Assembly (NCBI GenBank): GCA_963931925.1
Contig: OZ007567.1
Coordinates: forward strand, 93,587,778 to 93,651,777
DNA length: 64,000 nt
Origin: Onchidella celtica
Taxonomy: Eukaryota > Mollusca > Gastropoda > Systellommatophora > Onchidiidae
Direction: 5' to 3'
Shown here: piece after piece, positions 1-64,000 of the stretch
Layout: every line of letters begins with the position of its first letter
Numbering within the stretch: position 1 is the stretch's first letter
The notes under the pieces: model-generated
Told to the model about the DNA's origin: nothing
The model's database searches: none
The model's input: only the letters and a program-made list of their open reading frames with translations
Translations under genes and position numbers: made by a program

Positions 1-377
1 CAGCCCTCAATCCAGGGTACAAAATTTCAGTTTCACTTAACTTTCAGCCTTATGAGTTTAAGCCCTCCCCTTAATCGGAGCTCTGGCTGCTTGTCTCCTC
101 AGGCTGCACGCACACACACTGTCTCTCTGAAAGTTTAAGTACACATTAGTACATATTTATAGCAATACATGCATCAATACATATCCATCAATATACATAA
201 ATCATATCATCATGAAATTTCCATTCATCCCACGAACAAAGACAACACAAATTCCTACCACAAGATAAGTATTACGTGGACAAAACTAAAGTAACAAATG
301 CCCACTGAAAAATACCTACTAACTAATTACAACTAAATATTACGAAAATGGACGAGTCACAACGGACGAGCCCCCAA
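1..377 (-). mobile_element. 5' leader fragment of a further array copy
   Basis: This stretch matches 6388-6764 and 12777-13153 almost exactly, so it is the untranslated leader that follows an LTR on the minus strand. Its presence left of LTR1 shows that at least one more copy begins here and continues beyond the window. Confidence 0.9.
359..376 (-). promoter_or_regulatory. Primer binding site, tRNA-Pro-like
   Basis: Read on the minus strand, the bases just after the LTR are TGGGGGCTCGTCCGTTGT. The first 14 bases match the classical tRNA-Pro primer site (known from murine leukaemia virus) and the last four differ. Identical sites lie at 6746-6763 and 13135-13152, each next to an LTR. Confidence 0.75.
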
Positions 378-1289
378 TGTCACAAATCCCAGACTGGGAG
401 ATGTAATAGTTTATGACAGGACAACAATCACGAACAAACAAGTTTAACACTTAACAGAACAATCCATCAGACTCACACATTTATTAAACATAATTATACA
501 GATAATAGCGCAATTACATACATTATATTATTGGGATTAACTGCCGTACAACGGCCTTATTCTCACACACACTCTCCCTCGGATCCACAACCCGGTAGTT
601 ACTCCTAAAGGCACTTCGGCCTCAGCCTCTCCCCTCAGGGTCTTAATAGCACATTAATAATTCACTGGCACCGCAGTCTCTCAATATCACCGTCCTATTG
701 TCATACACCTTAGCACTCCCCTAGCACCTCAGCAGGGCAATAACACATTATCATTTCAATAGCCCCTCAACATGGCAATAGTACATTATTAGTTCCTAGC
801 CCATCAACATGGCAATAGTACATTATCACATTCACGCTCATATCTACGTCCCTGTCCGTGGCCTGACTGCCACGACTTTATGTGCCTCTACTGTCCTGCA
901 CTGACAGCCTCACTTCTGGCCTATGTGTGGCCTCCGGCCCTATGCTGGCCTATCACCGTAGGCGGCGCTCTTTGGCCCGACCTCGGCACCAGTCATCACT
1001 GGAAAAACTCTCTCACTGGTCTCTCGACTGCTCCCCTTATGTCCGCCCGCTGGGCTCTTACTAGCGTCCGTTCAGTAGGACCTTCTAACTTGCAGTCATA
1101 GTAATACAGCGCTTTCGCCTCATTCAGACCCCCCACTACTCATAACATGCACGCTTTCCTTACTTGTCTTCGTGCGTTAATTTTACTCTCTTCCTTTCAC
1201 GTCTTTCCCTACCTGTCTGCCGTGAGCCCTTCTTACTCTACACCCGCTCTGTAGCAATCCCCTTAATTGCACTCACTCCACTCGTGACA
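378..1289 (-). repeat. LTR1 of the array (912 bp)
   Basis: On the minus strand the LTR starts TGTCACGAG and ends TTTGTGACA, giving a TGTCAC/GTGACA inverted terminus. It serves as 3' LTR of unit A, and a primer binding site on its other side makes it the 5' LTR of the next copy to the left. Short open frames inside it repeat identically in all three LTRs and show no domain. Confidence 0.93.
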
Positions 1290-1312
1290 TCATCCCCCAC
1301 CCCAAAAAAATT
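1290..1312 (-). other. Polypurine tract of unit A
   Basis: Directly upstream of the 3' LTR on the minus strand is a purine-rich run with GGGGTGGGGGATGA at its LTR side. This is the expected place and composition for the plus-strand primer. The equivalent in unit B is at 7677-7699. Confidence 0.7.
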
Positions 1313-1644
1313 AATGCAATTAATTTCAAATCGCATCAAGATGACTGTCAACGAGTGAGCGTGAGCAATACCTACACTAAAAAAATGACCTAGCAGTTCC
1401 CTTAGTATATAAAATACCGGAATCAGGGAAAAATATGGGGATCAATATGCCCTGCACTATGCATATATATATCACATCATCAATAGCTAACTAAACACAA
1501 TACTTAATACAGAATCCAAAACCAATCAACCTATCAACCATTCTTCATATCATATTTATAATGTCAATATTTTAAAGTCGACTCATTCACACAGATCCTG
1601 TCAATGTTCCTGTCCTCCGATGTATAAGCTCCTGAACTCTTCCC

Positions 1645-4600
1645 CTAGGCTCGACTAAGGTAGTCGGCGATATGATTGCTGGTTCCTGGAATTGGTTGAA
1701 TAACGAAGGTATACGGCTGCAAAGCCAATGCCCATCTAGACAAGCGTGGGCTGGACGAACGATTCTTCGACAAAAACGTTAGTGGCTTGTGGTCTGTCTG
1801 GATACAAAATTCTCGTCCCATGAGATAACGTCCTAATTTCTGGACGGACCACACAATGGCAAGACACTCACGCTCTATCACAGAATACTTTCTTTCTCTC
1901 TGCAATAACTTCCTACTGACATAACATACAGGATGGAGACATTCGTTCTTCTCCTGTAGAAGACAAGCGCCGACACCAGAGTCCGACGCATCCGTTCTGA
2001 GGATAAAATTAGATCGAAAATCGGGTAATATCAGAATGGGTGACGATGATAATGCTGTCACCAAATTATCAAATGCTGTCTGACATTCAGACGTCCACTG
2101 GACCTTATCGGGTTGTCCCTTCTTAGTAAGGTCAGTAAGAGAAGATGACAAGGAGGAAAAATTTGGAATGAACTTTCTGTAATAATTTAAAATTCCCACT
2201 AAGCTTCTGACTTGTTTCTTTGTTTTAGGGATTTGCAACCCTACTAACTTGTCAATTTTTGTTACTTCAGGTCTCTGAACACCTCTACCCACAATATGTC
2301 CTAAGAATACTATCTCTGGACATGCCAAATCCATCTTTGCGGGTTTAGCAGTTAACCCAAAATGACGTAATCGTTGAAAAATTACTGTTGGTGTCTGAAT
2401 ATGATCAGACCATGTCGACGTATGACATGCTATATCGTCAAAGAATGACACGACATTAGGTATGTCCTTCAACACTAGTCTCATTAATCGTGCAAACGTC
2501 GCTGGCGCGTTTACCAACCCAAATGGCATGACCTTAAATTGGAATAATCCAATGGGCGTTTGGAACGCCGTGTATTGTTTAGACTCCTCAGTAAGAGGGA
2601 TTTCCCAATAACCTTTCGTTAAATCTATCTTGGAAAACCACGTGGACCCGGCCAATGAAGCTATTAATTCCTCCTGAAACGGAATAGGCTCCCTATCGCC
2701 TACCGTAATAGTGTTCAATCTTCGAAAATCAATACAGAACCGCACCGATCCATCAAGTTTTTTCACGAGGACGATGGGTGATGAATACGGCGATGTTGAT
2801 GGTTCTATCACATCTAACTTCAACATTGACTCAACTTCCTTTATAACTCTATCTCTCGAAGAAAAAGGCAGCGGATAAGGTCTAAGAAATACTGGCTTAT
2901 CCGAAGTCAACTTTATTTGGTGCTGGATCACGGTAGTGCGACCCGGCAAATCCGTAACAACATCCGGGAATGACGCTAACAGGGTCTTAAGTTCCCTACT
3001 CCTTGAACTCGTAAGGTCAGGGTTAATTTTTACGTCCCTGTAACCTTGTGTCGGAGTTAACTCCGGCAATTGAATTTGTAACTCTTCCTGCGCCTCGGTG
3101 TCGCTTACGTCACAGTCCAACTGGTCTACGACCCCCGTACAAGCAATAGAGAAGACAGTCTCCTCTGGTTTTGTCTGTGCACACAGATACTGTGGTCTCT
3201 CATAAAATCTCTGTAGCATATTAACATGGAAAACCTTACTCGTTCCATCAATGTGGATAGCGTAATCTACCTTTGAAACAACTCGCTCAATAACATAAGG
3301 CCCTTTCCATGTCATCAATAACTTATTATGGTCCGTAGGTAACAACAATAGGACCTTGTCTCCTGGCTTAAAAATTCTCAGTTTGGATCCTCTATCTTTA
3401 TAGGCTTTTGCTCTCTTTGAAGCGATACTAGAAGCTTCTTCTGCTATAGTGCGCGCTGAAGATAATCTTTCTCTTAAATCAACAAGGTCTATCGAAACCT
3501 TTTTAAACGGTTCCGAAACCGTGGGGCTCTTTTGAAGAGGAGCCTGGGGTGTACGACCCTCATGCGTCGTCTTTTGGCACGCACTGCACGTCTTACAATA
3601 TAACCGTACATCTCTGTATACTGACGGCCAATAAAAAATTTTCAGAACTCTTTGCTTGGTTCTAGCACTTCCCATATGATCCGCCAATGGAACATCATGG
3701 GCCAGACGCAATACCGTTGCAATCAAGGATACTGGCACCACTACCTGCTTTAAAATGGATGCCCCCGTTACATACTTACGGAACAGAATGCCCGCCTGAA
3801 CAACAAAGGAAGACGAGCCGTTCTTATATTTCCTCGTTTTCTCGGTTCGCGCTTCCCCAAAACATGGGTTCAATGATGGGTCCTCCCTTTGTAATCTCGC
3901 CAAGCGCTCTGGCGTGATATCTAGGTTGACCGCTGGCGTCGCCAAAGGTCTAATCTTATCTTTATCAGCTACCCGTCGACGTGTTTCGACCGCGGCGCAA
4001 AAGTCAATACCTTTTGATTGCGACCATGCTTGCACGTTCTCATCGGAAGGGGAAACTACCCGTGATACATTCCCAATGATGAGCTGGGCGCCTGGAAAAC
4101 AACCAACGACTGCTTCGACTTCCCCGCTAAGGAAAGGTGTATCTATCACTATTCTTGCCATGGGTAATTTCTCAATGGCCCCCGAAAATTGGATGCACGG
4201 GACAGTCTCACCTGTAAGCTGTGAATCCCGAATGCAGTCTCTATGCACTCCCACAACGGTAGATCCTGTATCTCGTAAAACCGAGACCGGTTCGTCCCCA
4301 ACACACCCCGGATAAACCCTAAGACCACCTCCTGTATGACATGAATTTATAACGGGGATCTTTCTCCCACAAGGTAAAACACCGGAAGATAATAACTTCT
4401 CACAACTGGGACACTTAGAATACTGTCCGCCTCCGTTGTCCGATGTAACACACGCAGCCGCATGATGAAATTTATTTGGGGAACATGGACTGGAGCTACT
4501 GTCCACGTTCGCCGCTATCCTACCTGCAGGGCAATTCACGCTGATGTGATCTGCTCTACCGCAGTTCCAACACTTCGCGGCCCTACACTCGCGTGAAAAG

Positions 4601-5730
4601 TGACCCACGCGTCCGCAAGTCCAACACTCCGCTCCCTGTGCTGCACTAGGCCTGGGTCCCCGTGACCCATCGCGACCGGAACTAGAGTCCCTATGCCGTC
4701 GGTCATCGGCAAAGGTCACAAATCGCCCCCGGCCATTACCGCGACCTAGCCCTCCTGCTCGGTCAAACTTACCGGATCCATATGCAGGTGATTGGTGATA
4801 GCCCCTACGCTGCCCCTGGGCTTGCCCACTATAGGCGCCACGCTGACGCGACCTGTCCTTAAGTCCTGCCGGCGACCCTTCGACAACGGCGACGTACCCA
4901 GCATCTTGGACGTACGCCCTGGCGACTGGTTTGGACGGATGTGCCGTACGGTATGCTTCCGCCAACTTAGACGCCTCCTGCACCGTCGCGGGTTCGTTTT
5001 CTTTCAGGAAGGCCACCAGATCTTTATGGCACGACGCGTACAGCTGGTCACGGATCATTAGGTCTTTCAGTTTAGCAAAATCCGCGCCCACATGCGCCAA
5101 GTCTACCCAGTTCGCGAAATATTCCGTCAATCTCGCGACGAAGGCAGCAAAGTCCTCCCTGGTATCCGCACGTGCTCGCCTAAACTGCTCCCGGAAATAT
5201 TCCTCGGTACGCGCAAATCGGCGAAGCAGCAAAGCCTTCAGCTTATCGTAATCTTGCACGTCTTCGCGCTGTAGCTCTTTAAAGTAGGTTAACGCTCGCC
5301 CCTGCAATAGAGACGCCAGGTACGTGGACCATAATTCCTTATTTTCCCCCCATTGCAATTGTGCGTTCAGTTCGAACCTGTAAAGGAAGGCGTCTATGTC
5401 GTCCTTCCGGTCGTCGAACGTAGGGAGCTTAATCCGAACACCACCTTTATTGTGTACCTGCCGCTCAACTGTTTCTGTTGGCGCATTCTTTTTGATTTCC
5501 AACTCGGCGATTCTTATTCGCGCGTCTCTCTCCTGCTGCTTATCTTCTAACTCCTTTAACTTAAACTCCCTCTCCTGCTCCTGAGTTTTAGCCTCTCTTT
5601 CCTGTTGCTTAAACTCCCTTTCCTGCTCCTGAGCCTCTTTTTCTCGCTCTCTATCCTTAGCACGCTCATCGCGCAAATCCGCCTGCTGTTCTTTAATCCG
5701 GGCCGCGTAGCTCTTCTCCCTCAAGGCCAA
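1645..5730 (-). CDS. Gag-Pol polyprotein, unit A (Gmr1-like; integrase core missing)
   Basis: A 1361-codon frame carries, in order: a highly charged coiled coil (about residues 10-75), retroviral-type Gag, two CCHC zinc knuckles (about 368-405), a protease with RDTGS (about 484), the integrase H2C2 zinc finger (HxxxxxxH near 678, CxxC near 713-717), a GPY/F-like domain (about 800-850), RT with FFDD at about 1096, and RNase H with TDAS near 1245 ending in the usual ADYLSR. Between the first integrase aspartate region (VSIDLV, about 744) and the GPY/F linker the catalytic core is absent, roughly 200 residues, without breaking the frame. Compared with unit B the natural start is the ATG at 5770. 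A one-base insertion at 5697-5700 puts those first codons out of frame, so the 5730 start is secondary. Confidence 0.9.
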   Translation of the reverse strand: MALREKSYAARIKEQQADLRDERAKDREREKEAQEQEREFKQQEREAKTQEQEREFKLKELEDKQQERDARIRIAELEIKKNAPTETVERQVHNKGGVRIKLPTFDDRKDDIDAFLYRFELNAQLQWGENKELWSTYLASLLQGRALTYFKELQREDVQDYDKLKALLLRRFARTEEYFREQFRRARADTREDFAAFVARLTEYFANWVDLAHVGADFAKLKDLMIRDQLYASCHKDLVAFLKENEPATVQEASKLAEAYRTAHPSKPVARAYVQDAGYVAVVEGSPAGLKDRSRQRGAYSGQAQGQRRGYHQSPAYGSGKFDRAGGLGRGNGRGRFVTFADDRRHRDSSSGRDGSRGPRPSAAQGAECWTCGRVGHFSRECRAAKCWNCGRADHISVNCPAGRIAANVDSSSSPCSPNKFHHAAACVTSDNGGGQYSKCPSCEKLLSSGVLPCGRKIPVINSCHTGGGLRVYPGCVGDEPVSVLRDTGSTVVGVHRDCIRDSQLTGETVPCIQFSGAIEKLPMARIVIDTPFLSGEVEAVVGCFPGAQLIIGNVSRVVSPSDENVQAWSQSKGIDFCAAVETRRRVADKDKIRPLATPAVNLDITPERLARLQREDPSLNPCFGEARTEKTRKYKNGSSSFVVQAGILFRKYVTGASILKQVVVPVSLIATVLRLAHDVPLADHMGSARTKQRVLKIFYWPSVYRDVRLYCKTCSACQKTTHEGRTPQAPLQKSPTVSEPFKKVSIDLVDLRERLSSARTIAEEASSIASKRAKAYKDRGSKLRIFKPGDKVLLLLPTDHNKLLMTWKGPYVIERVVSKVDYAIHIDGTSKVFHVNMLQRFYERPQYLCAQTKPEETVFSIACTGVVDQLDCDVSDTEAQEELQIQLPELTPTQGYRDVKINPDLTSSRSRELKTLLASFPDVVTDLPGRTTVIQHQIKLTSDKPVFLRPYPLPFSSRDRVIKEVESMLKLDVIEPSTSPYSSPIVLVKKLDGSVRFCIDFRRLNTITVGDREPIPFQEELIASLAGSTWFSKIDLTKGYWEIPLTEESKQYTAFQTPIGLFQFKVMPFGLVNAPATFARLMRLVLKDIPNVVSFFDDIACHTSTWSDHIQTPTVIFQRLRHFGLTAKPAKMDLACPEIVFLGHIVGRGVQRPEVTKIDKLVGLQIPKTKKQVRSLVGILNYYRKFIPNFSSLSSSLTDLTKKGQPDKVQWTSECQTAFDNLVTALSSSPILILPDFRSNFILRTDASDSGVGACLLQEKNECLHPVCYVSRKLLQRERKYSVIERECLAIVWSVQKLGRYLMGREFCIQTDHKPLTFLSKNRSSSPRLSRWALALQPYTFVIQPIPGTSNHIADYLSRA

Positions 5731-5770
5731 GTTCCTTACCCAACTTCATTAATTGTTGGAGTTCCGCCAT

Positions 5771-6745
5771 TTCACAGATTTATGGTTATGGTATGTATTA
5801 TAAAAACGGCTAACCTGTCGGTATGATCACTAACGACACGACCAGAGACCTGAGATCACACCAGATATAACAATACCCAATTGTCTAAAATACAATTCAG
5901 AAATTTACCTACTTCCTAACTAATTCTATATTCATACAATGCATAGCACTATTAATAATAAAAAAGAATAGAAAAGACACAAATGAGGAAATTCAGTAGA
6001 AGGACCACAAGTACGTCAAGGACAACGAACCAGACTAGGACAAAGACCTAAAAAAGAAAATATAATGGAAAAAAATGCAACCTAACTACGCCGATTACAC
6101 AACACGGTACGAACAAGAACAGAGTCTGAAAAAAAAGAACGTATCTACAGATAGGGAAGAGAGAGACAAGAGAAACGTCTTCCTAAAACAGCGAGGAAGA
6201 TAGAACGCTACAATCTAAACAAAAATACAGGTCCCTACAGAACTGTTCACTGTGATGAACGCGGTTCCTAGATTAGCCCACCTTCCGAAGAGGATAAACT
6301 ACGCTCACCACAGCAAACCCGCGCCACCGCCCGTATAATCGATTACGACAAAAACAGAAAAACAGCGGAAAAAGACAGAAGAACAGACAGCCCTCAATCC
6401 AGGGTACAAAATTTCAGTTTCACTTAACTTTCAGCCTTATGAGTTTAAGCCCTCCCCTTAATCGGAGCTCTGGCTGCTTGTCTCCTCAGGCTGCACGCAC
6501 ACACACTGTCTCTCTGAAAGTTTAAGTACACATTAGTACATATTTATAGCAATACATGCATCAATACATATCCATCAATATACATAAATCATATCATCAT
6601 GAAATTTCCATTCATCCCACGAACAAAGACAACACAAATTCCTACCACAAGATAAGTATTATGTGGACAAAACTAAAGTAACAAATGCCCACTGAAAAAT
6701 ACCTACTAACTAACTACAACTAAATATTACGAAAATGGACGAGTC
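5771..6745 (-). other. 5' untranslated leader of unit A
   Basis: About 975 bp lie between the primer site and gag. The leader is A-rich with no long frame. It is the place where packaging and translation signals would sit, but I can point to none specifically. Confidence 0.7.
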
Positions 6746-6764
6746 ACAACGGACGAGCCCCCAA

Positions 6765-7676
6765 TGTCACAAATCCCAGACTGGGAGATGTAATAGTTTA
6801 TGACAGGACAACAATCACGAACAAACAAGTTTAACACTTAACAGAACAATCCATCAGACTCACACATTTATTAAACATAATTATACAGATAATAGCGCAA
6901 TTACATACATTATATTATTGGGATTAACTGCCGTACAACGGCCTTATTCTCACACACACTCTCCCTCGGATCCACAACCCGGTAGTTACTCCTAAAGGCA
7001 CTTCGGCCTCAGCCTCTCCCCTCAGGGTCTTAATAGCACATTAATAATTCACTGGCACCGCAGTCTCTCAATATCACCGTCCTATTGTCATACACCTTAG
7101 CACTCCCCTAGCACCTCAGCAGGGCAATAACACATTATCATTTCAATAGCCCCTCAACATGGCAATAGTACATTATTAGTTCCTAGCCCATCAACATGGC
7201 AATAGTACATTATCACATTCACGCTCATATCTACGTCCCTGTCCGTGGCCTGACTGCCACGACTTTATGTGCCTCTACTGTCCTGCACTGACAGCCTCAC
7301 TTCTGGCCTATGTGTGGCCTCCGGCCCTATGCTGGCCTATCACCGTAGGCGGCGCTCTTTGGCCCGACCTCGGCACCAGTCATCACTGGAAAAACTCTCT
7401 CACTGGTCTCTCGACGGCTCCCCTTATGTCCGCCCGCTGGGCTCTTACTAGCGTCCGTTCAGTAGGACCTTCTAACTTGCAGTCATAGTAATACAGCGCT
7501 TTCGTCTCATTCAGACCCCCCACTACTCATAACATGCACGCTTTCCTTACTTGTCTTCGTGCGTTAATTTTACTCTCTTCCTTTCACGTCTTTCCCTACC
7601 TGTCTGCCGTGAGCCCTTCTTACTCTACACCCGCTCTGTAGCAATCCCCTTAATTGCACTCACTCCACTCGTGACA
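6765..7676 (-). repeat. LTR2 of the array (912 bp)
   Basis: Shared by units A (as 5' LTR) and B (as 3' LTR). It differs from LTR1 at a handful of positions, for example cgacggctcc in place of cgactgctcc, so the copies are young or have been homogenised. Confidence 0.93.
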
Positions 7677-8031
7677 TCATCCCCCACCCCAAAAAAATTA
7701 ATGCAATTAATTTCAAATCGCATCAAGATGACTGTCAACGAGTGAGCGTGAGCAATACGTACACTAAAAAAAATGACCTAGCAGTTCCCCTAGTATATAA
7801 AATACCGGAATCAGGGAAAAATATGGGGATCAATATGCCCTGCACTATGCATATATATATCACATCATCAATAGCTAACTAAACACAATACTTAATACAG
7901 AATCCAAAACCAATCAACCTATCAACCATTCTTCATATCATATTTATAATGTCAATATTTTAAAGTCGACTCATTCACACAGATCCTGTCAATGTTCCTG
8001 TCCTCCGATGTATAAGCTCCTGAACTCTTCC

Positions 8032-11000
8032 CCTAGGCTCGACTAAGTTAGTCGGCGATATGATTGCTGGTTCCTGGAATTGGTTGAATAACGAAGGTAT
8101 ACGGCTGCAAAGCCAATGCCCATCTAGACAAGCGTGGGCTGGACGAACGATTCTTCGACAAAAACGTTAGTGGCTTGTGGTCTGTCTGGATACAAAATTC
8201 TCGTCCCATGAGATAACGTCCTAATTTCTGGACGGACCACACAATGGCAAGACACTCACGCTCTATCACAGAATACTTTCTTTCTCTCTGCAATAACTTC
8301 CTACTGACATAACATACAGGATGGAGACATTCGTTCTTCTCCTGTAGAAGACAAGCGCCGACACCAGAGTCCGACGCATCCGTTCTGAGGATAAAATTAG
8401 ATCGAAAATCGGGTAATATCAGAATGGGTGACGATGATAATGCTGTCACCAAATTATCAAATGCTGTCTGACATTCAGACGTCCACTGGACCTTATCGGG
8501 TTGTCCCTTCTTAGTAAGGTCAGTAAGAGAAGATGACAAGGAGGAAAAATTTGGAATGAACTTTCTGTAATAATTTAAAATTCCCACTAAGCTTCTGACT
8601 TGTTTCTTTGTTTTAGGGATTTGCAACCCTACTAACTTGTCAATTTTTGTTACTTCAGGTCTCTGAACACCTCTACCCACAATATGTCCTAAGAATACTA
8701 TCTCTGGACATGCCAAATCCATCTTTGCGGGTTTAGCAGTTAACCCAAAATGACGTAATCGTTGAAAAATTACTGTTGGTGTCTGAATATGATCAGACTA
8801 TGTCGACGTATGACATGCTATATCGTCAAAGAATGACACGACATTAGGTATGTCCTTCAACACTAGTCTCATTAATCGTGCAAACGTCGCTGGCGCGTTT
8901 ACCAACCCAAATGGCATGACCTTAAATTGGAATAATCCAATGGGCGTTTGGAACGCCGTGTATTGTTTAGACTCCTCAGTAAGAGGGATTTCCCAATAAC
9001 CTTTCGTTAAATCTATCTTGGAAAACCACGTGGACCCGGCCAATGAAGCTATTAATTCCTCCTGAAACGGAATAGGCTCCCTATCGCCTACCGTAATAGT
9101 GTTCAATCTTCGAAAATCAATACAGAACCGCACCGATCCATCAAGTTTTTTCACGAGGACGATGGGTGATGAATACGGCGATGTTGATGGTTCTATCACA
9201 TCTAACTTCAACATTGACTCAACTTCCTTGATAACTCTATCTCTCGAAGAAAAAGGCAGCGGATAAGGTCTAAGAAATACTGGCTTATCCGAAGTCAACT
9301 TTATTTGGTGCTGGATCACGGTAGTGCGACCCGGCAAATCCGTAACAACATCCGGGAATGACGCTAACAGGGTCTTAAGTTCCCTACTCCTTGAACTCGT
9401 AAGGTCAGGGTTAATTTTTACGTCCCTGTAACCTTGTGTCGGAGTTAACTCCGGCAATTGAATTTGTAACTCTTCCTGCGCCTCGGTGTCGCTTACGTCA
9501 CAGTCCAACTGGTCTACGACCCCCGTACAAGCAATAGAGAAGACAGTCTCCTCTGGTTTTGTCTGTGCACACAGATACTGTGGTCTCTCATAAAATCTCT
9601 GTAGCATATTAACATGGAAAACCTTACCCGTTCCATCAATGTGGATAGCGTAATCTACCTTTGAAACAACTCGCTCAATAACATAAGGCCCTTTCCATGT
9701 CATCAATAACTTATTATGGTCCGTAGGTAACAACAATAGGACCTTGTCTCCTGGCTTAAAAATTCTCAGTTTGGATCCTCTATCTTTATAGGCTTTTGCT
9801 CTCTTTGAAGCGATACTAGAAGCTTCTTCTGCTATAGTGCGCGCTGAAGATAATCTTTCTCTTAAATCAACAAGGTCTATCGAAACCTTTTTAAACGGTT
9901 CCGAAACCGTGGGGCTCTTTTGAAGAGGAGCCTGGGGTGTACGACCCTCATGCGTCGTCTTTTGGCACGCACTGCACGTCTTACAATATAACCGTACATC
10001 TCTGTATACTGACGGCCAATAAAAAAATTTCAGAACTCTTTGCTTGGTTCTAGCACTTCCCATATGATCCGCCAATGGAACATCATAGGCCAGACGCAAT
10101 ACCGTTGCAATCAAGGATACTGGCACCACTACCTGCTTTAAAATGGATGCCCCCGTTACATACTTACGGAACAGAATGCCCGCCTGAACAACAAAGGAAG
10201 ACGAGCCGTTCTTATATTTCCTCGTTTTCTCGGTTCGCGCTTCCCCAAAACATGGGTTTAATGATGGGTCCTCCCTTTGTAATCTCGCCAAGCGCTCTGG
10301 CGTGATATCTAGGTTGACCGCTGGCGTCGCCAAAGGTCTAATCTTATCTTTATCAGCTACCCGTCGACGTGTTTCGACCGCGGCGCAAAAGTCAATACCT
10401 TTTGATTGCGACCATGCTTGCACGTTCTCATCGGAAGGGGAAACTACCCGTGATACATTCCCAATGATGAGCTGGGCGCCTGGAAAACAACCAACGACTG
10501 CTTCGACTTCCCCGCTAAGGAAAGGTGTATCTATCACTATTCTTGCCATGGGTAATTTCTCAATGGCCCCCGAAAATTGGATGCACGGGACAGTCTCACC
10601 TGTAAGCTGTGAATCCCGAATGCAGTCTCTATGCACTCCCACAACGGTAGATCCTGTATCTCGTAAAACCGAGACCGGTTCGTCCCCAACAAACCCCGGA
10701 TAAACCCTAAGACCACCTCCTGTATGACATGAATTTATAACGGGGATCTTTCTCCCACAAGGTAAAACACCGGAAGATAATAACTTCTCACAACTGGGAC
10801 ACTTAGAATACTGTCCGCCTCCGTTGTCCGATGTAACACACGCAGCCGCATGATGAAATTTATTTGGGGAACATGGACTGGAGCTACTGTCCACGTTCGC
10901 CGCTATCCTACCTGCAGGGCAATTCACGCTGATGTGATCTGCTCTACCGCAGTTCCAACACTTCGCGGCCCTACACTCGCGTGAAAAGTGACCCACGCGT

Positions 11001-12157
11001 CCGCAAGTCCAACACTCCGCTCCCTGTGCTGCACTAGGCCTGGGTCCCCGTGACCCATCGCGACCGGAACTAGAGTCCCTATGCCGTCGGTCATCGGCAA
11101 AGGTCACAAATCGCCCCCGGCCATTACCGCGACCTAGCCCTCCTGCTCGGTCAAACTTACCGGATCCATATGCAGGTGATTGGTGATAGCCCCTACGCTG
11201 CCCCTGGGCTTGCCCACTATAGGCGCCACGCTGACGCGACCTGTCCTTAAGTCCTGCCGGCGACCCTTCGACAACGGCGACGTACCCAGCATCTTGGACG
11301 TACGCCCTGGCGACTGATTTGGACGGATGTGCCGTACGGTATGCTTCCGCCAACTTAAACGCCTCCTGCACCGTCGCGGGTTCGTTTTCTTTCAGGAAGG
11401 CCACCAGATCTTTATGGCACGACGCGTACAGCTGGTCACGGATCATTAGGTCTTTCAGTTTAGCAAAATCCGCGCCCACATGCGCCAAGTTTACCCAGTT
11501 CGCGAAATATTCCGTCAATCTCGCGTCGAAGGCAGCAAAGTCCTCCCTGGTATCCGCACGTGCTCGCCTAAACTGCTCCCGGAAATATTCCTCGGTACGC
11601 GCAAATCGGCGAAGCAGCAAAGCCTTCAGCTTATCATAATCTTGCACGTCTTCGCGCTGTAGCTCTTTAAAGTAGGTTAACGCTCGCCCCTGCAATAGAG
11701 ACGCCAGGTACGTGGACCATAATTCCTTATTTTCCCCCCATTGCAATTGTGCGTTCAGTTCGAACCTGTAAAGGAAGGCGTCTATGTCGTCCTTCCGGTC
11801 GTCGAACGTAGGGAGCTTAATCCGAACACCACCTTTATTGTGTACCTGCCGCTCAACTGTTTCTGTTGGCGCATTCTTTTTGATTTCCAACTCGGCGATT
11901 CTTATTCGCGCGTCTCTCTCCTGCTGCTTATCTTCTAACTCCTTTAACTTAAACTCCCTCTCCTGCTCCTGAGCCTTAGCCTCTCTTTCCTGTTGCTTAA
12001 ACTCCCTTTCCTGCTCCTGAGCCTCTTTTTCTCGCTCTCTATCCTTAGCACGCTCATCGCGCAAATCCGCCTGCTGTTCTTTAATCCAGCCGCGTAGCTC
12101 TTCTCCCTCAAGGCCAAGTTCCTTACCCAACTTCATTAATTGTTGGAGTTCCGCCAT
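8032..12157 (-). pseudogene. Gag-Pol polyprotein, unit B, two nonsense codons
   Basis: Same domain order as unit A and the same missing integrase core. Translation starts at ATG 12157 (MAELQQLMKLG), which is the clean gag start. A tryptophan codon in the RT, just after the FFDD motif, has become TAG at 8796-8798, and a second stop replaces the tyrosine four codons before the normal end (ADYLSRA in unit A). The frame from 12157 to 8798 is 1119 codons, and 8722 to 8048 holds the remaining RT-RNase H. Gag, protease and the RT active site would still be made, but RNase H would not. Confidence 0.9.
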
Positions 12158-13134
12158 TTCACAGATTTATGGTTATGGTATGTATTATAAAAACGGCTAA
12201 CCTGTCGGTATGATCACTAACGACACGACCAGAGACCTGAGATCACACCAGATATAACAATACCCAATTGTCTAAAATACAATTCAGAAATTTACCTACT
12301 TCCTAACTAATTCTATATTCATACAATGCATAGCACTATTAATAATAAAAAAAGAATAGAAAAGACACAAATGAGGAAATTCAGTAGAAGGACCACAAGT
12401 ACGTCAAGGACAACGAACCAGACTAGGACAAAGACCTAAAAAAAGAAAATATAATGGAAAAAAATGCAACCTAACTACGCCGATTACACAACACGGTACG
12501 AACAAGAACAGAGTCTGAAAAAAAAGAACGTATCTACAGATAGGGAAGAGAGAGACAACAGAAACGTCTTCCTAAAACAGCGAGGAAGATAGAACGCTAC
12601 AATCTAAACAAAAATACAGGTCCCTACAGAACTGTTCACTGTGATGAACGCGGTTCCTAGATTAGCCCACCTTCCGAAGAGGATAAACTACGCTCACCAC
12701 AGCAAACCCGCGCCACCGCCCGTATAATCGATTACGACAAAAACAGAAAAACAGCGGAAAAAGACAGAAGAACAGACAGCCCTCAATCCAGGGTACAAAA
12801 TTTCAGTTTCACTTAACTTTCAGCCTTATGAGTTTAAGCCCTCCCCTTAATCGGAGCTCTGGCTGCTTGTCTCCTCAGGCTGCACGCACACACACTGTCT
12901 CTCTGAAAGTTTAAGTACACATTAGTACATATTTATAGCAATACATGCATCAATACATATCCATCAATATACATAAATCATATCATCATGAAATTTCCAT
13001 TCATCCCACGAACAAAGACAACACAAATTCCTACCACAAGATAAGTATTACGTGGACAAAACTAAAGTAACAAATGCCCACTGAAAAATACCTACTAACT
13101 AACTACAACTAAATATTACGAAAATGGACGAGTC
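12158..13134 (-). other. 5' untranslated leader of unit B
   Basis: Near-identical to 5771-6745. It differs mainly in A-run lengths and single bases. No coding content was seen. Confidence 0.7.
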
Positions 13135-13153
13135 ACAACGGACGAGCCCCCAA

Positions 13154-14065
13154 TGTCACAAATCCCAGACTGGGAGATGTAATAGTTTATGACAGGACAA
13201 CAATCACGAACAAACAAGTTTAACACTTAACAGAACAATCCATCAGACTCACACATTTATTAAACATAATTATACAGATAATAGCGCAATTACATACATT
13301 ATATTATTGGGATTAACTGCCGCACAACGGCCTTATTCTCACACACACTCTCCCTCGGATCCACAACCCGGTAGTTACTCCTAAAGGCACTTCGGCCTCA
13401 GCCTCTCCCCTCAGGGTCTTAATAGCACATTAATAATTCACTGGCACCGCAGTCTCTCAATATCACCGTCCTATTGTCATACACCTTAGCACTCCCCTAG
13501 CACCTCAGCAGGGCAATAACACATTATCATTTCAATAGCCCCTCAACATGGCAATAGTACATTATTAGTTCCTAGCCCATCAACATGGCAATAGTACATT
13601 ATCACATTCACGCTCATATCTACGTCCCTGTCCGTGGCCTGACTGCCACGACTTTATGTGCCTCTACTGTCCTGCACTGACAGCCTCACTTCTGGCCTAT
13701 GTGTGGCCTCCGGCCCTATGCTGGCCTATCACCGTAGGCGGCGCTCTTTGGCCCGACCTCGGCACCAGTCATCACTGGAAAAACTCTCTCACTGGTCTCT
13801 CGACTGCTCCCCTTATGTCCGCCCGCTGGGCTCTTACTAGCGTCCGTTCAGTAGGACCTTCTAACTTGCAGTCATAGTAATACAGCGCTTTCGCCTCATT
13901 CAGACCCCCCACTACTCATAACATGCACGCTTTCCTTACTTGTCTTCGTGCGTTAATTTTACTCTCTTCCTTTCACGTCTTTCCCTACCTGTCTGCCGTG
14001 AGCCCTTCTTACTCTACACCCGCTCTGTAGCAATCCCCTTAATTGCACTCACTCCACTCGTGACA
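13154..14065 (-). repeat. LTR3, outer 5' LTR of the array
   Basis: The last 912-bp LTR. Its outer edge at 14065 (TGTCAC on the minus strand) abuts non-element DNA starting gtgct, where the other two LTRs are followed by the polypurine tract. Confidence 0.93.
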
Positions 14066-17000
14066 GTGCTCACAGTGCAAATCAGCTAACGAATCAAATT
14101 CAATGCCACCATCGCCATGGTTATGCGTCTGTCCTTACAACTAAAATGGCCGATATCCGCAATGGGCCTATTTACACATTTTGATAGAGGGGTCCATTGA
14201 TTAACAACAAAAAGATTGCTGGTTTCTCAAATCCGATCTTTTTCTTTTTTTTAAGTATGTATAGTTCCCGACAGTTTGAAACTGAAATTGTTGTTTCGTT
14301 GTTGGGTTTTCTTTTTCAAACACTGTCGCGATGTGGGTTACATGGGGATATTTCGACTGACACTCTTTCGAGGTCCGCTCCCACAATCGACGAACACACA
14401 AAAATAAATACTTGCACTCTAAAAACTAAATAAATCAATTGCTTTCAATTTTAGCAGAACTGTAGGGCAGTTTAATTACAGGAATTAATGTAACAAATAT
14501 AATTATAAATATAAATATCAATTCAAAGGCAACTGAATCTAACTAATGAAACTACCGCTTTCTATAAAGACTAACGTATTCAATCTAACTACTTGCAGGT
14601 CATATGAGTTATATGGCAAAAGAATCCGCGCACGTGGCGACGGATATAACAGTTTAAATTCTATTAATTCAATGAGACATGTTAGGATATGGACATTTCC
14701 TCTAGACACGCCATGGAGAATGCTTGTACAACCATGCATTGTCTGGCGGTAGCTCTGAAACTGTCTTCAAAAGTAAGTAGAACGGTTCACTTTCATCATT
14801 ACAAATTAGTATGGACTCTCACCATGCGGCCCTCACTGGGAGTGAGAGCGCTGGATGTAAACGCTGTGGGTTTATATCAAACCAAGTAGCTTAGGCTCTG
14901 GAGCTTTAAATCAGGCCCCTCACAATGGACTGCTCAACTGCGTCTCTATGTCTCTCATCTGGCTGAGGACTATCGCCGTCCACCTCGTAAATGGATTTTC
15001 TACATGTGGCCCAGAACTAAGTTCGGTATGGCCTTAAATACTGGACTGCATCTGCAGCTTACCGTCTAATTCCTGGATTGTGATTGGTGCAACCACTTCT
15101 AGCTCAGCTGCCGAACTGAGCTATTTTAAGTAACAGCCCTACGCAACGACCTTGGGTCGACATCAAAGGTCGAATTACTTCAATACAATATAATATAAAT
15201 TTTACAGCAATAAATTCTTAACATGTTCAAAACCCCGAGCTTTTACTCTGGATCACGGTTTTTCTGTACGTCAACAGACGTCTCAATAACATTTAATTCC
15301 TACTCACCCCTTCCCTCTCTACTAAACCTAGTTCAAAACACGAGATACAACAAGTGCTCAGTCATGCACACCTACGCTGTCCGTCTATCCTTCCCCACAT
15401 CTTCTGTCTATCTATTATAAAAAAAACTGTTCAAAACAACTTGTTTACGAGACCAAGTTATGCTGGCTCGCACAATAATTACGTTTGTAAAAATTACTCA
15501 CTGCTCTCTCACAAAAATTTAGTCAGTGGAAACATTTATGAATTAAATCTGTTCTTGACAAACACCAATACATTGAATTTGTTGAAATTGTTGGGCACCA
15601 ATGCATTGAAACTGTTTGTTGTTTTTTTTTCTGTTAAACACAAATGCATTAAAATTGTTGTTCTTCTTTTCTGTTAAACAACAATGCATATTATATTCGA
15701 CGTAAGGCGTGTGCACTGTAACAGGGGCATTACATGATTTTAAGATTAAAATATATAAAAGTTTAAAAGCTTTAAATGGTCTTATCTCGAAACCACGTTT
15801 TCCTCCGGAAATACAGGATTTTCGTTCTACAAAACAGTTGAGTTGTATTGAAAGTCTGTAAATTTGATATGCATGTAGTAATCTGTTACTATGTATAATA
15901 ATCATTGGCTGTCAACATAAAATACAATCATATGGAGAGGTACAAGAACTGTGGTGAGTGCCGGTGCAACCAAGTGAAAGTAAAAGTTCTCATAAAATCC
16001 TTACTTTGAAGAGGAAGGCAAGATATTTGTAGGGACCATGCATAGACACGTTATTGGCAATATCTAAAAAAAAAAAAAATGGTGACGAATTGTCAGTAAT
16101 TTTATAAATACAGCTAATTAAAACTACGAAGTATATCGGTAACACTGGAAGGAAAATGTGCTAACTTTGAGCGTCTATTGTGGGAAGAGTTTTTAAGTTA
16201 AATCAGTTTTTACCAAATAATACAAGCAGTTCATCCTAACACTGATAAAATCATAAAGAAGTTGAATCTACGCTAAAGGCAAAGGTGACAAAACAATTAA
16301 ATACCACTGAAATAAATTGGGACATCTTCACAGAACAAGGGGACAAACCGACATGTAACTTAACCGCAGTGACCCCGTGCCTCAACCGATGCAACTAAAG
16401 TATCACAAACATGTAACTTGACATCTGTGCCCCCCCCCCCCCTTGTACCATGGCCGGTTCAAATAAAGTATCACCAATGTGACGCTGCGTGAAAAACAAC
16501 AACAGCGAGAATGCCTTTAACTGTGGGAGCTCTTCTTCAGAACAAAGTGGCTTCAATAGTGTTCATTCTCAAAAGAGATATGAGCGGGACCTTAGGTATC
16601 AAAAACTGTCCTCCTTGTTAGCATTCAGTGATGGTCCTGATACCAACTTTGTAGCCTTTCCCTACTCATTATAATAAATATGCATGCATTCCTTTCAGGT
16701 CACATGTTGACATTTTAGTAATTCATATTCGTAGAAAATGCCGGACAACGTGACACAAGCGCGGGGTCAGTCTGTGGTCAACAGTTTGCTCAACTCCGTA
16801 CAACGATAAGATTTCAACATAATTACCCAGACTTTTACTGCATCTTATTCTGGAAGGCTAATTTTTCATCTTCGACACTGACGCTAATCACGAAACAAAA
16901 CAAAATACAAATTCAATGAACAGCTTGTGCGATGTCCCTTATGTGATGTGTTTATCAAGAGCGCCAGCAATTATTGATTTCTTCAGCATTAAAACTCGCT

Positions 17001-17603
17001 TCTCGTATTCCCATCTCCGAATTTTATGGCCATTATGTACATTTAAAAGTAATTTATTTCACTGACTGCCATTTCGAAATACTTTATATAAGGCAGTAAT
17101 CATTATACCTTTACAGTCTGCCTCTGACATCCACAGAAGGACAACTATTCACGTAAGGAAATTGTATCTGTGTTATCTAACGTGTACAACTGGTTTGTGG
17201 TTTCTTTTTGCCTGGAATGATTGAAATGAATTGGATGTGGAATTTCCTTTATTAGTCCGCCTACCATTTGCCAAAGCAAGGTATTCATAGTTTACATTTG
17301 AAAACGGACGACTTACAAAACTACTACTTTTTTCTGTCAGGCATCGCGCCCACATACATTTTTTTTAATAATAATTGTGAATAACTGATCTGTGAAGACG
17401 AGAGATAAAGGTGCACTACAATTTAAAAGAAAACTAAAATGAAGCTAATATTTTAGCAAATTATTCTTTTAAAGGTTTCAGTCCCACAAGCAGCTATTTT
17501 GGACAATGGCACATTCCCCATCATAGTCCGAATTAAAATTAATGGAGTCTAATGTTGTTTTTGTTGTTGTTTCAAATATCTGAAGTGCTGGGTTTTGTAA
17601 CGT
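14066..17603. other. Non-coding stretch, no gene recognised
   Basis: Only short open frames without recognisable domains. It contains an irregular minisatellite around 15560-15690 (units with a ctgttaaacacaaatgcatt-like core), a diverged two-unit duplication around 16350-16475 (core aaagtatcac) with a run of 14 C at 16430-16443, and a short AC repeat that begins just beyond this region. Confidence 0.55.
15560..15690. repeat. Degenerate minisatellite
   Basis: Three to four imperfect units of about 40-45 bp share the words ttgttgaaattgttg, atgcattgaaa and ctgttaaacacaaatgcatt. The copies are diverged, so this is an old local duplication. Confidence 0.5.
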
Positions 17604-18005
17604 GATAAGATAAGATAAATTTTATTCGTCCTTGTACAAGGAAATTTGTTTTGACGATTGGATACATAACAATACAGTTACAGAAACAAAAATTATGATA
17701 TACAGCGCGCATACGCGCACACACACACACACATAAATACGCACACTAATAAATAAACAAAATTAACAGTGCCACAATATTCTTCCGTCACTAAAACACA
17801 TTGACCTGACACGCAAGACACCATTCAACTATACACAGATTACGATATTATTGTAACATCCTAGTTGATGATGGAATAAACAATTTAAAGAAGCGCTCAG
17901 TTTTAGTTCTCTTTGACAACAGCCTTAAACTTCTTACAATTCTTATGTATTCTTTGTTCAGCCGATGTTGGGGGTCATTTATTATATTATTAGCTTTTTT
18001 AATAC
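17604..18005 (-). mobile_element. Rex1-like LINE, 3' part (C-terminus and 3' UTR)
   Basis: Minus-strand translation of 17848-18005 gives the end of a LINE reverse-transcriptase ORF (…IINDPQHRLNKEYI… to a stop), followed by a 3' UTR that ends in TTATC repeats at 17604-17620, a tail style known in Rex1/CR1-group LINEs. It is the continuation of 24319-25624. The two parts are separated by the LTR element at 18006-24318. Confidence 0.8.
17716..17756. repeat. AC-rich microsatellite
   Basis: An (AC)n run with interruptions inside the LINE 3' UTR. Confidence 0.7.
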
Positions 18006-19215
18006 TGTCACGATTAAGGTTGATGACCTTGTACGCCACGAGTATAGAGGGGGGTAAACTTATTAGGGGAGAAGGGGAGTTTTTAAGTTGTTGTCGAGCA
18101 TGAAAGATTAAATATCACGAGGAAGGTCGGTGGCCTTGTGCGCCACGAGTCTAGGGGGGGTGAGCTTAGCAGGGGAAAACACGGTTTTTAACATTGTTGA
18201 CGAGCGTGAATAGATACACACGACTCGCTTTAAACTAGTCGCGTGTGCAAAGGCCTCGGGAGTATAAGTAGAGGAGAAGCTCGACTCACGGGGTTCCCAA
18301 ATTATTCGTTCCTAGAGGAAGACGCAGCGAGAAGTGGTCCGGGCGACAAGTGGAAGGTCGTGCCATGGGGACCAGGGGTGTTATGTATGTGAGGAATCTA
18401 TGAGGTTCCCAAAGTTATTCATTCCTAAAGGAAGACGCAGAATTTATCGGTCCGGGCGACAAGTGGGAGGTCGTGCCAGTGGGGACCAGAAGTGTTAGGT
18501 GTGTGAGGGATCCATGATGTTCACATTTATTTCCCAATAAGAAGAATTTATCGGTCCGGGCGACAAGTGAAAGGTCGTGCCATGGGGACCAGAAGTTGAG
18601 TTCTGATGATAGGATGGGAACCCATCAGAAGCTCGTGAATCTACGATGGCGGGTGTGAACCGTCGGTGTGCAGTGTGTTTGCAAGTTGAAGAGGCTTGAG
18701 GACGGGATGTCGAGAACCCCTCAAGGAACAAGTAATCTACGATGGCGGGTGTGAACTGTGTGTTCTTATTTGTGTGAAGCCAGGGGCGTCTGTTTCCGCT
18801 TTTATCGTCGAAATTAACGATCTAGAAAGGATTGTGTGAACTCTGGAGAAGTGAAACTGCATCAACGAGGAGGGCAGCTGTTGACAGAGACTATTAAGTA
18901 TACGTAGTTAAGTTTATAGACAGAGGGATTAGATCTAGATGTGAAACGGGGAATAGATAATAGCCATGATCCCCAAGAGTAAATTTGAAGTATCTCTGTT
19001 TTTGTGATTATGTATGTGATTATCATGAGTTGAATGTTTTGACATAAGTTTTGTCATGCATTTATAATTAAATATCGTTTAATTTAAATCTCACTCCATG
19101 TGTCCGTTGATCGCTGGTCTGCTTGCTTGGCTTGTTAGCTGGATTTGAAAGGTAAATAAGTTAGGTACTCATCACACACGTGGTCGTGACCATCTTCACG
19201 CACGTGATCGTGACA
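18006..19215 (+). repeat. 5' LTR (1210 bp) with internal tandem repeats
   Basis: Besides the terminal inverted repeat, the LTR holds a duplicated segment (about 18020-18075 and 18125-18180, both with ccttgtRcgccacgagt) and three tandem units of roughly 110-120 bp at 18291-18598 that share ggtccgggcgacaagtg and ggtcgtgcca. A shorter duplication (ctacgatggcgggtgtgaac) lies at about 18640 and 18730. All are repeated in the 3' LTR. Confidence 0.92.
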
Positions 19216-19217
19216 AT

Positions 19218-19235
19218 TGGGGGCTCGTCCGGGAT
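19218..19235 (+). promoter_or_regulatory. Primer binding site for tRNA-Pro
   Basis: TGGGGGCTCGTCCGGGAT, two bases after the LTR, is identical to the 18-base tRNA-Pro primer site known from murine leukaemia virus. Confidence 0.9.
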
Positions 19236-19255
19236 TTGATCTTTTATAAACTGTT

Positions 19256-19470
19256 GGGACGTATATAACTCGTCCGGGATTTAAACCATTGTGACACATA
19301 CGAGTAATTGATGTGAATAAGTAGGACGTGAATCGTCCGGGATTTGAAATTGATATGAAATTGATCTGATCTTTTATAAACTGTTAGGACGTGAATCGTC
19401 CGGGATCTGATCGTAAATAAATAGGACGTGAATCGTCCGGGATATAAACTGTTAGGACACAAACGAGTGT
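19256..19470 (+). repeat. Leader repeats carrying copies of the primer-site motif
   Basis: The 11-mer TCGTCCGGGAT, the 3' part of the primer site, recurs four more times at about 19271, 19330, 19396 and 19432. The last three sit in ggacgtgaatcgtccgggat, where GGACG and CGTCC can pair as a small hairpin. Spacer words such as gatcttttataaactgtt are also repeated. Confidence 0.85.
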
Positions 19471-19513
19471 TTTCCAAGTTGTAGACATATTTTTGTAAGT
19501 CAGACCAGCGGCC

Positions 19514-20761
19514 ATGGAGATAAATACCTTTCTAACGTCACCGAGACCGGAGGAGTTGTTAACCTTCAGGTAACCGGAGTTATTGACGATTAGTAAGAGA
19601 TTAGGACTCGATTATGTGAAAGCTAGCTTAAGAAAAGCAGAAATATCGAGATATATTGCTGAGTATTATGTGGATGATGATGTGTTCGAAGAAAACGACC
19701 TAGCTCAGTTTGAAACCATAGCATCAGTAACTGAAGTTAATATTGAGTTACAGAAAGAGAAGATGCGGATCGAGTTAGAGCAGAAAAAGCTAGAACACGA
19801 GGCACGAGAGAAAGATAAAGACAGACAGGCGCAAGAAAAAGAAAAAGAACGGGAAAGACAACATGAGCTAGAAAAAGCCAGATTGGGTATTACTAGTAGA
19901 TCACATGAACCTAGTTTTCTAGCGAGTAGAGAAGTAAGATTGGTTCCCCCCTTTAATGAGAGGGAAGTGGATAAATACTTCCAACATTTTGAGAAGGTGG
20001 CCCTTAGTCTGAACTGGCCTAAACAACATTGGCCATTAATGTTACAGAGTGTAATAAGGGGTAAAGCACAACAGACCTTTTCGGCCCTTTCCGTGGAAGA
20101 CGCGGGGGATTATGACCGTGTGAAGGACGCAATATTAAAAGCGTATGAATTAGTGCCTGAAGCATATCGGCAAAAGTTCCGATATTATAAAAAAATTGAC
20201 AGTCAAACCTATATTGAGTTTGCTCATGAAAAAGAGGTATTTTTTGAGAGATGGTGTTCCTCGATGGAGGTATGTAAAGATTATGAAAAGCTTAAACAGC
20301 TCATATTACTAGAGGACTTCAAAACGGGAATCCGTGATGAAATAAAGACGTACCTCAATGAGAAAGAGACAAAGACGTTGCAAGATGCCGCAAAACTGGC
20401 TGACGAGTTTACATTAACTCATAGAAGTAGATTTGGGCTCAGTAGACCGGGTAGAGTTCAGGATAGGAGGTCCGTAAATGATATTGCTGGCGATCCGAGG
20501 GGAGTCAAGATTGAATTCCCGCGGAGATCCAGTAGTTTCGATGGGAGAAGACCTGGTCCTAGTGGGAAAGATTATCATTTCCAGAGAAGAGATTGGAGGA
20601 ACGAGGGATCAAGATGTAATAACTGCGGGAGATTGGGCCATAGAAGCTGGGATTGTCGTGCTCTTGGAAAAAAGAAGACTGGCCCTATAGCTTTTGTGGG
20701 AAGACCGAAAGTTATAAACGCTCCACAGCCTCGTAACCCAGTGAAGTTAGAGAGACCATAA
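19514..20761 (+). pseudogene. gag of the second element, nonsense at codon 20
   Basis: ATG 19514 opens a frame that reads on into the long Gag frame except for a TAA at 19571-19573 where the family appears to have lysine (context TFR-stop-PELLT). Downstream the frame stays open to 20761. It encodes a charged coiled coil (about 19740-19890), a Gag domain with the LxxxLRGKAQxxF type of motif, and one CCHC zinc knuckle (CNNCGRLGHRSWDC, about 20612-20655). Gag would form the particle and bind the RNA. As written, only a 19-residue peptide would be made from the first ATG. Confidence 0.85.
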
Positions 20762-22793
20762 GGGAAGAGTTTCTGCCATTTGTGTCAGAGGGTCTAGTGT
20801 CCCTTGGGGAAAATTCCACCCCCATACCATTAAAAATATTGCGGGATACTGGATGTTCCCAGTCCCTCCTGTTAGATAATGTTCTAGATTTTAATGATGA
20901 TTCAAATACTGGAGAAGTTAGTCTTATACAGGGTATAGAGGGAGTCTTTAGCTCTGTACCTTTGCATAAAATTTATTTGAAGTCAGACTTTATAACAGGT
21001 CGAGTGGTAGTTGGACTTAAGTCTGGTTTGCCAATAAAGGGAGTATCTCTATTGTTGGGAAATGATCTTGCCGGTGAAGTGATACCTACTGTACAGTTGA
21101 CTTCAAAACCTAGTACTTATGACGAAAGTGAAGATACAAACATATATCCTTCATGTGCGGTGACTCGAGCTATGGCTAAAAAGAAAGAGCAGTCAGATGA
21201 CAGTGAAGAGATTTGTAAAGAAGATAGGTCGACGGAATCCAATGTAGATCATTCTTATGATCTTTCTAATACTTTTCTAGGATCCATATTACATGAAGAT
21301 GTCAGTCATTCCGATGTTATGCGGGAAGATAAGAATTTATCATATGATAGAGACCAGTTAATTAAAGAACAAGGCTTAGATCCTAGCTTACAGCCATTGC
21401 AGGATCAAGTTCTGAGCGACGAAGAACTTAATAAAGTACCAAAAGGGTACTTCATAAAAGATGGAGTACTTATGAGAAAATGGAGACCCATTGATGTCCG
21501 CGCAACGGAAGAGTGGGCGGTTGTTTATCAAGTTGTGGTTCCAAAACCATATAGGCACGAGATACTTGCCATGGTCCATAATTTACCTCTGGGTGGCCAT
21601 TTGGGTATAAGGAAAACAAATGATAGGATAATGAGACATTTTTTTTTGGCCAGGAATTAACAAGGATGTGGCTTATTTTTGTAATACATGTCACACATGT
21701 CAGATAGTGGAAAAACCAAATGCTGGAAAAAGAATGGCCCCTTTACAGCCAATTCCAATTTGTGGGGAGCCCTTTTCTAAGGTTATCGTTGATTGCGTTG
21801 GTCCTTTGCCAAAGACCAGCTCAGGAAATCAATATTTATTAACCATAATGTGTACATCCACTAGATTTCCTGAGGCGATTCCTCTTAGAAATATTAAGAC
21901 ACAGAGTATTGTGAAAGCTCTAGTAAGGTTTTTTACTTTATTTGGATTGCCCAAAGAAATAGTCTGATCAGGGCAGTAACTTTATGTCGAGACTGTTTAA
22001 ACAAGTTATTGGTGAACTGGGGACAAGACAAATTAAGTCGTCTGCGTACCACCCAGAATCTCAGGGAGCTTTAGAGAGATTCCACGCTACTTTAAAGAAT
22101 ATGATGAGAACATATTGCTATGATAGCGAGAAAAATTGGGACGAAGGAATACATTTGCTGTTGTTTGCAGCTAGAGAGTCAGTTCAAGAATCACTAGGAT
22201 TTAGTCCTTTTGAGTTAGTGTTTGGACATAATGTTCGTGGGCCGTTGGCTCTGTTAAAAGAAAAATGGATCGGTGATGATCCTCAAATGAATGTATTAGA
22301 TTATGTGCAGAAGTTTAGAGACAGACTGCATAAGGCTTGTGAATTAGCAAAAGAGAATTTGGGATGTGCCCAAGAGAAAATGAAATTTTGGTATGACAGG
22401 AAGGCCAGGACAAGAAGTTTTAAACCTGGAGATAAGGTCCTTGTTTTGTTTCCCCTGGAGTCAAATCCTCTCCAGGCTAGATTTTATGGACCCTGTGAAA
22501 TTGAGACAAAAATTAATGATCTCAATTATATTATAAAAACTCCAGATAGGAGAAAGAGTACACAGTTGTGTCATGTTAATATGTTGAAAATGTATCATGA
22601 AAAGCCAGCTGAGATTGTTGCTGTAGTGAATGAAATGGATAATGTTACTGAGTCACAAGAGACTCAAGATGTACATCTCAGACGTGATGTGATATCCCCT
22701 AAGTTGTCAAATTCTGGGATTATACAGAATGTTGATTGGAAATTACATTATGTGAAATTGCGTCCAAGAGAGCGGTTGAAAGATTTGGTGTGA
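20758..22793 (+). pseudogene. protease-integrase part of pol, two frameshifts
   Basis: The pol frame begins in the -1 frame relative to gag. It shows an aspartic protease (LRDTGCS near 20835), the integrase H2C2 finger (HNLPLGGH near 21580, CNTCHTC near 21685), the catalytic triad D (VIVDCVGPL, about 21785), D (SDQG, about 21964) and E (GALERF, about 22055), and a GPY/F-like C-terminal domain (YGPCEIE, about 22485). Two frame breaks interrupt it: a run of nine T at 21639-21647 (eight would keep the frame) and a small indel at about 21965-21970, just at the second catalytic Asp. The protein ends at 22793, and RT does not follow. Confidence 0.88.
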
Positions 22794-22918
22794 GGTCTCT
22801 CGGCTGGTAAATCGCTATTGTTGTGTGGAAGGTCGGGAGAGCCTGCAATCTGGCGTATTTACGATGATGATTTTTTTTTTGTTGTTGAAAATTTTGTTAA
22901 ATTGGAGTTTTGATGTTG
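22794..22918 (+). other. Deletion junction where RT and most of RNase H are lost
   Basis: In Gmr1-order elements RT and RNase H (over 1 kb) should lie here. Only about 125 bp of T-rich non-coding sequence separates the end of integrase from the RNase H tail. Confidence 0.8.
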
Positions 22919-22996
22919 CAGAAACATGATGTACGTAATATACCTGTGAAAGGGAGAGAGAATGTAATTGCGGATTGTCTTTCCAGATGTCATTGA
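22919..22996 (+). pseudogene. RNase H C-terminal remnant
   Basis: A 25-codon frame ends in a stop and reads …VKGRENVIADCLSR…, the signature that closes RNase H in Ty3/gypsy pol proteins. Its position after integrase, not before it, fixes the original domain order. Confidence 0.85.
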
Positions 22997-23097
22997 TGCT
23001 ATGTATTTGGATTGTTTACCCTTCTTATTTGAATGAAATTCTGATGTATTGAATTTCTTGTAAAAATTTTGCTCTAGGGATCAAAATTTTGTTTTGT

Positions 23098-23107
23098 GGG
23101 AAGGAGG
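23098..23107 (+). other. Polypurine tract
   Basis: GGGAAGGAGG lies directly against the 3' LTR. Confidence 0.8.
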
Positions 23108-24318
23108 TGTCACGATTAAGGTTGATGACCTTGTACGCCACGAGTATAGAGGGGGGTAAACTTATTAGGGGAGAAGGGGAGTTTTTAAGTTGTTGTCGAG
23201 CATGAAAGATTAAATATCACGAGGAAGGTCGGTGGCCTTGTGCGCCACGAGTCTAGGGGGGGGTGAGCTTAGCAGGGGAAAACACGGTTTTTAACATTGT
23301 TGACGAGCGTGAATAGATACACACGACTCGCTTTAAACTAGTCGCGTGTGCAAAGGCCTCGGGAGTATAAGTAGAGGAGAAGCTCGACACAAGGGGTTCC
23401 CAAATTATTCGTTCCTAGAGGAAGACGCAGCGAGAAGTGGTCCGGGCGACAAGTGGAATGTCGTGCCATGGGGACCAGGGGTGTTATGTATGTGAGGAAT
23501 CTATGAGGTTCCCAAAGTTATTCATTCCTAAAGGAAGACGCAGAATTTATCGGTCCGGGCGACAAGTGGGAGGTCGTGCCAGTGGGGACCAGAAGTGTTA
23601 GGTGTGTGAGGGATCCATGATGTTCACATTTATTTCCCAATAAGAAGAATTTATCGCTCCGGGCGACAAGTGGAAGGTCGTGCCATGGGGACCAGAAGTT
23701 GAGTTCTGATAATAGGATGGGAACCCATCAGAAGCTCGTGAATCTACGATGGCGGGTGTGAACCGTCGGTGTGCAGTGTGTTTGCAAGTTGAAGAGGCTT
23801 GAGGATGGGATGTCGAGAACCCCTCAAGGAACAAGTAATCTACGATGGCGGGTGTGAACTGTGTGTTCTTATTTGTGTGAAGCCAGGGGCGTCTGTTTCC
23901 CCTTTTATCGTCGAAATTAACGATCTAGAAAGGATTGTGTGAACTCTGGAGAAGTGAAACTGCATCAACGAGGAGGGCAGCTGTTGACAGAGACTATTAA
24001 GTATACGTAGTTAAGTTTATAGACAGAGGGATTAGATCTAGATGTGAAACGGGGAATAGATAATAGCCATGATCCCCAAGAGTAAATTTGAAGTATCTCT
24101 GTTTTTGTGATTATGTATGTGATTATCATGAGTTGAATGTTTTGACATAAGTTTTGTCATGCATTTATAATTAAATATCGTTTAATTTAAATCTCACTCC
24201 ATGTGTCTGTTGATCGCTGGTCTGCTTGCTTGGCTTGTTAGCTGGATTTGAAAGGTAAATAAGTTAGGTACTCATCACACACGTGGTCGTGACCATCTTC
24301 ACGCACGTGATCGTGACA
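23108..24318 (+). repeat. 3' LTR (1211 bp)
   Basis: About 99% identical to the 5' LTR, with the same internal tandem repeats (three-unit block at about 23395-23697). Confidence 0.92.
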
Positions 24319-25624
24319 ATACAAACACCAGTGTACAGTTCATCAAAATATGGCAGATCACTGTTACAAATTTTTTTGGCTTTTTTGATTAAAATATTGA
24401 TCTTATTGTTATCTTTTTGTAAGATATTTCCTCCCCAACAGACAACTCCATACATAAAACGCTCTGAATAGCCATGGTATAAAATATTTTCAGAATGCTT
24501 TTGCTAACTTTTAAAGAGCGGAGCTTTCTGAGGAAATACATGCGCTGATTGGCTTTCTTGTATACATATGTTACATGCGCATGCCAGTTAAGCAATGAAT
24601 CAATAGTAGTGCCAAGATATTTGGCCTCTGTGGCAATTTCGACCTCTTCATTGTTGATAGTAAGAGGACAAACAGGATCGTTGTTATTTTTCCTAAAGTC
24701 AAAAACAAGCTTTTTTGTTTTCTTAACATTCAGTAGAAGATAGTTGTTATTACACCAACAATGAAAGGATTGTTACAATGTTAGAATATTCCTGGCCAGA
24801 GTTAGATAAAAGACCTAAAATAGCAGAGTCGTCGGCAAATTTAAGAAGGTGAACGTTATTGTGTGTTACAGTGAAATCGTTTGTATACAATGCGTACAAG
24901 ACAGGTGACAGCACGCAGTCTTGAGGCGCTCCTGTGTTTGTTGTGAGTAATTTGGAAAATGTGTTGTTTATATCCACAAACTGGCTTCTCTGTGTTAAAA
25001 ATTCAAAGATCCAGCTCTTTAAAAAAGAACTTACGTTTAGGTTAGTTAGCTTTTGAAACATTAAGTGCGGTTGTATGGTGTTAAAAGCAGACGAAAAGTC
25101 GACTAGGAGTACACGAACACAGGTTTTACCAGTGTCTAAATGGCTGTAGATGTTATGCAATAAAAACAATAGCCTAAGGCGTCTTCTGTGTTCCTGTTTT
25201 CTTTGTATGCAAATTGCAAAGGGTCAAGATTTTGTTGGACCTCCTTCATTAGTTCAATTAAAACAAGTTTTTCAAAGTATTTAAAGATGATGGAGGTTAA
25301 GGCGACTGGGCGAAGATCGTTCATTCCAGATATTTTTGGTTTTTTTGGGGACAGGTAAGATTTTTGACAATTTCCATAATTATGTTTGGTATATAATGGT
25401 TTTGAAAGGATTTGTTGAAGATGTAAGTAAAAATTGTTGCTAGTTGTTCAGCACATGTTCTCACTACTTTGCTTCCAATGTTATCTGGTCCAGATGCCTT
25501 TCTTTCCTTGACAGCTTTAAATTGTTTCACAACAGCATCATAGTCAAAACAAATATTACATTCATCGTTGGGATCATAGTCAAAACTGTCTCTTATTTCC
25601 TGGTGTTGGTTATGAGACGTTCCT
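24319..25624 (-). mobile_element. Rex1-like LINE, RT region (5'-truncated, decayed)
   Basis: Minus-strand translations in shifting frames give a reverse transcriptase: KASGPDNIGS (about 25500), NDLRPVALTS (about 25320), LLVDFSSAFNTIQPHLM (about 25090), TGAPQDCVLSPVLYALYTND (about 24910) and LKFADDSAI (about 24840). The GAPQ.CVLSPxLYxLYTND wording is typical of Rex1-group LINEs. At least four frameshifts are needed to read it through, so it is dead. The 5' edge near 25624 is a guess, since no endonuclease is seen. Confidence 0.85.
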
Positions 25625-27739
25625 AAGGAGTATACTTTTACAGTGAACCGTCAGAGGAATGGACCCAGATTTTTGGCATGTATATTCCTCCGCCTTTGCC
25701 TTAGTTTGAACGTATCGTTTGTCAAGAAACAAAAGACAAAAAAATTCCTCCTAAAATTGTACCCAGTGTCAGTTACGGCGACAAACACATAGATATAAAG
25801 CTTTTACACTTGTGACTTCCGCATCTTGTGACTTACGCTGGCTTAATGGAGAGAACGTTCAATCAATTATTATAAGCTCGAAAAATTTTGTGACAATAAT
25901 AATAACACTGCAAATCTAAGAACCGTTTTCGTGGCGACAAAATTTTAGCCACTTAAAGTAAAAAAGAAAAATATGTGAATCCTGATGAAAATCAAACTTG
26001 TTAGGAACACAGGGTAGAAATAAAAAGTCGAACGGAAAACAAAGGGATGAAACAGTTCAGAACAGTGACAAGAAGTGATGAAACAATGCCTGATTTACAC
26101 ATCAGAAAACAACTGTCATTCACTGTCGTCTAAAGACAAAGATGAAAATGACGAAGAGGATAAGTTGAGACATTAAGAGAAATGACAAGTGCTGAATGTC
26201 TTCGTTCGATGCCGTCACCTTAGAGACATTGTTCTGCGTTTCAACAGTCATATCGCGACATTTCAGTTAGCCCCTTCCTTTACCTTCACCCATTATTTTT
26301 CACCCAGGGCTATAGTTTGGAACAAGGAACAGATGGCTGGCCAGTGGCTAAAAAAAAGGTGGTTAAATCATGACAGTTATTAGTCTAGTTTTATGAAACC
26401 AGCAATTATTGTGGTTTCATCACGTTCATAAAAAAGCAAGTCAAGGAATTTATATGGCAATGAGTCATTCATAAAGTACGGTGGGGGAGATTTACCCCCA
26501 GTATAAGGGGCAAGCCAGACCAAGCCTGGCGTAGGCCCCAGACTGGTGGCTCGTCGCCTAATTTTTATGCATCATTATTAAGCGGTGTGGCCGCTGAGTA
26601 GTGTTTTAGTGTGATGCATAATAACTAGATGGCATAATGACAAGCGTTATTTGTCGGGACATGGGGTAAAACGTGTGTTTACTCTTTTCAGTGACGGAAA
26701 TGAATTTTTAAAAATGTTTTTTTCTGTTTTTGTTTTTTTGTTTTTAACAAAGTTGCAGGATTGCATGAAAACAAATATTGCCTCTGTTTCTATTGAAACA
26801 ATCAAATAGTTGGTGCAAAATACCATTTAAAGCTTCACAGTTTCAAGACCTTGTCATGGACATTCAACAATTTTTATTTTTTTTCCCGAGCTCACTACAC
26901 ATTTTTTTTTTTTTTTTTGGTACCCCATTAGTGAGTCAGTCTAACTTGTTAAATATGATTATGTTCAGACAATACTATCAGTGTTGTGATATCCTGTTAG
27001 TTCGATTTTTTTTTCAAATGTTTTAGTTGCTGTAAGAGAAACAAAGAAGAAATGAGATCTGTTACTGAAAATGTTTCTTTTTTAGTTTTCTACTTGCCCC
27101 TGGTCTATACAGAACCTAGGGGTGAGCTCTTCCCACTTTCCCGCTTCATCAAAAGAAGCGTCCATTGTTAGTCCTGGCGCCACAACAATAATAAAAGTCT
27201 CTAAACTGCAGAGGTCCGCTCTATGGTGGCTGTTTATGTTAGTTCTGTTAATGTCCTAACCAATTCCTGACTGAATGAGACAAAGTGCAGCAGTGGCATG
27301 GACAAAGAGGAGGAGGTAATTAACAAATAGATCATCCGAGGGGAATAAAATCTTCGTAATGAAATTTAGCAGTTGAAAAGGGAGAGTTGTAAATTTGATT
27401 ATGGCACACCGAGACTGCCCCACATCGAGCCTCACCACCTATCTGTTGGGCGTCTTAGGGTGTACAAACCTGCCAAAAAAAACCACCCCGTGACCTCCAG
27501 CAGTTACAATGACGCTATCGTATACATATTGTAGTTAATACAAATCGTAATGTATGTGGGTGCTTTCCCTGGGGCGATCCGACAGCCAAACGCTCAAACT
27601 TAACGATTTACGGCAAAATGGCATTTCATGAGTATGCTATTTAGCAGATGTTATTGCTATTAGTACTACTGTTAGCTTCCTAACCCTCTGCAGTTATTAA
27701 GGGTACCATAGGTTTCTAAAAAGTCCCTGCCCTGTGAAA
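25625..27739. other. Non-coding stretch, no gene recognised
   Basis: No domain-bearing frame. Contains T-runs (26700-26915) and a small structured segment at 26480-26625, listed separately. Confidence 0.55.
26507..26621. other. Cluster of short perfect inverted repeats
   Basis: GGGGC at 26507 can pair with GCCCC ending at 26539, with an inner CCAG/CTGG pair. AGCGG/CCGCT forms a stem at 26581-26595, which lies between the 10-bp perfect arms ttatgcatca (26565-26574) and tgatgcataa (26612-26621). It may be a decayed MITE or a structured RNA. No family is recognised. Confidence 0.4.
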
Positions 27740-27799
27740 AGGAGTAAAATTCTTACCTGACTCACATTCTTTGCGTTCCTTCCTCCACGACTTCCTTGC

Positions 27800-30700
27800 T
27801 TACTCAAATAGTTTCCTAAACTTGGCCTCTGTGTTAAACAGGTCTGTCATTTTGCCTCTCTTACCATAGTTGTATTTCGAAATTACCATTTTCCCTATCA
27901 ATATTGCATGATTAATTTCATTCAGAGATTTCTTGTTAAATTTGGCGTGCGACGACAGTCCCAATAAAACGGAACATTTATCTAAAACAATTCTCTTACC
28001 TGTTTCTGCTGTAATTCGGTTTTCGATTTCTTTCCAGAGTGGCTGGACTGTTGGGCAATCATAGAAAAAGTGTTCTAAAAAATCTACCGCTTTACACGTT
28101 GGGCATAAAATTGAGTCTTGTACTCCCATCTTTTTGAATAGTATACTTGTTGGATAAATGTTATTCAGTATTTTCCACTGCAATACTCTTAACCTTGTTT
28201 CTGTGGTGCAGTTAAATGCAATTTTCCAGTGTGTTTCTCTTATCTCTACTTTCAGTTTTTGTTTCCAGAAATTAATTGCATAAGATTGCCTCTCGACTCT
28301 AATCGTTTTTTCAAATCCTTTCCTTCCTATATTACCTATGATTTCCCCTCTGAATTTGATAGATTTCAATGCCCCTGGTCTTTCCTCCTGCAGCAATGGC
28401 TTCTTATAAAGAGCGTTGTATAATACATTGTAGTCTAGCTGGGCACCAGGAAAGGCCCCGTATTTCCCTATAAAGTCATAAAAGGAAATTATGGTGTTGC
28501 TATTACATACATCTTTAACATAGACAATATTTCTCTGTATACAGTTTGGCAAGAGAAGTATGCTATTCTTATACTTTATATTTTTGTTGTTAGACAGTGT
28601 TTCATTTACTGATAATACATTTCCGGTCTCTGGGATATGATTATTATCGATCCATGTCTTCAAAACTCGTCTCCAGAATAGTATTTTAACATTTTCTAGA
28701 CCTTTGAATTCTTTACTCGCAATGTTACTTTCAAAGGCAGCGATGCCTCCAGCTGGAACGAGACATTGCAAAGGAATAATTTTCCAAGGTTGACTTTCAC
28801 CATGAATTAAATTTTCTCCCCATTGAAGAAGAATAGAAATTTGCTTATGAATTATATTTACCATATTCATCCCGCCTTTTTCATATGAACTACACATCGT
28901 AACTCTATTTACTTTTTCAAACGCCCTGGTGTTCGTAAGTCGTCTTTTCCATATAAATTTAAAAAATAACTTATTTATTTTGTTCAGAATATGCAAAGGA
29001 AGCCCAATGCTCTGCATTACATACATAAATTGACTTAGACCAAATGTTTTCACTATATGTATTTTTCCAATTATAGATAGATCTCTTCTAGCCCATAAGG
29101 ACAGTATTTTTTCTGTAGTTTCTATTTTCTTATTCCAGTTTTCCTCCGTCTCCATTGCTGGAGACTTCGAGCTGAAAGTTATACCTAAAATTTTCATTTT
29201 GTCAACCACTTTTATGTCTAGTTCTTCAGCCCACTGAATTCTTTCTTTTCCCATGGTCATCGTAAGCGACTTTTCTTTATTTAATGCCAGGCCTGAGAGT
29301 TCAGTAAATTCTTTTATTTTAGCCAGAATTTCTCTGTAGTCAATTAAGTCTTTCAAAAAGAGTGTTGTGTCGTCGGCATATTGTTTAATTTTTACCTGGC
29401 TCGTTGTGTCCGGTAGTGTAATTCCTCTAATATTTCTTTCTTGTTTAATTTTTAAGGGCCAAAATTTCAACAGCAACCACAAAGATTAGTGGAGAAATTG
29501 GGCAACCCTGCCGTACCCCTCTCTCAATTTTAAACTCTCTGCTAAAGAATCCCCCATTCCTGATGATAGCCACTCGATCTTTCATTAAAGTGGAAATCCA
29601 GTGACGAAAATAACTTCCGAAACCAAACATTCTAAAGGATTCAGTAACCAGGCTTGTTGATATAGTATCGAAAGCTTTTTGGAAATCGAGAGATAATAAG
29701 ACGCTTCCTACTTTCCTTTGCTTTTGATTTTCGATGATATCATCTAATTCTCGTAACATAGTTACTATACTTCTTCCTTTAACAAAGCCCACTTGGTTTT
29801 CGCTGATTATGTTATGCAGGACTTTGTCTAGTCTCAATGCCAAAGTTTTTGCTATTATTTTATAATCCGAGTTTGTAAGCGATATTGGGCGCCAGTTTCC
29901 TAAATCATTTCTATTTAGACCTTTCCCTTTGTGCAAAAGACGTATAATTCCCTTTCTCTGGGTTGGAGACAAACATCCCTTCTGAAAGCTATAGAGATAG
30001 GAGTTCATTAATGGTTTCTTAATTTGGCTCCAGAATACTTTATAAAATTCCATTGGGATTCCATCTAATCCTGGAGCGGAACCATTTTTCATTTTCTTCA
30101 GAGCAGATAAAACCTCTGCATCAGTAATTTGTATTTCGCATTGCTCCCTCCCGACATCACATATCCGAGGTATTTGTAATTCCCTTATGAAATTATTGAT
30201 TCGATTTAAAATTTGTTGTTCACTTTTTTCTTCCCGGTACAAATTTTCGTAAAACTGACAAATTTGGTCATTGATATCAGCAGCGTTATTTAAAACGCTA
30301 CCACAATTGTTAATAAGTTTATGGATAGTATTACTCTTCGATCTCACTTTTTCTAAACCTAAAAAGAACTTTGTGGACTTTTCACCTTCCTCAATCCATT
30401 TTATTCCTGCTCTAATCTGGGCACCTCTTGTCTCATCCATCTGAATTATTTCCAGCTGTTTCTTAGTAGACATAATTTGAGCATAAATCTCTTTACTTTC
30501 AGGGTCTTGGGTGAGTTTTGTTTCTAGCATATTCAATGATTCGAACAGATCTGATTTTCTCTCCCTTTTTCCATTTTGTAGATGGCGACTATATTGTTGA
30601 CTAGCTTCCTTTACATCAATTTTTATCATTTCCCATCTCAATTGGGGGTCCAAATCTTTATAAGTTTCTTCCGTGCGATGTATGGTGTCATTTATTAGGT

Positions 30701-31503
30701 TGACGTAGCTGAGGTCCTTAAACAGACTTGTATTCATTTTATATGAGGATGGCCCCCTATTAAACGACTGGAAGTTAAACGTAATTATTGAAGCTCTGTG
30801 ATCTGAAAATCCAAAACTTTGTATATTAGTTTCCGATACAAAAGTGAGGAGGTTGTCACCCACAAAGACGTAATCTAATCTTCTTGCAATGATCGGATTC
30901 CCTCGGCTCCAGGTATGGCTTCGATCTCCTGGATGTTGTTGCCTCCACACATCCGTTAGCGACAGTTCTTTTATATGTGTGTTTAGAAATTCAACGATAT
31001 TATTCGGATGTTTCGATCCTGAAACAATATCTAAGTTGTTGCACATAACAGTGTTAAAATCACCGAGGTATATAACATGAGTGGTATTTCCATTGTCGAC
31101 ATATTTTTCAATTATTCTTTTCACTTGCGCAAAAAATATACATTTTTCCCTTTCTATACATGGTCCATAAACATTTATTAAGTAGACCTCATTTTCATTT
31201 TCTATGTTCATGTTGGAGATTATCATTCTTTCGTTTTTGTATACAAGTTTTACCTGTTCATCTGCAATAGTTTTGCCGAACATGGTCATAATTCCTTTAC
31301 TTCTGGTGGTCCCTACTGAATAATGAATCGTTCCTCCCCATTCCTTTTTAACTAATTCCATATCATCCTCGAGAAGGTGCGTTTCCTGCATTGCTATCGC
31401 TTCAAATTTGTCAGTTATCATGGTTCGAAAGAGTGCCTTTCGTTTTTTTTTGTTGCCTCAAGCCCTGCACGTTAAGCGTGCATATTTTAGTTCTGGACAT
31501 CAT
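27800..31503 (-). pseudogene. LINE ORF2: APE endonuclease-reverse transcriptase, two frameshifts
   Basis: The likely start is the ATG at 31498-31503 (MSRTKICTLNVQGLR), which leads into the endonuclease after a frame break at a nine-base A/T run (31443-31451). Endonuclease motifs follow: QETHL, YLGDFN, RLDYVF and SDHRAS. The RT has GNWRPISLTNSDYKI, LDFQKAFD, RQGCPISP and, after a second break at a five-base run (29449-29453), QYADDTTLFL. A CCHC-like finger (CPTC…H…C, about 28050-28110) ends the protein. ORF2 would nick DNA and copy the LINE RNA. Both breaks are single-base homopolymer changes, so they may be sequencing errors. Confidence 0.9.
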
Positions 31504-31623
31504 TTCCTTCGTTGGGTAGTTTGTGTTGCCTGTTTCTGTCAATGGTTTGTTGTTGTTTTTTCCCTTTCCTTTTTGAGCATACTAACCTCAATAAGTTGAA
31601 GTAGGGTCGCACCTTATCTTTTG

Positions 31624-32809
31624 TCAGGGCGGCTCCGTCGTGTTTTTCGAAGGCGAATCTGGGACCCTCCTTTTCGTGCTCACTGAGCGAGCTTTACTCA
31701 GGAAGAAAGGTAAAGTGTTTGTTTCTTTCTTCCCCTTTATTTCTGTGCATTTTTCCTTCTTCCTTCCTCTCTCTCCGTCGGTTCTTTGTCCAGTTTTGTT
31801 TTGTTCCCCTATATCAGTCTGTGCGTTCATAGAGGAGTTCGTGTTGTTTTGCTGAGTCTTCTGTGGAGTGTCCTCCTCTTTGTCTTTGTTTATTGTTGCC
31901 TCCTCTTCACTTCCTCTTCTTTGTTTTTCTTTCCTGTTCACTGTTTTTTTTGTTTTCATTTCTTTGCTTTGTCCTTTCTGAGGATAATCAATTACCTCAT
32001 CGTCCCTTCTCCGTTCTCGGCCTTTCTCTTCGGTCGCTTCTCTTTCAGCAAGATCTTCACTCTCCTCCTCATCCTCGGCATCTTCATAACTACTGTCGTC
32101 GCTTTCTCTTGAGATGTCAATAGGTGGTTTTGGTTTGCTACTTACCATCTCCGCGATTGTGTTCCCCAATGTTACGTCTTCCGTCTCTAGTCCATCATTT
32201 TCATTTCGCCTGTCTCTCTCTTCTTCCACTATCTTATCATCCTTGTCTGTTTCCCGGGGTCCATTTTCAAATTCGTTTTTTCTGTGTCCCGGATTACGGC
32301 ACAACAAGCACACTTCCTGGTTGGTGCACATTCTCGCTGTGTGCCCTTTTTGAAGGCACTTCCTACAGACCTGTACCTCAACCTTCATTTCCCTGTAATA
32401 GAGGGAGGCATAAAATGAACCCATTTGGACCCTGGCCGGGAGGGGTTTGTCTGGGAGACTGATCCAGACTATTCTTCTCCCCGAGACCCAAGGGGTCAGC
32501 CTGCCCTGGGGATCTCTCAGCCTTTCCATTTCCAGTTTTGAACGGCTCTTGACCCCCAGTTTATTAAGAGCCGTCTCAATAGCCTGGTTGCTATATGACA
32601 GTGGGATATCCCCCACCGTCAATCTCGTGGCAGGGATTTCCTTACCATCCCCACCTCTTACTAGAAATGGGTTTTGGTTAAAGAGGGGTATGTGCACCCC
32701 TTTCACACTAATTCCCTTCGCCAGGAGCGTGGCCCTGGCAGTTTGCGATTTGGTGTATATTCGCCATAGACCGCCAATTCTTTGGGCTCCCACCGTCTCG
32801 CCCGCGCCG
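31624..32809 (-). pseudogene. LINE ORF1, 3' portion (RNA-binding protein)
   Basis: Reads GGLWRIYTKSQTARATLL…, NPF, TRLTVGDIPLSYSN, a Tx1/L1-type nucleic-acid-binding fold, then zinc knuckles CRKCLQKGHTARMC and CLLCRNPGHRKNEF (last cysteine replaced), then a long acidic and basic tail. Although an ATG at 32835 opens the frame, its first codons are transposon sequence. The real N-terminus is 11 kb away at 43801, in the same reading frame once the insertion is removed. Confidence 0.88.
32806..32809. other. Target site duplication CCGG, left copy
   Basis: CCGG here and at 43695-43698 flanks the 10.9-kb insertion. Removing one copy together with the insertion rejoins the LINE ORF1 frame exactly. 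Confidence 0.8.
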
Positions 32810-32905
32810 GTGTGACATCCTGGAATATCCCCCATCCTATTTTAACCCCCCGGATACTCTGGGATATCCTAGAATATCCCCCCCTATTCTAAAGTATCCC
32901 CCAGC
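32810..32905 (+). repeat. Left terminal region with iterated GGATATCC-like motifs
   Basis: Several partly palindromic units (ggatactctgggatatcc, tagaatatccccc, aaagtatccccc) follow the terminus. Related units fill 43500-43694 in inverted orientation. Such subterminal arrays often bind the transposase. Confidence 0.75.
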
Positions 32906-32910
32906 TCAAT

Positions 32911-33718
32911 TTCACTTTCTTTAGCAGTGGTTCTCAACCTTTTCGGGCAATCGCCCCCTTAGAGTCCAAATTTTCTTTCATCGCCCACTTCCCCCTATTT
33001 CCCGAAAAAGAAAAAAATCCAGTCAAAACAATAGAGATCACTCACAAGTTATGATTTTAAGTTTTTCAGTGCCTTATTAATGGCAATATGCATGCTGATG
33101 ATTCATTATAATTATATAAAGCAGAAACCAGTCATTGCCAAATGCACAAAAAGAAAAACTTTTTCTGTTCATCAAACCCATCGAGGCACTGAAGAAGTCA
33201 ATGATTGTTTTGTATTTGTCCCCAAATGGCTCTCCATTCTGGTTCCCCCTCCCCACCCCCATATCGCTCCTGTTAATCGTCCCCCACTCAAACCCTGGAA
33301 ATCGAATAGGGGGGCGATATCGCTCCCGGGGGGAGGGGGGCGATATCGCCCGCCTTGAGAACCACTGTTCTAAAGTTTTACAGACATCACTGGCGGGGTT
33401 GCAGTCGTTCAAGGTCAGTAGGACACTCTGCCCGTCCCTGACAAAATGCAGTATGTGCATTATAATTATAGTGCGGGGAAAAGCAGCTGTTGAATGAGGC
33501 GGGGTTGGCAGCGAGAAGGAGGGCGCACAAGAGTTTTATACTATCGTAATTATTATTATGGAACGGTCGACTTCCAAGGAGGGAAATGGATGGTGTGACA
33601 GGAAAGATTGTCTCAGATGAGGCTGAAGGAGACGAAAGTTTTTAATGATTAAAACCAAGGATGCAATTCCCTGTAACCCAGGACAAGTTTTTGAAGGATC
33701 TCTAGCTCAGAACACGCT
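32911..33718 (+). repeat. 0.8-kb repeat, copy 1 (contains a hAT MITE)
   Basis: Matches 41797-42673 in the same orientation, diverged and with indels. Shared words include gacatcactggcggggttgcag, aatgcagtatgtgcattata, cttccaaggagggaaa and gctcagaacacgct. Both copies carry the same MITE at the same place, so the MITE insertion came before the duplication. Confidence 0.85.
32925..33367 (+). mobile_element. hAT-like MITE, copy 1 (443 bp)
   Basis: Termini CAGTGGTTCTCAACC and GAGAACCACTG are the inverted repeat common to many hAT elements. Eight-base flanks ttctttag and ttctaaag are an aged target duplication (6 of 8 match). The interior has CGATATCGCC-type palindromes and no coding capacity. Confidence 0.82.
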
Positions 33719-34127
33719 GTCTCTTTTTGCTTTAACTTTGGTAAAGCATGGAATGAAAATGAATAGACAGGACCAAGGTCTACACCAAGAACAGAATACA
33801 GCAGACTTACTATCGTGAGATAATGACAGTGTGTGTTTCGTTTAGTCTTGAAATAATGAATTAATAACAACGGCCTATTGTGTCGTGCAAGCGCGCAATG
33901 GGGGCTATCGCGTTAACAAGGCTTCTTGCCCTCGTGGACGTGACACCTGCATGCTCCACATTCGGCACGCGTTATGTCATCAGTCCGCTCAAGCAATTGT
34001 AGGGGTCGGCTCAAAACCCAGATTATGTCACATTTTGCTAAAAACTGTGCTGACACCAACAGAAACTTCAAGGAAAAGCTCATCTTTTAAAAGCCTCGAC
34101 TTCATCATTGGACCACCCAATGTGCCT
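33719..34127. other. Non-coding, nothing recognised
   Basis: Only short frames without domains. Confidence 0.5.
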
Positions 34128-34270
34128 GAACTGTGCTTGCTATAATACATGAGATGCCATTTAGTGTTGTTTTAAACAAATAATAATTTTGGATCGGGCA
34201 TACTTGTTTGTCTTCTCAGTACTCTTCTAATCAATAGCACAAATCACAACACGGATCCTTCTCTTCAACA
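34128..34270 (+). repeat. 143-bp direct repeat, copy 1
   Basis: Matches 36392-36535 closely (gagatgccatttagtgtt, ttggatcgggcatact, caatagcacaaatcacaac). Copy 2 adjoins the 3' side of the pogo fossil, so the repeat may be that element's tail. Confidence 0.75.
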
Positions 34271-34350
34271 TCATAAGATGGGACGAGTTTCAATTGATGG
34301 ACCAGACTGTAAAGAAAGGGCTAAGTCCATCCACTATAGTAACCTACTAT

Positions 34351-34766
34351 AATAATAATAATAATAGTTCGTCCATCAGGTATGATGATGACCTTAACAA
34401 CACCAGAGGAATAAAGAACAGAAATTGTTGAGAACTTCAACACATGGACAACAAAGAGAACTAAAGGACACAGAGGACAGAATGGAAAGACTGTTCTTTC
34501 ATGACCTATGGCTTCTCATGTGACTGACAAGTCCTATTTTTGCCCCACAGACCCTTCCGCACAAATGACAAGAGCGCTCCGTTGGTCCAGTACCACTGGG
34601 CCTTTTCCCGCGCCGTTCTCTTTTTTTGACAGCCTGCCGGACTCTGTCAGCTTCCCATGCTTTGCTGCCTCTGGTAAGGGCCGCCCTCCAATTTGCACGA
34701 TCAAGCGAGAGCCCCTCCCACCCACTCACATCAATGGCAAAGGCCCTCAGTGATTGCTTGAGAGTG
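34351..34766 (-). mobile_element. RTE-like LINE fragment (C-terminus and 3' end)
   Basis: Minus-strand frame 34729-34499 reads …DRANWRAALTRGSKAWEADRVRQAV… and ends in a C2H2-like finger (CHLCGRVCGAKIGLVSHMRSH), a C-terminal arrangement common in endonuclease-RT LINEs annotated as CFDP2-like. The 3' UTR ends gtcatcatcatacctgatgg followed by acgaac and an ATT repeat, the usual 3' terminus of this group. It is severely 5'-truncated. The exact clade is uncertain. Confidence 0.75.
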
Positions 34767-35638
34767 TCTTATATCACTGTGTTAAATGTCAAAACAATTC
34801 ATGTATTTAAATCTGTACCAAAAAAAAAAATCCGCGAAAATAGTTTCAGATCAACGTTTGAATTTCTTCCAAAACTAAATAGGAAAAAGTGAGGACAAAC
34901 GGAATGGGAGCCATCCCTAATAATAGAGCAATCCATGGAAATCAGTGCAGGATTCACATGACCACTGAGGCTCAAATTTCCTATCACATGAAAAGCTTTT
35001 CAAAAAACTGTCCTACTATTCTAGAAAGAGAATCCAATTGATTTAGTTTGTATGAAAAGAAAATATATATAGAGTAGTTTTTTTTCACCTTCCAAACATA
35101 ACCCTACATTACATATAACATGCATTATGAGTATGTCAAATGGGAAGGACTGAAATTATCATGACTTTTTCTCAGTGCACTGGAAAGAATATATTTTTGA
35201 CAGTTTTTACCGCTATTTGTTATGATAATGACGATATAATCTTATCACGCAAGACATTCCACTTCTGCTAACAGTCCGACGTGCTTTAACATCACAGGGT
35301 TCCACGATGACTCTATGGGGTTAGATATGGGTAAAAGTCAAAGGCATTGTCTTGACCTTCTTTTTGTATATGGAGATTTTAAAGTTTGTCTTTCCTATCC
35401 TTACAGCATTGTTTGGCCATCATGTTAGTCTTTCTTTGGAAAGTTACATAAGAAGTAATCGTGGTTTTGAACCAATCCCTTTACATTTTTCAAGCCCTCC
35501 CGATACATTAATGGGATCAAGTAACTCTGAGCACAGGCTAGCGCCAGTTAACCCTCTATGGCTATGGGAGATTTTTTGGGTGTGCTTTTTTTCATGAGGT
35601 CCATTTTGTTATATTCCCTATCATTATTCACATTAAAA
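34767..35638. other. Non-coding, nothing recognised
   Basis: No domain-bearing frame, no clear repeat structure. Confidence 0.5.
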
Positions 35639-35905
35639 CATGTGGTCTAGAGGCAAGGTGCTCGCCTCTCATGCCAAGGGTCCCGGGTTCTAAACCCGGG
35701 CAGTGCAGGCATGTTGGAAATTGGATTTTTCTCATATTTTCAAGTCCCTGGTCCTATTGGGGGGGTAGGATCGAGTACCTAGTCTTCTCGGATAAGGACG
35801 AAAAAATTCGGAGGGCCCGTGTGCACGTTGCGCACGTTAAAGATACCTTGGCAGTTGGAAATCGTAAAGAGCAGGCCGAAAGGCCGCTGCCCGGGCAAAA
35901 TTGAA
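35639..35905 (+). mobile_element. tRNA-derived SINE
   Basis: The head resembles a tRNA with a box A (tggtctagaggcaaggtg), anticodon-like loop ctcatgc, and box B (ggttctaaacc) inside a perfect T-arm cccggg/cccggg. The body contains cccgtgtgcacgttgcgcac followed by gttaaaga, resembling the Nin-type conserved SINE core (cccgtgtgca…gcgcacgtaaaaga) recalled from invertebrates. An RNA polymerase III transcript mobilised by a LINE is expected. Confidence 0.78.
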
Positions 35906-35959
35906 AATTGAAATTAATAGATTAAAATTTATCCATATCACCCCCCCCCCCCCCGCCAG

Positions 35960-36076
35960 AATTTATTATTCATTATTTAATATATATTGTTATTAATAAA
36001 TATTCAAATATTATTTGAGTTGTGTGTGTGAACTGATGTGAGTTGTGAACTGCTGTGAGTTCTGAACTGCGTCTAA
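35960..36076 (+). repeat. Dispersed repeat, copy 1
   Basis: Matches 55729-55829 (aatttattattcattattt, ttcaaatattatttgagttg, then repeated gtgaactg). Copy 1 is inside the 10.9-kb transposon and copy 2 outside it, so it is an independent element. A run of C precedes it. Confidence 0.75.
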
Positions 36077-36189
36077 CAGGCTGCGTTACAATTTGCTCTG
36101 GGATAGAGAGAGAGAGTGAGCGAGACAGGGAGAGAGAAAGCAGCAGTGCAGTGTGTTGAGCGCTTCGCAGGCAGCTCCATTCTGCTCTG

Positions 36190-36285
36190 TGGTTGACATG
36201 TTGTTTCTGTAAAGGGCATAGATCATTTTTAAATGGATATGCGCTATATAAACGCTATACATTATTATTATTATTATTATGTCAC
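36190..36285 (+). mobile_element. SINE/LINE-type 3' tail
   Basis: The sequence gcgctatataaacgctatac followed by an ATT repeat is the 3' end shared by many invertebrate and fish SINEs. It could be the displaced tail of the SINE at 35639 or a separate fragment. Confidence 0.55.
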
Positions 36286-36391
36286 TCAGAAATTCATGAT
36301 GCTGTTCTTGCTGCAAGACTTCAGCGTACAAAGGCAGTCAATCGCTGTGGTACATCCTGGCTTATACAACATAAACATGCAACAATAACCC

Positions 36392-36535
36392 GAACTGTGC
36401 TGGCATAATACACGAGATGCCATTTAGTGTTATTTTTTTTTAAAATAATAAATTTGGATCGGGCATACTTTTTTGTCTTCTCAGTGCTCTTCTACTCAAT
36501 AGCACAAATCACAACAGGGATCCTCCTCTTCAACA
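36392..36535 (+). repeat. 143-bp direct repeat, copy 2
   Basis: See 34128-34270. The 2.1 kb between the two copies holds the LINE fragment and SINE. Confidence 0.75.
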
Positions 36536-36689
36536 GTATAATTATTCCTCATCACCATCATCTTTCTCTTGAGTTGTAGCCATGTTTACTATGACATCCG
36601 TGGTCATTTCCTCTGTTGTTCTCAGTCCATCGTCAATACTTACACATTCTTATGCCTTTCAAGCAAATTACTGCAATCATGTTCAGGTT

Positions 36690-37500
36690 CATCTGTTTCT
36701 ATAACCACCCACTAACTTGGTTCTTCAGGGCAAACGAATCCAGCTTGATTGAAACAGTCAGTAATTGTTTCTTGAGTAACTTGCTATCCTGCTATGCGAA
36801 GGAAGTGTAGAGCATCCAAGATGGTGATCTTGACTACTGGTATGTCGTTATCAGGTTGTGGCTTCTGACTTTCCGTCCATGGGATACGCTTTTGGGCCAC
36901 TATTTTCCTGTACACCATTTTCAGCACTTTGATTATGCGCTGGTCACAGAGTTGGGCAATGATTGTTGTGATGGGCTGAGATACGAGGCGAATTGAAGCA
37001 AATTTGGTGCGCTGTAGTGTTATCGGCGATTAAGGGAACCTTCGACCTGAGATGGTAAATTTCCGATCATAGATATGGACCCAGTCTTCAAAGATATTGG
37101 AGGTCATCCAGGTTTTGCGATTGACCGTGGAGGTTACAGGCAGACATCTCATTTCTTAAGCATTGGGTTTTCAGTGCTTTACCCATGACAAGTAATGGTA
37201 ACTTGTTAGTGCCGCTCACATTTGTTGCCACGAGCACTAGCAGTCTTGCTTTCATTGTTTGTCCCCCCAACACATTTTTCATCATGCAATACATGAGTTC
37301 AGTTTGGGACACACTGGTAGAACAATCCAGTTTCATCGACACTGTGTTTAAAGTTATTCAAGATCTCGTTCAGTTGAATTTTTTGACCAGTTTTCTGCGG
37401 CGTCGGCTGTGCAACAAGCGATTCCCTGTAAACAGTTTTGAAAGGGTCCCGTTTCGTCTCTTAAATCGCTCAATCCAGGAGATACTAGGTCACTGTCCGT
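36690..37500 (-). pseudogene. pogo/Tigger-type transposase fossil
   Basis: Reading minus-strand frames in sequence gives the family's landmarks in order: a CENP-B-like segment (SWIERFKRRNG, about 37450-37482), LLVLVATNVSGTNKLPLLVMGK (about 37200-37265), EDWVHIYDRKF (about 37060-37090), PLIADNTTAH with the second catalytic aspartate (about 37015-37050), IIKVLKMVYRK, and ITILDALHFL … ITDCFNQAGF (about 36730-36830). Stops and frameshifts break it in several places. These DDE transposases cut and paste at TA sites, and no terminal repeats were identified. Confidence 0.82.
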
Positions 37501-38492
37501 TGATGTCAGTATCGATGCAAATTCCTGTGTTTTTTCAAACAGAATTGCCCCCTCCCCCCCCCCCCCCCCCGAGATCGAGGTACCAATCGATCGTTATGTA
37601 CTTAATTTAAACCAGATTAGCAAGGCTTTTTCGCGTACGGTGGCGAGTGGGCTGAAATTGGCACACTGGCACTCGATGTAAGCTGGTTCATACCTCACCA
37701 GATTGGCTATAATGCTGCCAACATCGTGTGAGTTTTGGGCTGAGCTAAATTACTAAATTATAAAATTCATATAATATTTCTTGGGTTATAATTCTACTTA
37801 AGACCATTTATACCATTATGTATGCAACCTCTCTTCTCTCACCAACAAGGTAGTGAATTAGCATCGATAATGCATTGATACTTTTAATATCAAACAAAAT
37901 TAACAAGTCAGGTCAATAATGCAACCCCAAAGACACGATTTAAAATTTACAACCTTATTATTGTTCAGATTAAAGGAAATTGCTGTGGTTTGGCAGACAT
38001 TTCTGTGTGCATACCATTCGCTTTAGGACTTCAAGCTCCACTGGTTATTTTGTAACATTGACTGATCGTTTATCACTATTATTATTATATTATGGTTACT
38101 ATTAAATGGGAAACAGTACCACAGGAATGCCAGATTGTGCAAATGTCAGTATTGCTCCTTTTGGATTGTCAAATGACAAAAAAAAAAAAAAAAGCACAGT
38201 AACTGTTCATTTTCCATTTTTGTATTCTGTGATGGGCGCGGCGTAGATTTTGGGCCTAGTGGAAAAAGGGTTAAAGTGTATTGCAGTGTGACTAAAAGAA
38301 GACTTTCGTCTTTTTTTTTTTTTTTATCGTATTATATGTATCGCGGACAAAGAGTTCCAGTCTTCACTTTGCCGATGTGCGCCCATCCTACTACGTTTTT
38401 CATTTGCTATACTGTTTTTTTGGTTGCTGTCGCCGAACAGTCGTACTTCAAGTTTGACAGTTCCTTCTCTGCTGCCACCCTATTAGACTGCA
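37501..38492. other. Region upstream of the integrase-Ulp1 gene
   Basis: AT-rich with several homopolymers (C-run at 37553-37570, A-run at 38179, T-run at 38312). It probably holds the gene's promoter and 5' UTR. A pyrimidine-rich stretch ending ccctattag six bases before the ATG could be a splice acceptor. No open frame with a recognisable domain. Confidence 0.45.
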
Positions 38493-40289
38493 ATGGATGC
38501 ACACGAATATAGTGAAATTGTCAAGTTCCTCTCGAGTGAAAAACAGTCAAGGCGGTACTGGACGCAAGAGATTATCAATATGCCTCTAGAAAATCAGAAA
38601 AACGCCAAAAGAGGAATGAAGCAGAAATGGCAGCATTTCTTCGCCAGAGACAATTTGATTTATAAAAGAACAACGAAGATGTACATGGGACAGAAAGTGG
38701 AAGTCTACCTTCGAGTCCCCCGAACGGATGAAATTCAAGACATATTAGAGAAATTGCATTCTAGTGACACCGGGGGTCACCTTGGGGTGAATAAAACGTA
38801 CGAGAAAGTTTCCACACGGTATTACTGGAAAGGAATGAGCCAAGCCATTCAGGAATTCTGTGGGAACTGTTTGAAGTGTAAGGCTGCCAATAGGATGCCA
38901 AAAGATTCGCACCAGTTGCACCCAGTACCCATTCCTGAAGAATGTTTCAAACAGTGGGGTATGGATCTGGTAGGGCCCTTACCCACGACGCAGGACGGCC
39001 ACAGATATTTAATGGTACTAACAGAGTACACTACAAAATGGGCTGAAGCTTTTCCCATTGTCGACAAGTCAGCTATCAGTACTCTGAAGGTATTAAAGAA
39101 AATCGTCGGCCGATTCGGATGTCCATTGTCCATCATTTCGGACCAGGGCAGAGAATTCAACAACACACTGAATGACTTATTTTGTACAAAATTTAATATC
39201 CAACGCAAGGTGACGTCAGCGTACAGACCTCAGAGTAACGGCCTCACAGAGCGTTTTAATCAGACGCTGTGTTCCATGCTGGCCAAGTACACTAACGGCG
39301 GCGAGACGGACTGGGACGAAAACATCGATCTGCTTCTGTTAGGCTATAGGAGCAGCGTCCATGCCTCAAGCAAATTCTCTCCTTTTGAGCTTGTTTATGG
39401 GACAAAAGCACGGCTTCCAATCGACGTTGACTCTACTGACCTATCTTGTGAAACGGATGAAATTAACACAGAAAATAGGAGCAAGCAATTAGCTGTCCTT
39501 GCAGATGTCAGGAAGGAGGCTGTTCAAAATGCAAGGAAAGCCCAGGAGAAAAACAAAGAGGACTATTCTAAAAGAAGAAAAGGCAACGTCAAATGTTTCG
39601 AGCCTGGCGATCTTGTGTTTTATGCAAACCTGAGATCACGGACGAGGAAAGGGGGAAAGCTGGAATCGAAGAACTACGGGCCAGTCAGAGTTGAGACCTC
39701 CCTGGAAAAGGATCTCTATAAGCTGTGTGGACTGAAACAAAAATATCACGCAGATAACCTGATGCTGGTGCCGCCTCCGAGCAAGAAGTCAAAAACTGAT
39801 GATGATTGGCTGGATGATATAACAATAAATACAGCCCAGAGACTGATTTCAAGTCAATATCCCGGACTTCTAGGCTTCCAAGACACAGTTATTGGTGCCG
39901 CAAAAGGGTACAAATACGTCGGAACTGCAAATACCGTGGTGCAAATTCATCATACAAGAGGTAACCACTGGGTGGTTTCAGCGTGTCTGAATGGCAAAGT
40001 ATTTGTCATTGACACATTGTATGAAGAAATCAGCTCCGACCTAATGTCGCAACTGGTGGAAATGTACAATACCTGCGAAACACTGCCTTTAGTGGTCGAT
40101 ATGATGGCGTGCCAAAAACAGGAGGGTGGAAATGACTGTGGCTTGTTTGCAATTGCTTTTGCAATAGAGATAGCAATGGGTAACGCAGATATTTCATCCA
40201 TACATTTTCAGCAGTCTCGGATGCGGTCACACTTGGCTAAATGTTTGAAATTTAAAATGCTGGAACCGTTCCCTAAAGGTACTAATTAA
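38493..40289 (+). CDS. Gypsy-type integrase fused to Ulp1-like protease (Ginger1 transposase)
   Basis: An uninterrupted 598-codon gene. Residues 89-129 form the H2C2 zinc finger (H89, H96, C126, C129). The integrase core has D158 (GMDLVGPL), D217 (ISDQG) and E253 (GLTERF), the perfect D,D(35)E spacing. A GPY/F-like domain follows (NYGPVRVE, about 394-401). From about 437 a C48/Ulp1-type cysteine protease carries H492 (GNHWVV), D507 (VIDT), Q543 and C549 (GNDCGLF), the complete catalytic set. The integrase should cut and join the transposon ends. The protease may process SUMO or similar conjugates (inference). ATG 38493 is the first in frame and precedes every domain; a short upstream exon is possible. 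All active-site residues are present, unlike every other transposon gene in the window. Confidence 0.93.
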   Translation: MDAHEYSEIVKFLSSEKQSRRYWTQEIINMPLENQKNAKRGMKQKWQHFFARDNLIYKRTTKMYMGQKVEVYLRVPRTDEIQDILEKLHSSDTGGHLGVNKTYEKVSTRYYWKGMSQAIQEFCGNCLKCKAANRMPKDSHQLHPVPIPEECFKQWGMDLVGPLPTTQDGHRYLMVLTEYTTKWAEAFPIVDKSAISTLKVLKKIVGRFGCPLSIISDQGREFNNTLNDLFCTKFNIQRKVTSAYRPQSNGLTERFNQTLCSMLAKYTNGGETDWDENIDLLLLGYRSSVHASSKFSPFELVYGTKARLPIDVDSTDLSCETDEINTENRSKQLAVLADVRKEAVQNARKAQEKNKEDYSKRRKGNVKCFEPGDLVFYANLRSRTRKGGKLESKNYGPVRVETSLEKDLYKLCGLKQKYHADNLMLVPPPSKKSKTDDDWLDDITINTAQRLISSQYPGLLGFQDTVIGAAKGYKYVGTANTVVQIHHTRGNHWVVSACLNGKVFVIDTLYEEISSDLMSQLVEMYNTCETLPLVVDMMACQKQEGGNDCGLFAIAFAIEIAMGNADISSIHFQQSRMRSHLAKCLKFKMLEPFPKGTN

Positions 40290-41796
40290 AAATTCACCAT
40301 TAGCATGTCTCGGTACTTTTTTGTAGGACCTTTGAAACCTCAATGCCAGCTGCTTTTGGTGACGATTTAGATAATATCACCGGTTTATAAGGCTGTTGAA
40401 ACCTATGTTAGATTTTTTTGTCCATGTTTTGATTTGCTGAATATCTATATCAGAGCAAGTTGTATGTCATTTGTTATACATGTAATACTTTTCCTTTTGA
40501 AGCAGTCTCATTCTCTCTTTATTAACAAAATTAATTAAAGAATGGATCTTTAATAGTTAGATCATAATTACTTCTATGGTTCATCTCATTACAATATTAT
40601 TTTATGCACAGATATGCATATAGAATGTGATCTAGACAAAGAACGCGACTAGAGCTGTATGAAATTTGTTTCAGGTTCAGCGCAAAATTTGTGACATTTC
40701 ACTGCTGTTAAATTTTTTTAATTCTTACATGTTGTATTCATTCCTTCATTTAAAAAAATAAAAAATAAAAATAAAGTTCCTACGTCAAATGAGGATGCTA
40801 CAGTGGAATGTTGTGAAATTAAGTTTGGAAGCCAAGACTAAATCTAATTTCTAAGTTTATGATCTTCTGCATTATCATTGATTATTGGTATTGTTCTCAA
40901 TGAGTGCAGCGCCCAATTGACTTTCTTTCATGTATACTCGGATACCTCGCTTCTATTGCAACATCCTCATTTGATGGTGCCTTTAAAAACAAAACAAAAC
41001 AAACCAACAAACAAACAAAAAAAAAAAAAGGAAAGAAAAGAAAACACAAATGACCACATTTTTGCATAACGCTCCGCAAAAAATTAGCCCCGATGATTAC
41101 AACTCTGCATCTTCTGAATGCTACAATATGAGGGGCTATAGGAGAGCTAGAGAGGAAAAGAGCAAGACAGTGTTATGTGCTGGTTGTTGTTTTCTTGCTA
41201 TTATTTCACTAAGTCACTCTTTATGTGCTGCACACTCGACATGGGTGTGAGATGACACACGCCCACATAAAACAATGAACGAACTGGTGTCGGCTCATGT
41301 ATTTATTTACATCAGTACAAATAGTACTTGCATGTAAATGAAAAGGTTCTTTTATTTTACTAATCTAACTCCCGAATTTTCGACTAAGTCTATTTCTGAT
41401 AGAAGTTACTAATGTGTTAACCCCACGCTGGCTAGGTCCCGACTGACTTGTTTTTGCCATAAAGTTTCCTATACTTTAAAGCTCTTACTAACTTGTTTAA
41501 AACTCGGGGGATGGCGATACCATAGCACTAAAAAATATTCTAAGGCTCAAAATCAGATAGTGAGGGAAGTGCGATAACAAGTGACCATCACTGTCTCCAA
41601 GTAAATAACTTACAACTAGTGACATTCCTATTTAATGTTAGGAGTTGAGTAACCCTGGGTACCTGGCATACCCTATTCTACCTGGTGATCACATCATAGC
41701 ACAAATAAACACCAGTAAGACCTTTCCTGGGAGAAATCTTCTTTTGATCATAAAACTGGCCCGATTGTTGCTGTCTAAGTTGGGGGGGGGGGGGTG
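40290..41796 (+). other. 3' flank of the transposase gene
   Basis: AT-rich. AATAAA-type signals sit in an A-rich run near 40758-40776 and could end the transcript. It contains the 190-bp inverted-repeat segment at 40785-40974. No other gene was seen. Confidence 0.5.
40785..40974. mobile_element. Small MITE-like inverted-repeat segment (190 bp)
   Basis: tcaaatgaggatgctacagt at the left end is matched in inverted orientation by the right end (13 perfect bases, 20 of 24 overall). No target duplication was found. Confidence 0.5.
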
Positions 41797-42673
41797 TTCA
41801 CTTTCTTTAGCAGTGGTTTTCAACCTTTTTCAGGCGATCGCTCCTTAGACTCCACAATTTCTGTCGTCGCCCATTTTTTCCCCTATTTCCCGAAAAAAAA
41901 AAAAAAAGACAAAAAGCATGTTCATGATTGATTATAAAGCAGAAACCATTCTTTATCATATACACAGAAACACACACACACACACACACACAACCCTTTT
42001 CTGTTCATCAAATCCATCTAAGCTGTAGAAGAAGTCAATGACTGACAATTGACATGTATTTGCCCCCAAATTGCTCTTCATTGCTGGTTCCCCTCAACTC
42101 CCGTATCCCCCCCGCTCCTCGTTTTCGTCCCCTTGTCGCCCTTTTCTTCGTTTCCTCCCCTCCCCCCCCCCCCCTTCCCTCTGGAATTCAGAATCGCCTC
42201 CCCAGGGAGCTGATATCGCCCACGTTAGGAACCACTGTTCTAACGTTTTACTGACATCACTGGCGGGGTTGCAGACGTTCAAGGTCAGCAGGCCATTTTG
42301 CCTATCCCATGAGTGAAGGCTGGCAAAATGCAGTATGTGCATTATAACAAAGTAGGGAAAAATAGTTGTGGCGGCCTGGACTAAAGCTCCCCCTTTCACA
42401 TTTTGCTGATTGTGTCCTACTGTATTGGAAGAAATGCTTCCAGAAAATGAGGCTTTATGACAGGGAGAAGGAGGACGCACACGAGTATTATGCTATCGTT
42501 ATATAATGGAATGATAGGCTTCCAAGGAGGGAAAAAGTTGGTGTGACCCTCAGAAAGGAAAGATAGTCTCAGATGAGACTGAAAGATGGAAAAATTTAAA
42601 TGATTAAAACCAGGATGCAATTCTCTGTAACCCAGAATAAATTTTTTAAAGGATCTCTTGCTCAGAACACGCT
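41797..42673 (+). repeat. 0.8-kb repeat, copy 2 (contains a hAT MITE)
   Basis: Homologous to 32911-33718. Both copies lie near opposite ends of the 10.9-kb transposon in direct orientation. Confidence 0.85.
41811..42237 (+). mobile_element. hAT-like MITE, copy 2 (427 bp)
   Basis: Starts CAGTGGTTTTCAACC and ends GGAACCACTG. Flanks ttctttag and ttctaacg correspond to those of copy 1. It contains an AC microsatellite (about 41968-41992) and poly-C. Confidence 0.8.
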
Positions 42674-43499
42674 AAGTTCTGTAAAAAGGGTTGGATCTGG
42701 AAGGCAAACAAAATTTGGGACTGTATGGGTACACTTGAATGGGATCAGCTGCTTGTCACTGAACAGATCTTCACTTCGACTTCTATGTATATATCCCTGA
42801 ATGGTCCAAGAATCTTTTTTTTTTTTTTCGTCTGTCTCGAATCTGCATTGTCTTTGAGAGTTGTTTGATTGAATTGATGATGGAATCCATTCTTGACATT
42901 GCGACCCTGATTAGGACGTTTTGTCCATGAGATCCCAAAACAGGACAGTCTGTAGGTTTTGATGACTATTTCTCATGTAAACTAGAAACAGACTCTCCCA
43001 GTTGATGCTGCCATTTGCTCAGATTTGGTGACAGACTACTAATGTCTTGCAACATATTAGAGGATTGATAACAAAGGGCCAATTACATCTTCGCACTTCT
43101 GTTGATACTGAATGTACTTTATTCTCATTGCTCCATAGACCACCACCGAAATTTAATCTCTTTAATTACTACTACTACTGCTAAAAGCTCCAGAAAAGGG
43201 TTTGGTGGGTGGATGGGAGGAGAAAGATTTGTGCCCCCAGTTATGTCAGGCTATTTCCTGTCACTACTCGGTCTAATGTTAAATTGTCAAACATTTGGAA
43301 TGGTCGGCTTAAAACACATGTTAAGTCACACTTTGTATGTGTGTTTTGTGTGTGTGTGTTTTTTTGTGTGTGGCAGAGAAAGATTGTACACAGAAAGGCA
43401 CACGAAAAAAAAAAAACGGGGGAAAGGATACCCAAAAACAAAAAAAAGGTGGGGGTTAATTTGTTATGGGGGGATAAAATAGGATGTCGCTTACCCATT
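42674..43499. other. Non-coding right part of the transposon
   Basis: No domain-bearing gene. A weak similarity to the end of a LINE polyprotein at about 43217-43335 is discussed among rejected items. Confidence 0.45.
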
Positions 43500-43694
43500 G
43501 GCAAGTATCCCCCATCCTATTTTAACCCCGGGGGATAAACTGTTATAGAGGGGGATATTCTAGGATATCCGGGGGGATAAACCAGAATATTCCAGAATAT
43601 CCGGGGGTTATTCTAGGATATCCTAGATTATCCGGGGGATATTCTGAAATATCAGGGGGGATAGATTTTGGGGGGGATAATCTGGGATACCACA
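43500..43694 (-). repeat. Right terminal region with iterated GGATATCC-like motifs
   Basis: About six degenerate units of 20-32 bp (gggggatattctaggatatc, ccagaatattccagaatatc, ttattctaggatatcctaga) end at the inverted terminus. The 20 bases cccccatcctattttaaccc also occur in the left end at 32827-32848. Confidence 0.75.
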
Positions 43695-43801
43695 CCGGAC
43701 GCCCTCTCCGCGGAGGAGCACACATCGAAAGGGGACAAGCCCCTCTCTCCGTCAAATGGGAAGGCTTTCGCCAGGAAAAAAACCGGTGGAGTTGACGACA
43801 T
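43695..43801 (-). pseudogene. LINE ORF1, N-terminal 35 codons
   Basis: ATG 43801 opens MSSTPPVFFLAKAFPFDGER… and reads to the CCGG site. With the 10.9-kb insertion and one CCGG removed, codon phase continues straight into the ORF1 remainder at 32809, so this is the displaced start of the same gene. Confidence 0.85.
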
Positions 43802-44280
43802 CGCAATCTACCTTTCCTTACGATAACGGCAATAACAAAGACGGCAAATATAGCGCGACACAACAGTTATAGTTATAGTCAGTAGGCTATAGGACAAGTG
43901 AGTAATGTCAACCTGAGCAAAAAAAAGCGATCTCGAACAACAAGTAACTCTGCACACTACACAGAAGGAAAAAAAAAACAGTTCAGGTAAGCGGGGGAGA
44001 GGTGGGTGACCGGGTTGTGTTGTTGACAAACAACACTGAAAAAAACGTGGGAAAAAAAAAGAGAGGCACTGTCCAGACCCGAAACTGGACCACGTCGATC
44101 AAATCAATGAATGTCTTCCAAAAAAAAGAACACCAGAAGGCAGCGGAGCACTCACCTGATATCCTAACGGAATCTTGAGGCTTTACTTACCTTCCAGCCT
44201 TCACTTCGCTGCAAAACTCGCAGTCGAATCAAACCGTGACAGCCACCAGCCAGTCACAACCGGAAGTCCCCACATTCAAC
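43695..44280 (-). mobile_element. Tx1-like LINE, 5' portion (5' UTR and ORF1 start)
   Basis: Displaced 5' end of the LINE at 27740-32809. The 5' UTR contains two sequences on the minus strand that look like strong splice donors (AAG|GTAAGTAAAG at about 44190 and CAG|GTGAGTGC at about 44155). The outer edge near 44280 is inferred from a change to G-run and unrelated sequence. Confidence 0.7.
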
Positions 44281-46262
44281 AATATTAATGGACGTACTTT
44301 CGTATAAAGGGGGGGGGGGCGTGGCAGAGTTGAAGCCAAGCGTATGTCACATTGTGATAGGTTGGCAGGTCATTGAGTAAGTTTGTCACTCCAGCTTCAT
44401 TATCTCATCGCCAATGTACTTATAATGCATACTGGCTTTAATCCCTTTCTGTCACTGTCTGTCACTGACCCTATAACCCGCCGGGGTCGTAGGGGCGCTG
44501 CAGTGACGAACGCTGCACTAGCTGGCTCCACTTGTGGCCGCAGTGGGTGAGTGCCTTTCTACGAGCGTGAAATTGGCTGATCGAGGTGACAATTTGTTTA
44601 AACTGACGAATGTATAAAAGTTTCAAAATGTAATTGCTCTGTTCAACAGGGGAAGCCAACAACAGGAATCCAAGTTTCCAATTCTTCTTGAAAATGGGGG
44701 ATCCAGATGATGACGTTTCACCTATTGAAACTGCGGAAATTTGTGAAAGCATCAGAATGTAAAGGCTTTTGTGTCATACAGTGGACATGCAAGCTAACTT
44801 ACATCTGTGTACCAATTTTCATATAATTTTGTTCAACGAGTAGTTTCGGAGCCTCTTCGATGAACACATTGATAGGCATAGCTCCTGTGAGAGATTCATT
44901 CATTTTTATTTGCGGCATTAATGAATGAATAACACCGATCTTTGTCAAAACTTTACTGTTGTGGGCGAGACCAGAACCGTCTTAGCTCATGGACAAACTG
45001 TGCAGTTTGCCCAGGGATTTGGAGGGTTTAGGGGGGCCCCATGCATGCAAATTTCTGAGTAGTAGCCTAGGGGAGGGTCGCAGCCTAGTGCTATGACCAG
45101 GGGCCATAATTGTGTTAAGACCGCCCTGGGAAGACACAGGATTATGTACCAGCTAAGAAATGAATACGTTATGAGATAACATTTTGGACAGCATTTACAT
45201 TTATCAATAACCACTGGCAGAGACCCTCGGCGTTGTACGGGATACTTAGACAGTTGGTTTCAGTTCCGGGTGATTTGGGTGGATCTGCTTTGTCATATCC
45301 GTTTCTTCAGATTTATTTTGTTTTTAAGTCTTACTGCTCTCCTCTTACACACATTGCCCTACGTACCCCCTTAGCCTTCAAGGTCGAGAATATCACGAAA
45401 CGTCATTGTTCCCTGATTTCGTGAGTTAAAAAAAGGAAATGGGGGCGGAATCAGCGACACAAAGCAAACTCAAACAATACTTCCCCACCTTTTCAAGCCT
45501 CCAAATGTAAAAAAAAGAACTTTCTGCAGGTCAAAAGGAAGGCACCTGTAAAATGGCAGGAAATGTGAACTGTAAGAGCGGCGGTAGCTCTTGTTTAAAT
45601 CGTGGTTTGCAATGTCAACGTGATCAGTTACCACTAGACATCATTTTTTTTTTATAACGTGGTATAAATTGCGTGTTAGGTATTGGGTGTTTTTATACCG
45701 GGCATGACATTGGCGGTGTCACTGTCAGTCGGTGCTTAGAAACAGAGAGAGAGAGACAGACAGACAGACAGATAGACAGAGAGAGAGAAAGAGGGGGGGG
45801 GGAGGGAGGAGAGAGATATAATGAGAAAGTGAGAGAGAGGGGGAAGAGAGGGGGAGTGGGAATGTGTGAGAGAAAGAGGGAGAGAGAGAGAGGACGGTAA
45901 TGAACATCCGGGTTATAGTTGCTATGAGTGTTTCGATTATCTAATGTATGATGGCCATGTTTCATATACTTTAAGATGATCAAGATATGTTTTATGTTTA
46001 AATGTTTCCATTTTTAGCAGTGTCACTGTCAATCTGATTACTTATTGATTGATTGATTGATTTTTGAGATTTATTCATTTATTCATTTTGTAGAGCTCAT
46101 GCAATTGAAATTTGTGGAAAATGTGAAATCTGATGGTGGAATTTCGAAACGAAATTGACCTGTGCAATCGACCTGTTCTTATTCATTTCAGAAATGTTCA
46201 CAGTTGTTCAGTGACTGTCTTAAGAAAACTTTCTATGACATATTCTCTGTTGTACCTCCAAA
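44281..46262. other. Intergenic, upstream of the transporter gene
   Basis: No recognisable gene. Contains a GA/GACA microsatellite at 45742-45893. The transporter promoter must lie in or beyond this stretch, but no clear core element was found. Confidence 0.5.
45742..45893. repeat. GA/GACA microsatellite
   Basis: Runs of GA, GACA and GGGA. Open frames across it are repeat artefacts. Confidence 0.9.
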
Positions 46263-47842
46263 ATGAACGCTGCTGTCAGACTGGAGTGTTACAGATACAG
46301 CACTTACGTCGGCTGTTTTATGATGCTGGTCGCAACAAACATCACTTGGTTCTGGGGAAATTTGCGCGTCTACAGTGACTCTTACTTCAGAGACAGTCTA
46401 GGCCCAGATTGTGGCTTGAACATGCCTTGGACCATTTCAGCGGGTTTGATGGGCACTATGCTGGGAGTTATGACGTCTGACTCAATGGGCAAGTATCTGG
46501 GAAGTCGTTGGACCTTCGGCATTGCATCAGCCTTATACAACTCTGGCTTAGGCGTCGGGTATTTAGCTGTCCAGTATTCTAAGACAGCTCTTGTGATCTT
46601 GATGGGAGGAATAATTGGGGCCGGTTACGGAATTTCCACAGGTCACGTTTTGCACTTGGTTAGAACTTGGTGTGGCTCTAAACGTATAGGATTTTACAGT
46701 GGCATTGTCACCACGGGGACAGGAGTAGGAGCCATTATCTTGAATCAAGTCATTACTACGTATATCAATCCAAACAACTTGGCCCCTGATTTGAACGATG
46801 GGTCTCAGGGCATTTACTTTACTCAGGATGAAATCCTCGACCGAGTGCCCAGCGTGTTTCTTGTTCTCCTTGGACTGACAATTTCGTGCCATATTACAGG
46901 TATGTGTCTCATCAGAGACGCCAGATATGTCCTCTCAATTGGAAAAGAAGGAGATTTGACAGAGACCAAAAACCTTTCTAATGGTGCTGGCAAAGAAGAA
47001 CAAGAGATGAGTAGCCATCAGCTCGAAAGGAAGGCTTTGTCCAACAGTAATAAAAAGACCCATGTATATCATTCTGCAGAGTGTGAGCAAAATCTCTCAA
47101 AGACTGTTAATGAAAACTCTGTTGAGGGTCACAAGGGCGAGGAAAGTCCACAAAACGGCAATTTAAATCAGCCGAAAACATTCAGCACTGTTGTGATACA
47201 CGGCCAGGAACAACAGGAGGACACCACAGTCATTCAGGAGGTAGATCAAGGTACGAGAGATCGGTCACCACTACAAGTAATCAGGAGTCCAACCTTCTGG
47301 ACAATGTGGCTATCTCTCTGCTGTTCTATCTTTTGCTTTCTTGTATTTTCAAATTACTACAAAGTGTACGGTCAGATCTGGATCAAAGATGATTTTTTTC
47401 TGGCCGCTGTGGGAACTATAGTTATGGTTGGTTCGTGCGTTGGCAGGGTTTTCTGGGGGGTGGCGATAGACATGGTGGGGGTTAAGACAGGGATTATCTT
47501 CTACATTTTGTCGTACACCGTAGGTTTAGCATTTTGGTATTTTACGGTCAGAGTCAATAGATGGTTTTATTTCATTTGGACTATTACATTTGGCGCTTTT
47601 CTTTGCGGACTTCGGATGGTTTACGCAATGGGAGCCTTAAAGATGTTTGGACGTTCGTATTATACTCATAATTATGGGCTTCTCATCTCAGCAAATATGA
47701 TAGTTAACCTTGTTGGGCCACCCATTATAAATGTAATTATTGGACTAGGCGGGTGGTTCGCACTTTTTTTACCAGCGCCACAATAGGCGCAATTTCTTTA
47801 ATTTTACTTATTATATTTTTACCAAAATCAGAGTTAGACTGA
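46263..47842 (+). CDS. Major facilitator transporter (oxalate/formate or monocarboxylate type), one frameshift
   Basis: A single-exon gene for a membrane carrier of about 526 residues. TM1-6 lie at roughly residues 14-34, 55-75, 83-103, 107-128, 140-162 and 193-214, followed by a hydrophilic loop of about 120 residues and TM7-11. The A-like motifs are SDSMGKYLGSRW after TM2 and GVAIDMVGVKTG after TM8. In the given sequence the frame stops at 47786, just inside TM12. A run of seven T (47764-47770) with one more T would continue into a hydrophobic helix and a stop at 47840-47842, so I annotate to there. It most resembles the OFA/MCT-like transporters of invertebrates; the substrate cannot be told. 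It may be an allele, an error or a young pseudogene. An ATTAAA lies at about 48083. Confidence 0.85.
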
Positions 47843-49921
47843 CACACAATTACTGTGGAAACCCGCAGTTATTAGCCAGTGACAACAAATATTACCGTCT
47901 TCCTCACTTCAAACTCCCTTCAAACTGTCAGTATATGGTATGATAAGTCATGCTTTCATTAACACAACATCATGAGCCGGTTGATTAAAAGTATGAAACA
48001 CATAAATGTTTTTTTTTTCAGTAATTAAGAAAAATCGTTGACCTGTGGGCATGTATAATAATTGCCTGTGTTTGAAGTTTTGAAATTAAACCATCAAAAG
48101 AAAAAAAAGGGGGGGGGCAGCTTTAGGTATCTTTCAATTTGGACCATAGCAGTTTGTAAGCTGTGCCTGTCTGTGTGCCTTCAACAATAAAACTTACGTA
48201 ATAGTATAAAATGAGACCAAACTATATTTAATAAAGAAATCAATGAAAACCATCTAGTTTATTATACACTTAGGGGACAGGTTTAGCCAACACAGTCAAC
48301 GTTTCAAACATATCCGATTGCAATCAATGACTCACATAATTATTATGTACATATTATTATGTTTATACACTAGAATGCGACCTTCCTTTCGTTCGTGGCC
48401 CATGAAGTGAAGCCAACCGCGGAGCGAAGCGACCATTTTCATAGTGTGGCAAAGCAAATGAAACCTACAGCCAGTTAGCTGCAGAAGGTCCAAATGTAAG
48501 ACAAAAGTTGGCAAAAAAAAAAAGAAAAGAGTTTTATTTGAAAAGACCTAAAAACACAACAAATTTAAAAACGCGCACGTTCCGGGACTTGCATCAAACA
48601 CATACACAGTAACACACAGTAATGGAAAGGGAAGGGCATGGGCGATAAAGAAAGCCAAACAAGATAAGAAAATGGTTCGAATCTGGCAGGGAGGATACAT
48701 AAAAATAATTTTTTGTTTCTACTGTTGTCTTCCACTCATCCTCCCTATCTGCATCCTGTGTTCCTCTTATGTTTCACCCATACTATCATGCGCCACATCA
48801 TATTGTTCTGTTGTTTCTTCTTCGTCTCTCTGATTTTTTGTTTTCACACCAGCTTTCACTCACACCAATATTATTTGTTCGTATGGCTGTCCTTTTCATT
48901 TTCCAGCATAGATTTCATTCTCAGTTATTTTTGCATTTCGGGAGGAAGCAAAGGAATAGAATAGCTACTACTTCATTTATAAACTGTTATATTTTTCTCC
49001 ATCTCCCCAGTTTTTGTTTGTTTGTTTTTTTCTTATTTTTCTGGCATCGAAAGATCCATTGTTTCAAGTTTCACCGACTGTGGTAAAAATGAGTAATAGT
49101 TAAAAGCTCAACTACACAACTGAGACACAGAAAAACAGAAAATGACATGTTTCAAATAATAATGAGGTAGAATTAGTTATTTTCTGACACGGGGGGAGCC
49201 AGTCTGCAATTCAACAGAACAAAGGCACCCTGGCCATCTGCATTGGATAATTTCATGGCAGTCTGCGGCTGTGCAAATACTTCAACCTAGGAAATGTAAT
49301 AATAATTACTTCCACATGTTTCTGCTCCCCCCCCCCTTCTTCCTCCTCCTCCAAACACCCCATAATTGAATGGTAATGTATGGGCCACCGTTATCAAAGA
49401 TGGGAAATGTAGCCCATATTTCACACTGCTCATTAAGTATTTGTGTAATAAGTGTTGAATATACATTAATCTATCTATATTTCATCTGCATTAATCTTTT
49501 ATGAATCTTCTTTAATATATGAATATTTTGTGCTTTTAAAAGTCCCCCTTCACCCGCTTTACAATATCAATATTCTTTACCAAAGGGCCCCTTCCCCCTT
49601 CCCACACCTTTGCCTCTACAAGGGGGAATAAGCCCCCCCCCCCCCCCAATTAAAATTGTAGATCCATGCCAAATTGCCAGCCTTCCTAGGCATACAATTT
49701 CGTGAAACCAGGATGTTAAATTCAAAAGCACAAAGAAGAAAACTGACCATTCAGGTCTAGTTTGGAAATAATATAACAAACAGAAAAAAAGAGATCAACA
49801 ATTAAAACATTAACTATAAGTGACCTGAAATAATAAATTTCATCAAACTTTAGTCCAACGTAACTCCGCATCCAGTCTTTTTTTTTTTTTTAAGTTTTGC
49901 AGCCAAATGTCTGGGTTTTGA

Positions 49922-49957
<36 letters not shown>

Positions 49958-50557
49958 CTTTAACCAAGTCAAACAAACTTTGTCTGACCTGCATATTTAT
50001 TTAACCATTTTCTGCATCCCATGCATGGTACCACAGGTGGGTTGTCATTATTAAAGACAGCAACTGTTTAAATCTTTTATCACATGTTCGAGTGCAACTG
50101 CATAATTATAACATAGAAGTGAATTTATGTCATGAAATACCATCTGCCACCCCCCCCCCTTTTTTTTAAACATTGTAATGTCTTTCTTTCATATTTCATA
50201 GCACAACAGTGAATGCATGGCATAGTGCAAATTCAGAAAAATTGATTTGCCCTGAATATTCTTGTATACTTACGTAGCATGTGATTCAAACGTCAAGTGA
50301 ATGTAAAAACCAGCATGCGTGTCCCATAATGATGTTTCAATAAAATGGTTGAAAACACACGGCGGCCTTCGTTTTTGTTTGTTCTATCTCCATTTTCTGA
50401 ATAAAATGTCACTTTGTCTAGTGGCACTTGTGAAGCGGTTTTACAGTTCCAATGTATTCTAACTTCTTATCATAATGGTTGTTATGAGTGGACCGCAGTC
50501 TAGTTACAAAGCTGAACAGAGAAAATACTGACTTGTGTTCATTGTTCATCTTTCGAG
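47843..50557. other. Intergenic, no gene recognised
   Basis: AT-rich sequence with homopolymers, an ATT repeat at 49922-49958 and C-runs. Short frames show no domains. Confidence 0.55.
49922..49958. repeat. ATT microsatellite
   Basis: Uninterrupted (ATT)n, possibly the tail of a lost SINE or LINE. Confidence 0.85.
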
Positions 50558-50806
50558 AACGGGATTGAATGACACAGTTACTATATTTAAATTTACCGAT
50601 GACCACATGGGACATTCGAACTGTTCGTCGCGGCGGTCAAGCACAGTTGTTATGGTCTTTGTAAGGGCGATTGGAGGCACAAAGATCAACTGCACATGAA
50701 AAGTGTGTACAAAGTCCATAACTGTTCTTAACGGCCGCGTTGAACAGTTCGAATGTTCCATGACGTAAATCTAAATATAGTAACTGTGTCATTCAACCCC
50801 GTTCCT
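50558..50806. mobile_element. Fold-back MITE, near-complete palindrome (249 bp)
   Basis: Arms of about 100 bp (50558-50663 and 50708-50806) are inverted copies almost throughout: ttgaatgacacagttactat at the left and its reverse complement at the right, acattcgaactgttc in the middle, ctttgta at the inner edge. The loop is about 44 bp. There is no coding capacity. The superfamily is unknown, as no target duplication is evident. Confidence 0.82.
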
Positions 50807-53632
<2,826 letters not shown>

Positions 53633-53726
53633 CTCACACGTATACAGACAGTGTTGGTTTTTTTCCTCTAACTCGCTTGTGGCCAAGTTGCATTTTTGTT
53701 TGCACAGAGATTTTGGGGAAGGTTTT

Positions 53727-53748
53727 AGAGTTAGGGTTAGGGTTAGCT
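53727..53748 (+). repeat. Short TTAGGG run
   Basis: About three TTAGGG units (gttagggttagggttag), the animal telomere motif, at an interstitial place. A perfect 10-bp inverted pair tatatggcca/tggccatata follows at 53748-53791. Confidence 0.6.
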
Positions 53749-53791
53749 ATATGGCCACAGCATCATTTTCATCGACGACATGGCCATATAT

Positions 53792-54433
53792 AACCTTAAA
53801 TTAAATTTGGCCCCAAAGTGATAACCACAATGCTATTGTATTTGCAGGGGTTACTACAGACGAAATAAACAGTTTCTATAATGTATTCAACCAAACAAAG
53901 ATACTGACACTTACCATGCACGGTTTGCAGAGAAACTGTCGCAGTTCATTAAAGCAATTTAGAAATAGGTGCACAGCATTGAAGACATTTTGCCTCACTC
54001 ATTCAGTGTGGGTAACCGCCCACTGACACTTGAACAGGTGGTTTAATACATTTTTGAAACATTTTCTTTTAAACCCTGCATTTTGATTATATAGCCCAAA
54101 TAGACACTGCCTTCAACATGATATCCTTTTACTTATTTTTGCTGTATTCTCTGTGCAAAAAAAGGACCGCCAGAGCGATCATACACTCTCACAATCTATC
54201 AAGGCGTGAAAAGCATGCCATGCACACACAAAGCAATGAATCAATAGCAAAGCAATATATTTTTAAAAATGGTTTTATTGTTTTATTTTTAACTCCCAGG
54301 CGAACTAACGGTAAACCCTATGACTGTGACAGATGTTGAAAAGTTTTGAATTAATTTTATGCATGAGAAACGTAAATTGAAAATAACACACACAAACACA
54401 TTGGCGTAAGAACAGACATGAACTCAAAATAGC
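53792..54433. other. Non-coding, nothing recognised
   Basis: AT-rich with only short frames. Confidence 0.5.
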
Positions 54434-54914
54434 CAGTGGCGTAGTGTGGGTTGCCAGCGCCCGTGGCAAGGCAAGTGTTCCCTCCGCCCCCCCCCCCACC
54501 GACTCGCGGACCGTTATCACTCCCTGAGTCCTTTCCACCCTTACCCCCCCCCCTCCCCCACCCCCTTCTACCAACCAAAGCACATGTATTTTAAGAAAAT
54601 ACTGTATAATTAACATAAAATGCATTGAATGCTAGTGTACTCAAATTTATTTAAATTTGCCTGGTTTTAATCTGTGCAATTTTTTCAATAACAGCATTGA
54701 AATAATAATCTCTCAGTTGACAGTTTCCCTATGAGACTCAGTCGCTATTCTTTCGTTGCTCATTGTAGATCTCTGATACAGCTGACTGATTCAAGTTTTG
54801 AGAAACTCTTTCACAACTGGCAGTTGAAACTGTGATAGCTTTGAAATTTTGCACCCTCAAGAACTTTGCACCCGTGGCAACCGCCCTTGTGGCCCCACCC
54901 AAGCTACGTCACTG
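54434..54914. mobile_element. hAT-like MITE (481 bp)
   Basis: Starts CAGTGGCGTAGTGTGGGTTG and ends with the inverse form ctacgtcactg. Both ends also carry gttgcca…cccgtggcaa. The terminus is shared with 57826-58133. The flanking 8-mers do not match, so the duplication has decayed or the ends are slightly off. Confidence 0.7.
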
Positions 54915-55728
54915 ACTATACACACTGACTTGTCATATTATTTCAAATACTTTATCTGGGGATACAATATTTATGCAACAGGGCACCACGCGATGACATT
55001 ATGATAAGGTTTATTTAACTTAGGTCACTCAAAATTCTGATGTTGACCGGGCGGCATCCCCGCCCCCAAGTGCACGGAAGCTGAGCATGCGCACTTGCAA
55101 AGATTTTTTTATTTTATTTTTTTTGACACGGCGGCAGAGAATGCGCACTTTTAAACATTGGCTGTAATCAGAAAAAAAAAAGACATTAAGAAAATGAAAC
55201 TTAGGAGAATGAAATATAATATTTATATAGCTTGGGGCTTCCGACGAAAGACGAAATAAAATTCAACTTTTCGTAGCATCACAAAGTCTGTGACATCAAC
55301 TGAAACAAACCAAATAATTATACATCAGATACTGTTGACCTGATTGCGTATGAATCTTTTATGAAAATGAATCAACTTGACGTGACAAATTACACAAACA
55401 CAGAATTAGCAATGAAATGATCGGGAAAACCCAGATTTCATCATAATCATGAGAAAATGTGCTTTCGACAAGAATAAAGAAATGCTTTTATCATTTCATA
55501 TTATGTCTCTGTTCTATTATTATTCAAATCTAAAACTTGTTTCGATAAGTATGAAATGAATGAATTGTAGAATCATCTGTCCTCATAGTCTGTCCCGTTT
55601 ACCGAGTTTACAAGGTATCGTGCATGCTTAAAGATCGTGTTACACTGTTTAATTACAGTGGAATTAATCATGATCTTGGTCTTGTGAGTAGAGCTTTTTC
55701 TTTAGAGGGGGATCACCAGCAACCACAA
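54915..55728. other. Non-coding, nothing recognised
   Basis: No gene or clear repeat. Confidence 0.5.
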
Positions 55729-55829
55729 AATTTATTATTCATTATTAAAAATATATTATTATTAATAAATTTTCAAATATTATTTGAGTTGTGAGTTGTG
55801 AACTGTTGTGAGTTGTGAACTGCGCCTAA
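55729..55829 (+). repeat. Dispersed repeat, copy 2
   Basis: See 35960-36076. It ends exactly where the Harbinger-like element begins. Confidence 0.75.
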
Positions 55830-57013
55830 AAGGGGTATTACACGTACAGTTAAATCGGATCAGTTTTGGATTTACGTTGGTCGTCAGTCGGCCTGCAGTC
55901 GAATTGCAACGTGTAATAAGGAAACCGGACGAAAAACGTAGAAATTCGACCTGGCCGACGGTCGCGTCCTGAAAATCAGGTGCTGGCGTACGTGATCAAA
56001 TTTCAGAGCCCACGTGACAGCACTTTTCTCTGCCGGCATGAATACAAAGTTATCGAAAACGGCATCTGAGCATAAAAATGATATCAAATCCGGAATCAGC
56101 GTATCAAAATTAACAAAAATACTCGCGAGTGACCAATTTTATCGCCGCATTACTTATTTTATTTTTTCCATGATATTTTTCACTGTTCACTGTGGAAGTG
56201 GGTGTGTTGTTTTTGTCATGACAATGATCACCCTTGTTGCTCTATTGAATGGGAGATGTAGTGTGTAGCCTGCGGAATTATGTATGCATGAACTCTCTGT
56301 GGTGCAGGGTTGTGTGATGCTCGGTTTCGCTGTTCTCTCCTCAAACACGGCGATTTCCATTACGTCTTCAAGGTCCAAAGAAACAGTTCTTCAATTTATT
56401 GAAATTTATCGTTCCACAGAGTGTTTGTGGAAAATTAAATATAGGGATTATAGCAATAAATTTTCAAGAGAAAAGGCCTACGAAAAACTCGTCGACTTTT
56501 ACAAACAATTGGATCCCAATGCGAACAGAGACCCACCGTTTCAAAAAAAAATATCAAGAATCTCAGGAGTTCTTTCAGAAAAGAACTAAAGAAACAAAAG
56601 CAGTCATTTTTGTCAGGTGCTGGAGCTGATGAAATTTACGTACCAAAATTATTTTATTTTAAAAGTCCTCAGAAAAGGTTCTTATCTCCTCCAGTGGATT
56701 TGTATGTGAGAACACACTCCTCTTTAAAAGCCAGTCTTTTGACCAAATACGACGTTGTGTTCTTCTCTTGTTTTTCAAAATAACATAAATTGCTACATTA
56801 TCAAGCAGTTCCTCTGTCACCCATTGTATGTATTGATTGCCGTGTGTCTGCTATATGCTCAACACGTGTCTGCTTGTATGTGGACGGCCTGCAGTTGGAC
56901 CGTAACGTGTAATAGCAAATTCTGTCGTACGGTGGACTGCGGGCCGAGTGTCGACCGAAACTAATCCGGTCTGAAAAACTGATCCGGTTTGACTGTACAT
57001 GTAATACCCACTT
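55830..57013 (+). mobile_element. Harbinger-like element carrying a MADF gene
   Basis: Long inverted termini share gggtattacaYgtacagtYa followed by aaYcggatcagtttt. Subterminal repeats (ggcctgcagtYg…aacgtgtaata) lie at both sides. A MADF-domain gene is inside, and such Myb/SANT-like proteins accompany PIF/Harbinger transposases. There is no transposase, so it would depend on a relative. The flanks taa (left) and tta (right) do not form a direct duplication. Confidence 0.68.
56284..56664 (+). pseudogene. MADF-domain (Myb/SANT-like) DNA-binding protein, frameshifted
   Basis: SKETVLQFIEIYRSTECLW…YRDYSNKFSREKAYEKLVDF is a MADF domain beginning near 56370. At a run of nine A (56543-56551) the reading frame changes, and the domain's second half (IKNLRSSFRKELKK … VPKLFYF) continues in another frame to about 56664. 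MADF proteins bind DNA and here probably served the transposon or were captured by it. No BESS motif was seen. The break may be a sequencing error. Confidence 0.82.
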
Positions 57014-57825
57014 TAGGTATTCAAGTCTGAGTGCAGCTCAGGTGTGACACCTTGTCGGAGGATATTCAAAAATTCTTTACTCCAAATGAACTCCCCAGAG
57101 CCTGATGTTGCCATAAACAGATGACTATCTGTCTTTCTGTTTTCACCCAGGGCTTTATATTCCACTGGCAGTTACAGGCTGCAAAAGTTGTGGTAAGTTC
57201 ATGATGCTACTGGTGGTGATAGTAGTAGTGATGGTAGTGGTAGTGGTGGTGATAGTTAACTCTAGAGTCCGTGTGTGCGTGCACGCATCTCCCCTCCCAT
57301 CGGGCCTACCTCCCCCACTCCCCTCCCCCTCCCCCCCCCCCCCATAATCAGCATCCCGTTCTTTCTTTTACTCTCTATGATTTTTTATTTCTTTCCGTAT
57401 ATTTCTCATACACCCAATATTACTGTTTTCTTCTTCTGAACAAATCTTCATCGTCTCTTTCTCTCTCTCTGTCTTTCCCTCTCTCCCTCTTTCTCACACT
57501 GTCACCTTCTCTCTCTTTCGCTTCCACATTCTCTCTCTGTCTGTGTGTCTCCCGCTCTCTTTTACATCCTCTCTCTCTCTCTGTTTCTCTCTCTCTATTG
57601 CCCATTTATTTCGTTATCCATGCGCTCACCAGTCCGAACACCTGTATAATTATAACACAGAAATCTCAGTCTCACACTTCCCGTACTAATGAATGTAATA
57701 GAGACAGAGATCTGATTGCCTGCTACTCTACACAATAGAAAATAACCACATTCGTTAGGGAAATCTTAAACCTGATCTCCAAGCAAGGAACCCGTTATTT
57801 GCATTGTTCCACTGCAGCTGAGACC
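57014..57825. other. Non-coding with microsatellites
   Basis: GGT/GAT-type repeat at 57205-57258, C-run at 57325-57342, and CT-rich tracts at 57455-57600. No gene. Confidence 0.6.
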
Positions 57826-58133
57826 CCGTGGCATAGCATGGGTTGCCACTGCTCAGGGCAAGGAAAGAATCCCCACCATCCCCCCACCTACCCCCCCACC
57901 CCTCCCAACCCTCAACCCCTGGACCATTAGCATGTGGCAACATTTACCTGCCCCGTGATGTTGATAAACTGTAGAATGTTCAAACATGGGAAGATTTTCT
58001 GTGGTGGGCTGGGGGGGGGGGGGGGGCTATTTTTTTTAAAACTGAATATCACTAATTCATTTATTTTTCTTTTGAAAATTTTCGCCCCTATTAATTTTCC
58101 GCCAGGGGCCACGGCCCCCACGCTACGCCACTG
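57826..58133. mobile_element. hAT-like MITE (308 bp) with 8-bp target duplication
   Basis: Ends ccgtggcatagcatggg and cccacgctacgccactg are inverted. The 8-bp ctgagacc is duplicated exactly at 57818-57825 and 58134-58141, the hallmark length for hAT. Confidence 0.85.
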
Positions 58134-59273
58134 CTGAGACCTCAATGATTGATTTGTTAGTTGTGAATGATCCCTCTGGTTCCTGTGCGTGTAACTGTTG
58201 TTGCTGACGTTATATTTGTTGTATTTCCTGTAGTTGTTATCGCTCTGGATACTGCAAATTCAGCAGCGCTGGCAAACTGCAGCTGGTAACAGGTCAAAAT
58301 AACTGCAATGGACCCGTCTCCTAAACTACAGGCAGTGAATATGAAACGCGTCACCATAGAAACAAACAACAGATGCTGTCATTATGCAGAGGGCACAAAC
58401 AGAATGATTGCATGTTTTTTTTTAAAAAATTGATCCCGGATACAAACAAATGGGTCTGTGAGTGCACGGTGATATGATGATCAAGACATGAAAAATGCAT
58501 GTCCGGGTAATGAAGAATTCAATGCAGCTGTGCCAGGGAAGACCAGTTTCAGTAGAATCAGCAATTTATGTTGGAATGAATAGAAAACTATATATCTAAC
58601 GTAAACAACAGAATAACGAGTGGTACAATAATTGGAGTGGTAACCAAAAAAAATAATGAATTGACAAAATTATAGATGACATTAACAACATGATACGGGG
58701 TGAGACTGATGTTGTTGTTTTGGCAATCAATTGTGGCCAATGTTATGATACTTATGATACTTAGCACAAAAACAAAAATGTATTGATACAAATAGTGACA
58801 AAATAGTTGCTGTGTAATCGTAATGTGACGTATTGTCATCAACTGTAGCATGATTCTGAGACCGATTCAATTCACAGGAGGATATCCTGCACTTCTGTAC
58901 AATTTTATCACATCAGTTTCATAGAAAATGCTAAATTACTAATACTAATCATTGTCATCGATTCATTGCAATCACAAGATAATGTCTTTTCATCGAACAG
59001 TATCCTGCTTCCTGCTTCTGTTCAATCACTACCTCAGCCACTCAGTGCTGCATAAAACGATGAATTCGGATTTGACGGCAGTACGTCCGGATGTCTGTCT
59101 CCAGCATATGACGCCTTTCTTCCCCCTCCCTCATGAGATTGAAAAAAAAAAAAAAAACTTGACCTGGTCTTGAGATTTGGCCCTATGCCAAGTGTATTAT
59201 AAGTATTCAATAAATTAAAGGAATGTTGCTGAGGCCTGAGGTAGCAGGGATTGGTTCTGACATGATATTACCA
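58134..59273. other. Non-coding, nothing recognised
   Basis: No domain-bearing frame. Confidence 0.5.
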
Positions 59274-59741
59274 TCACCATGGGCTATTGGAAGACCTCAA
59301 GTACAAGATAATCATTGCAAGGGAAAGTGTGACAATAAAGAACACAACTAATAGTTTTATTCTATACATATTCAGTTCTTGTTTGCTGCTGTCAACTTCT
59401 CCTGGGCCGGAACTACGTCTGTCCGTCCCGCGAGCGCTGAGCCCAATTCGAGCAGGAAGTGACCGTCTTCGCCAGATCAAATTAGACAGGGAAAAAGAGC
59501 CTCCAGCACCGTATATATTTCTCCAGCTTGTTACACCGTGAGGGTCTTCAGGGACATGTTTGAGTTCTGAGTGAGAGTTTAATGCAAGGGACAGCCGTCT
59601 CAGGCTGCTATCTTGGGAAGAGCTGTGGACAAGGTTCACGCTCCGACGTCTGGCGGCGTCAAATGAAAGATTATGATCCAGTCCCACATTGCCACTAGAT
59701 TTCCGACGATGCTCTGTACTAATACGAATATGAGGCCGCAT
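59274..59741 (-). CDS. Possible first coding exon of a single-pass membrane protein (unidentified)
   Basis: A 155-codon frame starts at ATG 59741, with an in-frame stop about ten codons upstream, so this is a plausible true start. The first 120 residues are basic and Ser/Arg-rich (RRRS, RRLS, RRRSLPAR), then one hydrophobic segment (YRIKLLVVFFIVTLSLAMIIL) near the end. This is type II topology, like many Golgi enzymes. A GT dinucleotide (cccatg|gtgatg) just before the stop could be a splice donor. I do not recognise the family. Confidence 0.4.
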   Translation of the reverse strand: MRPHIRISTEHRRKSSGNVGLDHNLSFDAARRRSVNLVHSSSQDSSLRRLSLALNSHSELKHVPEDPHGVTSWRNIYGAGGSFSLSNLIWRRRSLPARIGLSARGTDRRSSGPGEVDSSKQELNMYRIKLLVVFFIVTLSLAMIILYLRSSNSPW

Positions 59742-60307
59742 ATTTGCAGGGCGACTAGAATTACCCGGTTATTTCACAAAAAGTTAAATTTGCTTCGGAA
59801 AATCAGTTTAGGCAACAATTTATGTACATGTACCGAGATAATAAGTCAAGGGTTATCTAATTAAATTAGTTAGGGATTAAAATTTAAATAATGTCTTCAT
59901 AATCTATACGATAGTTATACATGATCTTGGCGAACAATGCGAGTAAGTCCAGGCTGGTCCACTATTCAAGTCCAATAATAAGACGTTAACGTAAAAGTTC
60001 ATGTGTTTGTTCATACTGGTGACTCCTGCATGCCAAATATAATCCGCCAATTGTTTGTCTGCCTCGCGTTATTTACTCAAGTAAAACAGTTTTTACTTGG
60101 ACTTCAAATCATCAAACCTGAGACTTAGGCTTGACTTCCACAGACTCCGAACTAGTCTTGATTGTGGATGTTGATATTTTACGCCAGTTTCAAGCACTGG
60201 CCATGTTACATTTACAGAACAATGAGTCGATTTTCGTGTGAGTAGTGCATACTGAAGGTCTCGTGAAGTACCAGGAAGAGAAGAACCCTTCACATCAAAA
60301 GGGAGCT

Positions 60308-60669
60308 TCACATATGCGTCACCGGTCTGTCCCCTCGCCCAGCAGGATAATTCCTCATGGATAAAGGAATCTCCCCGATGTTCAGAGAAGCGCAGGATCG
60401 ATAATTATCCTGACATCCACACAGGGAGGCAATTACTCTAAAGGAAGACGACTTGAAAGGTCTCAGGCTCAGAGAATCGGGGAAGCTGTCGGGTACCGAT
60501 ACCCTAAACAACTCGCCCTCTCCTCCTTGAATGTCAGGGCGTTTTGTTTTTATGTGGGCGTTCTCTTTTTCACGTTTCCTGTTCTTCCTGGAGGATTCAG
60601 CAAATCGATTTCGGCCACACCACTTGAGCAGTGCTGTAAACCTCAGCAAACAGAGAGTCGGGTCCACAT
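60308..60669 (-). CDS. Possible internal exon, unidentified
   Basis: An open frame follows a strong acceptor-like sequence on the minus strand (cccattttcttttcag at about 60685-60670). It reads VDPTLCLLRFTALLKWCGR… to a stop at 60308, with a basic segment and several cysteines but no known domain. It could belong to the same unknown gene as 59274-59741 or be chance. Confidence 0.25.
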
Positions 60670-61490
60670 CTGAAAAGAAAATGGGTAAAAAGGATGACAA
60701 AATGTCCATCACCATACAAGATAAAGACTCATTATGTTGGTCTAATGGAAGTTATCGCTGGGGAACATGTCCTGAATTATGTATTCACTGAATATCCTAC
60801 TGAGATCCGCCAATTTCACTGATGGTCAAAAATCCTGACATTTCATTCCGTCAGCCGCAGAGTACAGTTTCATAAAGTCCAGTTTTAAAGAGACCAGATA
60901 GCCCCGGTGTGTGGTCCATATTAATTTTTCAAACATTGCAGAGTATTTACATTGAATATTTCAACATCGTTTTTGATATGTTCAACCTGGCTATGTTGGG
61001 AGACCGTAGTCCAACTACATAGCCAAACGGCCAAAATAGTGAGTTGTATGCACTGTTCAGCTACAGATTACTATGCAGATTACTGCCCCTAACAACAACC
61101 GTTTAACTTACGTCAGTCAAACTGTGGTACGATACCCTTTACGTCAGGCAGTACTCTGCCGTCATTCTTAGTTTGAATGGTTTAAAAATTCGGAGAGGGA
61201 GAAATTCTGTAGTCAAGTGAAACCTACCTTTAGAGGGATATCTGAGAGGTAAGCAGTTATCTTGTGTGCAGATATTTTGGGTTTTTTTGGAACTTGCTAA
61301 ATTGGGATCTCTGACGAAATTTGTAAAAATTTATAGTAACTACGGTTTCTTGTCTTGTGTCAATGGTCTGCAATTTTTGTGAACGTTACAAATGATCAGC
61401 TGCGGATTTGTTGTCACCGTGGAAATTAAAGTCTAAAATTGCAAAACTATTAACTATACTCGTCTTCCTTTCTGCAAGGCTCGTCATAAC
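60670..61490. other. Non-coding, nothing recognised
   Basis: No gene or clear repeat. Confidence 0.5.
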
Positions 61491-61663
<173 letters not shown>

Positions 61664-62089
61664 TCATCCTAAAAAGGGCAGCTTTGTATCTAATATGTCC
61701 AGACACGAAGAGTTCGATGTGTCCACTTGTTGGCCTGGGGTAAATAGCTGGCCAAAACCTCACCAGGGAAACATTCTCGAGCTCCAGTCCTGTCTTCTTC
61801 CTCACTTTTCTTTCACTCGGGAACCAACCCATTTAGGATATAATGTAAATCCAGATATCACATTTCTTTACTAGAACTGTTAACACGGGGAGAAACTGGG
61901 AATACGCCATGTAAGAAAGGACATCAGGAAGAAGGGAAACGGGAAGATAAACAGAAGTGAAAAAAATAAAAATAAATACGGAATTTAAATGATTTTATTG
62001 GCAATAGTGAGTTGGATGGCATCTTTACGTCTTGTATGTAACGAGTACAGCGGATGGATAAATCACCCTAGAGAAATAAAAGGAACAGA

Positions 62090-62384
62090 GACAGACACAC
62101 ACAGTGAGAGAGAGAGAGAGAGAAAGAAAGAAAGGGAAAGAGATAGATAAGACAGATGCCAAGAAAGAGGGAGAGAGAGATAAGAGGAGACAGAGTCAGA
62201 TGAGATAGACAATGGAGAGAGAGAAAAAGAGGGGGACAGTCATGGAGACTGAGAGACACAGAGAGAGAGTGTGAGAGAGAGACAGACAGAGACAACATGA
62301 GAATCAGAAGGAGATGGAGGAAGGGAGAGGACGGAAGAGTAAGAGAGAAAAAAAATAGTGAACAAGCAAAAGGAGAAAGAGAGG

Positions 62385-62434
<50 letters not shown>

Positions 62435-62437
62435 GCA
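62090..62437. repeat. GA microsatellite block
   Basis: Degenerate GA/GACA/GAAA tract, purest at 62388-62424. A shorter CT tract lies at 62733-62776. Confidence 0.92.
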
Positions 62438-63278
62438 CTGGTGTGGCTGACGAGTCAATACAAAAGCAAACCAAAGCAATCACAGAAACGTGATAGGTTC
62501 CAGACAGAAATTAATATTGCATCGCCTGAATTGAGAATTTATGGAAAGAAAGGACTTGGGGTGTGCTCGCGTCTGGACCTGTCTTCATATTATAACGTCA
62601 GGCCAGGCCTTTTTTCTTTTTTTGTAAAATCTGTAGTGACGGAAAATTTGTCTTGTTTACCGAGAAAACTTCTCTCTATCAATCGCTTCTCTGCGTCTTA
62701 CGCATCCCCCCCCCCCTCACAAATTAGCACACTTCTCTCTCTCTCTCACTCTCTCTCTCTCTCTCTTCTCTTCTCTTAACGGTCTTTCTCTCATCCTCTA
62801 ACCATGTCTGTTTATATCCCCTTTTCATTTTTTTTTTGCCTTCTCTCTCTTTCTCTCTTCATTCCCAATTCTTACTTTCGTTCTATCCCCCCTCGCTCTC
62901 CTTGTCTCTTTTGCTGCATGAGTTCTACATCTCTGCCATTCCCATTCAGAATTGCCTCATCTTCGTTCCATAATTTGTGTTTCATTAATTTTCATATCCC
63001 GTGGCAGTATTTATAAATGGTCATCTCAGATCATCAATGGATTATTATATCTGTATGTTTCATTGAAAGTAGACTTTAATCCTACAAAAAACTATTTATA
63101 GATGGATTCTCAGTATGTATATAATAGTCCTTTAGCTGGCAACTGAAGGGCTCATTTGTATACCCGCCTAAGTCACAAAACGCTAAAATAGAAACACTGA
63201 GCAAAAAGTTAAAGCGCTTCGTGCACTCTCCGACTCAGAAAACAACAGTTCTTTCAAAGTGCCTCACTCGCAGTCTAA
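62438..63278. other. Non-coding, CT-rich tracts
   Basis: No domain-bearing frame. A CT-rich tract occupies 62733-62776, with a C-run at 62707-62716. Confidence 0.5.
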
Positions 63279-63484
63279 AGCCATGTTTTCATGTGTACCG
63301 AACGGAAACGGCAACGAAAAGGTTAAAAAAATCGGCTAAGTAGTAAAAGAAACAGTGTTTCCATAATTATGTCCGGAAACGGCGTTTACGTACACATGGC
63401 AATATTTTTTTCTATTTCACTATTTGAATGCTGTTTTGACGTTTCTGTTGCCGTTTCCGTTTCCGTACACATGGAAACCCAGCC
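63279..63484. mobile_element. Harbinger-like MITE (206 bp) with TAA duplication
   Basis: Ends are inverted (catgtgtaccgaacggaaac at the left, inverse of catgtgtacggaaacggaaa at the right, same spacing to the edge) and flanked by TAA at 63276-63278 and 63485-63487, the 3-bp duplication usual for PIF/Harbinger. It has an internal repeat of gtacacatgg. No coding capacity. Confidence 0.75.
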
Positions 63485-64000
63485 TAATAATACCAGTCCT
63501 GGGGGAAAATGTGTTTTGCACAGAAAACAGAACTAACCAAATATAATTTTTTTTAAAACCAAACAAAATACAGTAAATCTATGAAATTGCAGCAAAGGCT
63601 TGAAGCAATGTCAAATTATCGCAAAAAGAAAAAGATATCTGTTGCAAAGCCTCGCCTGAGGAATAATTCAGAAACATAGCCTTTTACTTTTGCTACATTT
63701 TCACTTCGCACAGAACATAGTAAACTAGTTGACCTTCACGCACAACCACACAGTTGGTTTGTTTTGAGTCCAGGTGGACTTTGGCATGGGTATAGAACTA
63801 ACAACTAACCCCTTCACTTCCCAGTCTACATTTAGTGAAGGCCGTGATACTTGTGGTGGCAGGTACCAAACAGGGACTAGACATCTGATAAACTATTTAC
63901 AGTCCCTGCAACAGGTGCTGAATCCATCCACTGCAGTATCTAATGTCCTGATGGTATACCTTCCTCTCCATACTACTGGGTATCGGCCGAGATCCAGCAG
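63485..64000. other. Non-coding, nothing recognised
   Basis: No gene or repeat seen up to the window edge. Confidence 0.5.

Follow-up and report, generated by a model that had tools for sequence, protein, structure and literature searches.

We identified a 10.9-kb insert in ORF1 of a young LINE, within the 64,000-nucleotide stretch of Onchidella celtica DNA analyzed here (the window), that is almost certainly a Ginger1 cut-and-paste DNA transposon. Ginger1 is a kind of element that is already known, and the merits of this copy are the clean proof of its insertion and its size. The features of the element and of its host LINE are collected in Table 1.

Boundaries of the insert and its empty site

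Both junctions were read directly on the plus strand. On the left, GCGCCGG is followed by TGTGACATCC, with the break at 32810/32811; on the right, GGATACCACA is followed by CCGGACG, with the break at 43694/43695. The inverted ends of the insert are TGTGACATCC and TGTGGTATCC, and its TGTNR termini read TGTGA and TGTGG. An earlier note on this DNA had reported CCGG at both edges followed by inverted TGTG ends, and this is what the two junctions display. The same note gave the separation of the ORF1 halves as 10,885 bp; a large insert does lie between them, but its exact length is 10,884 bp.

The inverted similarity of the ends extends inward in an imperfect form (32826-32897 against 43663-43587, 76.6%), and the outer ends match too. 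The ends thus carry, imperfectly, inverted repeats of the kind described for Ginger1, which are about 40-270 bp long (PMC2836005, as far as its account goes). A 24-mer of the left end (32826-32849) was found again in direct orientation at 43506-43529, beside an inverted copy. With this recurrence in the right terminal region, the right end is made of several end-like pieces.

Table 1. Coordinates of the insert, its contents and the interrupted LINE in the window
Feature	Position	Strand	Remarks
Whole insert, assigned to the Ginger1 DNA transposons	32811..43694	+	10,884 bp; edges read; absent at the exact site in 39/39 other LINE copies returned
Target-site duplication CCGG, left copy	32807..32810	.	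edge reading; single CCGG in 39 empty sites
Target-site duplication CCGG, right copy	43695..43698	.	edge reading; single CCGG in 39 empty sites
Left terminal region	32811..32905	+	starts TGTGACATCC; carries GGATATCC-type repeats; matches the right end in inverted orientation
Right terminal region	43465..43694	-	minus strand starts TGTGGTATCC; GGATATCC-type repeats in a longer array
Transposase gene, unbroken, 598 aa	38493..40289	+	H2C2, DDE core, predicted C-terminal SENP/Ulp1 fold
Older direct repeat, copy 1	32911..33718	+	contains presumed hAT-like non-autonomous element 32925-33367, CAGTGGTTCTCAA ends
Older direct repeat, copy 2	41797..42673	+	presumed hAT-like element 41811-42237
tRNA-like stretch, presumably SINE-type	35640..35910	+	reading of the sequence
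DDE_1 transposase fragment, two separate open frames	36784..37357	-	Pfam
Start of split LINE ORF1	43699..43801	-	ATG at 43801
Rest of split LINE ORF1	31624..32810	-	CCHC zinc knuckle
LINE ORF2, two overlapping open frames	27800..31457	-	RT, zf-RVT, endonuclease match below cut-off

When the insert was removed together with one CCGG, a single 429-codon frame was obtained on the minus strand from the ATG at 43801, with CCGG spanning codons 35-36; the other two frames each contain several stops within the 120 codons displayed. The codon phase is therefore restored across the joint, in line with the earlier proposal. Related ORF1 proteins (E<=1e-5) cross the joint ungapped in 10 of 10 cases, and glycine 36 is invariant.

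Uninterrupted copies of the LINE were sought in the window's own genome (1.14 Gb; window at 93.59-93.65 Mb of contig C1) with a query of 201 bases over the left edge, and the 40 best of 580 candidates were scored. At 39 other LINE places, the match covers query bases 1-111 (window 32700-32810) and ends exactly at the end of CCGG. Comparison of the joined flanks with these 39 returned copies showed that the two sides adjoin with one CCGG in every case, at 202-204 identical bases of 204; 38 alignments are gapless and the remaining one (L018) carries a single additional base two positions past the CCGG. Intact copies in which the ORF1 halves fail to adjoin, which the earlier note had named as grounds for rejecting its reading, were looked for and not seen among the 39. 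The single-CCGG empty sites demonstrate that the sequence was inserted, fix its exact ends and establish the 4-bp duplication.

Age of the host LINE and probable movement of the 10.9-kb unit

The host LINE, which we take to be Tx1-like, differs at a single one of 595 positions from the majority of the 39 copies, a comparison with the best-matching copies that favors a young look. Judging by this sequence distance, the LINE is very young and the insertion is recent. Five of the copies (L006-L010) lie within about 0.57 Mb of contig C14 (49.44-50.01 Mb), and two of these, L006 and L007, contain an expanded 27-base repeat array inside ORF1.

At 10,884 bp, the insert lies outside the 2.6-7.1 kb tabulated for Ginger1 in PMC2836005, which is a descriptive range of known cases, at least partly because the element holds other, older repeats. 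The two older direct repeats are 65% alike overall and 80% alike in their right part, and have flanks common to both. The elements paired within them are presumably hAT-like, as we judge from their end sequence, and no exact 8-bp duplication was found around the pair (TTCTTTAG against TTCTAAAG or TTCTAACG). The DDE_1 fragment, which we take to be Tigger/pogo, consists of frames at 36784-37029 (E=2.3e-5) and 37088-37357 (E=0.0049, below cut-off). The SINE label of the tRNA-like stretch is likewise our assumption; tRNA gene and Rfam scans of the window called nothing, this stretch included. The interior also contains a further direct pair of 152 bp, at 34125 and 36389 (87.7%), and a frame at 34499-34768, presumably a LINE tail, with a weak C2H2 match below cut-off. 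A repeat of about 110 bases is common to the interior (35957-36080) and to a site 20 kb off (55726-55833).

These contents could have arrived in two ways. A compact Ginger1 of usual size may have entered the LINE and received the hAT-like, DDE_1 and SINE-like pieces later, in which case the 10.9-kb unit never moved. The published sizes of 2.6-7.1 kb (PMC2836005, for the elements it tabulates) agree with such a history, as does the fact that the extra sequence consists of other repeats. However, insertions made after entry into a LINE that stands 1/595 from the majority would be expected to have hardly decayed. The DDE_1 piece is nonetheless spread over two frames, and the two hAT-like copies, whose flanks are shared, agree at about 65%; the missing exact 8-bp duplication around that pair also speaks against later addition, which we consider unlikely. 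Since the host LINE is younger than the decayed repeats, the older load probably travelled with the element, and we infer that the 10.9-kb unit probably moved whole. That a recently mobile Ginger1 transposed as a 10.9-kb unit, with several kb of older, degenerate transposons enclosed by its termini, is thus the history that we favor with some reserve. If true, this mobile unit would be larger than any Ginger1 tabulated in PMC2836005, and its integrase-type transposase with the Ulp1 tail would accept large passenger DNA and could mobilize host sequence.

The transposase and the identity of the element

The earlier note had tied the TGTG ends to an integrase gene inside, and an unbroken 598-aa transposase frame does lie between them. 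The protein comprises an H2C2 zinc finger (residues 79-133), a DD35E integrase core (D158-D217-(35)-E253) and a C-terminal SENP/Ulp1-fold domain (residues 437-598), the last recognized by alignment and predicted structure. In the tail, D507, Q543 and C549 are invariant in the 8 aligned rows, and H492 is found at the histidine place. Pfam C48 matched the tail below cut-off (E=0.03), and it is therefore the alignment and the predicted fold that support the Ulp1 call; the match to a YopJ-type acetyltransferase was slightly better (E=0.0044) and also below cut-off. Because the PDB lists of the full-length model were full of integrases and held little on the tail, the tail was folded separately. 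When the C-terminal part was compared by sequence with solved structures, four weak matches were obtained, the best being a ULP_PROTEASE domain protein at E=0.14. No phage record matched the transposase by tblastn.

Ginger1 elements have TGTNR ends and duplications of CCGG (75%) or CCGT/ACGG (24%), and every Ginger1 except one has a C-terminal OTU or Ulp1 domain, according to the account in PMC2836005. The window protein combines H2C2 and a Gypsy-integrase-like DDE core with a C-terminal domain of this OTU-or-Ulp1 kind, in the form of the Ulp1 fold. The match to Ginger1 that the earlier note had proposed is thus borne out by the TGTNR ends, the CCGG duplication and the Ulp1 tail (compare PMC2836005, within its description of the family).

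The insert might instead be a remnant of a Gypsy-type LTR retrotransposon, or a Ginger2 element: its integrase domain is Gypsy-like, Ty3 integrase is the best-scoring solved structure for the transposase, and the GPY/F motif is imperfect. Its place aligns as GPV, as it does in the nearest relative, P0001, and the N-terminal stretch aligns with relatives and has no plain Y/F-P-Y/F-Y/F (YPYY) ahead of the zinc finger. However, the ends are inverted repeats instead of direct LTRs, and reverse transcriptase (RT), RNase H and gag were not found in the 10 distinct insert frames given to Pfam (93 listed). The same protein also carries the Ulp1 fold, which the available part of PMC2836005 does not mention for Ginger2, and the target is CCGG as against the RTATAY given there for Ginger2. 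A Gypsy or Ginger2 identity is accordingly very improbable, and we retain the assignment to Ginger1.

The position of the transposase was further analyzed in a quick-method tree of 81 rows, namely the window protein and 80 of the 116 usable sequences among 120 listed matches (357 in all), made from database matches without a named Ginger1 reference protein. The window transposase groups with P0001 and P0034 (support 99). Its side of the tree (support 92, below the 95 mark) holds all 7 rows labelled protease/PHD; the protease label of P0002 comes from alignment and not from its Pfam list, and the labelled P0008 and P0031 lie outside the tree. This label requires 5 changes, and 14 of 500 shuffles were as low. 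RT-bearing rows fall on the opposite side in 20 of 22 cases, with two on the window's side; their label requires 18 changes against a shuffled mean of 19.5, with 119/500 shuffles as low, so this clustering does not go beyond shuffles.

An assembly error, or a chance CCGG/TGTG likeness at two unrelated breakpoints, has a negligible probability even for a single locus in a single assembly, in view of the base-exact single-CCGG empty sites in 39/39 copies returned and of the uniqueness of the insert among flank-matched pairs. The window contains 19,774 TGTG...CACA pairs 2-15 kb apart, with equal 4-bp flanks in 86; among these 86, flanks of CCGG, CCGT or ACGG occur at the insert only, and its end alignment score is 35 versus 11 for the next best. 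Likewise, 2,477 CCGG-site pairs lie 0.5-20 kb apart in the window, and TGT...ACA stands just inside in two of them, the insert itself and one with the same left edge that ends at 38770. On the pair counts and the 39/39 empty sites we reject a chance or artefact origin of the boundaries.

Neighboring elements in the window

Window positions 1-14065 contain three near-identical repeats of about 1.29 kb (1-1289, about 6388-7676 and 12777-14065), with two Gypsy-like inner regions between them that are 99.6% alike; the arrangement resembles a tandem retroelement with common LTRs. In these regions H2C2 precedes RT and RNase H, a gene order that we take to recall Gmr1-type elements, and Pfam found no rve core in either copy (E<=0.01). 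A second element, at 18006-24320, has an LTR-like pair (18006-19217 and 23108-24320, 99.2%) enclosing gag (SCAN, weak CCHC), H2C2 and an integrase C-terminal domain. No RT was found within it in the three frames scanned, and it is apparently non-autonomous. An open frame at 46239-47786 encodes an MFS transporter; a database search at E<=1e-20 gave one relative, a protein of Elysia crispata with 26% identity.

Proposed mechanism and significance

From the domains of the transposase, cutting and joining would be expected to proceed as in Gypsy-type integrases. The protein may bind the repeat-rich inverted ends and cut at TGTG/CACA; in the manner of retroviral and Ty3 integrases, it would then join the 3' ends to the two target strands with a 4-bp stagger at CCGG, and gap repair would create the CCGG duplication. 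SUMO or ubiquitin conjugates could be substrates of the Ulp1-like tail while the element transposes. Such Ulp1/OTU tails have been suggested to help transposition, for example through DNA repair, in the account of Bao et al. 2010 (PMC2836005), where the excision mechanism of Ginger1 is called unknown.

In the window, a base-exact Ginger1 insertion is accompanied by an unbroken transposase gene, and the same genome provides dozens of empty sites that match. This makes the site a good start for testing how a transposase of the integrase type, with a tail resembling a SUMO protease, carries out excision and insertion. Apart from this mechanistic value, the site is an ordinary nested transposon.

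Comparison with known systems

The elements Ginger1-4_HM to -10_HM of Hydra, as described in PMC2836005, share with the window element the TGTNR ends, the 4-bp CCGG duplication, the inverted ends and an H2C2 and DDE transposase with a C-terminal Ulp1 domain. In Ginger1-4_HM and -10_HM this is a single gene with no intron, likewise the arrangement of the window frame. The Hydra elements measure 3.8-7.1 kb, as opposed to 10.9 kb here, and the window element differs from them in having GPV for GPY/F, no clear YPYY and older inner repeats. Another Ginger1 from a mollusc, Ginger1-1_AC, is known from the sea slug Aplysia (PMC2836005); it is 4.3 kb long, with an OTU domain and two introns, whereas the window element is 10.9 kb long, with a Ulp1 domain and an intronless frame.

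Ginger2/Tdd elements resemble the window element in their Gypsy-integrase-like transposase, TGTNR ends and mostly 4-bp duplications. Their target is the AT-rich RTATAY and not CCGG, and they are described without GPY/F or YPYY and, in the available part of the source, with no mention of a Ulp1/OTU tail (PMC2836005). The Gin-1/Gin-2 and Imagin host genes derive from Ginger1 transposases, as reported in PMC2836005 and PMC12863088 in the parts available. These are host genes without inverted ends, whereas the window transposase still lies between TGTG ends flanked by a target duplication.
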